A DNA stretch of 64,000 nucleotides from Hydrogenophaga sp. (lineage in GTDB: Bacteria > Pseudomonadota > Gammaproteobacteria > Burkholderiales > Burkholderiaceae_C). The position numbers and the translations under genes are program-made. The stretch is from positions 62,001 through 126,000 of the forward strand of contig JACVCO010000002.1 in assembly GCA_016741995.1 (NCBI GenBank). Reading direction: 5' to 3'. Under the pieces are notes generated by a model. It did not search any database and had not been told where the DNA came from. It saw only the letters and a program-made list of their open reading frames with translations. Each line of letters begins with the position of its first letter. Within the stretch, counting starts at the first letter, position 1. Below, piece by piece: positions 1 to 64,000 of the stretch.

Positions 1-171
1 TGCCAACAAGTAGGTAATTCCGAATATGAGGCCAACAACCAGCTTCATATCATTCCATCCATCGGTACCCATAAACGGCAATAGCTCGAACTTCGTTAGC
101 AGTCCCACAAAGGCAAATCCGAAGGGGATGAAGAGGCACGCGGCCATCAGTGCTTTGATCTTGGGATCCAC
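1..171 (-). CDS. small membrane protein, 3' end cut by window edge
   Basis: A GTG codon at 171 is preceded by AGGTGA and opens a frame that stays open to the window edge (57 codons, no stop reached). The visible peptide has two hydrophobic stretches, around residues 8-24 and 43-57, separated by a short polar turn containing GTDGWND. That fits a small two-helix inner-membrane protein. I do not recognise the family. It is the last visible gene of a minus-strand series of small immunity-like genes trailing cdiA, and its base composition is less GC-rich than the rest of the window. By position it may be another orphan immunity gene; that is inference only. Confidence 0.45.
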   Translation of the reverse strand, partial: MDPKIKALMAACLFIPFGFAFVGLLTKFELLPFMGTDGWNDMKLVVGLIFGITYLLA

Positions 172-217
172 GCTTCACCTGTAGCAGGCAAGTCATTAAC
201 TGATCGATGTGACAAAC

Positions 218-508
218 TTACCTTGCAAAGACGATCGTGGCGAGCAGAAGGAGGTAGACAGCGGCTGTAGACCAAAAGACGGCCTCACGCGCCAGGGCGT
301 ACCCCTTGCCACTTCCTTCCAGTTCGATGAACACCACAGGCCACATATCCCCGTCGAACCAGTAGGCGAGCAAATTCCACGAGAAGAAGGCCCAAGCTAT
401 TAGGAGCCCTCCATTCGTGAATTCACGTGTATCGCCTAGCGCTATCAATAGCAGTGTCAACACGGAAAGTGGCGCCCAAGTGGAGAGCGATTTGGTTCTT
501 CTTTTCAT
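218..508 (-). CDS. small membrane protein, candidate CDI immunity protein
   Basis: This is a 96-residue protein starting MKRRTKSLSTW. Hydrophobic segments lie near residues 10-22, 30-45 and at the C-terminus (VYLLLLATIVFAR). I chose the ATG at 508 because GGGAGG sits a few bases upstream. The frame is also open further upstream, where it reads straight through the 538-676 copy of cdiA, so an ATG at 559 is possible but has no ribosome binding site. A frameshifted paralogue lies at 1335-1624 and shares the FxWNxxAYxFxxDMWP core. Position behind cdiA, small size and membrane character suggest an immunity protein against a membrane-active toxin. The family is not recognised. Confidence 0.55.
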   Translation of the reverse strand: MKRRTKSLSTWAPLSVLTLLLIALGDTREFTNGGLLIAWAFFSWNLLAYWFDGDMWPVVFIELEGSGKGYALAREAVFWSTAAVYLLLLATIVFAR

Positions 509-537
509 TTTTTTGCCTCCCATAAGGTTCGAGTGCT

Positions 538-676
538 CGCCCGATTCGATGCGCGTCACGTTGCCCGGGTTGCTGCCGGCCTCAATGCGCGCGTTGCGCT
601 GAATGGCATCCGCCCAGTCGGCGTTGCCGCGGGCCTGGTTGGCCGACGCGTTGAGCGTGATGCCGTTGGGGGCGCC
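538..676. repeat. 139-bp displaced copy of an internal cdiA segment
   Basis: These 139 bases align without gaps to 3821-3959 inside cdiA, with about 12 mismatches by hand count. On the minus strand they encode a piece equivalent to CdiA residues about 1557-1603 (the GITLNASANQARGNAD region). The copy begins one base after the stop of the gene at 678-923 and runs in frame, without a stop, into the membrane-protein gene at 218-508. It is therefore a cut-out piece of cdiA left among immunity genes, as expected from recombination between CDI cassettes. Confidence 0.9.
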
Positions 677-677
677 A

Positions 678-923
678 CTATTCAGTACTTAGCCTTGGGT
701 AGGCTATGTTCATCAGCTGTGCCGCTTGTTTGATCAACGCGATCGCCTCGATCGAGGCCGCGTACCTTTGGTCTTGCATCTCAAATACGAACACGTCATA
801 CGCTAACCCGCACTCGCCATGCTCAATGAAATTCCTGATCTCTTTGATGGCAATGGATGTCAACAATTTGATGTCCTTGGTCAATGCGCAAAGGAGCAAC
901 GCTTCTGGAGCTTGATGGATCAT
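678..923 (-). CDS. MafI-like orphan immunity protein (tentative)
   Basis: An 81-residue soluble protein with no membrane segment. The core IKEIRNFIEHGECGLAYDVF, followed by an acidic stretch and a short helix ending QAAQLM, resembles small helical immunity proteins annotated as MafI-type. These often carry F(I/L)DHGEYGLA-like motifs; this is from memory, not a search. It lies in the cassette array downstream of cdiA with no intact toxin gene beside it, so it would be an orphan. The ATG at 923 has only a weak ribosome binding site, and a later TTG start near the IKEI motif cannot be excluded. It ends with TAG one base before the cdiA copy at 538-676. Confidence 0.5.
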   Translation of the reverse strand: MIHQAPEALLLCALTKDIKLLTSIAIKEIRNFIEHGECGLAYDVFVFEMQDQRYAASIEAIALIKQAAQLMNIAYPRLSTE

Positions 924-984
924 TTAAGCTTCCGGGGAGGTTTGTGGGGTATCCCCGGGGGCGGCACCTATAGATGGAGTTACC

Positions 985-1107
985 TCAGATCGAAAAGGCG
1001 ATCGGAAGCAAGCGTTGCCATGCAAGGTCCAAGTCGGCAAAGAGATAGGCGGCGGCTGCAAAAACTATGGCTAGCTCGACCAAGAGCGCTTTACTTGCTT
1101 TCTTCAT
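985..1107 (-). CDS. 40-residue hydrophobic peptide ORF
   Basis: This short frame starts with ATG at 1107 and ends with TGA at 985. It encodes MKKASKALLVELAIVFAAAA followed by YLFADLDLAWQRLL and a short tail: a basic N-terminus and one strong transmembrane helix. Its start overlaps the end of the toxin-like remnant at 1091-1307 by 17 bases, the arrangement seen for CDI immunity genes and their toxins. The opening MKxxSKAL resembles the pseudogene at 1335-1624 (MKARSKALWV). It may be a truncated third paralogue of that membrane protein. Expression is unproven and the ribosome binding site is weak. Confidence 0.35.
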   Translation of the reverse strand: MKKASKALLVELAIVFAAAAYLFADLDLAWQRLLPIAFSI

Positions 1108-1307
1108 TCGTCTTCATCCCAAGTAGGTCAATCTTCACGCGTTCCACGAACGCATCCCAACCACCAGCCAATTCGATCAGTGCGCCGGTACGAGCCGAGG
1201 CTGAAGCTGAATTGGCGCGATAGCTGAGTGCCCTCGGCGATCAGTCGCGCCCTGCTGCCCGTCGCCGAATCCGCTGCAGCACGCACCTGCGCTTCTGCCA
1301 ATCCCAC
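1091..1307 (-). pseudogene. toxin C-terminus remnant, frame broken
   Basis: Two overlapping minus-strand frames look like decayed coding sequence. From the GTG at 1307, one frame reads VGLAEAQVRAAADSATG and continues to about 1200. A second frame ends at TAA 1091 and reads ALIELAGGWDAFVERVKIDL plus a short charged tail. A single indel near 1180-1200 would join them. The tail overlaps a downstream hydrophobic ORF, and the piece sits between two immunity-like genes. This fits an orphan CdiA-CT fragment, but no family is recognised and the joining is conjecture. Confidence 0.3.
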
Positions 1308-1334
1308 GGTTCCTGTCCGCGCACCTCTCGTCCA

Positions 1335-1624
1335 TCAGCCTGAAAACGCGATGGTTGCCAGCAGCCCCAGATACGTTGTAGCGGTTATCCAGAAGTGCAC
1401 CTCGCGGACACCTGACTTCCCTTGGTTGCCACCTTTTAACTCTAAAAAAATCCACGGCCACATATCGCGACCAAAGCCATAGGCGAAGTAGTTCCACGGA
1501 AAAAGCACCAGAGCAACGGTAGCGCTCGGCTCGGGTAAAGCCCTATATCTGCAAAAGCGTAGAGGGCAACGGTCGACGCAGAGGCGATGCCCCAGACCCA
1601 AAGCGCCTTACTTCTCGCCTTCAT
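1335..1624 (-). pseudogene. frameshifted paralogue of the 218-508 membrane protein
   Basis: Frame one starts with ATG at 1624 and gives MKARSKALWVWGIASASTVA, matching the start of the 218-508 protein (MKRRTKSLSTW). The rest of the match (FPWNYFAYGFGRDMWPWIFL through the C-terminal LGLLATIAFSG) lies in another frame ending at TGA 1335. One indel around 1525-1545 therefore disrupts the gene. Both halves keep the family's hydrophobic pattern, so the lesion is probably recent, or a sequencing error should be excluded. It lies 62 bp downstream of cdiI. Confidence 0.7.
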
Positions 1625-1686
1625 CGGTGTTCAATCTCCAAAGATTGACTTTGATTCGGTAGGCACCTTGAGCTTTGACGTGTGGC

Positions 1687-1974
1687 TCACAGTCCTTCGG
1701 ACTTGTCGATGTCGTCAGGCGCCTCATACGTCTTCTTGGCTTTTCGCCAGCCAAGGGGATCTCGATCGAATGGCGGCGGTACACCTATGGAGGCCGCCGA
1801 GTTGCACATGCTTGCAAAGCCCAGAAGTGCGAGCGCCAAAACTAGGCTGACGATTCCCATCCAGCGGTTGTTGGCCCAGAAGAACGTGTATATGACAAGC
1901 GCAGCGGCGAGCATTACGCAGGCAAGTGTGCCCAGCCCCGTCAGGCGACCTTTGTTGAGCAGCCAATGTTTCAT
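1687..1974 (-). CDS. cdiI: CDI immunity protein, membrane type (by position)
   Basis: A 95-residue protein starting MKHWLLNKGRLTGLGTLACV. It has two predicted membrane helices, about residues 12-32 and 39-56, followed by a polar, charged tail rich in proline and lysine. The ATG at 1974 overlaps the cdiA stop as ATGA (1971-1974), so translation is probably coupled to the toxin. That coupling and its position directly behind cdiA make it the likely cognate immunity protein. Membrane immunity proteins usually protect against toxins that act on the inner membrane; applying this here is inference. No sequence family is recognised. Confidence 0.65.
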   Translation of the reverse strand: MKHWLLNKGRLTGLGTLACVMLAAALVIYTFFWANNRWMGIVSLVLALALLGFASMCNSAASIGVPPPFDRDPLGWRKAKKTYEAPDDIDKSEGL

Positions 1975-4900
1975 TTCGATGTCCTTTCTAGAAAGGCCTT
2001 CCATTTTTCGTTGGCCCACGTCTCAACCGATTTAGAGGTCCCCGATGCTCTCCATGCTTCGATCACCTCATTCGTTACCGGCGCAACACCCGGAATTTTT
2101 CTATCTGCCCATTCCTGAAAGGACGTAAGCATTGCATCCTGTAGTGCCTGTCCGACGCTAGGTCGTACTGCCTGCTCAACCGCGTCCGCTGCCACTCCAG
2201 CGACCGTGGCACCTACTGCGATGGCGCTCGCAATGGGTTTGATGTGAGGCGAGCTGGTCGCCACGGCGGCAGTCGCCCCCGCCGCCACAACCCCCGCCGC
2301 CCGACTGGTCGAAGCCGCGCCATCTGCGATGGCATTCCTTGCTGCGTCGCCCAACTCCGGAAGGCTGGACTGCTGGACACCAACACCCGAGATACACGCC
2401 AGATCGCCGTTGGCGCAACGCGCGGTGGCTGTTGCGGTGGTCGGCCCGCTTTGCGCTGATTGGCCGTTGACCTGGCTACTCATATAGGGCGATACGCCCG
2501 GAATGTAGTCCGCGTTGTCGGTGGTGTTGCCGATGATGAAACGCTGGATGTCCGCGTTGGTCTGGCCCGGGATCTCCACCACCGTTCTGCCGTCGCTGAT
2601 CTTGGGCATGCCGGGGTCTTTGTCGAGGTGGTCCACGATGGCGTTGGTGTCGGTCAGCACCTCGGTCGTGTTGGGCTGGGCGTGGTGCACGCGGTTGCCC
2701 ATCAGGCGCATCTGCTCCTCGATCTGCTCGGCCGTGTACTTGCCACCACTTTTGCGCGCAAGCTCCCTGGCAAGCTGACGCTCCGTCGGATGCAACTGCC
2801 GGTTGTTCACGTCAGCATTGAACGCAGTGGCCGCGCCCGCGTTGCTCCCGGCAATGGCGCCGATGCCCGCGGCCACACCCGCGCCGACGAGCTGGCGCAC
2901 GCCATCGGGCATGTCCCCGGTCAGCTGGTTGATCGCATCGGCCGAGAGCGAGGACAGTCCGGCACCGGCTGCGCCCGCTGCCCCACCCGCAAGCCCGCCT
3001 ACCAGGGAGTGGGCCGCCATGCGGTAGGCGCCGCCCTCGGCCCACTTCGCGGCTTCTTCCGGGTCGCTGTCCTTGAGTTCGTTGAACCGCTTGCCCGCAT
3101 GGTCCCCGATGGCCTTGCTCGCGCTCTTGCCGAACTCGGCCGTGATCCTGATCTGCGCGTCGATCTCCTGCTGCACGGTGGCGCGGTTGAAGGTGGGTGC
3201 GATGCCGCTTGGCGCGTCGCCGGTGCGTGCGTCCTGGTCACCCGCGATGCCCGAGATGGCCGCCAACGTCGTGCTGCGTGCCTGGCCGCTGTCTTCGCCG
3301 ATGCCTGCGCTGCCTGCGTTCGTTGCGGGCACCGCCGCGCGCTTGGCTTGCTGCTCGGGTGTGGTGGCTTCGGCCCCCTTGACGGCCACCGTCATGTTTA
3401 CGGCGTATCCCTCAGCCTCGTGATGCGCCCGGTTGTACACGTCGCTCAACGCGAGTTCGCCGCCGGTGGTGAAGCGGTTGCTGCCGTCTTGCACCGCCTG
3501 GTCTGTGCTGATGATGGCCCCGCCCGCGAGCGTGGTGTTGTTCTGCACCTTGACCTGGAAGCCGCCGTCGCCCGCGCGAAGGCCGCTCTGTTCAACCACG
3601 CTGGCGTGTTCGCTGTGAATGTTCTGCTTGGCGCTTGAGGCGCTCACGCTGGACGCGCCGTAGCAGATGGGCGGGATGCACAAGCTCATGCTGAAGCCCG
3701 AGCTTTGCTGGTCGCTCTTGAAGGTGCTGGTGTCCTGTCGGCTCTCGATGCGCAGATCGCCGCCCACCTCGGCCTGTACGGCGTGGCCTGAGACCACGGC
3801 GCCAGCGAGCGTGGTGTCCGCGCCCGATTCGATGCGCGCCACGTTACCCGGGTTGTTGCCGGCCTCGATGCGCGCGTTGCGCTGAACGACATCGGCCCCG
3901 TCGGCGTTGCCGCGGGCCTGGTTGGCCGAGGCGTTGAGTGTGATGCCGGTGGAGGCGCCGAAGCTGATGCCCACCCCGATGCTGGCGCCGCTGCTGTTGC
4001 TTCGCTCGCGCAGCGCCGCGCGCTCCTGGGCGGATTCGAGCCGCACGTCGCCTTCGGCCTGGATCAGGGCGTCGCCGCCGGCGCGCACGTCGCTGCCGCG
4101 GACCAGAAGGTCGCTGTCCTTACCCAGGCCGCTCGCCGCAATGCGCACGTCGCCCGCGCCAGTGACGGCGCTGGCGCGCCCGGTGTCGCGGGTTTCGGTG
4201 CTGTCGCTGCGGTGCTTGTTGCTGCCAAGGTTGAAGTCGATGGTGACGCTGGCGATCTTGGTCGGGTCGGCCACCAGGGCGGCCATCTGACCGGCGGTGT
4301 TGGCCGCCTGGAGCGCGGTGGCCGCCGCACCAATGGCTTGCAGACGGCTGTCGCCGGTGCGGGCGGTGGCCTCGGCGGTGTCGAGCGTGTTCTTTGCGCC
4401 CTTGATTGCATCGACCAGGGCGTTGCGCGGCGTGGCGCCGAACACGGTGCTCTTGCCGCTGCGTTGGTCCGCGGTGCCGCGCAGCTCGCGCGCTTCGGTG
4501 ATGGTGACTGACCGGGCCGCGATGTCCACATCCCCCGCCACGGCCAGCACATCACTGCCGGTCTGCTGGTAGCGCTGGCCGCTGGTGATGGACACGTCGC
4601 CCCCCAGGCTGCCCACGGTGCTGGCGGCCGCGGTGGCGGACACCCCGGTGCCTTGCCCGTTGTTGCGAAGGCTCTTGGCCAGGTTCACGCTCTCGGTCAG
4701 CCCGCTGGCCATGACGTTGACACCGCTGCTGTGGCTGTGGCTTTGCTGTTCGCGAGCCTCGTGGTGGGTGCCGGCCACGATGTTCACATCGCCCGTCGCG
4801 TCGATGCTCAGGTGCTCGTCGGCTACGACGGTGCTGGCGAGCACTGTCGTGTCGCGGCCCGAGTCGATGTGCACGTTGGCACCGCTGATGCCGCTGGCAG

Positions 4901-7900
4901 CCTGCGTGGTGTGGCGGGTGTTCTCCTGGCTGCTTTGCGCGCTCTTGCCGTGGTCAACGCCTTGTTTGGTGACGCTGAGCCCCGACTTCTTCGTGGCCTG
5001 CGCATACGACGCCGAGGCGTGGTTCTCTTCGGAGACGATCAGCACGTCGCGACCGGCGCCCAGCCGCAGCGTGTGTTGTGCACTTACCTCGCTGCCCTGC
5101 ACAACGATGTCGTGCCCGGCCTGCAGCTTGACGTCTGCACCGCCGAAGCGCGAGCCGATGGTCACGTCGCTGGCCGCGCTTTCGTGCACCTCGGTGCGCT
5201 TGCTGCTCACGGGACCGCTGCGCTTCTGGTATTGGCTCGATGCACTCTCACTTATGGCGCGTCCGGCCTGCAGGTGAATGCTCTCGCTCGCCTGCACGCT
5301 CAGGGTGCCCTGGGCCTGCACGCTGGCGGCGCGGGCCATGACGTCCTGCCCGGCGCGGATGTCGAGCTTGCCCTGAACGGCGATGTCGCTGCCGATCTCG
5401 CGGCGCTCGCTGTTGTGGCGGTGGTTGCGCGCGTCGGCCACCACGCTGTTCTCGCTGCCCACGCTCATGGTCTGCAGCTGCACGTCGCGCCCGGCTTGCA
5501 TCGTGGTGCTGCCGCCAGCACCGGCGTTGCTCACGCGGGCGCCTTGCAGCACCACGTCTTGCCCGGCCTGGATAGTGAGACGCCCACCTCCGCCGGCGTC
5601 GTCGTCCGTCGAGCCCGTGCCGGTGACCCGCATGGCGCCGACGCCCGCCAGCGCGGTGTGGCTTTGCGTGACGTGGCGGCTCGCGAACGTGGTGGTGTGC
5701 GTGGGGCTGCTGATGGTCACGTCGCGCCCGGCCTGGGCCAGCAGTTCGCTGCGCGCCTGCATCAGACCGCCCACGTTGACGAGGTCGCGTCCGGCCTGCG
5801 CGAGCACCACGTCGCCTTCGATGCGGCCACCGGCGTTCACCAGGTCTTGCGCGACCTGCAGCGAGACCTGGCGGCCCGCCAGCAGCGCGCCCGAGGGCAG
5901 CAGCTCGTCGCGCGGCACGCTGCGCAGGTACACCTGGGGCACCAGGGCCTGCGTTGTGCTGCCGTCGGGCAGCAGCACCTCGCGCTGCACCAGCCACACC
6001 AGGTCGGTGCTTAGCTGCGCCACCTGCGCGGCGCTGAGCGCCACGCCCGCCCGCAACTGCAGGGTTTGCGCCTGCGCGATGCCGGCGTCCATCAGCGCGC
6101 GCAGTTGCGCCTCGTCGCTGCTGAAGCCTTCGAGCAGGCGCAGCCCGGTGAGCTCGGCCACCTGCTCGCGCACCAGCTTCTGTTCGTGCCAGCCATCGCC
6201 CAGGCGTTTGAGGGTGAGGTCGTGGCCGTCGGCCAGCCGGTCCAGCAGGTAATCGCTGCCCAGCCAGGCGCGGTGCTGGGTGAAGCGCGGGTCGGTCTCG
6301 ACGAGGTAGCTGCGCTGGGGCGGGGCCGGGCGGAAGAGGCTGTGGTTGGCCATCACCAGCGGGGCGCCCGCGCCGGGGAAGCTCACGCCGGCGAACTGCA
6401 GGCCGCTGCCAAGCGGTTCAGCGCCCGGGCCCGAGCCCGGCCCGGGGTCGATGTTGCTGAACGAGCGCGCCTGCAGGTTGAGCTGTTGCCCGGCGCTGAT
6501 GCGCCCGCCGAGCTGGCCAAGCACTTCGTTGATGCCGGGCCGGGTCCAGTCGAAGTCGCCAAGCGCGGCGGTGCGCGAGGTGATGGCGAAGTGGTGCCGG
6601 CGGTACAGGGTTCGGCCCTGGTTGGTGACGCTGGCTTCGGGGGCGATCACGTCCAGCGTGGTGCCGGCCAGGATATCGGCGTGCCGGTTCACCAGCGATT
6701 CGCCGATGTCCAGCCGCATGGCGCCGCCCGCGCGCAGGGCGGCCGATGCGCCCGCGTCGGGGTTGAGGCGGTCTTCCTGCGCGGTGTGGCGCGCGGTGCG
6801 CGAGAGTTCCAGCCCGGCGTGGGTGGGCACCAGATGGGTCTGGTCGCTGCGCAGCAGGTCGCTCAGTGGGTTGCCGTAGCCGGGCTGCACCACGAGCAGG
6901 GTGCAGTTGGTGCTGCAACGGCCGTAGGCGTTGCTGTAGTCCAGCGTGTTCTGCTGCCAGGTGTGCACCTCGGCCGTCTGGGCGGCGAACACATCGCGGC
7001 TGCCGCTCACCTGGTCGGGGTTGGCCACGCCGTCGACGCGCTGCTGCACGTAGAGCACCGCGGTGGTGGGGGCACCCACGTTGAGGCGGCTGCGAACGCC
7101 GTACTGCCCGCCGTACGCGCCGGCGGCAGCGTGGTGGATGGAGTCGCTCGGGTCCAGCGCCACTTCGATCCGCTGGATGCGGTTGCCATCGGGCGTGATC
7201 AGCGTCTGCTCGCTCAGGATGCTGGCCGGGTTGAGCAGGTAGTAGTGGTAGGGCGTGTAGTTTGAGGTGGCGGTAATCGGAGCGCCGTGCTCGTTGCGGC
7301 CGTTCACCCACCACGAAGGCATGTCGAGCCGGGCCGTTTGATCGAGGACGCCGACCTGGGTGACGTTGATGTTGCTGCGCTCGTTGCGCAGCGACTGCGT
7401 GGACAGCACCAGGTTGTCCTGGGCTTCGATGGTGGCGCTGAGGTTGTTGACGGCCCGGGCCGGGCCGGCGCTGTCGATCGCGCCGGCGATGACCATGTCG
7501 CCCTCGCTGTGGATGAGCGCACCGTTGCGGTTGTCCAGCGTGTCGGCCCGCACCGTGAGCGCGCCGCCCGCGGCAATGACGGCTGGGGCCGTCGTGGGAG
7601 TGGGCGCCCCGGCGTCGTTCACCAGCTGCGCCGCTTGCAGTGTCATGTCGCCCGCGGCCAGCAGCGCGCCCTGGTTGACCAGTTGGCCCCGGGTATCGAG
7701 CGTGAGCCGGCCGCTCTCGGCGGCGATGACGCCGCGGCTGTTGACGCCAAGGCCGGCTTCGGTACCGACAAGGTGGATGTGCCCGGCGTACATGCCACCC
7801 AGCTGCGCAACATCGAGCGCGAAGGCGGGCGTGGCGCCGTTGGGCGTGGCCGGGCCTGCGGGGGTGTGGCGCGCGGCGTCCACTGTGCTGGCGCCGGTGA

Positions 7901-8630
7901 CCACGTTCAGCCGCGTGGCCCACAGGCCGGCGTTGAGCTGCACGGAACGCGCAAGCACGGCGGCGTGGTCGGCATCGCGCGCGTCCAGCCCGGCGCCGTC
8001 GATGCTGATCTGCCCGCGCTGCACCAGGTAGGTGTCGAGCGCGCCGCCGTTGAACACCGGTGTGCCCGTGGTCAGCGTGACGCCGCTGGCGTTGATGAAG
8101 CCCGCGCCGTTGACGCGGATGCCGGCGGGGTTGGCGATCACCACCTCGGCGCGCTGGCCGGCCACCTCCACCCAGCCGTTGAGGTGGCTCGGGTTCGTGC
8201 TGTTGACCTCGTTGAGGATCACGCGCGCGGCGCCGCCGGCCAGCCAGGGGTTGCCCGGCACCCAGCCGCCGAGCCGGGTGGGGGCATCGGTTCGGCTGTT
8301 GTTGAGGATGGCGCCCTGCCCATCCACATCGAAGCGCTGGTAGGTGTTGCGGCTCACGCCGGCGGCGCTCGGGGTCTGGATGTTGACCAGGGGCACGCCA
8401 TTGGGCGCGGCCAGCACCGTGGGGCGCTGCGGGCCCGGGGCGCCGGGGTCGGCCACGATCTGCGCCGTGGCCACGCCCGGTGAGCAGAGCAAGGCCATGG
8501 CAGCAGCCACCACGCCGGTTCGTGCGCCCTGGCCGCTGGCGCTTTTGTGCACGCTGCGCGCGCCTTCGCCCACGGCCATCAGGGCGCCACGCGCGCGGTT
8601 GAAGACGAGGCGGTGTTGTTGTCGATTCAT
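1971..8630 (-). CDS. cdiA: CdiA/FhaB-type two-partner secretion effector
   Basis: A 2219-residue filamentous-haemagglutinin-like protein. The N-terminus is an extended signal peptide (MNRQQHRLVFNRARGALMAV, hydrophobic core about 38-55, probable cleavage after ATA near 56). The TPS domain follows, about residues 57-300, with an NPNGI-like motif ANPAGIRVNG near 166. A long beta-helix of haemagglutinin repeats (LQAGRDV, IQAGQDV and similar) runs to roughly residue 1700. Near 1940 the motif ADVNNRQLHPTE marks the VENN-like pre-toxin border. The last about 270 residues are the variable toxin region, with a Cys pair (RCANGDLAC) and an Ala/Val/Gly-rich hydrophobic stretch around residues 2110-2150. 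It follows cdiB by 16 bp and overlaps cdiI. Exported through CdiB, it would act on neighbouring cells by contact. Confidence 0.9.
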   Translation of the reverse strand: MNRQQHRLVFNRARGALMAVGEGARSVHKSASGQGARTGVVAAAMALLCSPGVATAQIVADPGAPGPQRPTVLAAPNGVPLVNIQTPSAAGVSRNTYQRFDVDGQGAILNNSRTDAPTRLGGWVPGNPWLAGGAARVILNEVNSTNPSHLNGWVEVAGQRAEVVIANPAGIRVNGAGFINASGVTLTTGTPVFNGGALDTYLVQRGQISIDGAGLDARDADHAAVLARSVQLNAGLWATRLNVVTGASTVDAARHTPAGPATPNGATPAFALDVAQLGGMYAGHIHLVGTEAGLGVNSRGVIAAESGRLTLDTRGQLVNQGALLAAGDMTLQAAQLVNDAGAPTPTTAPAVIAAGGALTVRADTLDNRNGALIHSEGDMVIAGAIDSAGPARAVNNLSATIEAQDNLVLSTQSLRNERSNINVTQVGVLDQTARLDMPSWWVNGRNEHGAPITATSNYTPYHYYLLNPASILSEQTLITPDGNRIQRIEVALDPSDSIHHAAAGAYGGQYGVRSRLNVGAPTTAVLYVQQRVDGVANPDQVSGSRDVFAAQTAEVHTWQQNTLDYSNAYGRCSTNCTLLVVQPGYGNPLSDLLRSDQTHLVPTHAGLELSRTARHTAQEDRLNPDAGASAALRAGGAMRLDIGESLVNRHADILAGTTLDVIAPEASVTNQGRTLYRRHHFAITSRTAALGDFDWTRPGINEVLGQLGGRISAGQQLNLQARSFSNIDPGPGSGPGAEPLGSGLQFAGVSFPGAGAPLVMANHSLFRPAPPQRSYLVETDPRFTQHRAWLGSDYLLDRLADGHDLTLKRLGDGWHEQKLVREQVAELTGLRLLEGFSSDEAQLRALMDAGIAQAQTLQLRAGVALSAAQVAQLSTDLVWLVQREVLLPDGSTTQALVPQVYLRSVPRDELLPSGALLAGRQVSLQVAQDLVNAGGRIEGDVVLAQAGRDLVNVGGLMQARSELLAQAGRDVTISSPTHTTTFASRHVTQSHTALAGVGAMRVTGTGSTDDDAGGGGRLTIQAGQDVVLQGARVSNAGAGGSTTMQAGRDVQLQTMSVGSENSVVADARNHRHNSERREIGSDIAVQGKLDIRAGQDVMARAASVQAQGTLSVQASESIHLQAGRAISESASSQYQKRSGPVSSKRTEVHESAASDVTIGSRFGGADVKLQAGHDIVVQGSEVSAQHTLRLGAGRDVLIVSEENHASASYAQATKKSGLSVTKQGVDHGKSAQSSQENTRHTTQAASGISGANVHIDSGRDTTVLASTVVADEHLSIDATGDVNIVAGTHHEAREQQSHSHSSGVNVMASGLTESVNLAKSLRNNGQGTGVSATAAASTVGSLGGDVSITSGQRYQQTGSDVLAVAGDVDIAARSVTITEARELRGTADQRSGKSTVFGATPRNALVDAIKGAKNTLDTAEATARTGDSRLQAIGAAATALQAANTAGQMAALVADPTKIASVTIDFNLGSNKHRSDSTETRDTGRASAVTGAGDVRIAASGLGKDSDLLVRGSDVRAGGDALIQAEGDVRLESAQERAALRERSNSSGASIGVGISFGASTGITLNASANQARGNADGADVVQRNARIEAGNNPGNVARIESGADTTLAGAVVSGHAVQAEVGGDLRIESRQDTSTFKSDQQSSGFSMSLCIPPICYGASSVSASSAKQNIHSEHASVVEQSGLRAGDGGFQVKVQNNTTLAGGAIISTDQAVQDGSNRFTTGGELALSDVYNRAHHEAEGYAVNMTVAVKGAEATTPEQQAKRAAVPATNAGSAGIGEDSGQARSTTLAAISGIAGDQDARTGDAPSGIAPTFNRATVQQEIDAQIRITAEFGKSASKAIGDHAGKRFNELKDSDPEEAAKWAEGGAYRMAAHSLVGGLAGGAAGAAGAGLSSLSADAINQLTGDMPDGVRQLVGAGVAAGIGAIAGSNAGAATAFNADVNNRQLHPTERQLARELARKSGGKYTAEQIEEQMRLMGNRVHHAQPNTTEVLTDTNAIVDHLDKDPGMPKISDGRTVVEIPGQTNADIQRFIIGNTTDNADYIPGVSPYMSSQVNGQSAQSGPTTATATARCANGDLACISGVGVQQSSLPELGDAARNAIADGAASTSRAAGVVAAGATAAVATSSPHIKPIASAIAVGATVAGVAADAVEQAVRPSVGQALQDAMLTSFQEWADRKIPGVAPVTNEVIEAWRASGTSKSVETWANEKWKAFLERTSK

Positions 8631-8646
8631 GGTTTCTTTGCGGTGT

Positions 8647-10383
8647 TCAGAAGCCCGCGCTCAGCTGGAAGCCGGCGCTGGCGTTGTCGGTTCGAAAGCC
8701 TTCGGGTTTGTGCAGGGGCGTGCCGATGAAGACGTCGTAGGACAGCGCGCCCCAGCCCTCCCAACCTCCACGGAGCCCCAGCACGGCACCGGCCAGGCGC
8801 CGGCCTGCGAGCCACTGCGCGCCGGGGCCGCCCACGCGGCCCTGGTCCAGGCCGGCGTAGAGCTGCTGCCCGCTCTGCCCCAGCGAAACGCTCAGTTCGT
8901 TGCGCCACCACCAGCCGCGCTCGCCGACCAGGCTGCGCTCGCCATCGAAGCCGCGCACGCTGTGGCGCCCGCCGATGGCGAAGCGGTCTTGCGGGGTGAG
9001 GGGCGTGCGCTCGCGCTGGCCGCGCCAGTGGCTGCGCCACTGCATCGGCAAGCCCCCCACCTGCATGGCTTGCGACCACGCTGCATCCAGCGTCACCAGG
9101 GCAAAGCGCGAGCGGCCCTCGCCAGTGGCTTCTTCGGCCGCGGGCAGGGCACCGAACGCGCCGGTGCCGCGCTTGAAGGCCGCGCGCAGATCGAGCCGGT
9201 GGCGCCCGACCTGGTGGCGGTGTTCTGCGCCCAGTTCCCAGCCGCCGGTGCGCCGGCGCTGCACCTCGACCTCGGTGTCGTCGATGAAATTGCTCGACTG
9301 GCGCGCGAAGACCTTGAACGCCACCGAGGTCTTGCTGGCGCCGTCGCGGTGCACCCCGCGCGACAGCGTGGCGTCCTGTTGCGTGCCGTGGCCGCTGTAG
9401 CGGTAGTCCTGCGCCAGGCCGGCCACGGTCTGGAAGTAGTGGTGGCGGCTGGCGTTGAAGCCCAGTTGCCAATGCCCCAGGGGCAGCGAATGGTGCAGGC
9501 TGGCGTGGCGGCTGCCGCGCGCGCCGGGCTCACCCCCACCCAGGTCGCGGCCCAGCGTGAGCTGCAGCACGTCGTTGAGCGCCAGGGGGTTGTCGACGCC
9601 GATCGTGGCGCTGCCCTGGTAGCGCCCGGTGGCGTGCGAGCCACCGTCGTCGAGCGACAGATCCAGCCGCAGTGGCAGCACTTGGCGCCAACGGATATGC
9701 AGCTCGCTTTGGCCGGGTGCATCGCCAGGGGTGATCTGGATGTCGGACTGCACCGTGGGCACGCGCCGCAGGTTTTCCAGCGCCTGCTCGATGTCGCGCA
9801 GATTGAGGATGTCGCCTGGGCGCGCCGGCAGGGTGTTCTGCCAGGTCCCCCGTGCCGGTGTGCCGTCGGCGAAGCGGATGGCGCTGATGCGCCCGGGCAG
9901 CAGCGTCAGCACAAGCGTGCCGCCCGACAGATCCTGCGATTCGATGAGCACCCGCGAGGTGACGAAACCCCGCGCCATGAGATGCTGCTGTGCCCGCGCA
10001 GCGGCCACCGAAACGCCCTCGGGGCCGAGGCAGCGGCCGATGGCGGCATCGGGTCCCTGCGTCAGGGTGTTCAGCACCCAGCCAAACGACCCTGCGTCGT
10101 CACCTTGCAACAGCACGCGCTGGATGGCGAAGCACGGCGCTTCTGCCGCGGGCCAGGCGCGCAGGGCGGGCGTGGTGGCGGTATCGCCGAACACATTCGC
10201 ACCACGCTGCAGCGTTTCGCGCTGGCTGCGCTCACGCTCTTCGGCGCGGCGCTGTTCAAGGCGGTCTCGCTCGGCGGCGTCCGCCTGCACCTGCGCTGGT
10301 GATTGTGCAAACGCCGGGCTCGGCGATGCCAGGCACGCTGCCGCCAACGCGAGCGCGCGCCGAAAGACACGATCGATATCCAT
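8647..10383 (-). CDS. cdiB: CdiB/ShlB-type outer-membrane transporter
   Basis: A 578-residue TpsB protein with a signal peptide (cleavage near AFA-Q at 26). A Glu/Arg-rich linker follows, then POTRA domains (about 70-230: FAIQRVLLQGDD, then ARGFVTSRVLIESQDLSGGT) and a C-terminal 16-strand-type barrel. The barrel carries the family motifs LDDGGSHATGRYQG and IGGRHSVRGFDGE (VRGY-type) and ends in Phe (LSAGF). It secretes CdiA across the outer membrane. It is the first gene of cdiB-cdiA-cdiI, the E. coli-like gene order. A perfect inverted repeat sits just upstream of its start codon. Confidence 0.92.
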   Translation of the reverse strand: MDIDRVFRRALALAAACLASPSPAFAQSPAQVQADAAERDRLEQRRAEERERSQRETLQRGANVFGDTATTPALRAWPAAEAPCFAIQRVLLQGDDAGSFGWVLNTLTQGPDAAIGRCLGPEGVSVAAARAQQHLMARGFVTSRVLIESQDLSGGTLVLTLLPGRISAIRFADGTPARGTWQNTLPARPGDILNLRDIEQALENLRRVPTVQSDIQITPGDAPGQSELHIRWRQVLPLRLDLSLDDGGSHATGRYQGSATIGVDNPLALNDVLQLTLGRDLGGGEPGARGSRHASLHHSLPLGHWQLGFNASRHHYFQTVAGLAQDYRYSGHGTQQDATLSRGVHRDGASKTSVAFKVFARQSSNFIDDTEVEVQRRRTGGWELGAEHRHQVGRHRLDLRAAFKRGTGAFGALPAAEEATGEGRSRFALVTLDAAWSQAMQVGGLPMQWRSHWRGQRERTPLTPQDRFAIGGRHSVRGFDGERSLVGERGWWWRNELSVSLGQSGQQLYAGLDQGRVGGPGAQWLAGRRLAGAVLGLRGGWEGWGALSYDVFIGTPLHKPEGFRTDNASAGFQLSAGF

Positions 10384-10385
10384 CC

Positions 10386-10415
10386 CTGCCTGTTGTTCTG
10401 AAAACCAACAGGCAG
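10386..10415. promoter_or_regulatory. hairpin over the cdiB translation start
   Basis: Ten-base perfect arms (CTGCCTGTTG and CAACAGGCAG on the plus strand) flank a 10-base loop. The repeat ends two bases before the cdiB ATG (10381-10383 on the minus strand), and the only purine-rich ribosome-binding sequence (AGGCAGGG) lies within or next to the stem. In the mRNA it could hide the start region. It could instead be a protein-binding operator. Between here and cioB (10416-10502) there is only a weak 7-bp hairpin at 10472-10491. Confidence 0.45.
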
Positions 10416-10502
10416 CGTATGAAAACGGGTGCGTCTTGTCGCTACGGCGCGCGCACTAGATGCGCCGCACAGGCGTGCTGTTCGGCACGCCGTTTCGGGG
10501 GA

Positions 10503-11501
10503 TCAGGTGTACGTCAACTCCCGCGCCGTTCCCCAGAACACGCGGTACATGTAGATCGTGTACGCCACGATCACCGGCAGCGTGATGGCCACGCCGATGA
10601 AGATGACGGTGAGCGAGCCCGTGGCGGCCGCGGCGTCCCACACGGTGAGGCGGCCGATCACGATGTCCGGGAAGATGCTGTAGGCCAGACCGAAGAAGGC
10701 CAGCACGAAGATGAGCACGGTGTTCACGAACACCAGCCAGCCGTAGCCCGCGTTGATCAGCGCCGGCCGCGTGACGACCCAGCGCACCGCGAAGAAAGCC
10801 GCGGCGCAGATCAGCGGCACGGGCAGCAGCGCAAAGATCTGCGGCAGGCCGAACCACTTGTCGAACACGGAGGCGTTCACCAGCGGCGTGGCCGCGGAGA
10901 TGGCGATCAGCGCCACGCCCATGGGCCACAGCACGCGCCGCGCCCAGTGCACGGCACGCACGCGCAGTTCGCCATCGGTCTTCATGATCAGCCAGCCCGC
11001 GCCCAGCAGCACGTAGGCCGCGGGCAGGGTGATGGCGATGCCCAGGCTGAACAGCCAGCCCAGGCCGCCGTTGTCGAAGCCGGTGATGTAGCTGCCCAGC
11101 ATCCAGCCCTGCGCCGCACTGGCCACCAAGGAGCCGGTGAAGAACGCGGCGTTCCAGAAGGGCTTGTATTGAATCGGCGCCTTCACGCGGAAATCGAAGG
11201 CCACGCCGCGCAGGATGAGGCCGATGAGCATGATGGCGACCGGCAGGTACAGCGCCTGCAGCACCATGCCGTGTGCCTTGGGAAACGCCACCAGCAGCAC
11301 GCCCACGCCCAGCACCAGCCAGGTTTCGTTGGCGTCCCAGAAGGGGCCGATGCTGGCGATCATGGTGTCCTTCTGCGCGTCGCTGCCCAGGGGCAGCAGC
11401 AGGCCCACGCCGAGGTCGTAGCCGTCGAGCACCACGTAGGCCAGCAGGGTCAGGCCCATCACGGCCATGAAGAAGAGGGGGAGGAATTCGGACCAGGTCA
11501 T
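10503..11501 (-). CDS. cioB: bd-type quinol oxidase subunit II (CioB/CydB)
   Basis: A 332-residue integral membrane protein with about eight to nine hydrophobic helices. It carries the subunit II signatures VVLDGYDLGVG near the N-terminus and DANETWLVLGVGVLLVAFPK around 60-80. The length fits the shorter CioB branch rather than the longer E. coli CydB. With CioA it forms a terminal oxidase in the inner membrane that reduces oxygen with electrons from quinol. I chose the ATG at 11501 because the protein then begins MTWSEFLPLF as family members do. It follows cioA by 19 bp and is the last gene of the operon. No CydX-like small ORF was noticed behind it. Confidence 0.93.
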   Translation of the reverse strand: MTWSEFLPLFFMAVMGLTLLAYVVLDGYDLGVGLLLPLGSDAQKDTMIASIGPFWDANETWLVLGVGVLLVAFPKAHGMVLQALYLPVAIMLIGLILRGVAFDFRVKAPIQYKPFWNAAFFTGSLVASAAQGWMLGSYITGFDNGGLGWLFSLGIAITLPAAYVLLGAGWLIMKTDGELRVRAVHWARRVLWPMGVALIAISAATPLVNASVFDKWFGLPQIFALLPVPLICAAAFFAVRWVVTRPALINAGYGWLVFVNTVLIFVLAFFGLAYSIFPDIVIGRLTVWDAAAATGSLTVIFIGVAITLPVIVAYTIYMYRVFWGTARELTYT

Positions 11502-11520
11502 TGCGTGTGCCTCCGTGGGT

Positions 11521-12882
11521 TCAGACGCCGGCCTTGCCGAGTTCGCCCGAGGGCGCCTCCGGCGCCGGTTTGGTCGGGTGCTCGGCCATGTGCTTGAGCA
11601 CGCCCACGTAGGTGATGAGCAGCAGGCCGTAGACGACGAGGTAGGCCGCGAGCGTGATGGCCACGTATGGCGACGGGATGGTGGTGGCGACATCGGCCGT
11701 GCGCAACACGCCGTACACGATGAAGGGCTGGCGGCCGATCTCGGTGACGTACCAGCCCGCGAGCGTGGCCAGCCAGCCGGCAAAGGTCATCAGCGACAGC
11801 GTCCACAGCAGCGGGCGCGGCAGCGTGGTCTGCGTGGCGCGGCGCTGGGGCCAGAGCTTCCAGGCAGCCACCAGCGCCACCAGCAGCATCAGCGAGCCCA
11901 CGCCCACCATCACGCGGAAGGCGAAGAACACGGGCGCCACGGGCGGGTGCGCGTTCGGGAAATCGGCGATGCCCTGGAGCTCGCCGTCCCATTCGTGCGT
12001 GAGGATCAGGCTGCCGAGCTTGGGCACCTTCACCGCGTAGTGCGTGGTCGCGGCGGCTTCGTCCGGGATGCCGAACAGCGTGAGCGCGGCGCCCTTCTCG
12101 GTTTCCCAGATGCCCTCCACGGCCGCGATCTTGGCCGGTTGGTGCCGCAGCGTGTTCAGGCCGTGCAGGTCGCCCACGAAGATCTGCAGCGGCGCCACGA
12201 TGAGCGCGGCGAACACGGCGGTGCGCAAGGCCTTGTGCGTGCCGGGCGTGGCGCTGCCCTTGATGAGTTGCCACGCACTCAGGCCCGCGATGAGGAAGGA
12301 CGCGGTGAGCGCGGAGGCCAGCAGCTTGTGCGCGAGCCGGTAGGGGAACGAGGGGTTGAAGACGATCGCGAGCCAGTCGGTGGGCATGAACTCGCCGTTG
12401 ACGATCTCAAAGCCCGCGGGTGTCTGCATCCACGAGTTCAGGCTCAGGATCCAGAACGCCGAGAGCGTGGTGCCCAGTGCCACCAGCGAGGTGGCGATGA
12501 GGTGCACGCGTTCGCTCACCCGGCCGCGGCCGAACAGCATGATGCCGAGGAAGCTCGCTTCCAGGAAGAACGCGGTGAGCACCTCGTAGCCCAGGAGCGG
12601 GCCGGAGATGTTGCCGGTTTTCTCCATGAAGCCGGGCCAGTTGGTGCCGAACTGGAAGCTCATGGTGATGCCCGAGACCACGCCGAGTGCAAACGTGAGC
12701 GCGAAGACCTTGGTCCAGAAGTAATAGGCCTGCTCCCAGGCGTCGTCGCGCGTTTGCACGAAGCGGATGCGGAAGAACAGCAGGAACCAGCACAGCGCGA
12801 TGGTGATGGTGGGGAAGAGGATGTGGAAGCTGATGTTCGCGGCGAACTGGATGCGCGAGAGCAGCAGGGTGTCGAGTTCCAT
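11521..12882 (-). CDS. cioA: bd-type quinol oxidase subunit I (CioA/CydA)
   Basis: A 453-residue membrane protein starting MELDTLLLSRIQFAANISFH; the His near 19-20 is the family haem ligand. The quinol-binding region GDLHGLNTLRHQPAKIAAVE is intact, and FRVMVGVGSLM carries the Met ligand of haem b558. The length is about 70 residues below E. coli CydA, consistent with a short Q-loop as in the cyanide-insensitive (Cio) subfamily. It binds haems and reduces oxygen without proton pumping. The ribosome binding site GGAGACC precedes the ATG. It lies between the GbsR-type regulator (20 bp upstream) and cioB. Confidence 0.93.
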   Translation of the reverse strand: MELDTLLLSRIQFAANISFHILFPTITIALCWFLLFFRIRFVQTRDDAWEQAYYFWTKVFALTFALGVVSGITMSFQFGTNWPGFMEKTGNISGPLLGYEVLTAFFLEASFLGIMLFGRGRVSERVHLIATSLVALGTTLSAFWILSLNSWMQTPAGFEIVNGEFMPTDWLAIVFNPSFPYRLAHKLLASALTASFLIAGLSAWQLIKGSATPGTHKALRTAVFAALIVAPLQIFVGDLHGLNTLRHQPAKIAAVEGIWETEKGAALTLFGIPDEAAATTHYAVKVPKLGSLILTHEWDGELQGIADFPNAHPPVAPVFFAFRVMVGVGSLMLLVALVAAWKLWPQRRATQTTLPRPLLWTLSLMTFAGWLATLAGWYVTEIGRQPFIVYGVLRTADVATTIPSPYVAITLAAYLVVYGLLLITYVGVLKHMAEHPTKPAPEAPSGELGKAGV

Positions 12883-12902
12883 GCGGGGGTCTCCTGTGGG
12901 GC

Positions 12903-13487
12903 TCAGGCCGCGTTCTTGTCGTTGCGCGCGGCGCCCTTGCCGGTGAGGCGGTCCTTGAGTTCGAGCACACGCGTCACCGTAGCGCCCATGCCCATGAGTT
13001 GCAAGGCCGTCTCGGGGGCCAGCTTCTGCACGTCGTCGAACCAGGTCATGAGGCGGTCGATCAGGTCGTGCATCTGGCGCATGCGTTCCTGCGCGTGGCG
13101 CTCGGCGTCGGTCTTCGGGGTCTCCAGCAGTGCGGTGCGCAGCATCGACAGCGTGGGCTCGATCTCGCGGCGGCGCCGCTCTTCGGCGAGCACGCGGAAG
13201 ATCTCCCACACGTCGGCCGGTGCCTCGAAGAATTCGCGCCGGTCGCCCGGGAAGTGGCGCAGCCGCGCCAGGCGCCAGGCCTGCAGTTCCTTCAGGCCCA
13301 TGCTCACGTTGGAGCGCGAGAACTCCAGCGTCTCGGCGATCTGGTCCGCGCACAGGGGCTCGGGCGAGAGGTAGAGCAGGGCGTAGATTTGCCCCACGGT
13401 GCGGTTGATGCCCCAGCGGCTGCCCATCTCCCCGAAGTGGGCGACGAACTCGCGGTTGAGGGGAGGGAGGTGGTCTTGCAGCGGCAT
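12903..13487 (-). CDS. GbsR/MarR-family transcriptional regulator
   Basis: A 194-residue protein with a winged helix-turn-helix at about residues 25-85. The recognition region is CADQIAETLEFSRSNVSMGL, followed by KELQAWRLARLRHFPGDRRE; this is the GbsR-like pattern. The C-terminal half is helical and highly charged, probably for dimerisation. It is the first gene of the minus-strand unit with cioA and cioB, so it probably controls the oxidase genes and itself. A 32-bp perfect palindrome 23 bp upstream of its start is the obvious operator. The signal it senses cannot be read from sequence. Confidence 0.8.
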   Translation of the reverse strand: MPLQDHLPPLNREFVAHFGEMGSRWGINRTVGQIYALLYLSPEPLCADQIAETLEFSRSNVSMGLKELQAWRLARLRHFPGDRREFFEAPADVWEIFRVLAEERRRREIEPTLSMLRTALLETPKTDAERHAQERMRQMHDLIDRLMTWFDDVQKLAPETALQLMGMGATVTRVLELKDRLTGKGAARNDKNAA

Positions 13488-13509
13488 GCGGCGACTGTAG
13501 CCGGAATTG

Positions 13510-13541
13510 CCTGAGATTTCAGTAATTACTGAAATCTCAGG
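13510..13541. promoter_or_regulatory. 32-bp perfect palindrome, likely GbsR-type operator
   Basis: Both strands read the same through this site. Each 16-base half is CCTGAGATTTCAGTAA (the other half is its reverse complement) and the centre is AATT. It is AT-rich inside GC-rich surroundings and lies between the regulator start (13487) and the plus-strand gene at 13610, so it can act on both promoters. Perfect symmetry over 32 bp is very unlikely by chance. A terminator role is unlikely because both flanking genes read away from it. Confidence 0.8.
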
Positions 13542-13609
13542 ATGTTGTGGTGGATTTTGTTGCAGCGCAAGAAAATGGGCGCTTCATCCACAAGGCATCG
13601 GGAGGTCGC

Positions 13610-14008
13610 ATGTTTCCTTGGCTCTGGGTCTGGGCACCCCATCTGGAGTTGCCTCTGAGCGGCGATGTCCGTCAGGACATCGAGCCGGTGTTCAGCGCCT
13701 TCTTCAAAGGCATCAAGCCGCAAGCCGGCCACGCGCGCATCGAGGAGCGGGCGGTCAACGTGGCGTCCTACGGGCGCCAGCTCGGGCTGCTGACGGACCT
13801 GCTGATCGAGGTGGCCGAGCGCTCGTTGCCGGTGCAGGGCGCAAGTGATGCCACGCTCGGCGAGTTGCGGCGCATCCGGGCCGAGATCGAGCAGATCAAG
13901 CGCGAGGAGTACGAGGCCGAGGTGGTCGAGGTGGCCGACCGCGTGAAGGCGATCCGCGCCCGCGGCGGGCCGCGCGCGGCCCGGCTGGCGAAGCGGCTGG
14001 CGGCTTAG
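13610..14008 (+). CDS. conserved hypothetical protein, charged C-terminus
   Basis: A 132-residue protein starting MFPWLWVWAPHLELPLSGDV. I chose the ATG at 13610 because GGGAGG lies seven bases upstream; an earlier in-frame ATG at 13547 has no such site and overlaps the operator region. The first about 45 residues are hydrophobic and proline-rich without a clear signal peptide. Residues about 80-125 form a likely charged amphipathic helix (LRRIRAEIEQIKREEYEAEV). I do not recognise a function. It is divergent from the regulator-cioAB unit across the palindrome, and its stop overlaps the hmuV stop by four bases, tail to tail. Confidence 0.6.
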   Translation: MFPWLWVWAPHLELPLSGDVRQDIEPVFSAFFKGIKPQAGHARIEERAVNVASYGRQLGLLTDLLIEVAERSLPVQGASDATLGELRRIRAEIEQIKREEYEAEVVEVADRVKAIRARGGPRAARLAKRLAA

Positions 14009-14796
14009 GCTGCCATCAACAACTGGGGCACGCCGGTCGGGTCCGGCACGCGGTGGGTCTGCACCCGCCACACCGCCTGCACGCGCTCGCTCGTCAGCAC
14101 CTCGGCCGGTGCGCCTTGGGCCTGCAGGCGGCCATCGTCGAGCACCCAGCAGCGGTCGGCGTAGCGCAGCGCGAGGTTGAGGTCGTGCAGCACCAGCAGC
14201 ACGCCGATGCCCTGCTCGCGCGCCCAGTCGCGCAGGGTGCGCAGCGTGGCGTGCTGGTGCTGCAGGTCGAGCGCGGCGGTGGGCTCGTCGAGCAGCAGCC
14301 AGCGCGGCAGGCCGTCGCCACCCGGCCGCCACACCTGGGCCATGCAGCGCGCGATCTGCACGCGCGCGCGCTCGCCGCCGCTGAGCTGGCGGATGGGGCG
14401 CGACGCCAGGTGCGACACGGCCATGCGTTGCAAGGCGTCGCGCACGATGGCGGCTTCGTCGGGTTCGGGTTGCAGGCGGTGCGGGTAGCGGCCGAGCTCG
14501 ACAATTTCGCGCACGGTGAAATCGAACGCGGGCACCAGGTCTTGCGGCAGGTAGGCGCGGTGGCGCGCGAACCGCGCGGCGTTGGCGGGCAACAGCGGCT
14601 GGCCGTGCAACCAGACCTGGCCCGCGCCGGGCGCGTGCAGGCCGCCGAGCACGCCCAGCAGCGTGGATTTGCCCGCGCCGTTGGGCCCGAGGATCACACC
14701 GAGCTGGCCGGGATCGAGCGCGAGGTCGACGCCGTCGAGCACGGTGCGCTGGCCGTGGCTCACCCGCAGGCCTTGGGCGTGCAGACTCGTGTTCAC
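14005..14796 (-). CDS. hmuV: haemin ABC transporter ATP-binding protein
   Basis: A 263-residue ABC ATPase. Walker A is GPNGAGKST (about 36-44), the Q-loop is in AYLPQDLVPAFDFTVRE, the signature is LSGGERARVQIARCMAQ, and Walker B is WLLLDEPTAALDLQHQH with the switch His in LVLHDLNLALRYAD. It powers haem import through HmuU. The start is a GTG at 14796, overlapping the hmuU stop as GTGA, which supports translational coupling. It is the last gene of the haem operon. Confidence 0.93.
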   Translation of the reverse strand: MNTSLHAQGLRVSHGQRTVLDGVDLALDPGQLGVILGPNGAGKSTLLGVLGGLHAPGAGQVWLHGQPLLPANAARFARHRAYLPQDLVPAFDFTVREIVELGRYPHRLQPEPDEAAIVRDALQRMAVSHLASRPIRQLSGGERARVQIARCMAQVWRPGGDGLPRWLLLDEPTAALDLQHQHATLRTLRDWAREQGIGVLLVLHDLNLALRYADRCWVLDDGRLQAQGAPAEVLTSERVQAVWRVQTHRVPDPTGVPQLLMAA

Positions 14797-15872
14797 AGCG
14801 ACCTCGCGTGCGCGCTGCGCAGCAGCGCCAGGAAGAAGGGCACGCCCACCAGTGCGGTGATCACGCCCAGCGGCAACTCGGCGGGCGCGAGCACGGTGCG
14901 CGCGAAGGCATCGGCCAGCAGCACCAGGCTGGCGCCGAGCAGAGCCGAACCCGGCAGCACCCAGCGGTGGTCGGGGCCGGCGAGCATGCGCACGATGTGG
15001 GGTGCCACGAGGCCGATGAAGCCGATGATGCCGGTGGTGGCGGTGATGGCCCCCACGGCGAGCGCGGTGACGAGCACGCACAGGCGCTTGAGGCGCTCCA
15101 CGGGCACGCCCAGCATCACGGCCTGCGCCTCGCCCAGCGCGAGCGCGTTGAGTGCGCGCGCCAGCCCCAGGCCGATGGCCATGGCGACCGCGGTGATGCC
15201 ACCCACCAGCAGCACCGATGACCAGCGCGCACCGCCCAGGCTGCCGAGCAGCCAGAACTGCAGGTTGCGCAATTGCTCGTCGGTGGCCAGGAAGTTCAGC
15301 AGGCCCAGGCCCGCGCCCGCGAGCGCGTTGACCGCGATGCCCGCGAGCAGCATGAGCCCCACGCGCGTGCCGCCTTCGGTGAGCGAGAGCGCGTAGATCA
15401 GCGCGGTGACCAGCAGCCCGCCCGCAAAGGCCATCAGCACCAGTGGCCAACTGCCGAGCGCGCGCGGCAGTTCGGGGAACCAGACCACGCCGAGCACGAT
15501 GGTGAAACCCGCGGCGAGCGCCGCACCGCTGCTCACGCCGATCAGGCCGGGATCGGCCAGCGGGTTGCGGAACAGGCCCTGCATGAGCGCGCCCGCCAGG
15601 CCCAGGCCCGCGCCCGCGGCGATACCCAGCACCAGGCGCGGCAGGCGGATGTTGAAGAACACCAGTTCGGCGCCGCTGCGCTCGCCGCCCGATGCCGAGA
15701 AGGCACCCGCGATCACGCCCGGCAGTTCGCTCAAAGGCAGGCCGTAGGCGCCCCGACCGCTGGCCCACAGCAGGCTGAACAACAGGCCGAGGGCGAGCCC
15801 GGCCAGCACCCAGGGGCCGCGGCGCTCGGGCCAGGCCATGCGCCAGGCCGTTGCCTGTGCCAGGGTGTTCAT
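14793..15872 (-). CDS. hmuU: haemin ABC transporter permease
   Basis: A 359-residue FecCD-family permease with about ten membrane helices. The family motifs FRNPLADPGLIGVSSGAALA (about 105-125) and the coupling-helix region ATTGIIGFIGLVAPHIVRML (about 265-285) are intact. It forms the inner-membrane channel for haem delivered by HmuT. The start ATG overlaps the hmuT stop as ATGA and its end overlaps hmuV, so the three transporter genes are tightly coupled. Confidence 0.93.
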   Translation of the reverse strand: MNTLAQATAWRMAWPERRGPWVLAGLALGLLFSLLWASGRGAYGLPLSELPGVIAGAFSASGGERSGAELVFFNIRLPRLVLGIAAGAGLGLAGALMQGLFRNPLADPGLIGVSSGAALAAGFTIVLGVVWFPELPRALGSWPLVLMAFAGGLLVTALIYALSLTEGGTRVGLMLLAGIAVNALAGAGLGLLNFLATDEQLRNLQFWLLGSLGGARWSSVLLVGGITAVAMAIGLGLARALNALALGEAQAVMLGVPVERLKRLCVLVTALAVGAITATTGIIGFIGLVAPHIVRMLAGPDHRWVLPGSALLGASLVLLADAFARTVLAPAELPLGVITALVGVPFFLALLRSAHARSL

Positions 15873-16768
15873 GCCGGGAACAGCCGTTCGTGCAGATCGG
15901 CCACCACCTGCGGCGTGCGCGGGCCGAAGCCGATCAGCGCGAGCGCGTCCAGGTGCACCAGCGTGCGCCCGCTGGCGCGGTGTTTCCAGGCCGGCGTGAG
16001 CTCAAGCTCGGGCCGTTTCCAGAACGCATCGACGCCGCCGTGGGCCTCGATGCTCTGGGTGGTGGTGAGGATGATCTCGGGCGCGGCGGCGGCCATGGCC
16101 TCCGCCGTCATGGGCCGGTAGCCCGCAAAGCCACCGAGCACGTTGCGTGCGCCCGCGTAGCCGATCATGGCGTGCGCGGCGGTTTTCTCGCCTGAGACCA
16201 TGGGGCTGCCGCTGTGCGACAGGATGAAGAGCACGCGCGGCGTGCTGCCGCTGCGCGCGCGCACCTTCGCTTGCGTCGCAGCCCATTGCGTGTCGAGCCG
16301 CTCGAGCAGGTCACGCGCCGCCCCTTCTTTCAATGCAGCGCGGCCCACGGCCTGCACCTTGCGGCGCACCTCGTCCCAGTCGTGGCTCACGGGCACCAGT
16401 TCCACGTTCACGCCGGCCGAGCGCAATTGGTCGATCACCAGCGGCGGGCCGGCATCGGCGCCCGCGATCACGGCGTCGGGCCGCAGGGCGAGCAGGCCTT
16501 CGGCCGAGAGCTGGCGCATGTAGCCCACCTTGGGCGTTTGCAGCGCGGCCGGTGGGTACAGGCTGGTGGTGTCGGTGCCCACGAGCTGGCCCTGCGCGTT
16601 GAGCGCGTACACCACCTCGGTGATGCCACCGCCCACGGTGACGAGTCGCGGTGCGCGCGAACCCGGTGTGGTTTGCGTGAAGGCCGTCAGCGGTGCGAGG
16701 CTGCCGGCCGCGAGCAGCGCGGTGCCTTGCAGCAGCGTGCGCCGCGTCGGCGCGGAGCGGGTGTTCAT
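15869..16768 (-). CDS. hmuT: haemin-binding periplasmic protein
   Basis: A 299-residue periplasmic substrate-binding protein. The N-terminus MNTRSAPTRRTLLQGTALLA has a twin-arginine-like RR followed by a hydrophobic stretch, with probable cleavage near AFT-Q. The mature protein has the BtuF/HmuT-type fold: RLVTVGGGITEVVYALNAQG, then KVGYMRQLSAEGLLALRPDA, and the C-terminal GVDAFWKRPELELTPAWK region. It binds haem in the periplasm and passes it to HmuU-HmuV. It starts 10 bp after hmuS. Confidence 0.92.
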   Translation of the reverse strand: MNTRSAPTRRTLLQGTALLAAGSLAPLTAFTQTTPGSRAPRLVTVGGGITEVVYALNAQGQLVGTDTTSLYPPAALQTPKVGYMRQLSAEGLLALRPDAVIAGADAGPPLVIDQLRSAGVNVELVPVSHDWDEVRRKVQAVGRAALKEGAARDLLERLDTQWAATQAKVRARSGSTPRVLFILSHSGSPMVSGEKTAAHAMIGYAGARNVLGGFAGYRPMTAEAMAAAAPEIILTTTQSIEAHGGVDAFWKRPELELTPAWKHRASGRTLVHLDALALIGFGPRTPQVVADLHERLFPA

Positions 16769-16778
16769 GGCGGGCTCC

Positions 16779-17855
16779 TCAGGCGGGCGTGGCGCTGTCC
16801 ACCGTCGGCAGGTGCGCGAGGATGTCGCGCCACGCGCCGAGTTCCGGCTTGCCCGGTTTGCGCGCGCCGAAGAACATGGCCATGAGCTCGCCCCGCGTGT
16901 CGAAGGCTTCGAGCGAGGTGACCACGCCGTCGCTGGTGGGCTTCTCCACCACCCAGGCTTCGTCGATCAGGTCTTCGCGCAGGTGCAGGTTGAAGCCCGG
17001 GTCGAGCACGTTGAGCCAGGTCTTGCCATTCATCTCCATCGGCTCGATGCGCTTGACCGGGCCGGTGTGGATCTGGATGCAGCCCGGGCTGCCCACGAAC
17101 ACCATGATCGGCGTGCCTTCGAAGGCCGCTTCCATCAGCGTTTCGCGCAGGGCGTTGCGGTCCACGCGGCGTGTGTAACGGCCTTCGACCAGGCGAAAGC
17201 TCTGGCGGCGTTCCACACCGAACTGGCGCAACAGCGGGAAGAACTGGTGCGTGTCGGTCATCGCGCCCCAGGCCTGGCCGAACGCGTTGACGTCGATGTT
17301 GGCCGCAGCGGGCTTGGCGCTCGCGGCCGCTGCGGGTTCGAAGCCCACGGTGGCGGCCGGGTCCGACCACCGCGCGATCACCTGGCGCCAGGCTTCGCGG
17401 TCGCTGGTCTCGCGCACGAAGATCTTGTGCACGGCGGTGCCGTGCTTGTCGAAGAACTGCAGGCTGGGCACGGCTTCGGTGCCGGGGTTCTGCGGCCGTT
17501 CGGTGACGGCCAGGCCCGCGTGCCACTGGTTGAAGAACAGGCGCAGGTCGATGTCTTCGCCCAGCGCGAGGCCGACCGGGCCTTCGCCCGAGAGTTTTTC
17601 GTACACGCCGGTCTTCTCGTGCACCGTGCTCTCGTTGCGCGTGAGCGCGAGCAGCGGGCCGCAGGGCTTGAGTGACTGCAGCAGCGCGAGCCAGTCGCGT
17701 TTGAGCGCGACGGCCTGCGTGGGTGCATCGCTCGCGCCGATGTACGCGGCCAGGGCGGCGCCCTCGCTCGCGCCGATCGCTTCGGCGGCGTCGCGCGCGC
17801 GCAGGCCTTTGGCGCGGGCGGCTTCGTAGGCGGTGCGGATCTCGTGGGTGTTCAT
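16779..17855 (-). CDS. hmuS: haemin-degrading / haem-transfer factor
   Basis: A 358-residue protein of the HemS/HmuS/ChuS family with two tandem copies of the fold, about residues 35-170 and 205-345. The two copies share patterns such as HKIFVRETSD and IQIHTGPVKRIEPM. It acts in the cytoplasm, where it stores, transfers or breaks down imported haem. I chose the ATG at 17855 because it lies 20 bp after hmuR and gives the expected length. It is third in the order hemP-hmuR-hmuS-hmuT-hmuU-hmuV. Confidence 0.92.
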   Translation of the reverse strand: MNTHEIRTAYEAARAKGLRARDAAEAIGASEGAALAAYIGASDAPTQAVALKRDWLALLQSLKPCGPLLALTRNESTVHEKTGVYEKLSGEGPVGLALGEDIDLRLFFNQWHAGLAVTERPQNPGTEAVPSLQFFDKHGTAVHKIFVRETSDREAWRQVIARWSDPAATVGFEPAAAASAKPAAANIDVNAFGQAWGAMTDTHQFFPLLRQFGVERRQSFRLVEGRYTRRVDRNALRETLMEAAFEGTPIMVFVGSPGCIQIHTGPVKRIEPMEMNGKTWLNVLDPGFNLHLREDLIDEAWVVEKPTSDGVVTSLEAFDTRGELMAMFFGARKPGKPELGAWRDILAHLPTVDSATPA

Positions 17856-17875
17856 GTGTTTTCCTTCGGCGGGGG

Positions 17876-20116
17876 TCAGAAGTCGGTGACCAGGGCGAGC
17901 GACAGGCTGCGGCCCGGTGAGGTGAAGTTGTCCAGCGTGGCCGAGTTGCCGGCGACGCCCTGCACGTTGGCCCACGCCCAGTACTTGCGGTCGGTCACGT
18001 TGTGCACGGCCGCGCTCAGGCGCGTGCTGGGCGTGACGCGCCAGCTCGCGCGCAGGTCCAGCGTGGTCCAGGCGGGGGTGCTGTACTGCAGCGGCGTGTT
18101 CGCGAAGTTGATGTCGTCGCCCTTCTTGGCGGCGGTGTGCGTGACGGTGGCGCCCAGCGTCCAGTCGGCGATGCGGTGCTCGGCACCCATCACCAGCTTG
18201 GCCGGGTTGACCGAGTTCAGCGGCCGGTTCGCGACCGTGTCCTTGCCTTGCGTGCGGCCGTAGCCCAGGCGCAGCGTGGTGGCCGGCGTCACGGCCCAGC
18301 GGCCTTCGAGCTCGAAGCCGCTGAGCGTCACGCGGCCGCGGTTGACCGCCATGTACTGCAGCGGGCTGCCCGCCGCGCCGGTGCCGCTGATGACAACGTT
18401 GTCCTCGATGAAATCCTTGTAGCGGCCGGTGAACGCCGTGGCCAGCCAGTTGAGCCGCCCGTGTTCGCCGCGCGCACCGAGTTCGAGCGTGCGGCTGCTC
18501 TCGGGCTTGAGGTTGGGGTTGGGGTTGGTGCTGTAGAAGAACGGGCCGGTGACGTTCTGATAGAAGTTGTTGAGCTGCAGCGGGCTGGGCGCCTTGAAGC
18601 CGGCCGCGAGGTTGGCAAAGACCTGCCAGCTCGGCTCGGGGCGGAAGATCAGGCCCAGCTTGGGCGAGAGCGCGCTGTCGGACAGGCTGACCGGATTCAG
18701 CGGGTACAGCGGGCCGGCTTTGGCGTCGAGGTTGAAGCGGTCGTAGCGCAGCGCGGGCACGATGCTCCAGCGGTCGCTCACGAACTCGCTCTGCACGAAC
18801 AGCGCGGCCGTGGTTTCGCGCGTGGTCGGGAAGCGTTGCAGCGGGTAGACCTCGCCACCGGGCGGCGTGACGCCGGTGACCAGGTTGTCGAGATCGGCGA
18901 CCGAGACATCCACCCCGTAGATCAGCGTGTTGGCCCAACCGTTGCCCAGCGGGCGCGTGCGCTCGGCCTGCAGCACGGCTTGCCACAGATCTTCCTGGTA
19001 GGTCAGGTCGCGCACGCGCTGGTTGGGCACGGCGGTGCGCAACTCGCGCGTGACCTCGCGCGATTCGGATTGCTGATAGCCGACCGTAGCGCGCAGCGAG
19101 TCGGCCCAGGCGGCGTCCATCGCAAAGCGGCCGTCCCAGCTCAGGCGCGTGCGCTGCATGTCGGTGTCGCCGTCCAGGTCCAGCGTGCCGGCGGCGGTGG
19201 CCGTGCGTGCGCTCAGGGCCTCGACCTCGCTGGACTTGTCCACGTGCTCGAGCGTGAGCGTGTGCGTCTGCCCGCCACCGGGCGTGAGCACGAGCTTGCC
19301 CAGTGCCGAGACGCTCTTGTCCTTCTGCGGGTTGGGCGCGGTGCGGTTGACGTTGGGTGCGTGGTTCTCGCCCATGTTGTCGAGCTCTTTCGCGCGGCCC
19401 ACCTGCACGCTGCCCAGCCACTGCAGGCGTTCATTGACGACGCCCGCGAGCGTGACGCCGACGCCGAGGCTGCTGTCCTCGCTGTCGGCGCGGACGCCGG
19501 CGCGCCCACCGAAGGTCTTGCCGTCCTTGAGCAGTTCCCTGGGCGTGGTGGTGTACATGGCCACCATGCCGGCCAGGCCGTCGGAGCCATACAGCGCGGA
19601 GGCCGAGCCGCGCAGGATCTCCACGCGCGAGATCAGGCCGAGGTCGTAGTAGTCGCGCCCGAAAGAGGCCGAGCCCAGCACGTCGTTGCTGAGCGCGCGC
19701 GGCATGCGGATGCCGTCGACCGTGAGCAGCACGCGGTTGCCGTCGAGGCCGCGGATGTTGAAGCCGGCGTTGCCGTCGCGGCCGGTGGAGCCTTGCACGG
19801 CACCGAAGCGTTGCGGCGCGCGCTTGACGTCCACGTTGGGCAGTTCGCGCACGAGTTCGCGGATGTCCTGCGCGCGCGTCGGGTCCAGCGCTTCGCCTTC
19901 GATCACGTCCACCCGCGCGGGCACGTCCTCCAGTTCGCGCTCGCTGCGCGAGCCGGAGATCACCACGGGCTTGAGCGTGCCGCTCGCTTGCGCGATGGTC
20001 TGGCCATCGGCCGGGGCGGGGAGGGTCTGGGCCCAACTGGTGCTGGCGAGCAGCGCGCAGGCCAGCGCCACGGGGCGCAGGGGAGAAGGACGGAAGGCAG
20101 GGTGGGGGGCTGTCAC
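17876..20116 (-). CDS. hmuR: TonB-dependent haem/haemoglobin receptor
   Basis: An outer-membrane receptor of about 746 residues with signal peptide (ALACALLASTSWA-Q). The plug domain carries DRDGNAGFNIRGLDGNRVLL-type motifs, and a 22-strand-type barrel ends in Phe (LALVTDF). The haem-receptor boxes are visible: a FRAP-like GFKAPSPLQLNNFYQN and an NPNL box (STNPNPNLKPESS) near residue 530. No ATG lies at the right place. I prefer the GTG at 20116, with AGGTGA just upstream, over the GTG at 20143. It moves haem into the periplasm using TonB energy, and is preceded by hemP and a putative Fur site. Confidence 0.92.
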   Translation of the reverse strand: MTAPHPAFRPSPLRPVALACALLASTSWAQTLPAPADGQTIAQASGTLKPVVISGSRSERELEDVPARVDVIEGEALDPTRAQDIRELVRELPNVDVKRAPQRFGAVQGSTGRDGNAGFNIRGLDGNRVLLTVDGIRMPRALSNDVLGSASFGRDYYDLGLISRVEILRGSASALYGSDGLAGMVAMYTTTPRELLKDGKTFGGRAGVRADSEDSSLGVGVTLAGVVNERLQWLGSVQVGRAKELDNMGENHAPNVNRTAPNPQKDKSVSALGKLVLTPGGGQTHTLTLEHVDKSSEVEALSARTATAAGTLDLDGDTDMQRTRLSWDGRFAMDAAWADSLRATVGYQQSESREVTRELRTAVPNQRVRDLTYQEDLWQAVLQAERTRPLGNGWANTLIYGVDVSVADLDNLVTGVTPPGGEVYPLQRFPTTRETTAALFVQSEFVSDRWSIVPALRYDRFNLDAKAGPLYPLNPVSLSDSALSPKLGLIFRPEPSWQVFANLAAGFKAPSPLQLNNFYQNVTGPFFYSTNPNPNLKPESSRTLELGARGEHGRLNWLATAFTGRYKDFIEDNVVISGTGAAGSPLQYMAVNRGRVTLSGFELEGRWAVTPATTLRLGYGRTQGKDTVANRPLNSVNPAKLVMGAEHRIADWTLGATVTHTAAKKGDDINFANTPLQYSTPAWTTLDLRASWRVTPSTRLSAAVHNVTDRKYWAWANVQGVAGNSATLDNFTSPGRSLSLALVTDF

Positions 20117-20158
20117 GGGGTCACCTGGTGTGGTTGGAAACACAGGCTGGCTCGTGAC

Positions 20159-20174
20159 ACCGCCGCGGGGCGGT
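20159..20174. other. GC hairpin between hemP and hmuR
   Basis: A perfect inverted repeat, ACCGCC - GCGG loop - GGCGGT, lies between the hemP stop and the hmuR start. No T-tract follows, so it is not a standard terminator. It could be an mRNA processing or stability element, but similar GC hairpins arise by chance in such DNA. Confidence 0.3.
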
Positions 20175-20223
20175 TACTGGCTGGCTTACGGGGGGGCGGG
20201 CAGGGCGCGGATGGCAGGCGTCC

Positions 20224-20403
20224 TTACTTGGTGAGGATCAGCTTGTTCTGCGCGGTGAGGCTGAGCCGATAGACCTGCCCGGCGTGCTCGATGTAGACCT
20301 CGCGCCGCCCGCCACTGAGTTCGGCAAACGCCACCCGCGGCGCCGGGGCCTGCGCGCTCGCGGGGGTGGTGATGGTGGGCGGGGGAGAGGTATTCGGGTT
20401 CAC
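20224..20403 (-). CDS. hemP: haemin uptake protein HemP
   Basis: A small protein of 59 residues if the GTG at 20403 is used; an ATG at 20442 would add 13 residues. The C-terminal GGRREVYIEHAGQVYRLSLT followed by AQNKLILTK is the HemP signature. HemP family members precede haem receptor genes in betaproteobacteria and have been described as aiding expression of the receptor operon. The upstream ATGs overlap the putative Fur box, so the later GTG is more likely the real start; this is a judgement. It is the first gene of the haem operon. Confidence 0.85.
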   Translation of the reverse strand: MNPNTSPPPTITTPASAQAPAPRVAFAELSGGRREVYIEHAGQVYRLSLTAQNKLILTK

Positions 20404-20409
20404 GCAACA

Positions 20410-20438
20410 AGTATAAACACAAATACGAACCATTCTCA
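20410..20438 (-). promoter_or_regulatory. putative Fur-regulated promoter of the haem operon
   Basis: On the minus strand, TGAGAATGGTTCGTA (20424-20438) matches the left half of a 7-1-7 Fur box well and the right half poorly. A good -10 hexamer TATACT lies at 20410-20415, with no clear -35. If this -10 is used, transcription would start near 20403, which would make the GTG start of hemP leaderless or nearly so. Iron repression of a haem operon fits, but the site is imperfect. Confidence 0.45.
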
Positions 20439-20493
20439 TCATATGGATGAAAAAATCGGGCCCGAAGGCCCGATGCGAAAGGGCAGTCCTCGC

Positions 20494-22479
20494 TCAGGGC
20501 AGCACTTCGGCCCGCACGGCAAGGTTCTGGATGCGCAGGTCCTGCGCCGCGGCGCGGTCGGCCTCGGTGTAGGGCGTGGCGCGCGGGTGGGTGGCGATCA
20601 TGAAATCGGCCAGGGCGCGTTGTTCGCCGCCCGCGGCGGTGAAGCCGCTGCCCACCATCAGGTTCACGCGGTTGGGGGCCGACACGCCGGCGAAGGGGTA
20701 GCCATCGCCACCGTCGGCCAGGAAGCCGAGCGTGACCAGGCGGTAGGGGGTGCCGGGCGCGACGGCCAGTGCGCCGGCGCTGTAGACCACCTCGGGCGTG
20801 TTCAGCGGGCCGGTGCCGTCGGGGTCGTCCACCACCAGGGTGCGGATGCGCGAGCCTGCGGGTTGGGCCGGGTCGTAGCTGAAGCGCAGGCCGGCCACTT
20901 GCGGGAAGCGGCCCTGGCTGCCGAGCGCGGCAACGCCGTGTTCGAGCAATGCCTTCAGTTCTTCTGCCGTAACGCTGAGCACGCTCAGGCCGTTGTTGAA
21001 GCGCAGGGCGAACTCGATGTCGAGTTGCGAGATGTCGCCGGCCTGCTTGCCCACGCCGGCGTTGGCGCGCGTCGGGCCCTTGGTGCCGGTGGTGGCGCCG
21101 GGCGCGATGTCGAAGGCGCCGATGGAGGCGCGGATGCCGCCGCCGTTCTTGAGCGAGATCGCGGTCGATGGTTCGCCATTGGCCTGGGCGTAGGCCAGGT
21201 TGGCCAGCGCGCTCAGGTGGCCGAGGTTGGTTTCCTCGTTGCGCACGAAGCTGCGGTCGCCCTCGAGGTACACGCTGGCGGCACCGAACAGGTTGCCGTC
21301 CTTGGCGGCGATCACGGTAGCGATCTTGTCGGCGATGGTGACGACGCCGGCCGTGGCGCTGGTCAGGCTGGTGCCGGCGCGCGTCAGGCCGTCGCTGTCG
21401 GTGGCCCAGGCGCCGTTCAGTGCGGCGTCCAGCCGCGCGGGGATGATGCGGCCCGCGGCGTCGAACGGCAGCACGATGCGGCCGAGGTACTTGTAGTCGG
21501 CGTCCACGTTCACCACCAGCACCGGCTCGCCGGCGGGCGAGGTGTAGCGCAGCGGGTAGGTGCCCTGGTTCGTGTCACCGGGGCGGATGCGGTCGTCGGC
21601 GTCGAACAGGCGGGTGTTGGAGCCGCCGGCCACGATCAGGTCGACACCGCGCAGGCGCGTGGCCAGCGCCTGTTCCACGCTGATCTGCTGCATGTGCGCG
21701 AGCAGGATCACCTTGTCGATGCCGGTGGCGGTGAGCGCGTCCACCTTGGGCTGGATCTCGGCCGCGAGGGCGTCCACGTCGGTGCCGGCCGGGCGCACGG
21801 TGATGCCGCCGGTGGAGGTGATGCTGGCCAGCGTGGGCGTGCTCGCCCCGACGATGCCGATGCGCTCGCCGTCGACCGTGATGACGGTGCTGCCCGACAG
21901 GCGGTTGGCCTGCGTCGCGGCATCGCCGCCATCCGGCACCACACGCGCGGCCACGTTGCTGTCGGTGGAGAAATCCAGGTTGGCCGAGAGGTGCGGGAAC
22001 TGCGCGCCGCGCCAGCCGCCGCCGGCGTTGATCAGCGCGTTGAAGAAGTTGGTGCCCATGTCCAGGTCGTGGTTGCCCACGGCCGAGGCCTGCAGGCCCA
22101 TGAGGTTGAGGATCTCGATGTCGCCGCGGCCCGCCCCGGTAGCGCCGAGCTCGGTGGTGAGCGAGGCGTCGTCGGCCGCGTTGAAGAACGGGCCGGGGAT
22201 GTGGTTGTCGCCCGACGACAGGAAGACGGTGCGGTTCGGGTAAGCGGCGCGGAAGGTGTTCACCAGCGCGGAGAGCGCCTTCGAGTTCGCGACCAGGTCC
22301 CCACCGCTGTCCATGTCGGCCACATGCAGCACCTGCAGGGTGAAAGCGGCGGTGGGCGGGGGTGGGTCGGCGGGCGCCGGGGCGTCGCTGCCGCCGCCGC
22401 AGGCGGCGAGCAGGGCCGCTGCCAGGGCGGCGGTGAGGGTGGTCATGGCGCGTCGGCGCAGGCGGTCATGGGGTGTCAT
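20494..22479 (-). CDS. 5'-nucleotidase / metallophosphatase lipoprotein
   Basis: A 661-residue lipoprotein (lipobox ALLAAC, Cys at about 27) of the UshA/5'-nucleotidase family. The N-terminal calcineurin-like domain has the metal motifs [23 protein letters not shown] and VGNHDLDMG, and a His-containing AHMQQI segment. The C-terminal domain includes [11 protein letters not shown] and [20 protein letters not shown]. It probably hydrolyses nucleotides or sugar-phosphate substrates at the cell envelope. Typical family members are shorter (about 520-550 residues). An ATG 33 bases later is an alternative start. It stands alone between hemP and divergent dcd. Confidence 0.85.
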
Positions 22480-22595
22480 GGTGGCATCCGGACGGTTGGG
22501 GACGCGCCGCAGTGTTCGGCCACCGTGTGTCGAGCGCGTGTAGGGTCGATGACAGATCGGCCGGGGTTGCCCGGCCCTGCCTACAATCGCGCGCC

Positions 22596-23162
22596 ATGAG
22601 CATCAAGAGCGACAAGTGGATCCGCCGCATGGCCGAACAGCACGGCCTGATCGAACCCTTCGAGCCCGGGCAGGTGCGCCAGGTCGACGGCAAACGGGTG
22701 ATCAGCTACGGCACCTCGAGCTACGGCTACGACATCCGCTGTGCGCCCGAATTCAAGGTGTTCACCAACATCCACAGCACCGTGGTCGACCCGAAGAACT
22801 TCGACGAGAAGAGCTTCGTGGATTTCCATGGCGACCACTGCATCATCCCGCCCAACAGCTTCGCGCTGGCGCGCACGGTGGAGTACTTCCGCATCCCGCG
22901 CAATGTGCTCACCATCTGCCTGGGCAAGAGCACCTACGCCCGCTGCGGGATCATCGTCAACGTCACGCCCTTCGAGCCCGAATGGGAGGGCTACGTGACG
23001 CTGGAGTTCAGCAACACCACCCCGCTGCCGGCCAAGATCTACGCGGGCGAGGGCTGCGCGCAGGTGCTGTTCTTCGAGAGCGACGAGGTCTGCGACGTGT
23101 CCTACAAGGACCGCGGCGGCAAGTACCAGGGGCAGGTCGGGGTCACGCTGCCCAAGGCCTGA
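22596..23162 (+). CDS. dcd: dCTP deaminase
   Basis: A 188-residue protein starting [20 protein letters not shown]. The catalytic and binding motifs are [40 protein letters not shown] and [20 protein letters not shown], with the active-site Glu in the last one. It converts dCTP to dUTP in the cytoplasm for dTTP synthesis. The ATG has no Shine-Dalgarno sequence; a TACAAT hexamer nine bases upstream could be a -10 box of a nearly leaderless transcript, but no -35 is visible. Confidence 0.95.
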
Positions 23163-23214
23163 AGACTCGCCTACCATCGTGCCCACGCCGGGCCACCGGC
23201 ACAGGAGGCGCGCG

Positions 23215-24102
23215 ATGAAGTGGGAAAACAACCGGCAGTCCGACCAGATCGAGGACCGGCGCAACAGCCCTGGCGGCGGCGGGCGCATGCCGCGCATCGG
23301 CGGTGGCCGGGGCATCGGTATCGGCACCATCGCCATCGCGCTGATCGCGGGCTGGGTGTTCGGCATCAACCCGCTCACCATCCTGGGCGCGCTGGACGGT
23401 GGTGGGATGCAGGCGCCGGCGCCGATGGAGGCACCCCAGGGCCAGGCCGGTGCACCCAGCGACGACATGGGCCGCTTCGTGGCGGCGGTGCTGGGTGGCA
23501 CCGAGGACGCCTGGGACGGCATCTTCCGGGCGTCGGGCGCGCAGTACCAGAAACCGCGCCTGGTGCTGTTCCGCGGTGCCACGCCCACGGCCTGCGGCAC
23601 CGGGCAGTCGGCCATGGGGCCGTTCTACTGCCCGGGTGACCAGAAGGTCTATATCGACCTGAGCTTCTATGACACCCTGCGCCGCCAGCTCGGCGCCCCG
23701 GGCGATTTCGCGCAGGCCTACGTGATCGCGCACGAGGTCGGCCACCACGTGCAGAACCTGCTGGGCATCACCGACCAGATGGAGAAAGCGCGCGGCCGCG
23801 TGAGCGAACGGGAATACAACGCCCTGTCGGTGCGGCTGGAGCTGCAGGCCGACTGTTTCGCGGGCATCTGGGCCCACCACAACCACAAGAGCGGCGGCGT
23901 GATCGAGCCCGGCGACGTGGAGGAGGCGCTCAACGCCGCCGCGGCCATCGGCGACGACGCGCTGCAGAAGAAAAGCCAGGGCCATGTGGTGCCCGACAGC
24001 TTCACCCACGGCACCAGCGCGCAGCGCCAGCGCTGGTTCCACAAAGGCCTGGAAACGGGCGATGTTCGCGCCTGCGACACCTTCAAGGCGACGGCACTTT
24101 GA
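23215..24102 (+). CDS. neutral zinc metallopeptidase, YpfJ type
   Basis: A 295-residue protein with a short basic, Gly-rich N-terminus and one membrane helix (IGTIAIALIAGWVFGINPLT, about 38-57). The zinc site is AHEVGHHVQNLLG (HExxH, about residues 176-185), with a downstream Glu-bearing LELQADCFAGIWAHH. Cysteines in TACGTGQ and FYCPGD are also family features. The domain faces the periplasm if the single helix is an anchor. AGGAGG is placed correctly before the ATG at 23215. It starts 52 bp after dcd and may be co-transcribed. The substrate is unknown. Confidence 0.9.
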   Translation: MKWENNRQSDQIEDRRNSPGGGGRMPRIGGGRGIGIGTIAIALIAGWVFGINPLTILGALDGGGMQAPAPMEAPQGQAGAPSDDMGRFVAAVLGGTEDAWDGIFRASGAQYQKPRLVLFRGATPTACGTGQSAMGPFYCPGDQKVYIDLSFYDTLRRQLGAPGDFAQAYVIAHEVGHHVQNLLGITDQMEKARGRVSEREYNALSVRLELQADCFAGIWAHHNHKSGGVIEPGDVEEALNAAAAIGDDALQKKSQGHVVPDSFTHGTSAQRQRWFHKGLETGDVRACDTFKATAL

Positions 24103-24208
24103 GCGCTTTGGCGGCGGTTCCAGCCTGAAAATGGCTTGGATGCGACAATAGCGGGCTCTTTTGTGGTCTGCCCTGGTATTGCCGGGGTGGGTCACCCACC
24201 GACCCGAC

Positions 24209-25651
24209 ATGACCCAAAGCTTCTCTGAACTCAACCTCGCGCCGGCGCTCGCGAGGGCCGTGGCCGACATGGGCTACGAGACCATGACGCCCATCCAGGC
24301 CCAGGCGATCCCGCAGGTGCTGACCGGCCGCGACGTGATGGGCGCCGCCCAGACCGGCACCGGCAAGACCGCCGCGTTCAGCCTGCCGCTGCTGCAGCGC
24401 CTGCTCAAGCACGAGAACGCGTCCACCTCGCCCGCGCGCCACCCGGTGCGCGCGCTGGTGCTGCTGCCCACGCGCGAACTGGCCGACCAGGTGGCCGAGC
24501 AGGTCAAGCTCTACGCCAAGCACACGCAGCTGCGCAGCACGGTGGTGTTCGGCGGCATCGACATGAAGCCGCAGACCGCCGAGCTCAAGAAGGGCGTGGA
24601 GGTGCTGGTGGCCACGCCGGGGCGTCTGCTGGACCACATCGAGGCCAAGAACTGCGTGCTGAACCAGGTCGAGTACGTGGTGCTCGACGAGGCGGACCGC
24701 ATGCTCGACATCGGCTTCCTGCCCGATCTGCAGCGCATCCTGAGCTACCTGCCCAAGCAACGCACCACGTTGCTGTTTTCGGCCACGTTCTCGCCCGAGA
24801 TCAAGCGCCTGGCCAACAGCTATCTGCAGGACCCGATCACGGTGGAAGTGGCGCGCTCCAACGCCACCGCTTCCACGGTGGAGCAGCATTTCTACCGAGT
24901 GGACGACGACGACAAGCGCGCCACGCTGCACCGTATCGTGCGCGAGCGCGGCATCAAGCAGGCCTTCGTGTTCGTCAACAGCAAGCTCGGTTGCGCGCGC
25001 CTGGCGCGTTCGCTGGAACGCGAAGGCCTGAACACCACCGCGCTGCACGGCGACAAGAGCCAGGACGAGCGCCTGAAAGCGCTCGACGCCTTCAAGCAGG
25101 GCAACGTCGATCTGCTGGTGTGCACCGACGTGGCCGCCCGCGGGCTGGACATCAAGGACGTGCCCGCGGTGTTCAACTTCGACATTCCGTTCAACGCCGA
25201 GGACTACGTGCACCGCATCGGCCGCACCGGGCGCGCGGGCGCGTCTGGCCTGGCGGTGTCCTTCGTGAGCGGCAAGGACGCGCGCCTGGTGGGCGACCTG
25301 GAAAAGCTGCTGGGCAAGAAGCTGGAGATCGAGGCACTGGAGCTGGAGGCCGATCGCCGCCCCGCAGGCCGTTTCAACGATGGCCAGCGTGCCTGGGAGC
25401 GCGACGAGTCGCCTCGCGAACCGCGTGAACCGCGCGCCGCCCGCCCGCAACCGGCGCCGCGCGCCCCGCGTGCCCCGGCCGATCCCTTCTTCGATCAGCC
25501 CTACGAGGCCAAGGGCAGCGATGCACCGCCGTCGTGGGAAAACGCGCAACGCGCCGCCGCTGCCGCGCCGCGTGGGGTATCGCCCAACATCAAGACACGG
25601 CGCAAGGTCGCTGCCCTGTTCAAGGCCTCGTCGCCCACCGAGGGCGGCTGA
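24209..25651 (+). CDS. rhlE: DEAD-box RNA helicase, RhlE type
   Basis: A 480-residue helicase with the motifs in order: Q motif region YETMTPIQAQAIPQV, motif I AQTGTGKT (about 47-54), PTRELADQV, TPGRLLD, motif II VLDEADRMLD, motif III FSATFS, and motif VI HRIGRTGRAG. The C-terminal about 90 residues are a basic, Pro/Ala/Arg-rich disordered tail, as in RhlE proteins of Burkholderiales. It remodels RNA structures, probably in ribosome assembly or RNA turnover. I chose the ATG at 24209 (MTQSFSELNLAPAL). Confidence 0.95.
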   Translation: MTQSFSELNLAPALARAVADMGYETMTPIQAQAIPQVLTGRDVMGAAQTGTGKTAAFSLPLLQRLLKHENASTSPARHPVRALVLLPTRELADQVAEQVKLYAKHTQLRSTVVFGGIDMKPQTAELKKGVEVLVATPGRLLDHIEAKNCVLNQVEYVVLDEADRMLDIGFLPDLQRILSYLPKQRTTLLFSATFSPEIKRLANSYLQDPITVEVARSNATASTVEQHFYRVDDDDKRATLHRIVRERGIKQAFVFVNSKLGCARLARSLEREGLNTTALHGDKSQDERLKALDAFKQGNVDLLVCTDVAARGLDIKDVPAVFNFDIPFNAEDYVHRIGRTGRAGASGLAVSFVSGKDARLVGDLEKLLGKKLEIEALELEADRRPAGRFNDGQRAWERDESPREPREPRAARPQPAPRAPRAPADPFFDQPYEAKGSDAPPSWENAQRAAAAAPRGVSPNIKTRRKVAALFKASSPTEGG

Positions 25652-25671
25652 AGCCGCGTCCGGGCGCCCGC

Positions 25672-26508
25672 TCAGTCGCCGCCCGGTGCCTGCGCCTGAT
25701 CGCAGTGCACCTCGATGAATTCCATCTCCCCGCGCCCGGTGCCGATGCGCGCCGCCGTGAGGCACCCGCCCCAGACACAACCGGTGTCGAGCGCCAGCAG
25801 CAGCGGCTCGCGCACGCGCCCGAGCGTGGACCAGTGGCCGAACGCCACCGGCACATCGGCCGTGCGGCGCCCGGGCACCAGGTACCAGGGCATGTGGCCC
25901 GCGGGCGGCGTGGCTGCGGCGCTCTTGGTGGCGAACTCCATCTCGCCGTCGGCGGTGCAGAAGCGCAGCCGCGTGAAGGCGTTGACGATCACGCGCAGCC
26001 GGTCGCTGCCTTCGAGCGTGGGCGCCCAGCGCGCGGGCTGGTTGCCGTACATGCGGTGCAGGAAGCCGACCCAGTCGTCGCCCTGCAGCACGGTCTCCAC
26101 CTCGTGCGCGAGTTCGAGCGCGTCGAACGAACTCCACTGCGGCAACACGCCCGCGTGCACCAGCAGCCAGCCGCGCTCCATGAGCGCCAGCGGGCGCTGG
26201 CGCATCCAGTCGATCAGGGCCTCGCGGTCGGGTGCGGCCAGCACGTCGCCGAAGGTGTCGCTGCGGTGCGGCTTGCGCACGCCGTGCGCCACCGCGAGCA
26301 GGTGCAGATCGTGGTTGCCGAGCAGGGTCTGCGCGCTGTGGCCCAGCGCGATCAGGCGGCGCATGGCCGCGAGCGAGCCGGGCCCGCGGTTGACCAGGTC
26401 GCCGAGTACGATGAGCCGGTCCCGGCTGGGCGAGAAGTCGATGGCGTCGAGCAAGCGGCCCAGCGCGTCGTCGCAGCCCTGCACGTCGCCGATGAAATAC
26501 AGTGACAT
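25672..26508 (-). CDS. apaH: symmetrical diadenosine tetraphosphatase
   Basis: A 278-residue metallophosphatase with the family motifs YFIGDVQGCDDALGRLLD, GDLVNRGPGS and LLGNHDLHLLAVAHG at the N-terminus, and LLVHAGVLPQWS further on. ApaH hydrolyses Ap4A to two ADP in the cytoplasm. The C-terminus (ALDTGCVWGGCLTAARI) is also typical. It is divergent from the CBS-domain gene at 26518, with only nine bases between the two start codons, so at least one promoter lies inside the opposite coding region. Confidence 0.93.
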   Translation of the reverse strand: MSLYFIGDVQGCDDALGRLLDAIDFSPSRDRLIVLGDLVNRGPGSLAAMRRLIALGHSAQTLLGNHDLHLLAVAHGVRKPHRSDTFGDVLAAPDREALIDWMRQRPLALMERGWLLVHAGVLPQWSSFDALELAHEVETVLQGDDWVGFLHRMYGNQPARWAPTLEGSDRLRVIVNAFTRLRFCTADGEMEFATKSAAATPPAGHMPWYLVPGRRTADVPVAFGHWSTLGRVREPLLLALDTGCVWGGCLTAARIGTGRGEMEFIEVHCDQAQAPGGD

Positions 26509-26517
26509 GAAGCCATT

Positions 26518-27840
26518 ATGGATATCGTCCTCATCGTTTTCCTGACGCTGCTCAACGGCGCCTTTGCGATGTCCGAACTCGCGCTGGCGTCCAGCCGCAA
26601 GGCGCGGCTCGGCGCCATGGCCGACGAGGGGGACAAGGGCGCCAGCACGGCGCTCAAGCTGCTCGAGAACCCCACGCAGTTCCTGTCGTCGGTGCAGGTG
26701 GGCATCACCTCCATCGGCATGCTGAACGGCATCGTGGGTGAAGCCGCGTTCAGCGACGACCTCGGCCGCTGGTTGCTCGGTTTCGGGCTCGACACCACCG
26801 TGGCCGGCGTGCTCGCCACGGCCATCGTGGTCACGGTCATCACCTTCATCACCATCGTCTTCGGCGAGCTGGTGCCCAAACGCATCGGCCAGCTCTACCC
26901 CGAAGCGGTGGCGCGCTGGGTGTCTCGGCCCATGGCGGCGGTGGCCACGGGCGCCAAGCCCTTCGTGTGGCTGCTCACGCACACCACGCAGTGGGTGCTC
27001 AAGCTGCTGCGGGTGGACAACTCGGCCGCGCAGGTGGTCACGGAAGAAGAGATCAAGGCCAGCTTGGCCGAGGGCCTGGACGCAGGGATCATCGAAGCGC
27101 AGGAGCACCGCATGGTGCGCAACGTGTTCGGGCTCGACGAACGCCAGCTCAACTCCATCATGCTGCCCGCGTCCGAGATCCAATGGCTGGACGCGCGCGA
27201 CCCCGTGGATGAAGCGCTGCGCAAGGCCTGGACCAGCGGGCATTCGTGGTACCCCGTGTGCCGCAACGGCCTGGAAGACGTGGTGGGCGTGGTCCATGTG
27301 CCGCGCCTGCTGGCGCTGCAGGCTGGTGGCGAAACCGGGCCGGTGGGGGCGCACGTGGAACCCGCGGTGTTCGTGCCCGAAACGCTCACCGGCATGGAGT
27401 TGCTCGAGCAGTTCCGCGCGCGTGCCACGCGCCTGGTGTTCGTGGTGGACGAATACGGCGTGGTGCAAGGCCTGCTCACGCCGCGCGACATGCTCGAAGC
27501 CATCACCGGGGAACTCTCGCCTGAACAACCGGTGGACGCCTGGGCGCGCGAACGCGAAGACGGCGCCTGGGAAATCGATGGCGGCATGCCGGTGGCCGAG
27601 CTCAAATCGCGGCTCGACATCGACGCCTTCCCCGACGACGATCGGGGCCGCTACGCCACCGTGGCCGGGCTCATGCACTCGCTGGCCGGCACCCTGCTGG
27701 GCCAGGGCGAGCACGTCGACGGCGCGGGCTGGCGCTTCGAGGTGGTCGCGCTCGATGGCCGGCGCATCGACCGCGTGCTGATCACGCGGCTGGCACCACC
27801 GCCCGGTGCCGATGACGAGACGGCCGAGGACGACGGCTGA
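26518..27840 (+). CDS. CNNM/CorC-type membrane protein with CBS domains
   Basis: A 440-residue protein with an N-terminal DUF21 (CNNM) membrane domain of three to four helices (about residues 1-160, including GELVPKRIGQLYPE). A CBS pair follows (about 205-330, with RNVFGLDERQLNSIMLPASE and YGVVQGLLTPRDMLEAITGE), then a C-terminal CorC/HlyC-type domain. Family members are often annotated as haemolysins, but evidence in better-studied relatives points to divalent metal (Mg/Co) transport or its control. It is convergent with the helicase gene, whose stop begins at the next base (27841). Confidence 0.85.
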   Translation: MDIVLIVFLTLLNGAFAMSELALASSRKARLGAMADEGDKGASTALKLLENPTQFLSSVQVGITSIGMLNGIVGEAAFSDDLGRWLLGFGLDTTVAGVLATAIVVTVITFITIVFGELVPKRIGQLYPEAVARWVSRPMAAVATGAKPFVWLLTHTTQWVLKLLRVDNSAAQVVTEEEIKASLAEGLDAGIIEAQEHRMVRNVFGLDERQLNSIMLPASEIQWLDARDPVDEALRKAWTSGHSWYPVCRNGLEDVVGVVHVPRLLALQAGGETGPVGAHVEPAVFVPETLTGMELLEQFRARATRLVFVVDEYGVVQGLLTPRDMLEAITGELSPEQPVDAWAREREDGAWEIDGGMPVAELKSRLDIDAFPDDDRGRYATVAGLMHSLAGTLLGQGEHVDGAGWRFEVVALDGRRIDRVLITRLAPPPGADDETAEDDG

Positions 27841-30138
27841 TCACAGTCCCCACCACGCGGGCAGCAGCGCGCGCACCTCGGCGTCGGCGAAGCGGCGGTC
27901 CAGCAGCAGCAGCGCACCGCGGTCATCGGGCGTGCGGATGAGCCGGCCCGCGGCCTGCACCACCTTGTGCAAACCCGGCACGAGGTAGGTGTCGGCCCAG
28001 CCGCCGGCGCCGGTTCGCTCCAGCCGCTCGCGCAGCGCCTCCGTCAGCGGCTCGGGCGGCGGCAGGCCCAGCGTGGCCACGGCCACACCCACCAGGCGGT
28101 CGCCCGGCAGATCGATGCCCTCGGCAAACACGCCGCCGAGCACCGCGAAGCCCAACCCCTGGCCGCCGGGCACGAAGCGCGCCAGAAAGCCTTCGCGCGC
28201 GGCTTCGTCCATGGCGCGCGATTGCGCCCACACCGCCACCTCGGGGGCTGCGGCCTGGAACGCGGCCATGGCCTGCTCCAGGTACTCGAAGCTGCTGAAG
28301 AAGGCGAGGTGGTTGCCTGGCGTGGCGCGCACGTGGGCGAGCAGCTCGTCCACCAGTTGCGGCAGCGTGCGCGCGCGGTCGGCCCAGCGGGTGGACAGGC
28401 CCTGGGCGATGCGCACCCGCAGTTGCGCCGCGTCGAACGGCGAGGGCACCTCGATGCGTGCGGTGCGATCGCCCAGCCCGAGCAGGCGCTGCGTGTGCGC
28501 CATGGGCGTGAGCGTGGCCGAGAACAGCGTGGCCGCGTGCGCACCGGCCCAACGCGGCTGCAGCGGCTCGGCGGGCAGCAGGCAGCGCAACGCCAGCCGC
28601 GGGCGCGGCCGGCCGCGGCGCGCCGGCGTTCCCGCGCTGCGCTCGAACACCGAATGCGCGCCGAAGCGTTCGGCCACGCGCAGGAAATGCAGGGCGTCGA
28701 ACAGCCAGGGTTGCAACGCCACGCTGGCGTGCGGGTGCTGCGCCATGAACTCGGTGAGGGCGCTCACGTGGCGGCGCAGCGCGTTCACGAACGCGTCGGG
28801 CAGATCGTCGGTGAGCGCGGTGCCGCCCGACCAGTCGCGCGCGAGCGCGCCCCAGGCGCGGTGCACGGTGTTCATGGTGGCGGCCAGCGCGCGCGGCGCT
28901 TGCGCGCGCTGGGCTGCGAAGCGCAGCGGGTCGAGTTCGGCGCTGTACATCGCCCGCGCGCGCTCGGTGAGGTTGTGCGCTTCGTCGAGCAGCAGTTGCA
29001 CGCGCCAGCCTTCGGCCTGCGCCATGGCCCAGGCCTGGGCGTTGAGGTCGAACCAGTGGTTCACGTCGCCCACCACCACGTCGCTCCAGCGTTGCATCTC
29101 CTGCGCCAGGTAGTAGGGGCAGATGCCATGTGTGAGCGCGACGTCGCGCAGCGCCTCGCGGTCGAGCAGGGCGCGTTGCACAGCGGCCGCGCGCGCGGCG
29201 CCGAGCCGGTCGTAGAAGCCGCGCGCGAGCGGGCACGAATCGCCGTGGCAGGCCTTGTCGGGGTGCTCGCAGGCTTTCTCGCGCGCCACGCGCTCGAGCA
29301 CGCGCAGCGGTTGCGCGTGGATGCGCCGCAGGCCGTCGAGCGCCACCGCGCGCGTGGTGCCCTTGGGCGTGAGCACCAGCAGCTGGTCGCTCGCGGCGGC
29401 GGGCATGGCGCGCAGCGCACCGAACAGCGTGGCCGCCGTTTTGCCGATGCCGGTGGGCGCCTGCGCCAGCAGGTGGCGCCCGGCGCGCTGGGCGCGAAAC
29501 ACCGCTTCGGTGAGCTCGCGCTGGCCGCGGCGGTAGTCGGTGAAGGGAAAGGGCAGTTGCGCGAGCGCGGCGTTGCGCGCGCGGCGGTGTGCCTGTTCTT
29601 GCAGCGCCCAACCGCGGTGGCGCTCGCACAGCGTGTGCGCGTGTTCGGCCAGTTCAGCGCGCGTGCAGGCCTGCACCTGCACCGTCTCGCGCCCGCTGTC
29701 GATATCGAAATACACCAGCGCCACCTCGATCGCATCCAGCGACTCGGCCTCACACAGCAGCCAGCCGTACACCCGGGCCTGCGCCCAATGCAGCGCGCGC
29801 TGGTTGTCGGGGATCAGCGCCGGGTCGCCGCGGTGCGTCTTGATCTCTTCCACGCGCCGCGCGGCGGGGTCGTAGCCGTCGGCGCGGCCCTGCAGCCACA
29901 GGCCAGCGCAGGCCGCGGCGAGCGGGCGTTCGCGCTGGTAGCCGGCGGCGCGGCGCGCGGTCACGGTGGCATGGCCTTCGATGCCGGCGAGCGCGCTCGG
30001 CGCGGGCGTGAAGCGGTGGTCCAGGTCGCCCGCGCGCGCCGCGAAGGCGCACAGGCTGCGCACGCCCACACGGGGCAGGTCGTCGCGGCTGTGGTCAGCG
30101 CTGTCGGGTGCGGGTTGGGTCACGGCGCGGGGCATCAT
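27841..30138 (-). CDS. DinG/XPD-like helicase with N-terminal nuclease-like domain
   Basis: A 765-residue protein with two parts. Residues about 45-150 contain GRADGYDP (about 84-91), VEEIKTH (about 97-102) and a following YGWLLCE helix. This is the D...ExK arrangement of PD-(D/E)XK (RecB/Cas4-like) nucleases. From about 200 on it is an XPD/DinG superfamily 2 helicase: TDYRRGQRELTEAV, Walker A AQAPTGIGKT (about 226-234), four cysteines at about 290, 297, 302 and 340 for a 4Fe-4S cluster, DEAH at about 385, and QAAGRLIRTPDDRGALLLLD at the end. It probably unwinds, and may cut, DNA in repair. Start ATGs at 30138 and 30135 are equivalent. It is divergent, nine bases apart, from another PD-(D/E)XK-like gene. 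Confidence 0.85.
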   Translation of the reverse strand: MMPRAVTQPAPDSADHSRDDLPRVGVRSLCAFAARAGDLDHRFTPAPSALAGIEGHATVTARRAAGYQRERPLAAACAGLWLQGRADGYDPAARRVEEIKTHRGDPALIPDNQRALHWAQARVYGWLLCEAESLDAIEVALVYFDIDSGRETVQVQACTRAELAEHAHTLCERHRGWALQEQAHRRARNAALAQLPFPFTDYRRGQRELTEAVFRAQRAGRHLLAQAPTGIGKTAATLFGALRAMPAAASDQLLVLTPKGTTRAVALDGLRRIHAQPLRVLERVAREKACEHPDKACHGDSCPLARGFYDRLGAARAAAVQRALLDREALRDVALTHGICPYYLAQEMQRWSDVVVGDVNHWFDLNAQAWAMAQAEGWRVQLLLDEAHNLTERARAMYSAELDPLRFAAQRAQAPRALAATMNTVHRAWGALARDWSGGTALTDDLPDAFVNALRRHVSALTEFMAQHPHASVALQPWLFDALHFLRVAERFGAHSVFERSAGTPARRGRPRPRLALRCLLPAEPLQPRWAGAHAATLFSATLTPMAHTQRLLGLGDRTARIEVPSPFDAAQLRVRIAQGLSTRWADRARTLPQLVDELLAHVRATPGNHLAFFSSFEYLEQAMAAFQAAAPEVAVWAQSRAMDEAAREGFLARFVPGGQGLGFAVLGGVFAEGIDLPGDRLVGVAVATLGLPPPEPLTEALRERLERTGAGGWADTYLVPGLHKVVQAAGRLIRTPDDRGALLLLDRRFADAEVRALLPAWWGL

Positions 30139-30147
30139 ACGGGCCCG

Positions 30148-30858
30148 ATGGACGCCTTGCCCCTGACCCGTCAGCACCACCAGCGGCTGCGCGAGATGCA
30201 CCGCTCGGCCGGCTGGCCCTGCCACGACGCGCTCGAGATCGACCTGCTGGCGGGCGGCTTTCTGCAGCGCCATTTCGATGCCGATGCCCGCGAGACCTTG
30301 CGCCTGACCGACGCCGGCATCGCCCTGCTGGCGCGCGCCCACCAGCGCAACCGCGCGCAGCGCGACGCGCACGAGCACCTGGTGTGGTGCGTGGCGCAAT
30401 CGCAGTTGCGGCAAGGGCGCATCGCGTGGTGTGGCCTGTCGCTGCGGGCGCCATTGGCGCGCGATGACGGCGGCAACGACTGGGTGCTTGCCAACCCCGA
30501 CGTGTTCTCGATCCGCCGCAGCTCGCGCGCCGACTGGCTGGAGCCGGTGGTGCACGAGATCAAGGTGAGCCGCGCCGACCTGCGTTCGGACCTGCGCCAG
30601 GCGAACAAGCGCGCCGCCTACCTGGCGATGGCCGGGGCTGTGTGGTACGTGCTGGGGCGCGATGCGCGGGGCCGTGCGGTGGGCGATGCCGACGACGTGC
30701 CGCCCGAGTGCGGGGTGCTGGCCGACACGCCCGAGGGCCTGCGCCTGCTGCGCGATGCGCCACGGCGCGCGGTACCCGCGCTGCCGCACCACGTGTGGAT
30801 GGCGCTGGCGCAGGCCACACCCGCCGCGCCCGACGAGCCCGTGCAGGACCTGCTGTGA
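30148..30858 (+). CDS. MmcB-like putative PD-(D/E)XK nuclease protein
   Basis: A 236-residue protein. The first about 70 residues look like a winged-helix segment (LLAGGFLQRHFDADARETLR then LTDAGIALLARAHQ). The second part has NPDVFSIRR (about 116-124) and VHEIKVSRADLRSDLR (about 135-150). That makes a D118...E137-x-K139 signature, followed by AAYLAMAGAVWYVLG. The EIKxSxxDxxxD pattern recalls MmcB-family DNA-repair proteins (from memory). It is divergent from the helicase-nuclease gene with nine bases between starts, suggesting joint control and a shared DNA-processing role. The assignment is moderate. Confidence 0.6.
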   Translation: MDALPLTRQHHQRLREMHRSAGWPCHDALEIDLLAGGFLQRHFDADARETLRLTDAGIALLARAHQRNRAQRDAHEHLVWCVAQSQLRQGRIAWCGLSLRAPLARDDGGNDWVLANPDVFSIRRSSRADWLEPVVHEIKVSRADLRSDLRQANKRAAYLAMAGAVWYVLGRDARGRAVGDADDVPPECGVLADTPEGLRLLRDAPRRAVPALPHHVWMALAQATPAAPDEPVQDLL

Positions 30859-30877
30859 ACGCCGCGCGAACCGGCGC

Positions 30878-31654
30878 TCAGCGCGGCGCGATCTCGCTGT
30901 CGTGCCAGCCCGCGAGTGCCCAGCGGTTCACCGCCGCCAGCAACAGGAACAGCACCACGCCCGTGACCGAGATCAGCACCAGCGCCGCGAACATGCGCGG
31001 GATGTTGAGCTGGTAGCCCGACTGCAGGATCTGGTAGGCCAGGCCCGTGCCCGTGCCGCCGGTGCCGGCCACGAACTCGGCCACCACCGCGCCGATGAGC
31101 GCGAGCCCGGCCGAGATGCGCAGGCCACCGAAGAAATACGGCAGCGCGCTCGGGATGCGCAGGCGCCACAGCAGCGCCCAGCGCGAGGCGCGGTGCAGCT
31201 GGAAGAAGGCCGCCAGCCCGGGGTTCACGCTGCGCAGGCCCAGCGTGGTGTTGGAGATGACCGGGAACAGCGCGACGATGGTGGCGCAGATCACGAGCGA
31301 GAGCGTTGCGTCCTTGACCCAGATGATGATCAGCGGGGCGATGGCCACGATGGGCGTGACCTGCAGCAGCACCGCGTAGGGAAAGAAGGCGGTCTCGATC
31401 CAGCGGCTCTGCACGAACACGAAAGCGATCAGCGTGCCCAGCACCGCGGACGCGACGAAGGCCAGCAGCGTGATCCACAGCGTGACGCCGAGCGCGCCGA
31501 CCAGCAGGTCCCAATCCTTCACCAGGGTCTGCGCGATCAGCAGCGGCGAGGGCACCAGGAACGCGGGCACCTGCGCCACCGTGACCCAGGCCTGCCAGAT
31601 GGCCAGCAGCAGCAGCGCCACGATCAGCGGGGCGAGAAAGCGCGCGCCCTTCAT
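30878..31654 (-). CDS. ABC transporter permease, SsuC/TauC type
   Basis: A 258-residue permease with six membrane helices. The BPD-transporter motif region is LRIPSALPYFFGGLRISAGL followed by ALIGAVVAEF (about 175-205). This is the type that pairs with NMT1/THI5-like binding proteins. Its ATG overlaps the ATPase stop as ATGA. It is the last gene of the eight-gene operon running from 38053 down to 30878. It forms the inner-membrane channel of the importer; the substrate is unknown. Confidence 0.9.
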   Translation of the reverse strand: MKGARFLAPLIVALLLLAIWQAWVTVAQVPAFLVPSPLLIAQTLVKDWDLLVGALGVTLWITLLAFVASAVLGTLIAFVFVQSRWIETAFFPYAVLLQVTPIVAIAPLIIIWVKDATLSLVICATIVALFPVISNTTLGLRSVNPGLAAFFQLHRASRWALLWRLRIPSALPYFFGGLRISAGLALIGAVVAEFVAGTGGTGTGLAYQILQSGYQLNIPRMFAALVLISVTGVVLFLLLAAVNRWALAGWHDSEIAPR

Positions 31655-32439
31655 GTGAAGCTCGCTTCGCCGCTGGCGCGCAGCAGGCTGTCCTGCAGGC
31701 GGCGCGCGTGTTCCGCGAAGCGCTGGCTCACGCGGAAGTCGGGGCCGCGCGGGTAGGGCTCGTCGATCGCCACCTCCTCGACCACCCGGCCCGGGCGCGC
31801 CGCCATCACCACCACGCGCTGCGAGAGGTACACCGCCTCGGCGATGGAGTGCGTCACGAACACCACGGTGAGCTTCTGCTGCGCCCACAGCCGCAGCAGG
31901 TCGTCGTCGAGCCGGTTGCGCGTGATCTCGTCGAGCGCACCGAAGGGCTCGTCCATCAGCAGCAGGTTCGGTTGGGTGACCAGGCCGCGCGCGATCGACA
32001 CGCGCATCTGCATGCCGCCCGAGAGTTCGCGCGGGCGGTGCGTGGCAAATGCATCGAGCCCCACCAGCGCGAGCGATTCGCGCACGCGCGCGTCGCTGTC
32101 GGCGCGGGGCCGGCTCGCCAGGTCCAGCGGCAGGCGCACGTTGGTCTGCACGCTGGCCCATGGCATGAGCGTGGCCTCCTGGAACACGAAGGACAGCCGC
32201 TTGCCGCTGCTGTCGAAATCGCGCACCGGGCGGCGCCAGAGCAGGATGCGCCCCTCGGTGGGTTCGAGCATGCCCGCCACCATCTTGAGCAGCGTGCTCT
32301 TGCCACAGCCCGAGGGGCCGAGCAGCGTGACGAACCCCCCCTGCGCCACCTGCAGATCCATCGGCAGCAGCGCGCGCGTGCCGTTGGGGTAGGTCTGTTC
32401 GGCGGAGAGAACCTCGATCGCAGGCGTGTCGTCGCTCAT
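31651..32439 (-). CDS. ABC transporter ATPase, nitrate/sulfonate type
   Basis: A 262-residue ATPase with Walker A GPSGCGKST (about 41-49), Q-loop FVFQEATLMPWASV, signature LSGGMQMRVSIARGL, Walker B LLLMDEPFGALDEITR and switch VFVTHSIAEAVYLSQRVVVM. The QEATLMPW and DEPFGALDE forms are typical of the SsuB/TauB/ThiZ group. It begins 13 bp after the binding-protein gene and overlaps the permease gene. Confidence 0.92.
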   Translation of the reverse strand: MSDDTPAIEVLSAEQTYPNGTRALLPMDLQVAQGGFVTLLGPSGCGKSTLLKMVAGMLEPTEGRILLWRRPVRDFDSSGKRLSFVFQEATLMPWASVQTNVRLPLDLASRPRADSDARVRESLALVGLDAFATHRPRELSGGMQMRVSIARGLVTQPNLLLMDEPFGALDEITRNRLDDDLLRLWAQQKLTVVFVTHSIAEAVYLSQRVVVMAARPGRVVEEVAIDEPYPRGPDFRVSQRFAEHARRLQDSLLRASGEASFT

Positions 32440-32452
32440 CGGGTGCGGGGCG

Positions 32453-33433
32453 TCAGGGCAGGATCTTCAGGTCCTTGACGAACTGGTCGGTGAAAGTGGC
32501 CTTGTAGTCGACCTTCGCGTCGATCAGCTTGTTGGCGACCAGCATGTCGTAGGTGGCCTTCATGCGCGCGTCGGTGACCACGCCCACCCCCAGCTTCGCC
32601 GCGTCGCCGCCGAACACCATGCCGGTGGATTTGAGCAGCGCGATGCCGTTGGCGATCTTGTCGTCGGTCATGTTCGGGTTGTCCTTCTTGATCAGCGCGT
32701 TGGCCGCCGAGGGATCGCCCGTGAGGTATTTCTTCCAGCCTTCCATGGAGGCCTTGACGAACTTCGCCACCGCCTGCGGGCGCTCCTTCACCGTTTTCTC
32801 CATGCACACGATGGTGGTGGAGTACGGCGGCCAGCCGTGGTCGGAGAGCAGGAACACGCTGGGCTTGAAGCCGGCTTCCTTCTCGATCGCGAACGGCTCG
32901 GACGACAGGTAGCCCTGCTGCACCATGTTCTTGTCGGCGATGAAGGGCTGGACGTTGAAGGTGTAGGGCTTCATCTGCCCGTCGCTCAGGCCGTACTTGC
33001 CGCGCAGCCAGGGCCAGTAGGTGGTGGTGCCCGCGCTGGAGACGAGGATGGTCTTGCTCTTGATGTCCTCGAGCTTCTTCACGTCCGGGTGCGCGATCAG
33101 CACCTGCGGGTCTTTCTGGAACGAGGCCGCCACCGTGACGGCGTTGATGCCCTGCGCGCGCACGCTCATGGTCTGCACGTCGTAGCCCATCACGCACTCG
33201 GCCTGGCCCGCGGCCATGATCTGCATGATGTTGACCTGCGGGCCGCCCATGCGGATGGTCACGTCCAGGCCCGCGGCCTTGTAGCTGCCGTCGGCCAGCG
33301 CCTGGTAGAAGCCGCCGTGCTCGGCCTGGGCGTACCAGTTGGTGACGTAGGTGAACTTCTCTTGCGCCAGCGCGCCGCCGGCCAGGGCCAGCGCGAGGCC
33401 GGCGAGGGAACCGCGAACGAGGAACGGGCTCAT
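32453..33433 (-). CDS. NMT1/THI5-like ABC substrate-binding protein
   Basis: A 326-residue periplasmic protein with a signal peptide (cleavage after GGALA at 23). The mature start, FTYVTNWYAQAEHGGFYQAL, is characteristic of the NMT1/THI5-like group, which includes importers of thiamine pyrimidine precursors and other small nitrogen compounds. The ligand is not readable from sequence. It lies between the RidA gene (76 bp upstream) and the ATPase gene; the 76-bp gap is the largest in the operon and might hold a secondary ribosome-binding or processing element. Confidence 0.88.
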   Translation of the reverse strand: MSPFLVRGSLAGLALALAGGALAQEKFTYVTNWYAQAEHGGFYQALADGSYKAAGLDVTIRMGGPQVNIMQIMAAGQAECVMGYDVQTMSVRAQGINAVTVAASFQKDPQVLIAHPDVKKLEDIKSKTILVSSAGTTTYWPWLRGKYGLSDGQMKPYTFNVQPFIADKNMVQQGYLSSEPFAIEKEAGFKPSVFLLSDHGWPPYSTTIVCMEKTVKERPQAVAKFVKASMEGWKKYLTGDPSAANALIKKDNPNMTDDKIANGIALLKSTGMVFGGDAAKLGVGVVTDARMKATYDMLVANKLIDAKVDYKATFTDQFVKDLKILP

Positions 33434-33509
33434 GGGGATCTCCTTCGGGTGGGGGTCATCGGTGCGGTTCGTTGTGCAAGCTCCATGCCAGTCGCCGCTG
33501 CCGCGGTGC

Positions 33510-33974
33510 TCAGCGGCCGGGCGGCAGCCAGACGGTGGCCTCCACCTCCAGCCGCACGGCCGGCCCCGGCATCATGCCGCTGACCTCGACCACCGTGCTC
33601 ACCACCGGCTCGGGGAAAAACAGGTTGCGCACGCGGTTGTAGGCGGGGTAGTCGCGCAGGTCGGTGAAGTACTGAACCAGCCGGCACACGTTGGCCATCT
33701 CGCCGCCGTGCTCGGCCACCAGCGCGCGGATGCGCGCCAGCACCAGCCAGCTCTGCACCACGGCGGGGCCTTCGAACACGTCCACCGACAGCTGCCCGGT
33801 GTCGTAGCCGATGCCGCGCAGCGCCTCGCGCGCGGCGGGGTCGAGCGCGTCGTAGCGCTGCGGCACCTCGCCGCTGGCCGGGTCGACCGCGATCACGCCG
33901 CTGAGGTAGAGGTGGTCGCCGACGCGGCGGGCGGCGGCGTAGCGCGCCAGGGGTTGTCCGGTGGGGGTGCTCAT
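33510..33974 (-). CDS. RidA (YjgF/YER057c/UK114) family protein
   Basis: A 154-residue protein with the family features YLSGVIAVDP near the N-terminus, CRLVQYFTDLRDYPAYNRVR in the middle, and VRLEVEATVWLP, with the functionally important Arg, at the C-terminus. RidA proteins deaminate reactive enamine/imine intermediates; RutC and related members act in nitrogen-heterocycle breakdown. In this operon it probably clears an unstable intermediate made by the amidohydrolase or oxidase. Its ATG overlaps the stop of the upstream reductase gene. Confidence 0.88.
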   Translation of the reverse strand: MSTPTGQPLARYAAARRVGDHLYLSGVIAVDPASGEVPQRYDALDPAAREALRGIGYDTGQLSVDVFEGPAVVQSWLVLARIRALVAEHGGEMANVCRLVQYFTDLRDYPAYNRVRNLFFPEPVVSTVVEVSGMMPGPAVRLEVEATVWLPPGR

Positions 33975-34573
33975 GACGGTCCGTCTTGTTGCAGGGTTTG
34001 CCGCACCCGCCGCATGAAGCGTTCGCAGTCGAGCGCGGTGACGTTGTTCATGTCGTGCAGTTGCAGCCAGGTCTTGCGGCAGCGCGGGTGGAACAGGATG
34101 CCCATGCCGCGCATCATCACGCGGCGGTGCGGGTCGCCGATGAGCTTGAGCCACCACCAGGGCGAACCGCCGTGGGTGATGACGGTGAAGCGGCGCACGT
34201 GCTGCATGTTGGGCTTGAGGCGCTGGCCCTTGCGCTGCGCGGGCTCGAAGGTCACCTTGGGCAGCCACACGCGCTCCAGCCAGCCCTTGAGCATGGCCGG
34301 TGGCCCCCACCACCAGGTGGGGTAGACCAGCACCAGGTGCTCGGCGCGTTGCAACAGCGCGATGTGCGCGGCGAAGCGCTGCAGCAACCAGTCGGGCCCG
34401 CTGAGGTAGGCAGCTTTTTCCTCGGCCTTGAGCACCGGGTCGAAGCCTTCGGCGTAGAGGTCGATCGCGTCCACCGCGTGGCCCTGGGCGCGCAGCGTTT
34501 CCTGTGTCAGCCGGAACAGCCCGGCGCTGAAGCTGCCGGCGTCGGGGTGGGCGTGGACGATGAGCGTCTGCAT
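33971..34573 (-). CDS. NAD(P)H-quinone oxidoreductase-like flavoprotein
   Basis: A 200-residue flavodoxin-fold protein of the KefF/MdaB/NQO group. FMN/FAD-binding segments are IVHAHPDAGSFSAGLF (about 5-20) and LVYPTWWWGPPAMLKGWLER (about 83-102), with VRRFTVITHGGSP later. It would use NAD(P)H to reduce a quinone, flavin or nitro substrate; in this operon it may support the upstream FAD oxidase. It starts 8 bp after the oxidase gene. Confidence 0.85.
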   Translation of the reverse strand: MQTLIVHAHPDAGSFSAGLFRLTQETLRAQGHAVDAIDLYAEGFDPVLKAEEKAAYLSGPDWLLQRFAAHIALLQRAEHLVLVYPTWWWGPPAMLKGWLERVWLPKVTFEPAQRKGQRLKPNMQHVRRFTVITHGGSPWWWLKLIGDPHRRVMMRGMGILFHPRCRKTWLQLHDMNNVTALDCERFMRRVRQTLQQDGPS

Positions 34574-34581
34574 GGCCGGAT

Positions 34582-36024
34582 TCAGGGGCGCGCGTACTCG
34601 GGCAGCCAGCCTTCGGCCTTGCCCGGGTTCATCAGGCCGTGCGGGTCGGCCAGTTTCTTGAAGTCGATCTGCGCCGTGTCGATGCTTTTCATGCCGCCGC
34701 CTTCGATGGTGACCACGTGGTTGTCGAACACCAGGCAGCCCTCGGCCTCGTGCTCGCGGATGATCTCGTAGATCCGTTCCTTGTCGAAGTAGGCCACCAG
34801 TGGCAGCGCGAACACCACGAAGCCGTGGCTGTCGCGGCCGAACTCGTGGTGCATCAGCACCTCGTCGCCATAGCGCTGCATCTGGCGCTCCACCAGGTCC
34901 AGGTCGAGCGGCCACGAATACACGGTCTGCAGGTTGGTCCAGCTCTTGTCCTGGCGCAGCGCCATCAGCGTGGTGTGGTTCCAGGCGCATTCGAAGGCGG
35001 GCACCAGGCCGTGGCGCGTGAGCTCGTCTTCGTTCATGGCCATGGTCTCGGTGCCACCGTGTTCGCGCACGAGGGCGCGCCAGGCGTCCAGGTCGCGCGG
35101 GTGCACCATGGCGAACACGGCGTCGCGGTCGGGCGGAAAACGCTCGCCGAAGGCATCGGCGTAGAACGGCGCGAAACGCTGGTCCACCGCGGTGATCTCG
35201 AAGCTGTCGATCGCGGGGCCGGGCGGCACGGGCGGGGCGTCCGAGCCGCGGATGGGGTTGGCGCGCGCGCAGGCCTGGGTGGCGGCCACGCCGAATTCGA
35301 GCGCCTTGCGGTAGCTGGGGAAGAGTGCGATGTGGTGCACCCAGTCCACCGCGGGCTTGAGCGCGAGCGTGAGCTCGGTCATCACGCCGTTGGTGCCGAA
35401 GGCGTGGTGCACCTTCTGGATGTCGGCGTCGTCGAGTTCGATCACGCGCGGCGTTTCCTCCATCGTCACGATGCGCACGCGCGTGACGTTGCCCGGGTCT
35501 TTCAGGATGCCGTTGCGCACGCTGCCCGCACCGCCGTAGCCCCCGCCGATGAAGCCGCCGATGGTGGCGGTGTCGCGCGTGCTCGGGTACATCAGCAGCT
35601 CCTGGCCGCCGGGCACCACGGGGCTGGCGCGCACGGCGCGCTCCAGCTCCATGATGAAACAGCCGGCCTGCACGCGCACCGAACCCTCGGCGATGTGCAG
35701 CACGCGGTTCAGGCCGGTGATGTCCAGGATCACGCCGCCTTCGAGCGGCACGCACTGGCCGTAGTTGCCGGTGCCGCCGCCGCGCACCACCAGCTTCACG
35801 CGGTGGCGCGTGCAGCTCGCGGCCACGCGGATCACCTCGTCCTCGCTCACCGGCCGCACGATGAGCTCGCCGCGGCAGTCCTTCAGCTGCTGCTGCAGGA
35901 TGGGGCTGTACCAGTGGTAGTCCTTGCTCTTGACGTCGAGCAGCGCGGCGTCGGTGCTCATCTCGATGCCGGCGAGGTCGGCGATGACGCGTTCGAGGGG
36001 GGCGAGGTCGGTGGGTTTGTTCAT
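34582..36024 (-). CDS. FAD-binding oxidase, GlcD/VAO type
   Basis: A 480-residue flavoprotein. The PCMH-type FAD-binding domain lies at about 55-230, with VVRGGGTGNYGQCVPLEGGV and ATIGGFIGGGYGGAGSVRNG. The C-terminal FAD-oxidase domain ends with DPHGLMNPGKAEGW, a hallmark of the GlcD group. No membrane segment or signal peptide, so cytoplasmic. It oxidises an unknown alcohol, amine or hydroxyacid made from the imported compound. Its ATG overlaps the amidohydrolase stop. Confidence 0.85.
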   Translation of the reverse strand: MNKPTDLAPLERVIADLAGIEMSTDAALLDVKSKDYHWYSPILQQQLKDCRGELIVRPVSEDEVIRVAASCTRHRVKLVVRGGGTGNYGQCVPLEGGVILDITGLNRVLHIAEGSVRVQAGCFIMELERAVRASPVVPGGQELLMYPSTRDTATIGGFIGGGYGGAGSVRNGILKDPGNVTRVRIVTMEETPRVIELDDADIQKVHHAFGTNGVMTELTLALKPAVDWVHHIALFPSYRKALEFGVAATQACARANPIRGSDAPPVPPGPAIDSFEITAVDQRFAPFYADAFGERFPPDRDAVFAMVHPRDLDAWRALVREHGGTETMAMNEDELTRHGLVPAFECAWNHTTLMALRQDKSWTNLQTVYSWPLDLDLVERQMQRYGDEVLMHHEFGRDSHGFVVFALPLVAYFDKERIYEIIREHEAEGCLVFDNHVVTIEGGGMKSIDTAQIDFKKLADPHGLMNPGKAEGWLPEYARP

Positions 36025-37214
36025 GCGGGTTGTCCCTGGCGCCACACGCGGCGCTGCCGACCCGCGGGCGCCATGGCCTCGCGGCCGTCGCGCGCGGCGA
36101 GCACGATGAAATCGGCCGGGCAGCCCGGCGCGAAGCGGCCGTCCCACGCGAGCTTCATGGCCTGCGCGGGCGCCACGGTCACGGTGTCGAGCCAGTCCTC
36201 GGCGGGGGCCAGGTGCGCGGCCTGCACGCCCAGCGCCCAGGCCTCGAGCGGGTCGTAGCAGCCGTAGGGGAAGAAGGGGTCGGCCACGTTGTCGCTGGCG
36301 ATGCAGGTGCGCACGCCGGCGGCGCGCGCCTCGCGCAAGCGCGTGATGCCGCGCGGCACCGGGGTTTCGGCCCAGCTGCCCTGCAGGTAGAGGTTGGTGG
36401 TGGGCAGCGCGGTGAGCGTGATGCCGGCCTGGGCCAGCAGCGCCAGCGTGTGTTGCGCTTCTCCCGCCGGCTGCACGCTGAGCGAGCAGGCGTGGCCGCA
36501 GGTGATGCGGTTCGTGAAGCCGCGCGCCAGCGCCATCTCGGCGATCGTGCGCAGGCCGGTGGCGTCGGCGTGCAGGCCTTCGTCGACGTGGAAATCGATG
36601 TCCAGGCCATTCGCCTCGGCCAGGTCGAACACCGTGCCCAGGCGGCGCGGCAGGCCCGGGTGGCGGTAGATGAAACAGCCCAGCACGCCGCCACCGGCCT
36701 TGACGGCGCGCGCCACGCCGCGCGCCCATTCGGTGTCGTCGAACTGATCGACCGCGGTGAGCGAGGCCCACTGGATTTCGATGCGGCCGCGCCAGGTTTC
36801 ACGCAGCTGGGCGATCACGTCCACCGCGGGCGGGCGCTCGGGGGTCATCCAGTCGAGGTGGGTGCGCACCGCGCGCACGCCATGGGCCCAGGCCTCCTGC
36901 AGGCCACGCTCCATGCGCGGGCGCAGGCTGGCGGGTGTCCAGCCCTCGCGGTGCTTCGCGATCATGTCGATGGCACGGAACAGGTCGCCGTCGGCGGCGC
37001 CGGTCTCGTGCACGGTGTGGGTCTTGTCCAGGTGCAGGTGCACATCCACCAGCGGCGAGAGCAGCAGGCCTTGCGCGGGCGTGCCGGGCGGGCAGGGTTC
37101 GATGCGCGCGATGCGAGCGCCTTCCCAGTGCAGGTCGAACACGGCGTCGCTGGCCAGGTCGTCGTGCACGCCCCGCAGCGCGCGCGGAATGCGCAGGGCC
37201 GCCAGCGTGTTCAT
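36021..37214 (-). CDS. cytosine-deaminase-like amidohydrolase
   Basis: A 397-residue metal-dependent amidohydrolase with VDVHLHLDKTHT (HxH plus the DKT typical of cytosine deaminase/AtzC relatives), FHVDEGLHADATGL, ITCGHACSLS, and SDNVADPFFPYGCYDPLEAW near the end. In cytosine deaminase the last motif begins HDD; here it is SDN, keeping the Asp. It probably hydrolyses a cyclic amide or amidine, or removes an exocyclic amino group, in the cytoplasm. Its ATG overlaps the creatininase-family stop. Confidence 0.85.
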   Translation of the reverse strand: MNTLAALRIPRALRGVHDDLASDAVFDLHWEGARIARIEPCPPGTPAQGLLLSPLVDVHLHLDKTHTVHETGAADGDLFRAIDMIAKHREGWTPASLRPRMERGLQEAWAHGVRAVRTHLDWMTPERPPAVDVIAQLRETWRGRIEIQWASLTAVDQFDDTEWARGVARAVKAGGGVLGCFIYRHPGLPRRLGTVFDLAEANGLDIDFHVDEGLHADATGLRTIAEMALARGFTNRITCGHACSLSVQPAGEAQHTLALLAQAGITLTALPTTNLYLQGSWAETPVPRGITRLREARAAGVRTCIASDNVADPFFPYGCYDPLEAWALGVQAAHLAPAEDWLDTVTVAPAQAMKLAWDGRFAPGCPADFIVLAARDGREAMAPAGRQRRVWRQGQPA

Positions 37215-38053
37215 GCCTTGGGTGTCCAGGCGGTGTCGGCGGTGATGGTCTGCGGGCCGAGGCGGTCCACCTCGTGCAGCAGCGCGGCGAGCTGGCGGCC
37301 CGCGTCGTCGATCACCGCGCGGCCCTTGGCCTCGGTGGCGAGGGTTGCGTCACCCGCGGCGCCCCAGGCGTTCAGGTCCTGCACCTGCCAGGCCACCTTG
37401 CCGGCGCCGTTGCCCAGCAAGGGGAAATCGCGTGCGCGCTGTTCCATCGCGCTGTCGAAAGCGCGCGCCTCGCCCATGCGCACGGTGTGCGGCGCCAGCG
37501 CCAGCATCATCGAGGTCTCCACGTCGCCCGCGTGGATGCCGAAGCGGTGTTCCTCCGCCGTGAACAGCGCGTGCACCTCGCTCGCCATCGGCAGGCTGAA
37601 CCAGTTGGTGGACACCACCACGATGTCGTGCGCCACGCGCAGGTCGCGCGCCACGGTCTCCATCAGCGCCACTTGGCCGCCGTGGCTGTTGAGCAGCACC
37701 AGCTTGCCGAAACCGGCGCGCGCCACGCAGGCGCCCAACTCCATCCACAGCGCGCGCAGCGTGTCGGCCGACAGCGTGAGCGTGCCGGCGTAGCGCGCGT
37801 GTTCGTTGCTCTTGCCCACCGCCTGCGTGGGCAGGAAGAGGGCGGTCATGTCGTCGCGCAGGTGCGGCAGGCAGGCGTCGATCACGCCGTCCACCAGCGT
37901 GGTGTCCACGCTCACCGGCAGGTGCGGGCCGTGCTGTTCGATGGCGGCGATGGGCAGCACGGCGATGGCGCGCGCGGCCTGGCCAGCGGCCTGCAGGTCG
38001 GCGAAGTCGCGCGCCGTCCAGTCGGACCAGCGGCGCGAGGGGTTCTGGGGCAT
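37211..38053 (-). CDS. creatininase-family amidohydrolase
   Basis: A 280-residue protein with the family metal sites: AIEQHGPHLPVSVDTTLVDG (Glu, His and Asp, about 38-57), LLNSHGGQ (about 120) and IHAGDVETSMML (about 175-186). Family members open small cyclic amides or deformylate pyrimidine-type substrates (creatininase, ArfB), and include MftE. It is the first gene of the eight-gene operon. GGAGACAGAC precedes the ATG. The actual substrate is unknown; creatinine itself is not implied, since no creatinase gene is present. Confidence 0.85.
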   Translation of the reverse strand: MPQNPSRRWSDWTARDFADLQAAGQAARAIAVLPIAAIEQHGPHLPVSVDTTLVDGVIDACLPHLRDDMTALFLPTQAVGKSNEHARYAGTLTLSADTLRALWMELGACVARAGFGKLVLLNSHGGQVALMETVARDLRVAHDIVVVSTNWFSLPMASEVHALFTAEEHRFGIHAGDVETSMMLALAPHTVRMGEARAFDSAMEQRARDFPLLGNGAGKVAWQVQDLNAWGAAGDATLATEAKGRAVIDDAGRQLAALLHEVDRLGPQTITADTAWTPKA

Positions 38054-38106
38054 GTCTGTCTCCGGGGGGCGGGCCCGTGCGGGCCGCCAAACACTGTAAT
38101 GGCCGA

Positions 38107-38119
38107 ACGCAAATTGCGT
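38107..38119. promoter_or_regulatory. candidate operator upstream of the creatininase operon
   Basis: The plus-strand sequence ACGCAAATTGCGT is a perfect inverted repeat with six-base arms around one central base, 54 bp upstream of the operon's first start codon. It lies in the 117-bp gap (38054-38170) behind the metal-ATPase stop. A GC hairpin sits nearer the start codon (GGCCCG arms, about 38073-38086). No clear -35/-10 pair was found. A repeat of this size is expected by chance several times per window, so this is only a candidate. Confidence 0.35.
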
Positions 38120-38170
38120 GCCATTTCATCGTGTCCCGGGGGATCGCGCCGCGGTGTCCCGCAGACGACC

Positions 38171-40447
38171 TCAGTGGCGCGTTCGCAGCAAGCGCAGCCC
38201 GTTGAACACCACCAGCAGGCTGGCGCCCATGTCGGCGAACACCGCCATCCACATGGTGGCGTTGTCGAACAGCGCGAGCGCCAGGAACACGGCCTTGATG
38301 CCCAGCGCCAGCGCGATGTTCTGCCACAGCACCGCGTGCGTGCGTTTCGAGAGGCGGATCGTCTCGGGCAGCTTGCGCAGGTCGTCGTTCATGATGAGCA
38401 CGTCGGCCGCTTCCATGGCGGTGTCGCTGCCCGCGCCACCCATGCCGAAGCCGATGGTGGCCGCGCTCAGCGCCGGGCCGTCGTTGATGCCGTCGCCCAC
38501 CATGGCCACCGGGCCCTGCTTGCCCAGCGCCTCGATGGCGTCGAGCTTGTCCTGCGGCAGCAGGTTGGCGCGCACCTCGCCAATGCCCACCTGCTGGCCG
38601 ATGCTTTGCGCCGTGGCGGGGTTGTCGCCGGTGAGCATCACGGTTTTCACGCCCAGGGCCTTGAGCTGGGCCATGGCCTCGGCGCTGGTGGGTTTGACGG
38701 TGTCGGCCACCGCGAACAGTGCCAGCACGCCTTGCGGCCCGGCCAGCAGCGTCACGGTGCGGCCCTGCGCCTCGTGCTCGCGCATCCGCGCTTCCAGCTC
38801 GGGCGTGCACTGGCGGCGCTCCTCGATCCAGCGGTGGTTGCCCAGCACGTAGGCGGTGCCGTCGATGCTGCCATGCACACCGCGGCCCATGTCGGCGCCG
38901 AAGCCGTCCACCCCGAGCGCGGGGAGGTCCAGCCCCTTGGCGATGGCCTGCGACACCGGGTGGTCCGAGCGCGCCGCGAGGCTGCGCGCGATGCGCAGCA
39001 CGCTGTCGTCGGGCGTGCCGTTGTTCAGCACGGCCTGGGCCACCAGGCGGGGTTTGCCTTCGGTGAGCGTGCCGGTCTTGTCCACCGCCACGGTCTGCAA
39101 GCGGCGCGCCTCCTCCAGGTACACGCCCCCCTTGATGAGAATGCCGCGGCGCGCGCCCGCGGCCAGGCCGCTCACCACCGTGACGGGCGTGGAGATCACC
39201 AAGGCACACGGGCAGGCGATGACCAGCAGCACCAGTGCCTTGTAGACCGCGTCCAGCCAGGCCCAGCCCAGCAGCAACGGAGCGCCGATGGCCACAGCCA
39301 GCGCGAGCACGAACACCGCGGGCGTGTAGACAGCGGCGAAGCGGTCCACGAAACGCTGCATGGGCGCGCGCTTGCCCTGCGCCTGCTCGACGGCGTGGAT
39401 GATGCGCGCCAGCACCGTGTCGCCGGCGGGGCGGGTGATCTCGAACTCGAGCGCGCCCTGCTGGTTGATCGTGCCCGCGAACACCTCGTCGCCCGGGCCT
39501 TTGTCCACCGGAATGCTCTCGCCGGTGACGGGCGACTGGTCCACCGCGCTGTGGCCTTCGGTGACGCGGCCATCGAGCGCGAAGCGCTCGCCCGGCTTCA
39601 CGCGCACCGTGGCGCCCACGGCCACGGCCTTCGCGTCTACCAGCGCCCACGTGCCATCGGCTTGCCGCACCTCGGCCTGCGGTGGCGAGAGCGCCAGCAG
39701 GCCCGCGATGGCGTTGCGCGCGCGCTCCACCGAGCGCGCCTCGATCAGCTCCGCCAGGGAATACAGCGCCATCACCATGGCCGCCTCGGGCCACTGGCCG
39801 ATGAGGAAAGCGCCCGTGACCGCGACCGACATCAGCGCGTTGATGTTGAGCTGCCCGCGCCGCAGCGCCGACCAGCCCTTGCGGAACACGCTGGTGCCCG
39901 CGAGCGCGATCGCCACCGCGGCCGCGCCCATGCCCGTGGCCTGCCAGGGCAGCGTCTCGGGCGTGAAGAAGTGGATCAGCTCGGACAGCACCGCCACCAC
40001 CAGCGCAGCGATCAGGCGCGTCATCTCGCGGCGCTGGGCGCGCGCGGTGTCGTCCGCGCTCGGCGGCGCGGCGATCTGCTCGGTCTTCAGGCCCGTGGCC
40101 TCGATCGCCGCGATCGCGCGCGGCCAGGCGTCGGTGGGCGCCTCGATGCCCAGCGTGCGCGCGGGCAGGTCGAAACTCAGCCGGCGGATCTCGCCAAAGC
40201 CTTCGAGCGCGCGGCGCACCTGGCCCTCTTCGGTCGGGCAGTCCATGGCCGGAATGCGCAGCAGCAGCTCGCCGGGCGCGGCGGCGCGGGGCGGGGCGGC
40301 CAGGCTCACCGGGGCCGCGCAGGCCGGGCCGCTGCAGCAGTCGTCGTGGGCGTGGTGGTGATCGTCGTGGCCGTGGTCGTGCGCATGGGCATGCGCGTGA
40401 TCGTGCGCGGCACGGACCGGGATGCTGATGGGGCGGGGCGTGTTCAT
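38171..40447 (-). CDS. zntA: Zn/Cd/Pb-exporting P1B-type ATPase
   Basis: A 758-residue pump. The N-terminus has a His/Asp-rich run at about 15-36 and a CC pair (DDCCSGPAC), probably extra metal-binding. One HMA domain follows with AMDCPTEE (about 67-74), the form seen in zinc/cadmium/lead pumps. The membrane part carries CPC (LLVIACPCALVIST), then the phosphorylation site VDKTGTLTEGKP, the HP dipeptide in SDHPVSQAI, and VGDGINDGPALSAA. It exports divalent soft metals at the cost of ATP. It is divergent from a MerR-type gene and has a MerR-style promoter. Confidence 0.92.
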   Translation of the reverse strand: MNTPRPISIPVRAAHDHAHAHAHDHGHDDHHHAHDDCCSGPACAAPVSLAAPPRAAAPGELLLRIPAMDCPTEEGQVRRALEGFGEIRRLSFDLPARTLGIEAPTDAWPRAIAAIEATGLKTEQIAAPPSADDTARAQRREMTRLIAALVVAVLSELIHFFTPETLPWQATGMGAAAVAIALAGTSVFRKGWSALRRGQLNINALMSVAVTGAFLIGQWPEAAMVMALYSLAELIEARSVERARNAIAGLLALSPPQAEVRQADGTWALVDAKAVAVGATVRVKPGERFALDGRVTEGHSAVDQSPVTGESIPVDKGPGDEVFAGTINQQGALEFEITRPAGDTVLARIIHAVEQAQGKRAPMQRFVDRFAAVYTPAVFVLALAVAIGAPLLLGWAWLDAVYKALVLLVIACPCALVISTPVTVVSGLAAGARRGILIKGGVYLEEARRLQTVAVDKTGTLTEGKPRLVAQAVLNNGTPDDSVLRIARSLAARSDHPVSQAIAKGLDLPALGVDGFGADMGRGVHGSIDGTAYVLGNHRWIEERRQCTPELEARMREHEAQGRTVTLLAGPQGVLALFAVADTVKPTSAEAMAQLKALGVKTVMLTGDNPATAQSIGQQVGIGEVRANLLPQDKLDAIEALGKQGPVAMVGDGINDGPALSAATIGFGMGGAGSDTAMEAADVLIMNDDLRKLPETIRLSKRTHAVLWQNIALALGIKAVFLALALFDNATMWMAVFADMGASLLVVFNGLRLLRTRH

Positions 40448-40475
40448 GAAAGAAGGTTTTCCAGGCAGTGCGGGT

Positions 40476-40506
40476 ATTGCAATCCCTGTAGCTGCTACAG
40501 AGTCAA
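40476..40506 (-). promoter_or_regulatory. MerR-type promoter of zntA with 19-bp spacer
   Basis: On the minus strand a -35 TTGACT (40501-40506) and a -10 TGCAAT (40476-40481) are separated by exactly 19 bp. The spacer contains the perfect 15-bp dyad CTGTAGCAGCTACAG (40486-40500). Over-long spacers with a central dyad are the hallmark of promoters activated by MerR-family metal sensors. The divergent regulator gene starts 38 bp downstream of the -35. Confidence 0.85.
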
Positions 40507-40543
40507 GCCCCTACACTGGGCGCGGAAAACCTCAGGAGCGCGC

Positions 40544-40999
40544 ATGAAGATCGGTGACCTCGCCAAGGCCTCGTCCACCCCCATCGAGACCATCCGCTAC
40601 TACGAACGCCAGGGCCTGCTGCCCGCCCCCGCGCGCAGCGAAGGCAACTTCCGCGTCTACGAAGCCGCGCACCTGGAACGCCTGCAGTTCATCCGCCACT
40701 GCCGCGGGCTCGACATGTCGCTCGACGAAGTGCGCGTGCTGCTGCGCTTTCGCGATGCGCCCGAGAGCGATTGCGGCGACGTGAACGCCCTGCTCGACGA
40801 ACACATCGGGCACGTGAGCACGCGCATCAAGGAACTGCGCGCGTTGGAGAAGCAATTGAAGGCCCTGCGCGAACAGTGCGGCGATCCACGCGCCGCCGAC
40901 CATTGCGGCATCCTCAACGGGCTGTCGGCGGCGGCACAGGACGCAGCGCCCGCGGCCCCCAAAGGGCGCGGGCACCTGCGGTCGGTGCACGGGCATTGA
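40544..40999 (+). CDS. cadR: MerR-family metal sensor, CadR/PbrR type
   Basis: A 151-residue MerR-family regulator. The helix-turn-helix is at the N-terminus (MKIGDLAKASSTPIETIRYY then ERQGLLPAPARSEGNFRVY), a dimerisation helix spans about 80-120, and metal-binding cysteines lie in ESDCGDVNALL, EQCGDPRAADHC and the His-containing tail HLRSVHGH. This Cys pattern is that of CadR/PbrR-type sensors. It would open the zntA promoter when cadmium, lead or zinc binds. It starts with ATG at 40544 behind CAGGAG. Confidence 0.88.
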   Translation: MKIGDLAKASSTPIETIRYYERQGLLPAPARSEGNFRVYEAAHLERLQFIRHCRGLDMSLDEVRVLLRFRDAPESDCGDVNALLDEHIGHVSTRIKELRALEKQLKALREQCGDPRAADHCGILNGLSAAAQDAAPAAPKGRGHLRSVHGH

Positions 41000-41010
41000 A
41001 AGGGGCGCAG

Positions 41011-41541
41011 ATGGCCAGGCTCGTCTTCGGCATGAACGTGTCCCTCGACGGCTACGTCGACCACATGGCGTTCGCACCCGACCCCACGCTCTTTCGCCAC
41101 TTCATCGAAGAAGCGCAACAGCAAACGGGCAGCGTCTACGGCCGCACCATGTATGAAGTCATGCGCTACTGGGACGACGCGCACCCCGAGTGGAGCACCG
41201 ACGAGCAGGCCTTCGCGGCGGCCTGGCGCAAGCAACAGAAATGGGTTGTCTCGCGCTCTCTGACATCGGTCGGCCCCAACGCGAATCTGGTCGAGGGCGA
41301 TCTCGAGCGCGCGATGCGCGAACTGAAAGCCAGGCACAGCGGGGAGATCGAGGTGGCCGGCCCGGGCCTGGCAAACAGCCTTACCGCACTGGGCCTGATC
41401 GACGAGTACCGCATCTACCTGCACCCTGTGGTGCTGGGCCACGGGACCCCCTATTTCGCCGGCCCCCGGCCGCGGCTTCGGCTGGTGACGCATGACCGGG
41501 TCGGGGAGGATGTGGTGAGGCTGGTGTATGTGCCGGGATGA
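41011..41541 (+). CDS. dihydrofolate-reductase-fold protein (RibD C-terminal type)
   Basis: A 176-residue protein with MARLVFGMNVSLDGYVDHMA at the start, SVYGRTMYEVMRYW for NADPH binding, and IEVAGPGLANSLTALGLIDE followed by YRIYLHPVVLGHGTPYF at the end. This is the DHFR/RibD C-terminal reductase family, whose members are mostly uncharacterised. It is not a housekeeping DHFR. It begins 12 bp after the metal-sensor gene and may be read through from it, though no functional link is evident. Confidence 0.85.
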   Translation: MARLVFGMNVSLDGYVDHMAFAPDPTLFRHFIEEAQQQTGSVYGRTMYEVMRYWDDAHPEWSTDEQAFAAAWRKQQKWVVSRSLTSVGPNANLVEGDLERAMRELKARHSGEIEVAGPGLANSLTALGLIDEYRIYLHPVVLGHGTPYFAGPRPRLRLVTHDRVGEDVVRLVYVPG

Positions 41542-41669
41542 TGGTGAGCGACGTTGGAAGGGTTTGCCTGAAGGCGTGCTTCGGGTCGAGCACGGTCTTG
41601 GCTAGCATGACGGTCATCGGCCAAGAGTTGACTTTGGGAGGCACCCACGCATGAGCGGGGCAGTTTGAA

Positions 41670-42104
41670 ATGCGCAGGCGCGACCACCATCTTCCGGAGC
41701 CAAGCAGGCCACCACTGGAGCGTTTCACTGTGGGGCCGGAGAAGCACGATGAGGCGTCTGGCCCCTACGTGCCCAATCACTTTTCGGCCGCTGAGCGAGG
41801 ATGGAATCTCTTCTTGGCAGCATGTCTTCTCATCTATGGCGTGTTGAGCTTGTACATAGACGACCTCTATTTGCGCGGGCGGTACACACGAGGCTTCCAT
41901 CTCCACGGAACAGCCGCTTGGCTGATGGTTGGGGCATTTGTGATGGCTGCGGCCGTCATGCTCGCGCTGGTCATCGATCACTACGACCGTAGGAACAACG
42001 AGCACCACTACTATTGGTTTAAGAAGGGCGCATCATTTGTGGGGTGGGCACTTTTCGCATCTGCCCTGATATGGAACCTGGTGTTCGGTTCACCGGGCAG
42101 GTAA
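41670..42104 (+). CDS. hypothetical three-helix membrane protein
   Basis: A 144-residue protein with a charged N-terminus (about 1-45) and three hydrophobic helices, about residues 46-65 (WNLFLAACLLIYGVLSLYI), 80-103 and 122-138 (FVGWALFASALIWNLVF). A His-rich NNEHHYYWF lies between helices two and three. I do not recognise it. The ATG at 41670 has only a distant GGGGC as ribosome binding site. The 128-bp gap before it shows no clear feature. Confidence 0.55.
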   Translation: MRRRDHHLPEPSRPPLERFTVGPEKHDEASGPYVPNHFSAAERGWNLFLAACLLIYGVLSLYIDDLYLRGRYTRGFHLHGTAAWLMVGAFVMAAAVMLALVIDHYDRRNNEHHYYWFKKGASFVGWALFASALIWNLVFGSPGR

Positions 42105-42204
42105 TCGCGGCATCGCGTGTTGAATGTCCGCTGCGGGCCCGACGCGGACTGCGGGCATGCGCCAGTTCAGTCTGTATGTGTCTGACCGCAGATGCCAATT
42201 TTTC

Positions 42205-42669
42205 TCAGAAATCAAATTCGACGATCGTTCCGGGCACTTGCTTATGAATGCCACGATGCCCATATACCGTCAGGGCCTCTTTTAGAACTTTGAGAACGTC
42301 ACAATTCGATGCGTCATCGAATTGTGAGGCATCAAGCTCAACGAGCCGCCAGACCAGTATGGTGGGCGTGCCATCAGGGGCGAAGAGCTTCGTGTTTGCT
42401 CGATCAATGGTCGCAACTAGCCGTCGCTCTTGCCAGATCAGGACACAAGTCTTTCCGTTGGTTGGCTCTGGGCGCCCACTTGGTCCAACCGTCTCGACAG
42501 ACTTCACAGGGATAAAGTAAGCGCCCCTCCCACGATCCACAGTCCAGGCGTGCACAAAGACAGATGGGCGTCCATTCCGCCAGCGAAATGGACTGAACTC
42601 GCGGAAAAGCTCGTCTAGTCTATAGGTGGAGATGTCCTGCTGGGAGACCAGTTCGTTAACAAATCCCAT
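42205..42669 (-). CDS. hypothetical accessory protein
   Basis: A 154-residue soluble protein of mixed alpha/beta character, with NGRPSVFVHAWTVDRGRGAY and TPTILVWRLVELDASQFDDA as its most distinctive segments. No family is recognised. The codon use is clearly less GC-rich than that of neighbouring operons, which suggests recent arrival. AAGG precedes the ATG at 42669 at suitable distance. It is tail to tail with the membrane protein at 41670 (100 bp apart, no feature seen in the gap) and has a 9-bp-arm inverted repeat 92 bp upstream. Confidence 0.5.
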   Translation of the reverse strand: MGFVNELVSQQDISTYRLDELFREFSPFRWRNGRPSVFVHAWTVDRGRGAYFIPVKSVETVGPSGRPEPTNGKTCVLIWQERRLVATIDRANTKLFAPDGTPTILVWRLVELDASQFDDASNCDVLKVLKEALTVYGHRGIHKQVPGTIVEFDF

Positions 42670-42760
42670 GACTGCCTTTCAAGAGGGCGAGCAGTTCGCT
42701 TGCAGAGCGTTGGGTCTGCATCAGGAGCTTCCGCTTCTGGCCGATTGTGGCAGTCTAGTT

Positions 42761-42781
42761 GTGACCAAGACGCTTGGTCAC
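42761..42781. repeat. inverted repeat in the 42670-42930 intergenic region
   Basis: Perfect nine-base arms GTGACCAAG and CTTGGTCAC flank the central ACG. The repeat lies in a 261-bp gap between two divergently read genes (minus-strand 42205-42669 and plus-strand 42931-43431). It has no T-tract, so an operator is more likely than a terminator. Nothing else was seen in the gap. Confidence 0.5.
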
Positions 42782-42930
42782 GCTCAAGCCAATTTGTCAC
42801 CCGAAACGTCGGCGACGTGCGACAGATCGCAGGCCCGCCGAGCCACTGAAGCCGATCCACGTTGATCGCGGCAGTCTGTCCTCTCGCCCCTTCGATTGTC
42901 AGACGCAGTGCTTCTACCTACGATGCACCG

Positions 42931-43431
42931 ATGACCTATCCCGTCGAAGGCGGATGCGATTGCCGCTACATCCGTTACCGCCTGGCCACGCCGCCGATGA
43001 TCGTGCACTGCTGCCATTGCCGGTGGTGCCAGCGCGAGTCCGGGACTGCGTTTGCGCTCAATGCGATGTACGAGTCCGATCGGGTGGAGCACCTTGCCGG
43101 TGAGCCCGAGGTGGTGGACACGCCTTCGGCGAGCGGGGTGGGCCAGCGGATTGCCCGGTGCCCGACATGCCGAGTGGCGCTCTGGAGCCACTACGCGGGC
43201 TCGGGCCCGGTGACGCGGTTCGTGCGTGTCGGCACGCTCGACAACCCGGACCTGATGCCGCCGGACGTGCACATCTTCACCCGCTCCAAACAGCCGTGGG
43301 TGGTGATTCCCGCGGGTGCGCTTGCGTTCGAGGCGTTCTACGAGCGCGAGGCCGTGTGGTCTGCGCAGGCGTTGGCGAGGCGGCGTGAGCTCCTGCCGCA
43401 GATCGAGGCCTACCTCGCCGGGCGACGCTGA
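42931..43431 (+). CDS. GFA-family zinc protein
   Basis: A 166-residue protein with the zinc-binding Cys sets of the GFA (glutathione-dependent formaldehyde-activating enzyme-like) family: GGCDCRYIRYR (about 8-18), VHCCHCRWCQRESGTAF (about 25-41) and ARCPTCRVALWSHY (about 75-88). The true activity of most members is unknown. I chose the ATG at 42931 because the family motif starts soon after it; no strong ribosome binding site is seen. A bidirectional terminator follows 16 bp after the stop. Confidence 0.88.
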   Translation: MTYPVEGGCDCRYIRYRLATPPMIVHCCHCRWCQRESGTAFALNAMYESDRVEHLAGEPEVVDTPSASGVGQRIARCPTCRVALWSHYAGSGPVTRFVRVGTLDNPDLMPPDVHIFTRSKQPWVVIPAGALAFEAFYEREAVWSAQALARRRELLPQIEAYLAGRR

Positions 43432-43447
43432 GGCGCGGCGCCCCCAA

Positions 43448-43480
43448 AGAAGAAAGCCCCGCATTCGCGGGGATTTCTTT
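43448..43480. terminator. bidirectional rho-independent terminator
   Basis: A six-base GC stem (CCCCGC ... GCGGGG) with loop ATTC at 43457-43472 is flanked by AAAGAAGAAAG on the left and ATTTCTTT on the right. U-rich tails thus form on both strands. It separates the GFA gene from the convergent fccB. Confidence 0.85.
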
Positions 43481-43499
43481 CAACGCAAGGCTGCGCGCA

Positions 43500-44780
43500 T
43501 CAAGCCAGCATGTCGGCCCAGATGTTCTTTGCCCAGCCCATGGCGTAAGCGCCTTCGAGCTCGCTGGCCGCGGTGGAGAGACCGCCCGAGCCGGGCACCG
43601 TCAGCATGGTTTTCTGCGCGGCGTCGTAGCGGTGCACGCTGGCCACGTGCACCACGTCCTTGGCGGTGACGAAGCTGTAGCAGGTGTTGGCGTACAGCGG
43701 CAGTTGCGGCGGCTCTTTGCCTTGCAGCAGCGAGACGACGGCGGCGGCGCAGGTCTTGCCGTGCTGGTTGGCCATGTGGCCGGACTTGGGCATGGCCGGG
43801 GCGATCTGGATCGCGTCGCCGATGACGTGGATGTTCTTCGCGGCCTTCGATTCGAAGGTGAGGAAGTCGACCTCGCACCAGCGGGCGTTGGCGGTGGCCA
43901 GGCCGCTCTTGGTGGCGATGGCGCCGGCGCGCATGTTGGGCAGCACGTTGGCCACGCCGGCCTTGAAGTCGTCGTTGAACTCGAACTTCAGGGTGTTGGT
44001 GGTGTGGTCCACGTCCACCACCTTGTGCTTGGGGCGGTACTCGATGAGGCCCTTGTAGTGCTCGTCCCAGGCCTTCATGAACAGGCCCTTCTTCGACGTG
44101 ATGTCGTCGTTGGCGTCGAAGATGATGACCTTGCTCTTGGGCTTGGTGACCTTGAAGTAGCTGGCCACCATGCACGCGCGTTCGTACGGGCCGGGCGGGC
44201 AGCGGTACGGGGCGAGCGGGATGGAGAGCGCGTAGGTGCCGCCGTCGGGCAGGGCTTTGAGCTGTTCGTGCAGCATGGCCGTTTGCGGGCCGGCCTTCCA
44301 GGCGTGCAGCACCTTGTCTTGCGCGCCGGGCTTGTTCAGGCCGGGGATGGTGTCGAGCATGAAGTCGATACCGGGCGAGAGGATGAGCCGGTCGTAGGGC
44401 AGGGTGGCGCCGCTGGCCAGCTTCACGGTGCGCTTGTCGGCGTCGATGCTGTCGACCATGTCACGCACGACCTTCACGCCGTGGTTGCGGCCCAGGGTGT
44501 CGTAGGGCACGGTGATGTCGGCCAGCGTCTTGTGGCCGCCCACCACCAGGTTGCTCAGCGGGCACGACACGAAGCTGGCGTTGGGCTCGACGAGCGTCAC
44601 GTCCACGCCACCTTCGGAGAACAGGCGCACGTATTTGGCGGCGGTGGCGCCGCCGTAGCCGCCCCCCACCACCACCACCTTGGGCTTGCTGCCGCCCATG
44701 CTGGCGCAACCACCGAGCAGGCCCAGGCCCGCCACCGCCGAGCCCGCGCCCAGCGTCTGTACGAATTGACGACGTTTCAT
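43500..44780 (-). CDS. fccB: flavocytochrome c sulfide dehydrogenase, flavin subunit
   Basis: A 426-residue periplasmic flavoprotein with a Tat signal (MKRRQFVQTLG, hydrophobic stretch, then GGCASMGG). The FAD fold shows VVVVGGGYGGATAAKYVRLF (about 36-55). The redox Cys pair is in FVSCPLSN and YRCPPGPYERAC, and the C-terminal FCSD domain is present (PLYANTCYSFV). It oxidises sulfide, passing electrons to the partner cytochrome; SoxF is a close relative. It follows the cytochrome gene by 11 bp, divergent from the sox operon. Confidence 0.9.
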   Translation of the reverse strand: MKRRQFVQTLGAGSAVAGLGLLGGCASMGGSKPKVVVVGGGYGGATAAKYVRLFSEGGVDVTLVEPNASFVSCPLSNLVVGGHKTLADITVPYDTLGRNHGVKVVRDMVDSIDADKRTVKLASGATLPYDRLILSPGIDFMLDTIPGLNKPGAQDKVLHAWKAGPQTAMLHEQLKALPDGGTYALSIPLAPYRCPPGPYERACMVASYFKVTKPKSKVIIFDANDDITSKKGLFMKAWDEHYKGLIEYRPKHKVVDVDHTTNTLKFEFNDDFKAGVANVLPNMRAGAIATKSGLATANARWCEVDFLTFESKAAKNIHVIGDAIQIAPAMPKSGHMANQHGKTCAAAVVSLLQGKEPPQLPLYANTCYSFVTAKDVVHVASVHRYDAAQKTMLTVPGSGGLSTAASELEGAYAMGWAKNIWADMLA

Positions 44781-44791
44781 GGTGGGGCTCC

Positions 44792-45094
44792 TTATCTCTT
44801 CTGGGCCGCGAAGTAGGCGGCGATCTGGGCGAGCTGTTCGTCGCTGTAGCCCTTGGCGAGCTGGTGCATGATGGTCGCGGGCCGCTGGCCGTTCTTGAAG
44901 GCCAGCAACTGCTGCTGCAGTTCGTTCTTGTCGCGGCCGGCCAGGCCGATCATCCCCGGCTCGGCGCGGCCGTTGGTGCCGTGGCAGTTGGCGCAGGCCG
45001 CGGCCCACACCTTGATCTGATCGACCTGGGCCTGGGCGCCGGCTGTGGTGGCCAATAGCGCCGCGGCGGCCAGCCATCTCCTCGTGTTTTTCAT
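44792..45094 (-). CDS. fccA: class I cytochrome c partner of FccB
   Basis: A 100-residue periplasmic monohaem cytochrome. The signal peptide is cleaved near AQA-Q (about 23), CANCH is at 34-38, and an axial Met candidate is in PATIMHQLAKGYSDEQLA. The single haem and size match the short FccA/SoxE-type cytochromes paired with FccB/SoxF. It accepts electrons from FccB. GGAGAA precedes the ATG. It is the first gene of the minus-strand pair, facing soxC across 183 bp. Confidence 0.85.
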   Translation of the reverse strand: MKNTRRWLAAAALLATTAGAQAQVDQIKVWAAACANCHGTNGRAEPGMIGLAGRDKNELQQQLLAFKNGQRPATIMHQLAKGYSDEQLAQIAAYFAAQKR

Positions 45095-45222
45095 CGTTTT
45101 CTCCGGTTGCGGGTGGGGGTATGTGCCTCCAAAACTGTAGCAGTCCCGGGGCGGCGCTCTGTGGGCCGGTCCATTGGAAAGCGAGCGGCGGAGAAATGCA
45201 TCAAGGGTTTTTACCCATCCGA

Positions 45223-45242
45223 ATATCAGTACGTAACGATAT
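45223..45242. promoter_or_regulatory. candidate operator between fccAB and soxC
   Basis: ATATCAGTACGTAACGATAT reads the same on both strands at 16 of 20 positions: outer arms ATATC/GATAT and centre TACGTA. It is AT-rich in a GC-rich intergenic region, 35 bp upstream of the soxC start and 128 bp upstream of fccA. ArsR-type sulfur regulators (SoxR, BigR/SqrR) bind AT-rich dyads in such places; the link here is inference. No regulator gene lies nearby. Confidence 0.5.
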
Positions 45243-45277
45243 AGTCCCGCCGTCGGATTCTTTGCAGGGGCACCGCC

Positions 45278-46618
45278 GTGTCGGACGCGCTTCATCACAC
45301 CATCGGCCGGGTGCTGCCCGCGCCGGAAAACCACCTCGGTGCCGAGCAACTCGAGCAGGCGCGCAAGGCGCGCCGCAGTTTCATGGGCAAGGCCCTCGCC
45401 ATGGGTGCGGGCGCCATCGCCGCCACGCAAGCCCCGCGCGCCCGCGCGGCCGAGGGCGACCCGGCAATCCTGGACATGCCCGAACACACGCGCGGCCTGG
45501 GCCGCCCCGTGGCCGACCCGGCCTACGGCCAGCCCAGCAAGTGGGAGGCGAACCTGCAGCGCCGCCAGAGCCCGGGCCTCACGCGCGTGCCGCAGGCCTC
45601 GGTGAGCTTCGCGCCGCTGCAGGGCCTGTTCGGGATGATCACGCCCAGCGGCCTGCACTTCGAGCGCCACCACCAGGGCTGGTGGGACGTGGACCCTTCG
45701 AAGCACCGCCTGATGGTGCACGGCCTGGTGAAGCGCTCGCGCGTGTTCACCATGGACGAGTTGATGCGACTGCCCAGCGTCTCGCGCATCCACTTCATCG
45801 AATGCGGCGCGAACAGCGCGCCCGAGTGGGGCAACGTGGCCCTTCCCACCGTGCAATACACGCACGGCATGGTGAGCTGCTCCGAGTTCACCGGTGTGCG
45901 CCTGTCCACCCTGCTCGAGATGTGCGGCGTCGACAAGAAGCTCGGCAAGTACGTGCTGGCCGAGGGCGCCGACGGTTCCTCGATGACGCGAACCATCGAC
46001 ATGGAACGCGCCATGGACGATTGCATCGTGGCCTGGGGTATGAACGGCGAGATGCTGCGCCCCGAGAACGGCTACCCGCTGCGCCTGGTGGTGCCTGGCA
46101 TTCAGGGCGTGAGCTGGGTGAAGTACCTGCGCCGCCTGGAGGTGGGCGACCAGAAGTGGGCCACCAAGGACGAGTCGATCCACTACATCGACCTCATGCC
46201 CGACGGCACGCACCGCCAGTACACCGGCATTCAGGAGTGCAAGAGCGTGATCACCACGCCCTCGGGCGGGCAGATGCTGCTCGACAAGGGCTACTACAAC
46301 GTGAGCGGCCTCGCGTGGTCGGGCCGTGGCACGGTCAAGCGCGTGGACGTGAGCTTCGACGGTGGCCGCAACTGGCGCACCGCACGGCTGGAAGGCCCTG
46401 TGCTGGACAAGGCGCTCACGCGCTTCAACATCGACTGGGTGTGGGACGGCAAGCCCGTGATCCTGCAGAGCCGCGCGATCGACAGCACGGGCTACGTGCA
46501 GCCCAAGATCAACCAGTTGCGCGCGGTGCGCGGCACGCGCTCGATCTACCACCAGAACGCCATCCAGTCGTGGCGCGTCGCCGAGAGCGGCGAAGTCTTC
46601 AACGTGCAGGTGTACTGA
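45278..46618 (+). CDS. soxC: sulfane dehydrogenase molybdenum subunit SoxC
   Basis: A 446-residue molybdenum-cofactor protein of the sulfite oxidase family. The N-terminus has a Tat-like ARRSFMGKALAMGAGAIAAT and cleavage near ARAAEG. The molybdenum ligand Cys lies in IHFIECGANSAPEWG (about 180), followed by WGMNGEMLRPENGYPLRLVV and the C-terminal dimerisation domain. With SoxD it oxidises the sulfane sulfur bound to SoxY. The start is a GTG at 45278 preceded by AGGGG. It is the first gene of soxCDYZAXB. Confidence 0.95.
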   Translation: MSDALHHTIGRVLPAPENHLGAEQLEQARKARRSFMGKALAMGAGAIAATQAPRARAAEGDPAILDMPEHTRGLGRPVADPAYGQPSKWEANLQRRQSPGLTRVPQASVSFAPLQGLFGMITPSGLHFERHHQGWWDVDPSKHRLMVHGLVKRSRVFTMDELMRLPSVSRIHFIECGANSAPEWGNVALPTVQYTHGMVSCSEFTGVRLSTLLEMCGVDKKLGKYVLAEGADGSSMTRTIDMERAMDDCIVAWGMNGEMLRPENGYPLRLVVPGIQGVSWVKYLRRLEVGDQKWATKDESIHYIDLMPDGTHRQYTGIQECKSVITTPSGGQMLLDKGYYNVSGLAWSGRGTVKRVDVSFDGGRNWRTARLEGPVLDKALTRFNIDWVWDGKPVILQSRAIDSTGYVQPKINQLRAVRGTRSIYHQNAIQSWRVAESGEVFNVQVY

Positions 46619-47709
46619 TGGTGGCCGCGATGCGATCCCTCGTGATGCTTTCGCTGGCGCTTCTGGCCGGCACCGCCTTCGCCCAGGACAAGCCCTGGCA
46701 ATCCATCGGCCGCGAGGCCACGCCGGCCGAGATCAGGGCCTGGGACATCGACGTGCGGCCCGACTTCAAGGGCCTGCCCAAGGGCGCGGGCAGCGTGAAG
46801 CTGGGCGAGCAGGTGTGGGACGCGCAGTGCGCGTCGTGCCATGGCAGCTTCGGCGAATCGAACGAGGTGTTCACGCCCATCGTGGGCGGCACCACCGCGG
46901 CCGACATCGCGCGCGGCCGCGTGAAGAACCTGGAGCCGGGCAACATCTTCCCGCAGCGCACCACGCTCATGAAGGTGGCCACCGTCTCCACGCTGTGGGA
47001 CTACATCAACCGCGCCATGCCCTGGAATGCGCCCAAGACGCTCAAGACCGAGGAGGTCTATGGCGTGCTCGCGTACATCCTGTACCTGGGCAACATCGTG
47101 CCGGCCGATTACACGCTGTCGGACCAGAACATCGCCGAGGTGCAGCAACGCATGCCCAACCGCAACGGCATGGTGTTCCACGAGCCGCTGTGGAAGGTGG
47201 GCAGCCAGGGCGACACGAAGAACGTGGCCTGCATGAAGGATTGCCCCACCGAGGCGCAGATCCGGTCGGCGTTGCCCGACTTCGCGCGCGATGCGCACGG
47301 CAACGTGCAGGAGCAGAACCGCGTGGTGGGCCCGGTGCGCGGCGCCGACACCACCAAACCGCCCATCCAAGGCCTGGTGGGCAGCGCGCCCGTGCCGGCC
47401 GCCGTGGTGGTGGCCGCGGCACCGCCGGCCGCCACGCCCGCCAACAATGGCGGGCCGGATGTGAAGGCCCTGCTGGCCAGCAACAGCTGCACCGCCTGCC
47501 ACGGCGTGAGCAACAGGATCGTGGGCCCGGGCTTCACCGAGATCCTGGCGAAACACAAGGGCCGTGCCGACCTGGAGGCCTACCTCACCGGCAAGATCAA
47601 GGGCGGCAGCAGCGGCGTGTTCGGTGCCGTGCCCATGCCGCCGCAACCCCAGCTCAAGGACGCCGATGCCCAGGCCATCGCGCGCTGGATCGCGGCTGGT
47701 CCGAAATGA
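46618..47709 (+). CDS. soxD: sulfane dehydrogenase dihaem cytochrome SoxD
   Basis: A 363-residue periplasmic cytochrome with a signal peptide (cleavage near AFA-Q at 22) and two c-type haem sites, CASCH at about 71-75 and CTACH at about 291-295. An Ala/Pro-rich linker joins the two domains. It takes electrons from SoxC during sulfane oxidation. Its ATG shares one base with the soxC stop (TGATG), so the two are translationally coupled. The 162-bp gap to soxY is the longest in the operon and has no clear structure. Confidence 0.95.
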   Translation: MVAAMRSLVMLSLALLAGTAFAQDKPWQSIGREATPAEIRAWDIDVRPDFKGLPKGAGSVKLGEQVWDAQCASCHGSFGESNEVFTPIVGGTTAADIARGRVKNLEPGNIFPQRTTLMKVATVSTLWDYINRAMPWNAPKTLKTEEVYGVLAYILYLGNIVPADYTLSDQNIAEVQQRMPNRNGMVFHEPLWKVGSQGDTKNVACMKDCPTEAQIRSALPDFARDAHGNVQEQNRVVGPVRGADTTKPPIQGLVGSAPVPAAVVVAAAPPAATPANNGGPDVKALLASNSCTACHGVSNRIVGPGFTEILAKHKGRADLEAYLTGKIKGGSSGVFGAVPMPPQPQLKDADAQAIARWIAAGPK

Positions 47710-47871
47710 ATTCCAAATATGCGCAACTAATGGTTTTTCCCCTGACCATCGCGGCGCGCGCCCTGCAAGCTATGGCCATTCGCACCAGGCCGTTGTTCCG
47801 GGGGGTGTCTGCCCCATGAAAACACGATCGATACACTCGCCCCTCGACCCGAATCTGCACAGGAGTTCACG

Positions 47872-48327
47872 ATGAACCACACCCGCCGAGACGCCCTCAA
47901 GACCACCGGTGCGTTTGCCACCCTGGTGTCCATGGGCATCGTCACCCAAAGCCAGGCCCACGCCGCGCTGGAACGCGCGAGCTTCGAGGTGAAGACGCTC
48001 GCCGACGCGCTCAAGGCCATCGGTGGCACGCCCGCCACCAGCGACCAGATCAGCGTGGTGGCGCCCGACATCGCCGAGAACGGCGCTGTGGTGCCCATCG
48101 GTGCCGCGAGCAAGCTGCCCAACACCACCGACATCTTCCTCATCGTCGAGAAGAACCCGATGCCGCTGGCCGCGGGCTTCACCATTCCCGCCGGCACGGC
48201 GGCCGAGGTGTCCACCCGCCTGAAGATGGGCCAGAGCTCCAACGTGATGGCCGTGGTCAAGGCCGACGGCAAGCTGTACTCGGCGACCAAGGAAACCAAG
48301 GTCACGCTGGGCGGCTGCGGTGGCTGA
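47872..48327 (+). CDS. soxY: sulfur carrier SoxY
   Basis: A 151-residue periplasmic protein with a Tat signal (TRRDALKTTGAFATLVSMGI). The C-terminal swinging arm is VTLGGCGG, whose Cys (149) carries the sulfur intermediates. The fold segment MGQSSNVMAVVKADGKLYSA is typical. It works as a heterodimer with SoxZ, exported together. AGGAG stands before the ATG. Confidence 0.96.
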   Translation: MNHTRRDALKTTGAFATLVSMGIVTQSQAHAALERASFEVKTLADALKAIGGTPATSDQISVVAPDIAENGAVVPIGAASKLPNTTDIFLIVEKNPMPLAAGFTIPAGTAAEVSTRLKMGQSSNVMAVVKADGKLYSATKETKVTLGGCGG

Positions 48328-48371
48328 TCGGCCCCTTCAACGACGAATCAACGAACACACAGGAGCCCCAC

Positions 48372-48683
48372 ATGGCTGATCCGATGCGCATCCGTGCCGC
48401 CGTTGCCGACGGCGAAACCACCGTCCGCGTGCTCATGTCGCACGTCATGGAACCCGGCACCCGCCGCGACAGCGCCGGCAACCTCATTCCCGGTCACTTC
48501 ATCCGCGAGGTCGAGTGCACGCATAACGGCAAGGTGGTGCTGCAGGGGCAGTTCACCGGTGCCGTGGCCCAGAACCCCTTCCTGTCCTTCAAGTTCAAGG
48601 GCGGCGCCAAGGGCGACAAGGTCGTCGTGAAATGGAGCGACAACAAAGGAGATTCGCGCACCGACGAAGCGAGCATCGCGTAA
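48372..48683 (+). CDS. soxZ: SoxYZ complex subunit SoxZ
   Basis: A 103-residue protein without its own signal peptide, as expected for SoxZ, which is co-exported with SoxY. Typical segments are RVLMSHVMEPGTRRDSAGNL, IPGHFIREVECTHNGK and FLSFKFKGGAKGDKVVVKW. AGGAG precedes the ATG, 44 bp after soxY. Confidence 0.96.
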   Translation: MADPMRIRAAVADGETTVRVLMSHVMEPGTRRDSAGNLIPGHFIREVECTHNGKVVLQGQFTGAVAQNPFLSFKFKGGAKGDKVVVKWSDNKGDSRTDEASIA

Positions 48684-48717
48684 GTTCCGCCCCCAAAACA
48701 ACACGAGGAGACACCCC

Positions 48718-49524
48718 ATGAATCGCAACGCTTCCCGCGTGGTCATCGCGCTCGCCGGGCTGCTGGCGGCCGTGGCCGTGCACGCGCAATCGTCCACGGC
48801 CGAAGGCATCGCCAAGTACCGCGAGATGCTGCAGGACGGCAACCCCGCCGAGCTGTTCGAGATGAAGGGCGAAGAGCTCTGGAAGCAGAAACGCGGGCCG
48901 AAGAACGCGTCGCTGGAGCAATGCGATCTGGGCAAGGGGCCGGGTGTCATCAAGGGCGTGTTCGTGGAGCTGCCGCGCCACTTCAAGGACACCAACCGCG
49001 TGCAGGACCTGGAGTCGCGCATCGTCACCTGCATGGAGACGCTGCAGGGTTTCAACGCCGAAGAGATCGCCAAGACGCCGTTCAACCGCGGCGAGATGGC
49101 CAACGTGACGGCGCTGGCCACCTATGTGGCCACGGCCTCCAAGGGCATGAAGTTCAAGCTGTCGCAATCGCACGCGCAGGAAAAGCTGATGTACGAAACG
49201 GGCAAGCGCCTGTTCTTCACGCGCGGCGGCACGCACGATTTCTCGTGTGCCTCCTGCCACGGCGAGAGCGACAAACGCATCCGCCTGCAGGACCTGCCCA
49301 ACCTCACGAAGAACCCGGGCGACGGCATCGGCTTCGCGGCCTGGCCCGCGTACCGCGTGTCCAACGCGCAGATGTGGGGCATGCAACTGCGCCTGAACGA
49401 CTGTTTCCGCCAGATGCGCTGGCCCGAGCCCAAGTTCGGCAGCGACGCCACCATCGCGCTCAGCGTGTACATGGGCGTCAACGCCAAGGGCGCCGAGTCG
49501 ATCGTGCCGGCCATCAAGCGCTGA
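48718..49524 (+). CDS. soxA: thiosulfate-oxidising cytochrome SoxA
   Basis: A 268-residue periplasmic cytochrome with a signal peptide (cleavage near VHA-Q, about 23). One c-type haem site is present, CASCH at about 177-181, and the active-site Cys is in LNDCFRQMRWPEP (about 231). The N-terminal domain keeps single cysteines (LEQCDLG, IVTCMETL) but has no second CxxCH, so this is the monohaem SoxA type. SoxAX couples thiosulfate to SoxY. Confidence 0.95.
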   Translation: MNRNASRVVIALAGLLAAVAVHAQSSTAEGIAKYREMLQDGNPAELFEMKGEELWKQKRGPKNASLEQCDLGKGPGVIKGVFVELPRHFKDTNRVQDLESRIVTCMETLQGFNAEEIAKTPFNRGEMANVTALATYVATASKGMKFKLSQSHAQEKLMYETGKRLFFTRGGTHDFSCASCHGESDKRIRLQDLPNLTKNPGDGIGFAAWPAYRVSNAQMWGMQLRLNDCFRQMRWPEPKFGSDATIALSVYMGVNAKGAESIVPAIKR

Positions 49525-49537
49525 AGAGGAGCCCACC

Positions 49538-50185
49538 ATGAACCGCAAGACCCTTCTCGCGCTCGCTCCGTTGTCCTTCCTGCTCGCGGCGTGCTCCCTG
49601 CCGCCGTCGCAAGCCGACGTGGAAAAGGCCACAGCCGACATGCTCAAGACTTCGTTCCAGGCGCGCGGCATCGCCACGCTGGATCGGTTGGACCAGGACC
49701 AGGCCAACGCGTCCTGCCTCCAGGCCGACGTCTCCGGCAAACCGCTTGACGAGAAGCTCGCCAAGGCGATCGAGGAAGCCAACCTGAAGACGGTGAAGTG
49801 GCCGTCGGACGGCAAGTTCCTGGGCGACTGGAAACAGGGCGAGACCATCGCGCAAAGCGGCCGTGGCCTCACCTGGACGGACCAGGCCAACCAGGCCAAC
49901 GGTGGCAATTGCTACAACTGCCACCAGATCAGCAAGGAAGAGATCTCCTTCGGCACGCTGGGCCCCAGCCTCTACAACTACGGCAAGCTGCGCGGCGTGA
50001 GCGACCCGAACGCCGCGGGTTCCAAGCCCATCGTCGAGTACACCTGGGGCAAGCTCTACAACGCGCGCGCGTACAACGCCTGCTCGCAGATGCCGCGCGC
50101 CGGGCACAAGGGCATCCTGAACGAACAGCAGCTCAAGCACGTGATGGCGCTGTTGCTCGACCCGGACTCGCCCGTCAACAAATGA
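49538..50185 (+). CDS. soxX: cytochrome SoxX, lipoprotein-like
   Basis: A 215-residue cytochrome with one haem site, CYNCH at about 125-129, and a probable axial Met in ACSQMPRAGHKG near the C-terminus. The N-terminus ends in LLAACSLPP, a lipobox, so it may be membrane-anchored in the periplasm, which would tether SoxAX. It has an extra about 80-residue N-terminal stretch compared with short SoxX proteins. AGGAG precedes the ATG, and the stop overlaps soxB as ATGA. Confidence 0.94.
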   Translation: MNRKTLLALAPLSFLLAACSLPPSQADVEKATADMLKTSFQARGIATLDRLDQDQANASCLQADVSGKPLDEKLAKAIEEANLKTVKWPSDGKFLGDWKQGETIAQSGRGLTWTDQANQANGGNCYNCHQISKEEISFGTLGPSLYNYGKLRGVSDPNAAGSKPIVEYTWGKLYNARAYNACSQMPRAGHKGILNEQQLKHVMALLLDPDSPVNK

Positions 50186-51906
50186 GCCTGAGTCGACGCG
50201 AATTCCTGCAGTTGCTGGCCGCTGCGGGCGCCGCAGGCATGGCCATCGACCACCGCGACGCGCTCGCGGCCACGGCCGGTGCCGGTGAGCGCCTGTACGA
50301 CGTGCCTGCGTTCGGCAACGTGAGCTTCCTGCACTTCACCGATTGCCACGCGCAACTCACGCCGGTGTACTTCCGCGAACCCAGCATGAACCTGGGCGTG
50401 GGCGATGCGCGCGGCAAGGCGCCGCACCTGGTGGGCGAAGCGCTGCTCAAGCATTTCGGTATCCGGCCCGGTTCGGCGCAGGCGCACGCGTTCAACTACC
50501 TCGATTTCACGCAGGCCGCCAAAACCTACGGCAAGGTGGGCGGCTTCGCGCACCTGGCCACGCTGGTGAAGCAACTGCGGGCCGGCCGCCCGCACGCCTG
50601 GCTGCTCGACGGGGGCGACACCTGGCAAGGCTCGGCCACGTCGCTGTGGACCAACGGGCAGGACATGGTCGACGCCTGCAAGAAGCTGGGCGTGAACATC
50701 ATGACCCCGCACTGGGAGTTCACCTTCGGCGCGAAGCGCGTGCAGGAAATCGTCGAGAAAGATTTCAAAGGCCACATCGAATTCCTGGCCCACAACGTGA
50801 AGACGACGGACTTCGAGGACCTGGTCTTCAAGCCTTACACGATTCGCGAGATGAATGGCGTGCCGGTCGCCGTCATCGGCCAGGCCTTCCCCTACACGCC
50901 CATCGCCAACCCGCGCTACATGGTGCCCGACTGGACCTTCGGCATTCAGGAAGAGCACCTGCAGAAGATGGTGGACGAGGTGCGGGGCAAGGGCGCCCAG
51001 GTGGTGGTGCTGCTCTCGCACAACGGCATGGACGTGGACTTGAAGCTCGCATCGCGCGTGAGCGGCATCGACGCGATCCTGGGAGGCCACACGCACGACG
51101 GCATGCCCGCGCCCACGGTGGTGAAGAACCCGGGCGGCCAGACGCTGGTGACCAACGCCGGCTCCAACACCAAGTTCCTCGGCGTGCTCGATTTCGACGT
51201 GCGCGGCGGCAAGGTGCAGGGCCACCAGTACCGGCTGATGCCCATCTTCGCCAACCTGCTGCCGGCCGACGCCGACATGCAGGCGCACATCGACGGCGTG
51301 CGCGCGCCATACAAGGCAAAGCTCGAGGAGAAGCTCGCCGTCACGCAGGACCTGCTGTACCGACGCGGCAACTTCAACGGCTCGTGGGACCAGGTCATCT
51401 GCGAGGCGCTGATGGAGGTGAAGGGCGCGGATCTGTCGTTCTCGCCGGGAGTGCGCTGGGGCACCTCGCTGCTGCCGGGCAGCACCATCACCATGGAACA
51501 CCTGATGGACCAGACGGCCATCACCTATCCCGCGACCACGCTCAACGAATTCACCGGCACGCAGATCAAGGAGATCCTGGAAGACGTGGCCGACAACATC
51601 TTCAACCCCGACCCGTACTACCAGCAGGGTGGCGACATGGTGCGCGTGGGCGGCTTGCAGTACAACATCGCACCCAACGAACGCATGGGCGCGCGCATCC
51701 AGAACATGACGCTCAAGGGCAAGGCCCTGGAAGCGGACAAGAAGTACAAGGTGGCGGGCTGGGCCTCGGTGCAGGAGAACGCGAAGGGCGAGCCGGTGTG
51801 GGACGTCGTCGCCACGCACCTGCGCAGCAAGAAGGTCATCAAGGGCGTGAAAGTGAACACGCCGCGCATCGTCGGCATGGCGGGCAACCCCGGCATGGTG
51901 GGCTGA
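50182..51906 (+). CDS. soxB: sulfate thiol esterase SoxB
   Basis: A 574-residue periplasmic metallophosphatase-like enzyme with a Tat signal (SLSRREFLQLLAAAGAAGMA). Metal-binding motifs are LHFTDCHAQLTPVY, LLDGGDTWQGSATS and LGGHTHDGMP, and the family's FNGSWDQVICEALMEVKGAD segment is present. It releases sulfate from cysteine-S-sulfonate on SoxY using a dimanganese site. The ATG overlaps the soxX stop. It is the last gene of the operon; a long hairpin follows. Confidence 0.96.
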   Translation: MSLSRREFLQLLAAAGAAGMAIDHRDALAATAGAGERLYDVPAFGNVSFLHFTDCHAQLTPVYFREPSMNLGVGDARGKAPHLVGEALLKHFGIRPGSAQAHAFNYLDFTQAAKTYGKVGGFAHLATLVKQLRAGRPHAWLLDGGDTWQGSATSLWTNGQDMVDACKKLGVNIMTPHWEFTFGAKRVQEIVEKDFKGHIEFLAHNVKTTDFEDLVFKPYTIREMNGVPVAVIGQAFPYTPIANPRYMVPDWTFGIQEEHLQKMVDEVRGKGAQVVVLLSHNGMDVDLKLASRVSGIDAILGGHTHDGMPAPTVVKNPGGQTLVTNAGSNTKFLGVLDFDVRGGKVQGHQYRLMPIFANLLPADADMQAHIDGVRAPYKAKLEEKLAVTQDLLYRRGNFNGSWDQVICEALMEVKGADLSFSPGVRWGTSLLPGSTITMEHLMDQTAITYPATTLNEFTGTQIKEILEDVADNIFNPDPYYQQGGDMVRVGGLQYNIAPNERMGARIQNMTLKGKALEADKKYKVAGWASVQENAKGEPVWDVVATHLRSKKVIKGVKVNTPRIVGMAGNPGMVG

Positions 51907-51915
51907 GCGCAGCAA

Positions 51916-51950
51916 GAAAAAAGCCACCGCCCGTGAGGGCGGTGGCTGTC
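51916..51950. terminator. terminator between soxB and the convergent porin gene
   Basis: An 11-bp perfect stem (AGCCACCGCCC / GGGCGGTGGCT) with loop GTGA lies at 51922-51947. A run of six A lies on its left, so a canonical U-tract forms on the minus strand, ending the porin transcript. On the plus strand there is no T-run, so it may only protect or pause the sox mRNA end. Confidence 0.85.
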
Positions 51951-51995
51951 AATACCTTGGAGAGAGAGCGGGGCCGCAAGGCCCCGTTGTCACGA

Positions 51996-53009
51996 TCAGA
52001 AGTCGTGGCGCACGCCGACGGCGTACAGGCGACGCTCGGCGATTTCGGTGCCGGCACCGTTCTCGGCGTCACCGGTCATGTAGGCACCGTACAGGCGGGT
52101 GCGCTTGGACAGGCTGTAGGTCGCGCCCAGGGCGAGGCCCTTGGACTTGGCGGAATCCACACCGGCGTTTTCGGACTTGTTGTAGGCGTAGGCCACGGAG
52201 AAGTCCCACGCGCCCATGGGCATGTTGGCGCCGATCACGAAGCCGTCCGACTCCAGCATGCCCGACTCGGCCATGTTGTAGCCGCCCGAGATGCGGAAGG
52301 TGCCGAAGTTGTAGGCGGCAGCGAGGGTGGTGTACTCGCGCTTGGCGGCGGACACTTCGTTGTCCTGCTCCTGGTAGCCCAGGCCGACGTCCAGGCCGCC
52401 GGCGCGGTAGCGCACGTTCATGGCCGTCACGTCACGGCTCTGCGCGGCGTTTTCGTCGAGGCCGTAGCTCACGCCACCGGTGAAGCCGCCGAAGCTGGGC
52501 GACTCGTAGCGGATCTGGTTGCTGGCGCGCGACGAGTAGTCGGCCACGTGGCCCACGGCCACACCACCGACGTTGTTCGTGTAGGCGATCTTGGTGGGCG
52601 TGAACTCCGAATCCCACAGCGCGCTGCTCACGGTGATGTCGCGGATGTCGTCGAAAGCGGTGTCGTGGCGACCCAGCTTGACGGTACCGAAACCACCTTG
52701 CAGGCCCACGATGGACATGCGGCCGAAGTTGAAGCCGGCGGCCGTGCCGTCGTCGACCTTCAGTTCGCCTTCGAGCTGGAAGATGGCCTTGAGACCGCCA
52801 CCGAGGTCTTCGGTGCCGCGGAAGCCCAGGCGGCTGGTGCTCAGCAGGCCGCTTTCCAGTTGCGTGGTGCTTTGGGCCGTGGCCGGGGCGCCGGCCTTGT
52901 TGGCGCCGACGGATGCGTCAAGGCGGCCGTAAATGGTGACGCTGGATTGCGCCATGGCGGCGCCGCTGATGGTGGCCAGGGTGGCCAGAGCAATCAGGCT
53001 CTTTTTCAT
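51996..53009 (-). CDS. Gram-negative (Neisseria/Omp32-type) porin
   Basis: A 337-residue trimeric-type outer-membrane porin with signal peptide (cleavage AMA-Q at 21). The start SSVTIYGRLDASVGANKAGA and the eyelet segment GGFGTVKLGRHDTAFDDIRD are typical, and it ends in aromatic Phe (YAVGVRHDF). It gives small solutes access to the periplasm, probably with anion preference as in Comamonas Omp32 (family knowledge). It stands alone with a terminator behind it and a 216-bp upstream region containing GATTAC repeats. Confidence 0.93.
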   Translation of the reverse strand: MKKSLIALATLATISGAAMAQSSVTIYGRLDASVGANKAGAPATAQSTTQLESGLLSTSRLGFRGTEDLGGGLKAIFQLEGELKVDDGTAAGFNFGRMSIVGLQGGFGTVKLGRHDTAFDDIRDITVSSALWDSEFTPTKIAYTNNVGGVAVGHVADYSSRASNQIRYESPSFGGFTGGVSYGLDENAAQSRDVTAMNVRYRAGGLDVGLGYQEQDNEVSAAKREYTTLAAAYNFGTFRISGGYNMAESGMLESDGFVIGANMPMGAWDFSVAYAYNKSENAGVDSAKSKGLALGATYSLSKRTRLYGAYMTGDAENGAGTEIAERRLYAVGVRHDF

Positions 53010-53109
53010 GGAATGTGCTCCGATAAGGGTCATCGGGCCTTCGTGTGGCCCGTGCCTCCCGCACCGTGCGGGACGACCGGCGTATTCCATGCGCCCAAGA
53101 TAACCGTCT

Positions 53110-53171
53110 GATTACATCGGTAAGGGTTGGTCCTCTTTACAACAGAGCCCTGACGATTACCGAGGGATTAC
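53110..53171. promoter_or_regulatory. three GATTAC repeats upstream of the porin
   Basis: GATTAC occurs at 53110-53115, 53155-53160 and 53166-53171; the last two are spaced 11 bp, about one helical turn. They lie 101-162 bp upstream of the porin start in an AT-richer stretch. Tandem same-face repeats are what an OmpR-like activator would use, but no consensus was matched, so this is tentative. Confidence 0.3.
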
Positions 53172-53225
53172 GGTGAATGTCATTTTCGTGTGCGCAAGTT
53201 GCTATCGAACATGTAGCGAAAGCGG

Positions 53226-55310
53226 TCAGGGTTTGCGGGGCGATGGGGGTGCCGTGGCCTTGATGCGGTAGTCGCACGGGTCCTGCGCGTTGCGCTCGCC
53301 CGGTTCGATCAGGGGGATGACTGCGGCAGCCGGCCCCGCGGCCGCGCCCAGGGCCACCGCACCCAGCACACGCGCCACCAGGCGACGCGGCTCGATGCCG
53401 ATATCGGGATTGCCGAAGGTGCCATTCACGGTGATCGGGGTGCGCAAGGAGATCAGCGACCAGTCCTTGGGTTGTGTGCCCAGGCGCAGCGCCAGCGTCT
53501 CGTCCTTCAGGTTGATGTGGCCGCCGATGCGCACCGTGCTGTCGCGGTTGTCGATCACCGCCAGCCGGGGCTCCACCCGGCCATCGCGGCTCTCGAGATC
53601 GAAGCGGGCACAGCGCAGTGGCAGCGGACGATCGCCCGTGATCAACACGCCCAGGGCCTGCGCCAGATCAAGCCCCATCGCCTCGGTGACGAGGTGCGAC
53701 AAGGTGCCGTCGCGCACCTGCACGCCCACCGGGCCATCGAGGGAACCCAGGATCTCGGCCGTGGAGCGGCCGGCGCCGCGCACGTCGACCTGGGCGGACA
53801 GCACCCCCGTGATGTACGACGCCACGCCCGCTGAACCACCACCCTGGCGGGCGGTTTCGCGCGCCTTCTTCAAGGCTTTCGAAGCGGTCTCGGGCGGCGC
53901 GGGTGCGTCGGAGGTATCGCGACGCAGGCCGCGCATCCAGCCCGCGATGTCCACGTTCGCGATGTCGAGTCGCGCCTGCCACTGCGCCGGCTCGGCGCGG
54001 GCGTCGAGCTGCGTGCGACCGGCGAAGCGGCCACCCGATACCACCGCGTGCAGGTCCTCCAGGCGCAGCACGCCCCCGTTCAGGTGGATGTGGGTCTTGA
54101 AGGCACGCAGCGGCGCGACGGCGGTGGTGCCGAAGTCGAGCTCATCGACCGCCATGCGCACGTCGGCGTCCATGACCTTCAACGAAGGCAGATCGAAACG
54201 GCGCTGGGGCAGCACGCGGCCCGCGGGTGCGGGTTGCTTCGCGGTGCCGCCATCACCGCCCACCGCCGGCCCCAGGTCGGCCAGGGCCAGCCGGGGGCCG
54301 TGCAGTTCGCCGGTGAGGCGGCGTGGGCTGGTTCGCTGGTGGAAGGCGAGCTCTCCCGCCAAGCGGCTGGTGCCCACGGTGGCGCGCGAGGTCTGCAGGC
54401 GCCACACACCGGCGTCGTGCTCGAGCCGCCCGCGCAGATCGAAGGGCGGGGTCTGCGGCAGGGTGATGCCCAAGGGGCGGCCCACCTCCGCGAGCGAACG
54501 CCCCTGCAACTCGAGCGCGCCGTCCAGGCGCGGGGTGCCCAGCAGCGCCGCGGCCTGGCCATCGAACAGCAAACGCGCCGCGGCCACCGTGCCCTCGATG
54601 CGCATCGGCACCCAGGGCGCATCGGGCGAGATCTCGGGGTCGTGCAGCAGGGGCAGGGTGCCGCCGGTGCGCACCTGCAGCTTCAGGGGAATCGCCTTGT
54701 AGCGCCCGGCGAACGTGGCCTCGTAGCCCGCTTCGCCGCTCTGCAAGGCTTCGCCTTCGCGGCCACGCACACCGATGTCGAGATCGACGTCCTGCACCGC
54801 GTCCTTCCACGCGATGGCGCCTTGCCCAACCACGAGTGAACCGAAACGCGGCAACTGGCCGAGCGGGTCCTGGTCTTCTTGCGGAGGAACTGGCTTGTCC
54901 TGTGGGCCAAGGGCCCAGTTGGCGTCGCCCCCGGCCTGGCGGATCAGGTGCGCATCGAGCCCATCGGCCTGCAGCAACACGAGGCGCAGGCGTTCGCCGC
55001 CGCGTTGCCAGCGCCAGATGTCACCCCAGCGCCAGACCACCCGGACCGCACGCGCATCGAGCAGATGCGGCGCGCCGAAGCGGGGGTTGGAGCCGATCCG
55101 CAGGTGCTCCACCTCGATGCGGGGACGCCAGAGCAGGTGCAGGCGGAACCGGCCATCCATCTGCACCGGCGCGGCGGTGGCGCGTGTGGCGGCGTTCTGT
55201 ATCGGCTGGCGCAGCATCGGCCAGCCACTGATCTCCGCCCACGCGACAGCGATCCCGAGCAGGGCGATCAGAGCGCCAAGGCGCCAGAAGATGCGAGCGC
55301 GCCGGGTCAT
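53226..55310 (-). CDS. AsmA-family envelope protein
   Basis: A 694-residue protein with an N-terminal anchor helix (IFWRLGALIALLGIAVAWAE) and a long periplasmic beta-rich part. The C-terminal AsmA domain carries GSLDGPVGVQVRDGTLSHLV, GHINLKDETLALRLGTQPKD and TFGNPDIGIEPRRLVARVLG. AsmA-like proteins bridge the periplasm and are linked to lipid transport or outer-membrane assembly. A hydrophobic stretch near the C-terminus (GAVALGAAAGPAAAVIPLIE) is also usual. It is a single-gene unit. Confidence 0.85.
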   Translation of the reverse strand: MTRRARIFWRLGALIALLGIAVAWAEISGWPMLRQPIQNAATRATAAPVQMDGRFRLHLLWRPRIEVEHLRIGSNPRFGAPHLLDARAVRVVWRWGDIWRWQRGGERLRLVLLQADGLDAHLIRQAGGDANWALGPQDKPVPPQEDQDPLGQLPRFGSLVVGQGAIAWKDAVQDVDLDIGVRGREGEALQSGEAGYEATFAGRYKAIPLKLQVRTGGTLPLLHDPEISPDAPWVPMRIEGTVAAARLLFDGQAAALLGTPRLDGALELQGRSLAEVGRPLGITLPQTPPFDLRGRLEHDAGVWRLQTSRATVGTSRLAGELAFHQRTSPRRLTGELHGPRLALADLGPAVGGDGGTAKQPAPAGRVLPQRRFDLPSLKVMDADVRMAVDELDFGTTAVAPLRAFKTHIHLNGGVLRLEDLHAVVSGGRFAGRTQLDARAEPAQWQARLDIANVDIAGWMRGLRRDTSDAPAPPETASKALKKARETARQGGGSAGVASYITGVLSAQVDVRGAGRSTAEILGSLDGPVGVQVRDGTLSHLVTEAMGLDLAQALGVLITGDRPLPLRCARFDLESRDGRVEPRLAVIDNRDSTVRIGGHINLKDETLALRLGTQPKDWSLISLRTPITVNGTFGNPDIGIEPRRLVARVLGAVALGAAAGPAAAVIPLIEPGERNAQDPCDYRIKATAPPSPRKP

Positions 55311-55401
55311 GCGGGATCCTCCGTACCGCTGGCTGGACAGCTGTTAGATGGATCGGGCCCGGCTGCGATCGTTCGGGTAACGAGTGGCAAGCGCTGCAAA
55401 C

Positions 55402-55437
55402 AAAAAGCCCTTGATCCCGGGCGGGATCAAGGGCTTT
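55402..55437. terminator. terminator downstream of tRNA-Thr
   Basis: A perfect 15-bp stem (AAAGCCCTTGATCCC and its complement) with loop GGGC lies at 55404-55437. On the minus strand it is followed by a T-run (AAAAA on the plus strand at 55402-55406), so it terminates the tRNA transcript four bases beyond the CCA end. Confidence 0.88.
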
Positions 55438-55441
55438 CATC

Positions 55442-55517
55442 TGGTGCCGGAGAGAGGAGTCGAACCCCCGACCTTCTCATTACGAATGAGCTGCTCTACC
55501 AACTGAGCTACACCGGC
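55442..55517 (-). tRNA. tRNA-Thr (anticodon CGT)
   Basis: A 76-base cloverleaf on the minus strand with CCA encoded. The acceptor stem GCCGGTG pairs with the 3' end before ACCA. The D-arm contains GCTCAGTTGGTAGAGC, the anticodon loop is TTCGTAA (CGT at positions 34-36, reading ACG), and the T-arm contains GGTTCGA. A strong terminator follows. It lies 34 bp downstream of fbp. Confidence 0.95.
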
Positions 55518-55551
55518 GAAGTCGGCGATTATAGCCAGCGAGGGCGGGCGA

Positions 55552-56562
55552 TCAGCCCTCGCGGTGGTAGGCGGTGATGCGGTCGACCTCGTTACGGCTG
55601 CCCAGGACGACGCTCACGCGCTCGTGCAGTTTGCCCGGCGTGATGTCGAGGATGCGCTCGCGCCCGTTGGTGGCGGCGCCACCGGCCTGCTCGATCAGCC
55701 AGCTCATGGGGTTGGCCTCGTACATCAGGCGCAGCTTGCCGGGCTTGTCGGGTTCGCGCTTGTCCCAGGGGTACATGAACACGCCGCCACGCGTGAGGAT
55801 GCGGTGCACGTCGGCCACCATGCTGGCGATCCAGCGCATGTTGAAGTCCTTGCCGCGCGGGCCTTCCTTGCCTTGCAGGCATTCGTCGATGTAGCGCTTC
55901 ACCGGGGCGTCCCAGTGGCGCATGTTGCTCATGTTGATCGCGAATTCCTTGGTGTCGGCAGGGATCTGCACGTCCTCCTGCGTGAGCACGAAGGAACCCT
56001 GCTCGCGGTCGAGCGTGAACATGGCCACGCCGTCGCCCACGGTGAGCACCAGCGTGGTCTGGGGGCCGTAGACGCAGTAGCCCGCGGCCACCTGCTTGTG
56101 GCCGGGCTGCAGGAAGTCGGCCTCGCTCACGCCGGCGCCGCTGCCTTCCACTTTCTTGAGCACGCTGAAAATGGTGCCGATGCTCACGTTGACGTCGATG
56201 TTCGACGAACCGTCGAGCGGGTCGAACAGCAGCAGGTATTCACCCTGCGGATAGCGGTTGGGCACCACGTAGATGCTGTCCATTTCCTCGCTGGCCATGG
56301 CCGCGAGGTGGCCGCCCCATTCGTTGGCCTCGATCAGCACCTCGTTGGCGATGATGTCGAGCTTCTTCTGCACCTCGCCCTGCACGTTTTCGCTGTCGGC
56401 GCTGCCGAGCACGCCGCCAAGCGCGCCCTTGTTCACCGCGTGGCTGATGCTCTTGCAGGAGCGCGCCACCACCTCGAGCAGCAGGCGCAGTTGCGAGGGG
56501 ATGTGGCCGTCGACGCGTTGCTTTTCGACGAGGTAGCGGGTGAGGGAGATGCGTTGGCTCAT
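55552..56562 (-). CDS. fbp: class I fructose-1,6-bisphosphatase
   Basis: A 336-residue enzyme with the metal/phosphate motifs [30 protein letters not shown] (about 112-131) and the C-terminal [20 protein letters not shown] with the 6-phosphate region. It dephosphorylates fructose-1,6-bisphosphate in gluconeogenesis, or the Calvin cycle if present; no Calvin-cycle genes are in this window. It follows pepN by two bases, so the two are co-transcribed. Confidence 0.96.
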
Positions 56563-56564
56563 GT

Positions 56565-59261
56565 TCAGTCTTCCGAAAGTGCGCGGGTGATCACCTCGCG
56601 CACGTCGTTGCTCAGCTCGGTTTGTGCGGCCACGCGCGCGATGGCTTCGCGTGCGGCACCGCGGTAGGGTTCGGCGAGTTTCTTCCAGCGATCAAGCGCA
56701 CGCGCCAGGCGGGCGGCCACCTGCGGGTTGAAGCGGTCGATCTCGATGACGCGGTCGCTCCAGAAGACGTAGCCCGCGGCGTCGGCGCGGTGGAAGCCGC
56801 CCGGGTTGGCGTTGCAGTAGCTGAAGATCACGCTGCGCGCGCGGTTGGGGTTGCGCAACTGGAAATCGGGGTGGGCCATGAGCTGGCGCACCGCGGGCAG
56901 CACGTTGCCGCCGCGGTCGGGCGCACCCGCCTGCAGCGCAAACCACTTGTCCAGCACCAGGGCCTCGTCGCGGAACATGGCGTGAAAGCGTGGCAGCGCT
57001 TCGCGCGCGAGCGCGTGGTCGCTCACCACCAGGGCCGACAGCGCATTGAAGCGGTCGGTCATGTTGCCCGCGTCCTTGAAGCGCTGGTAGGCCTTGCCGG
57101 GCCACACCGGGTCGCCCGAAGCGCGTGCTTCCAGGCAGAGCATGGTGAGCGCCATGCCGGCCAGGGCGCGGCGGCCCGAACCCAGCGGGTCGGGGCGGTA
57201 GGCGCCGTTGTCGCGGTGCTGCTCCCAGGCCCAGACCCAGTCGGCGTGCAGGGCCTGCGCAAGCTGTTCGCGCATGGCCTCGCGCACCGCGTGCACGCGC
57301 TGCGGGTCCACCACGTCGAGCTGCTCGGCGATGTAGGTTTCGCTCGGCAGGGTGAGCGTGAGCTCCTTGAAGGCGGCGTCCAGCGTGTCGTGGCGCAGCA
57401 CGGCGCGCATGGCCTCGATGAAAGCCGCGTCGAGCGGTTGCTCCACGGGGCCGCTGGCGCGCACCGCGGCGAGCGCGCGGCGCAACGCCAGGCGCTGGCC
57501 CGCTTCCCAGCGGTTGAAGGGGTCGCTGTCGTGCGCGAGCAGGGTGAGCAACTGCGCGTCGGTGTCGTCGTACGCCAGCACCACGGGCGCCGAGAAGCCG
57601 CGCAGCAGCGAGGGCACGGGCTCGCTGGCGATGCCGTCGAACACCATGGTCTGGCTGGCTTCGGTCAGCACGACGAGGCGCTGTTCGGCGGGCAGTGGCA
57701 GTTCGCGGCCATTGGCGTCGAGCAGGCCCAGCGCCACGGGGATGAGGAAGGGCTGCTTGACCGCCTGGCCCGGCGTGGGCGCGCAGTGCTGGCTCAGCGT
57801 GAGCGTGTAGCGCTGCGCGGCGGCGTCGTAGTGGCCTTCGGCTCGCACGCGCGGCGTGCCGGCCTGGCTGTACCAGCGCTTGAACACGTCGAGCCGGCGC
57901 GCCAGCGGGCTGTCGGGGTTGGCGTCGGCGACGGCCTGGGCGAAGTCGTCGCAGGTGACGGCCTGGCCGTCGTGGCGCTCGAAGTACAGCTTCATGCCGC
58001 GCGCGAAGCCTTCACGGCCCACCAGGGTCTGCATCATGCGCACGACCTCGGCGCCTTTTTCGTAGACCGTGACCGTGTAGAAGTTGTTGATTTCGACGTA
58101 GCTGTCGGGCCGCACCGGGTGCGCCATGGGGCCGGCGTCTTCGGGGAACTGCGCGGTGCGCAGCACGCGCACGTCCTCGATGCGCTTGACCGCGCGCGCC
58201 GACGGGTCGGCGCACAGGTCCATGCTGAACTCCTGGTCGCGGAAGACGGTGAGGCCTTCCTTGAGCGAGAGCTGGAACCAGTCGCGGCAGGTGACGCGGT
58301 TGCCCGTCCAGTTGTGGAAGTACTCGTGGCCCACCACCGATTCGATGTTGGCGAAGTCGGTGTCGGTGGCGGTGGCGCTGTTGGCCAGCACGTACTTGGT
58401 GTTGAAGATGTTGAGGCCCTTGTTCTCCATCGCGCCCATGTTGAAGTCGCTGGTGGCGACGATCATGAAACGCTCGAGATCGAGCGGCAGGCCGAAGCGG
58501 GCTTCGTCCCACGCCACGCTGGCAATGAGCGACTGCATGGCGTGCTCGGTCTTGTCCATGTCGCCGCGGCGCACGAACACCTGCAGCAGGTGCTCCTTGC
58601 CCGAGCGCGAGACGATGCGCTGCTCGCGCGCGACCAGGTTGCCCGCCACCAGTGCGAACAGGTAGCTGGGCTTGCGGTGCGGGTCGACCCACTTCGCGAA
58701 GTGGCGGCCCTCGTTGCCCTGCCCTTCCAGGTCGCCCGAATCGACCAGATTGCCGTTGGACAGCAGCACCGGGTAGCGGGCCTTGTCGGCGCGCAGCGTC
58801 ACGGTGTAGCTGGCCATCACGTCGGGCCGGTCGAGGAAGTAGGTGATGCGGCGAAAGCCTTCGGCTTCGCACTGCGTGAAGAAGGTGCCCTGGCTCACGT
58901 ACAGCCCCATGAGCTGGCTGTTTTTCTCGGGCACGCAGGTGGTGAAGATCTCCAGCGTGAAAGGCGCTTCGCCGTGTTCTTCCAGGGTCGGCAGGTTGTC
59001 CAGCACGAGCTGGCCCGCATCCATCTTGAAGGAGCAGCCCGCCCCGTTGACGAGCACGCGCGCCAGGTTGAGCTCTTCGCCATCCAGGCGCAGCGGCTGC
59101 GCCTGCACCGCCGGATTGCGCCGCAGCGTCATGCGGTTGAGCACGCGCGTCTTGGCCGGGTCGAGGTCGAAGGTGAGTTCGACGGTGTCGATCCAGTAGG
59201 CCGGCGGGGCGTAGTCTTCACGGCGCACCACGGTGGTGGGGCCTTCACGCAGAGAGCTCAT
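56565..59261 (-). CDS. pepN: aminopeptidase N
   Basis: An 898-residue M1-family zinc aminopeptidase. [17 protein letters not shown] is the exopeptidase motif, and [20 protein letters not shown] near residue 310 holds HExxH with the distant Glu following. The C-terminal DUF3458-type helical domain completes the E. coli-type PepN. It removes N-terminal residues from peptides in the cytoplasm. It starts three bases after prfB ends and is followed two bases later by fbp. Confidence 0.96.
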
Positions 59262-59264
59262 GGA

Positions 59265-60369
59265 TCAGACCCCTTGTTTGAGCGAGGCTTCGATGAAGGG
59301 ATCGAGGTCGCCGTCCAGCACCTTCTGCGTGGCGGAGATCTCGACGTTGGTGCGAAGGTCCTTGATGCGGCTGTTGTCCAGCACGTAGCTGCGGATCTGG
59401 TGGCCCCAGCCCACGTCCGTCTTGGTGTCTTCCAGCTTCTGCTGCTCTTCCATGCGCTTGCGCATCTCATGGTCGTACAGGCGCGAGCGCAGGCGTTTCC
59501 AGGCGACGTCGCGGTTGCTGTGCTGGCTGCGGCCATCCTGGCACTGCACCACGATGCCGGTGGGCAGGTGGGTCAGGCGCACGGCCGAATCGGTCTTGTT
59601 GATGTGCTGGCCACCGGCGCCGCTGGCGCGGTAGGTGTCCACGCGCACGTCGGCGGGGTTGATCTCGATCTCGATCGTGTCGTCGATCTCGGGGTACACG
59701 AAGACCGAGGCGAAGGACGTGTGGCGGCCGCCCGAGCTGTCGAACGGGCTCTTGCGCACCAGGCGGTGCACGCCCGTTTCGGTGCGCAGCAGGCCGAAGG
59801 CGTACTCGCCCTCCACCTTGATGGTGGCGCTCTTGATGCCGGCGGTGTCACCGGGGGTTTCGTCTTCCACCGTGGGCTTGAAGCCCTTGCGTTCGGCGTA
59901 GCGCAGGTACTGGCGCAGCAGCATGCTGGCCCAGTCGCAGGCCTCGGTGCCACCAGCACCGGCCTGGATGTCCAGGAAGCAGTTGAGCGGGTCGGCCGGG
60001 TTGTTGAACATGCGGCGGAACTCGAGCTTCTCCACCTCGGCCTGTACCTTGGCCGCTTCGGCTTCGATGGTGCGCAGGCCGGCGTGGTCGTCCTCCGCGG
60101 CCGACATCTCGAACAGCTCGGTGTTGTCGGCCAGCTCGCTGGCCAGGCGGTCCAGCACATGGACCACGTCCTCGAGCGACTTGCGCTCCTTGCTCAGTTC
60201 CTGCGCGCGTTTGGGGTTGTCCCAGACGGTGGGATCCTCGAGCGCGGACTCGACTTCCTTCAGCTTCGACGCTTTGGCGTCGTAGTCAAAGATACCTCCG
60301 CAACTCGACCACCCGCGTGCTGAGGTCTTCGAGCTGGCTCTGGATGGTGTTGATCTGTTCGGCGTCCAT
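59265..60369 (-). CDS. prfB: peptide chain release factor 2, programmed +1 frameshift
   Basis: Release factor 2 of 367 residues, made from two frames. The first frame runs from ATG 60369 ([18 protein letters not shown] to RYL, 27 codons) to an in-frame TGA at 60286-60288. The second, +1, continues [20 protein letters not shown] to TGA at 59265. The anticodon-like tripeptide SPF ([10 protein letters not shown]) and the catalytic GGQ ([13 protein letters not shown]) are intact. It ends translation at UGA and UAA, and regulates itself through the frameshift. It heads the prfB-pepN-fbp unit. Confidence 0.97.
60282..60304 (-). promoter_or_regulatory. prfB programmed frameshift site
   Basis: On the minus strand CGGAGGTATCTTTGAC holds an internal Shine-Dalgarno-like GGAGG three bases before the slippery CTT and the UGA codon followed by C. 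This matches the classic RF2 autoregulatory site (AGGGGG in E. coli). Low RF2 lets the ribosome slip +1 at CTT and continue. Confidence 0.95.
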
Positions 60370-60438
60370 GGTGATTCCTGCGTTCTATCGGCGACAAAGG
60401 CGCGATTTTCGCACGCAGGCCCCCGGAGGCGGCCGGAT

Positions 60439-60960
60439 TCAGAAACGGCCGTTGACACCCACCATGAAGGCCGCCGTGCCCAGCAATTGCACCTCGAACC
60501 CGAGGTTGCGGGTCAGCCGGTAGCCGACGGAGGGGATCACCACCGGGGCGAAGCCGCCCACGTTGAGCGGCACCTTGTCCTTGTACTTGCCCACGTAGCC
60601 GTAAATGATGCCGGCGCTCACCGTGGCATAGACGTTCGGCCAGTTGGGCAGCAGGCCGTCCCAGGTCTTGCCCATGTACGCATAGGCCGAGGGCTGGCCG
60701 AAGGAGTTGTTGAACAGCGCAAAGCCGCACAGTCGGTCGTCGGGCAGGCGACGGCTCAGGCTCACGAGGTAGACCTGCTTGTGCTCCTCGTCGAAGGACC
60801 AGTGGTGCGTGTACGGCGAGGCGAAGACCTCGTACCGGGCCTCGCCTTCGGGCAGCGGATCGTTCCAGCCGGGGCAGAGGTTGATGGCAAGCGCGGGACC
60901 CGCGCAGAGCAGGGCGGCCAGGGCGGCGGAGTGTCGGAGTGGCATCGGGGGAGTGTGCAT
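60439..60960 (-). CDS. PagP-like outer-membrane barrel protein (tentative)
   Basis: A 173-residue protein with signal peptide (cleavage near ALA-I, about 27). Features are [20 protein letters not shown] at the mature start, [20 protein letters not shown], and an aromatic-rich [20 protein letters not shown] with a final Phe. The spacing of beta strands and the N-terminal His/Ser-containing segment recall PagP-type lipid A palmitoyltransferases. The function is not established. It is a single gene between prfB and the hydrolase. Confidence 0.6.
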
Positions 60961-61004
60961 CAGCGGTGTATCGGCCCGGCGCTTGGGATGCAACAGCCGG
61001 TGAA

Positions 61005-61934
61005 TCAGGCCTTGTCCGACAGAAAGGCCTCGATCAATGCGGCAAGTTCCTGCGGGCGGTCGTGGTGCATCATGTGCCCGGCGTCGTCGATCACCGCGCG
61101 TTGCAACCGGGGCACGAAGGCGATGCGGGCCTGGAACTCGTCCAGCGTGTAGCGCCCTTTCCACCACAGGCCCAGGCTGTCGTCGCTGGCCACCACCGAC
61201 AGCGTGGGGGCGGTGATGGCCTTGTAGACCTCGATCGCCTCTTCGGGGTGGAACAGCACCGCGTTCGTGACTTTGTGCGCCGGGTCGCCCAGGATGGCCC
61301 AGCGGCCGTCGGCGTCGGGCCGCGCCCATTGCCGGGCCAGCCAGTCGGCCTTGTCCTGTGGCAGGCGAGGGTTGGTTTTCATCAGGCGACGCGCCACGCC
61401 GCTGGCGTCTTCGTAGGTGCTCAGGTCCATCTCGCCCGCGCGGGCGAAGCGGATCTCGTCGAGCCATTGCGCATAGCGTTTGGGTGCTTGTGAAGGCTTG
61501 GACGCCGGCATGCCGAAGCCCTCGAGGTTGACCAGGCGGCGAATGCGCTGCGGCCGTGCACCGGCATAGAGCGTGGCCACGTGGCCACCCATGCTGTGCC
61601 CCACCAGATCCACCGGGCGCTCACCGAACAGGGCGTCGAGCAAGGCGTCGAGATCTCCCAGGTAGTCGGGGAACCAGTAGCTGTCGGGGGCGGCGCCGTC
61701 GAAGGTGGTGTCGCCATAGCCGCGCCAGTCGGGCGCGACGATGTGGCGCGACTCGCGCATCGCGTCCACCACGAACTGCCATGAAGCGGCCACGTCCATC
61801 CAGCCGTGCACCAGCACCAGGGGTGGGCGCGTGGCATCGGGTTCGCCCCAGGAACGCAGGTGGTAGCGCCAACCGCGGATGGGGAGGAAGTCGCTGCGCG
61901 ACGGACGTTGCACTTGGTACATTCGATCGATCAT
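61005..61934 (-). CDS. alpha/beta-hydrolase
   Basis: A 309-residue alpha/beta-fold hydrolase. The oxyanion region is LVLVHGWMDVAASW (about 39-52), the nucleophile elbow is DLVGHSMGGHVATLYAG (Ser at about 115), and the C-terminal His is in IDDAGHMMHHDRP (about 287). The acid is probably the Asp in VVASDDSLGLW. Substrate unknown. It is divergent from the acyl-CoA synthetase gene with 23 bp between starts, so a joint role in ester or thioester metabolism is possible. An ATG at 61922 is an alternative start. Confidence 0.88.
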   Translation of the reverse strand: MIDRMYQVQRPSRSDFLPIRGWRYHLRSWGEPDATRPPLVLVHGWMDVAASWQFVVDAMRESRHIVAPDWRGYGDTTFDGAAPDSYWFPDYLGDLDALLDALFGERPVDLVGHSMGGHVATLYAGARPQRIRRLVNLEGFGMPASKPSQAPKRYAQWLDEIRFARAGEMDLSTYEDASGVARRLMKTNPRLPQDKADWLARQWARPDADGRWAILGDPAHKVTNAVLFHPEEAIEVYKAITAPTLSVVASDDSLGLWWKGRYTLDEFQARIAFVPRLQRAVIDDAGHMMHHDRPQELAALIEAFLSDKA

Positions 61935-61957
61935 AGAGAAGGCCGAGGAGACAACCG

Positions 61958-63685
61958 ATGCGCCGCCGTCAAGACCGTGACACCGCGCCCGCCCCCGAAC
62001 CCGATGGCCACGCGGCCTTGCACGCCGGTTTTCGCTGGCATGTGCCCACCGAATTCAACATGGCCGACGCCTGCATGCGCCGCTGGGCCAGGGATGCCCG
62101 GGCCGCACAGCGCACCGCGGTGATCGCCACCGCCCCGGGCCAGGCGGATCGCGCCCACAGCTACGATGAACTGTTCGCGCAGGCCAACCGGCTCGCCAAC
62201 GCACTGCAGGTGCTGGGCGTGCAGCGCGGTGATCGCGTGGCCATCGTGCTGCCGCAGCGCTTCGAGACCGCGGTGGCCTACATGGCGGTGCTGCAGATGG
62301 GCGCGGTGGGCATGCCGCTGTCGCAGCTCTTCGGCCCCGAGGCATTGGCGTTCCGCCTGCACGACAGCGAGGCCGTGGTGGCGATCTGCGATGCGAGCAC
62401 GCTCGCCGCGGTGCAGTCGGTGAGTGCGAACTGCCCGCGCCTGCAGGACGTGATCGCCATCGACGTGCCCGACAGCAACGCACTCGACTGGGCCGCGCTG
62501 CTGGCGCAGGAGCCCGACCGCTTCGAGCCCGCGCACACGCTGGCCGACGAGGCCGCGGTGCTGATCTACACCAGCGGCACCACGGGCAACCCCAAGGGCG
62601 CGCTCATTCCGCACCGCGCGCTCATCGGCAACCTCACGGGCTTCGTGGCCAGCCAGAACTGGTTCGGCTTCGATCCGTTCGATCCGAAGCAGGCGTCGAA
62701 GGCGGTGTTCTGGTCACCCGCCGACTGGGCCTGGACCGGCGGGCTGATGGACGCGCTGCTGCCCACGCTCTATTTCGGCCGGCCCATCGTGGCGCACAAC
62801 GGCCGTTTCTCGCCGCAGATGGCGTTCGAGCTGATCGAACGCCACGGCGTCACGCACAGCTTCCTGTTCCCCACCGCGCTCAAGGCCATGATGAAGGCCT
62901 ACCCGAAGCCGCGCGAACACTTCCGCTTCGCGCTGCAAGGCCTCATGAGCGCGGGCGAAGCCGTGGGCGACGCGGTGTTCAACTGGTGCCGCGATCAACT
63001 GGGCATCACCGTCAACGAGATGTTCGGGCAGACCGAGATCAACTACGTCGTGGGCAACTGCGCGCGCCTGTGGCCCGCCCGGCCCGGCAGCATGGGCAAG
63101 GGCTACCCGGGCCACCGCGTGGCGGTGATCGACGACGACGGCAACGAATGCCCCGTGGGCGTGCCCGGCGATGTGGCGGTGCACCGCCGCGACGTGCACG
63201 GCGAACCCGACCCGATCTTCTTCCTGGGCTACTGGAAGAACGAGGCCGCCACCCGCGCCAAGTTCACCGGCAACCCGGCCAACAGCTGGTGCCGCACCGG
63301 CGACCTCGCGGTGCGCGACGCCGACGGCTACCTCTGGTACCAGGGCCGCGCCGACGACGTGTTCAAGGCGGCGGGTTACCGCATCGGCCCGAGCGAGATC
63401 GAGAACTGCCTGGTGAAGCACCCGGCGGTGGCGAACGCCGCGGTGGTGCCCAAGCCCGACAAGGAGCGCGGCGCGGTGGTGAAGGCCTACGTGGTGCTGG
63501 CGGCAGGCCACATGGGCGGTGCGGCGTTGATCGTCGAACTGCAGGCGCACGTGAAAGGGCGGCTTGCGCCCTACGAATACCCGAAGGAGATCGAGTTCAT
63601 CGACGCACTGCCGATGACGACGACGGGGAAGGTGCAGCGGCGGGTGCTGCGGTTGCAGGAAGAGGCGCGGGCGCGCGGGGGTTGA
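61958..63685 (+). CDS. AMP-dependent acyl-CoA synthetase
   Basis: A 575-residue ligase of the ANL superfamily. The P-loop is VLIYTSGTTGNPKGALIPH (about 190-208), then MFGQTEINYVVGNC, the hinge region WCRTGDLAVRDADGYLWYQG followed by RADDVFKAAGYRIGPSEIEN, and the catalytic Lys in MTTTGKVQRRVLR near the C-terminus. It activates a carboxylic acid to acyl-AMP and then acyl-CoA; the overall pattern fits a medium-chain/aromatic (AcsM-like) member rather than acetate. GAGGAGA precedes the ATG. Confidence 0.9.
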   Translation: MRRRQDRDTAPAPEPDGHAALHAGFRWHVPTEFNMADACMRRWARDARAAQRTAVIATAPGQADRAHSYDELFAQANRLANALQVLGVQRGDRVAIVLPQRFETAVAYMAVLQMGAVGMPLSQLFGPEALAFRLHDSEAVVAICDASTLAAVQSVSANCPRLQDVIAIDVPDSNALDWAALLAQEPDRFEPAHTLADEAAVLIYTSGTTGNPKGALIPHRALIGNLTGFVASQNWFGFDPFDPKQASKAVFWSPADWAWTGGLMDALLPTLYFGRPIVAHNGRFSPQMAFELIERHGVTHSFLFPTALKAMMKAYPKPREHFRFALQGLMSAGEAVGDAVFNWCRDQLGITVNEMFGQTEINYVVGNCARLWPARPGSMGKGYPGHRVAVIDDDGNECPVGVPGDVAVHRRDVHGEPDPIFFLGYWKNEAATRAKFTGNPANSWCRTGDLAVRDADGYLWYQGRADDVFKAAGYRIGPSEIENCLVKHPAVANAAVVPKPDKERGAVVKAYVVLAAGHMGGAALIVELQAHVKGRLAPYEYPKEIEFIDALPMTTTGKVQRRVLRLQEEARARGG

Positions 63686-64000
63686 TCACGCCACCGGCCG
63701 CCGCGACCGTGACTGGTCCCGCGCCACCTCGATGAACTCCAGCACCTCGGCCCGCGGCTGCGAGCCGCGTCGCCACACCAGGCCCACGTCCACGGTGGGC
63801 ACCGCGTCGCGCAGGGTGCGAACCTCCACGTGTTCCGCGTCCAGCGTCCAGGGGCGGTAGAGAAAGTCGGGCAGCACGGCCAGCCCCGCGCCCACGCCCA
63901 CCAGCGAACGCACCGCTTCCAGCGACGAGGTGCGCAGCACGGTGCGCGGCTTCAACTGGTGGCGCGCCCACACCGGGCGCATCAGCAGTTCGATGCGGTC
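63686..64000 (-). CDS. LysR-family regulator, C-terminal part (5' end outside window)
   Basis: 104 residues of an effector-binding domain are visible, open to the window edge. RTVLRTSSLEAVRSLVGVGA then GLAVLPDFLYRPW is the usual LysR pattern, and EVLEFIEVARDQ is the last helix. The DNA-binding part would lie beyond base 64000. It is convergent with the acyl-CoA synthetase gene, whose stop is adjacent. Confidence 0.85.
   Translation of the reverse strand, partial: DRIELLMRPVWARHQLKPRTVLRTSSLEAVRSLVGVGAGLAVLPDFLYRPWTLDAEHVEVRTLRDAVPTVDVGLVWRRGSQPRAEVLEFIEVARDQSRSRRPVA

Follow-up and report, generated by a model that had tools for sequence, protein, structure and literature searches.

A conserved operon with sigma-54 promoter motifs in Hydrogenophaga probably serves the use of pterins as a nitrogen source

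Here we describe an eight-gene operon from Hydrogenophaga sp. that very probably takes up pterins (2-amino-4-oxopteridines, either free or derived from folate) as a nitrogen source under sigma-54 and nitrogen control. Most organisms synthesise pterins, the ring system of the folate vitamins and of many pigments, and many also excrete them. An earlier note on this DNA had proposed an operon for an unknown nitrogen compound; deamination of a pyrimidine-like ring stands, and the compound can now be named as most likely a pterin, because the amidohydrolase of the operon matches a characterised pterin deaminase. The note's statement that no described pathway has this composition agrees with a survey of openly licensed PMC papers, in which we found no published description of the operon among the papers listed; the deaminase alone has been characterised, and only the first chemical step of the route proposed here is known from published work, in a relative.

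In the window (the whole stretch of 64,000 nucleotides that was analysed), eight genes on the minus strand span positions 38053-30878, and direct reading and gene calling from codon usage gave the same eight. In their order on that strand, they encode CRN, a creatininase-family amidohydrolase (37211..38053); AMH, an amidohydrolase of the pterin deaminase PDA/Arad3529 group (36021..37214); FAD, an FAD_binding_4 (GlcD/VAO-type) oxidoreductase (34582..36024); NQO, a flavodoxin-fold NAD(P)H oxidoreductase (33971..34573); RID, a Rid-family protein without the canonical arginine (33510..33974); NMT, an NMT1/THI5-type substrate-binding protein (32453..33433); ABC, a transporter ATPase (31651..32439); and PER, an ABC transporter permease (30878..31654). 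Four 4-bp ATGA overlaps, three among the enzyme genes (CRN/AMH, AMH/FAD and NQO/RID) and one in the transporter (ABC/PER), were confirmed by direct reading, and the operon that the note had drawn with them is real. The family names given there match Pfam (PF02633, PF07969/PF01979, PF01565, PF02525, PF01042, PF09084, PF00005 and PF00528, respectively, with the longer open frame as the query for PER, RID, NQO and FAD), although the names creatininase and cytosine deaminase are right only at the superfamily level and both proteins missed the curated cut-offs.

Importer and enzymes travel together. CRN, FAD and NMT co-occurred in 67 of the 98 AMH loci of at least 12 kb, against none of the 16 cytosine-deaminase-like controls, which bears out the supposition that they form one catabolic unit. 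The grouping exceeds chance: the majority of these genes are found together again in Burkholderiales, Alphaproteobacteria and Enterobacterales. At least one of the three genes was missing from 31 of the 98 loci, which contig ends explain in some cases and not in others, and partial copies are carried on plasmids of Agrobacterium (L150, without AMH), Ruegeria (L149, without the ABC ATPase or permease) and Comamonas (L153, CRN alone). Genes for DsbD, UroD and PriA adjoin CRN in L038 and are also found by CRN in L037, L061 and L076; they look like chromosomal background and were rejected as cluster members.

The case for a pterin centres on AMH. In a phylogenetic tree, AMH falls within a 24-row clade that includes 12 Variovorax rows (support 100), cleanly apart from the 16 CodA-like controls, which lie on one side of a branch with support 100, and it is 58% identical to one Variovorax copy of that clade. 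The F1 and Arad3529 sequences are absent from the tree, and the link to the characterised enzyme of Variovorax sp. F1 is a primer match: among 12 Variovorax loci, seven have a site for the published 5′ primer at the start codon of AMH, with 2–3 mismatches in 21 positions, and the other two of the three published primer sequences tried gave no match at up to 3 mismatches. RID is the gene right after AMH in 12 of 12 Variovorax loci, and AMH is similar in length to the F1 enzyme. Residues H59, H61, H209, E212, H241 and D308 of AMH are invariant in an alignment of 20 sequences and presumably coordinate the metal and act as acid/base residues in the cytosine-deaminase fold. A true cytosine deaminase was rejected, as AMH scored 339.8 bits against NF005759/PRK07583, under the cut-off of 403. 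Judged by sequence, AMH is probably a pterin deaminase at the family level, and deamination has been demonstrated in the Variovorax relative. According to the available text of PMC9513972, the F1 enzyme, from a folate isolate, has 399 amino acids, was cloned with a primer inside a downstream 'endoribonuclease' gene, and acts on both substrates tried, folate (Km 0.28 mM, kcat 10.1 per s) and pteroate, the latter with slow turnover; the same text cites Fan et al. 2013 for Arad3529, a pterin deaminase of Agrobacterium radiobacter.

A second deaminase, IXPD, lies inside or beside the cluster in Klebsiella (L147), L038, L062 and G047/G164, and replaces AMH in L167, L168 and L171, the genomes of which contained no AMH-clade gene. 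IXPD is related to PDB 2paj (E 2.3e-201), which we take to be the structure of isoxanthopterin deaminase. IXPD and AMH occurred together in 6 of 200 genomes against 1.7 expected (P 0.0025, which overstates independence given the kinship of the loci). Neighbour genes in L147 and L062 scored 822.1 and 579.6 bits, passing the 543-bit cut-off of NF009059 for isoxanthopterin deaminase, an enzyme from Hall et al. 2010 as summarised in the available part of PMC5270733. In the host genome (82% complete), no gene exceeded that cut-off, the best reaching 393.2 bits. IXPD-like neighbours in L097, L117 and L125 are just 34–35% identical and were excluded from the evidence.

Other neighbours recur as well. 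Oxygenases, often of the Rieske type, adjoin the cluster, with a Rieske oxygenase in 8 loci and, in L085, inside the operon. The window's own cluster contains no oxygenase, and a Rieske oxygenase on another contig of the host is 88% identical to that of L062. Tetronate genes lie beside the cluster in 16 loci from four lineages (13 Variovorax-type and 3 alphaproteobacterial), and one copy of the cluster has a urea amidolyase. No tetronate kinase over the cut-off was found in the 82%-complete host genome, so the links to tetronate and to isoxanthopterin deaminase come from relatives.

Sigma-54 promoters have the consensus TGGCAY-N5-TTGC, with elements at -24 and -12. The window holds only two exact matches, both on the minus strand, one 55 bp before CRN (38109..38123; 10/10 letters) and the other 42 bp before NMT (33476..33490), against 0.50 expected; two matches also turned up in 10 of 100 shuffled sequences. 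An exact motif with different spacer letters also precedes NMT in four of the nine relatives checked (L062, L031, L064 and L038). With the window excluded, the motif stands before 20 of 326 leading core genes versus 7 of 776 other leading genes (P 1.7e-6, a value that overstates independence because many loci are related). Core genes have an exact motif in just 20 of 120 loci, and the figure for accessory genes is 0/103. By motif, both halves of the operon appear to be under sigma-54 promoters.

CRN scored 224.8 bits against PF02633 (Pfam cut-off 31.3) and aligns with creatininases in its EQHG, D, NSH and ETS stretches; its score against the creatininase model TIGR04448 was 84.7 bits, under the cut-off of 235, and creatinine catabolism was rejected on this ground. 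Residues 10–474 of the 480 in FAD match PDB 6v42 (E 4.6e-104), and a literature search found no paper naming 6v42 or 6v43; cytokinin oxidation was rejected, as Pfam gave nothing besides FAD_binding_4. NQO is seldom found together with a VanB-type reductase or a 2Fe-2S ferredoxin in the 67 complete loci. An arginine in the PAR motif marks canonical RidA imine deaminase function. The closest solved relative of RID is 3lyb (E 1.1e-41), and neither has an arginine at the RidA position, whereas the aligned RidA-type protein 2dyy does; the imine clearance once ascribed to this gene is therefore doubtful. RID also fell under the cut-off for RutC (TIGR03610, 35.6 against 169.1 bits), and a variant of the Rut pathway was rejected. 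NMT belongs to PF09084, with weak matches to the pyrimidine-binding protein 3ix1 and to THI5; its THI5 likeness had prompted the idea of thiamine-pyrimidine (HMP) catabolism, which was dropped because AMH matched a pterin deaminase.

In the route that we propose, the NMT-ABC-PER transporter would import the pterin, and AMH would strip the 2-amino group as ammonia to give a lumazine, the step demonstrated in the Variovorax relative. An oxygenase, for which the Rieske oxygenase on the other contig is the host candidate, may then hydroxylate C7 with electrons from NQO, the proposed donor, or a stand-in. CRN would open the resulting 7-oxo (lactam) ring, hydrolysing 7-oxolumazine, a cyclic amide, as creatininase does creatinine. 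Opening would yield an N-linked 2-imino acid, on which RID may act to release a diaminouracil and a 2-oxo acid bearing the side chain. The FAD enzyme might oxidise either a pterin in its reduced form or a carbon of the side chain, and the remaining nitrogen would exit as ammonia or urea; we infer this order of steps together with the substrate in this host. A wider model is tentative, and we hold it at somewhat under even chances: two alternative deaminases and interchangeable oxygenases may lead to 7-oxolumazine in a gene-level scheme of pteridine-ring breakdown, with a creatininase-family enzyme opening the lactam and a tetronate as the end product of the C6 side chain in pterins of the neopterin or monapterin type.

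Folate itself, rather than free pterins, might be degraded, a reading that overlaps the preferred one, differs in the entry compound alone and seems to us unlikely. Both folate and pteroate are substrates of the Variovorax relative, a deaminase from an organism isolated on folate (PMC9513972), but the adjoining tetronate genes suggest a polyhydroxyalkyl side chain and not p-aminobenzoyl-glutamate, and a carboxypeptidase is not named in 12 annotated plasmid stretches. We think it improbable that the real substrate is some other aminated N-heterocycle (cytosine-, creatinine- or purine-like), with pterin deamination by the relatives as a side activity. AMH is distantly related to cytosine deaminases, the proteins closest to NMT are of the aminopyrimidine and THI5 kinds, 41 of the compared loci contain relatives of one RutR-like TetR protein, and the folate turnover reported in PMC9513972 is moderate; yet AMH is separate from the CodA-like clade and short of the cytosine deaminase cut-off, and the place of AMH is taken elsewhere by a pterin-type deaminase from a separate amidohydrolase subfamily.

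Protective roles are common among NQO-type reductases and Rid proteins, and by this token the cluster could clear or recycle harmful oxidised pterins instead of feeding on their nitrogen. The dedicated importer, the sigma-54 motifs before both halves, the adjoining tetronate genes and the urea amidolyase in one copy fit feeding better and leave clearance little probability. A creatinine pathway, with a creatininase, a creatinine deaminase and import, is prompted by the family names only and is scarcely credible: CRN misses the creatininase cut-off, and the annotation of the 12 plasmid stretches names neither a creatinase nor a hydantoinase.

Use of pterins as a nitrogen source would provide functions for creatininase-family, FAD and Rid proteins whose present annotation stops at the fold; in the literature searched, no genes were assigned to breakdown of the pteridine ring beyond deamination. 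Klebsiella and many bacteria that live in soil or in association with plants carry the cluster, and this spread could explain how the nitrogen of pterins and folate returns to the soil pool.

Several known systems resemble parts of the operon. In Variovorax the Rid gene lies directly downstream of the deaminase, whereas FAD follows AMH in the window, and the F1 study (PMC9513972, available text) covers a lone deaminase and carboxypeptidase G, without an importer or a ring-opening step. A relative of isoxanthopterin deaminase sits in the same kind of cluster or in the place of AMH in other genomes, but AMH belongs to a different amidohydrolase subfamily. BrbF, originally annotated as a creatininase, cleaves the formamide on a diaminopyrimidine, and the likeness of CRN to the BrbF/ArfB formamidases of riboflavin synthesis is drawn from descriptions of this biosynthetic deformylation; the available text of PMC9478397 mentions no deaminase or importer alongside them. 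The Rut pyrimidine pathway also has a Rid protein, and relatives of the operon carry a RutR-like TetR regulator, but the other enzymes and the importer differ here and the one TetR protein scanned was under the RutR cut-off. Finally, the tetronate (threonate/erythronate) pathway LtnD-DenD-OtnK-OtnC-OtnI is a physical neighbour of the cluster in the 16 loci described above.

The eight genes of the operon all lie on the minus strand, as delimited by direct reading of the coding sequences together with codon-usage calling: a creatininase-family amidohydrolase (CRN, 38053–37211), an amidohydrolase of probable pterin deaminase type (AMH, 37214–36021), an FAD_binding_4 oxidoreductase (FAD, 36024–34582), a flavodoxin-fold NAD(P)H oxidoreductase (NQO, 34573–33971) and a Rid-family protein (RID, 33974–33510), followed by an NMT1/THI5-type binding protein (NMT, 33433–32453), a transporter ATPase (ABC, 32439–31651) and a permease (PER, 31654–30878). 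This bears out the eight-gene set with ATGA overlaps described in the earlier note, the overlaps falling at CRN/AMH, AMH/FAD, NQO/RID and ABC/PER, and the gene names given there hold at the superfamily level, each backed by Pfam. The host genome (3.57 Mb, 29 contigs, 82% complete) carries a second creatininase-family gene (L061, G000:C17:287854–288603), 57% identical to CRN, with the cluster's other genes absent nearby. Elsewhere on the minus strand of the window are a two-partner secretion pair (1971–10290; a 2219-aa filamentous-haemagglutinin-type exoprotein and a ShlB/FhaC-type transporter) and haem uptake genes (16779–20071; a HemS/ChuX-type protein and a TonB-dependent receptor).

Some AMH match is found in 104 of 200 genomes of the same family, mostly cytosine-deaminase-like (CodA-like) at about 30% identity; matches of at least 48% occur in 12 of the 200, the host counted, and the best match is 39–43% in 14 further genomes. 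Joining the best 80 of 506 candidate loci from named genomes to 30 family loci, minus 3 duplicates, gave 107 assembled AMH loci, of which 98 were at least 12 kb. Among the matches listed, FAD was present in 86 of these 98, NMT in 81, ABC and PER in 79 each, CRN in 77, RID in 66 and NQO in 55. As controls we used 16 CodA-like loci, chosen down the AMH-match ranking of the 200 genomes with some genomes skipped; CRN, FAD, NMT, NQO, RID and PER were each absent from all 16, and ABC and a RutR-like gene were each found at one. With CRN, FAD and NMT together in 67 of 98 AMH loci among the matches listed versus none of the controls, importer and enzymes therefore do travel together, as the earlier note had supposed. 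Most of the set is also annotated together on plasmids of Rhizobium, Agrobacterium (L152), Mameliella, Roseateles, Nitratireductor, Pantoea, Comamonadaceae and Klebsiella; a second Agrobacterium plasmid copy (L150) is partial and lacks AMH, a partial Ruegeria copy lacks the ATPase and permease, and a Comamonas plasmid has CRN alone. One neighbourhood (L048, genome G105) holds two AMH and two CRN genes with a RutR-like regulator ahead of each set, possibly a duplication with split substrate range. Cyanobacterial AMH relatives have neither CRN nor NMT nearby (L118, L128 and L140) or lack CRN (L114).

The deamination step has been demonstrated in a Variovorax relative. According to You et al. 2022 (PMC9513972), the 399-aa pterin deaminase of Variovorax sp. 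F1 was cloned with the help of ‘endoribonuclease’ genes that are conserved downstream of where the deaminase gene was predicted. This fits the order AMH then RID. Of 12 named Variovorax loci, seven match the 21-nt 5′ primer published there at the AMH start codon with 2–3 mismatches, and a single stray match lies elsewhere (L049); RID directly follows AMH in all 12. Two other primer sequences from the paper had no match at up to 3 mismatches in the loci compared. In a quick 109-row tree (SH-aLRT support; Arad3529 and F1 proteins left out), one clade of 24 rows (SH-aLRT 100) unites the window AMH with all twelve Variovorax rows, and the 16 CodA-like rows stand apart from it. AMH's nearest named relative among the matches listed is from Hydrogenophaga sp. 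bin_70 (L062; 71% identity). Seven Rhizobium-type copies are 34–39% identical to one Variovorax copy, which agrees with the 36–37% given for Agrobacterium radiobacter Arad3529 in PMC9513972.

What argues most strongly for pterins as substrate is that two deaminase subfamilies, both pterin-type by assignment, fill one slot. In Klebsiella (L147), a divergent neighbour is an amidohydrolase (NF009059, 822 bits; cut-off 543) that matches PDB 2paj (E = 2.3e-201), a structure that we take to be of the isoxanthopterin deaminase described by Hall et al. 2010. Relatives of this second deaminase (IXPD) at 49% identity or more occur in 13 of the 200 family genomes. Six of these 13 also belong to the 26 genomes with AMH, against 1.7 expected (P = 0.0025). 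Of the 12 IXPD surroundings inspected out of 13, ten hold a gene for a Rieske protein, an NMT1-type transporter, CRN or FAD; the remaining two have an NQO-like gene, one with a different transporter and the other with a weak PaoC match. Two clusters (L167 and L168) combine IXPD, CRN and FAD without AMH, and a third, cut by a contig end (L171), has IXPD, FAD, NQO and a transporter without AMH or CRN. No AMH-clade gene was found in the genomes of these three loci, G109 and G101 holding CodA-like matches only and G115 none. The isoxanthopterin deaminase work is cited and summarised in PMC5270733. On host contig C19, an 8-oxoguanine deaminase gene (L159:5769–8050; 678 bits, cut-off 532) adjoins an OtnI-like gene (47%).

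The window holds just two exact copies of the sigma-54 consensus TGGCAY-N5-TTGC, one ahead of CRN and one ahead of NMT (0.50 expected; two reached in 10 of 100 shuffles). Ahead of NMT it is exact in 4 of 9 relatives inspected, with differing spacer letters. Ahead of CRN, among seven relatives, L031 has the exact motif at 209 bp and L062 9 of 10 letters at 225 bp, both measured from CRN starts that are probably annotated too far downstream; in the remaining five, 6–8 letters agree. Of the leading genes in the loci compared, the window excluded, it precedes 20 of the 326 core, 0 of the 103 accessory and 7 of the 776 others (core versus others, P = 1.7e-6). The 20 core genes are spread over 20 of 120 loci, and therefore most copies are without the exact motif. 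As is well established, sigma-54 control would point to nitrogen limitation.

After deamination, C7 hydroxylation would precede lactam opening by CRN and then side-chain release, an order that we propose tentatively as somewhat short of probable. CRN keeps the creatininase motifs in alignment, and a formamide of a diaminopyrimidine is the substrate of a creatininase-like enzyme in riboflavin synthesis (PMC9478397). The FAD enzyme matches structure 6v42 over nearly its full length; a literature search found no paper naming that structure. RID, to which imine clearance had been ascribed, lacks the arginine at the RidA position, and a plain imine-deaminase role is therefore not to be assumed.

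Rieske oxygenases recur beside the cluster, at 8 loci in the locus comparison and at more around IXPD genes; in L085 the gene lies between NMT and CRN. Other loci have an enzyme of the 2OG-Fe(II) or TauD type, or a PaoABC-like set. A host Rieske gene (G000:C23:205197–206213) is 88% identical to that neighbouring L062. It belongs to a second NMT1-type transporter locus (L158, G000:C23:195500–215000), which also holds UreD, a 2OG-Fe(II) enzyme and two small deaminases of the CDA type and seems to be a related locus for purines or pteridines. Among the matches listed for 67 complete loci, 41 have NQO alone, 14 have only a VanB-type reductase or 2Fe-2S ferredoxin, 5 have both and 7 neither (P = 7e-6, with kinship among loci not removed). 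In our reading, NQO belongs to a group of electron donors that can replace one another.

On chemical grounds, the trihydroxypropyl side chain plus C6 would correspond to a tetronate, and adding C7 would give a five-carbon 2-oxo acid. The tetronate genes OtnI, OtnC and OtnK lie beside the cluster in 16 loci among the matches listed, 13 of Variovorax type, where OtnI adjoins AMH, and three others (Frigidibacter L086, Aminobacter L090 and Mesorhizobium L111); L145 has LtnD and DenD only. No tetronate kinase exceeded the cut-off in the 82%-complete host genome. Urea is a thinly supported candidate for a late product: urea amidolyase adjoins one copy (R. etli; 1 locus in the locus comparison), and the UreD gene stands beside the host Rieske locus, which is no copy of the cluster. 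Two genes UreD-like by eye (L163 and L164) had no family in an NCBIfam scan.

The earlier note knew of no described pathway with this composition, and we likewise found no description of the operon among the papers listed by searches of the openly licensed literature. Early enzymology of bacterial pteridine breakdown exists. We rate the operon as of the nitrogen-heterocycle scavenging type, its first enzyme already known and its later ones putative in role.
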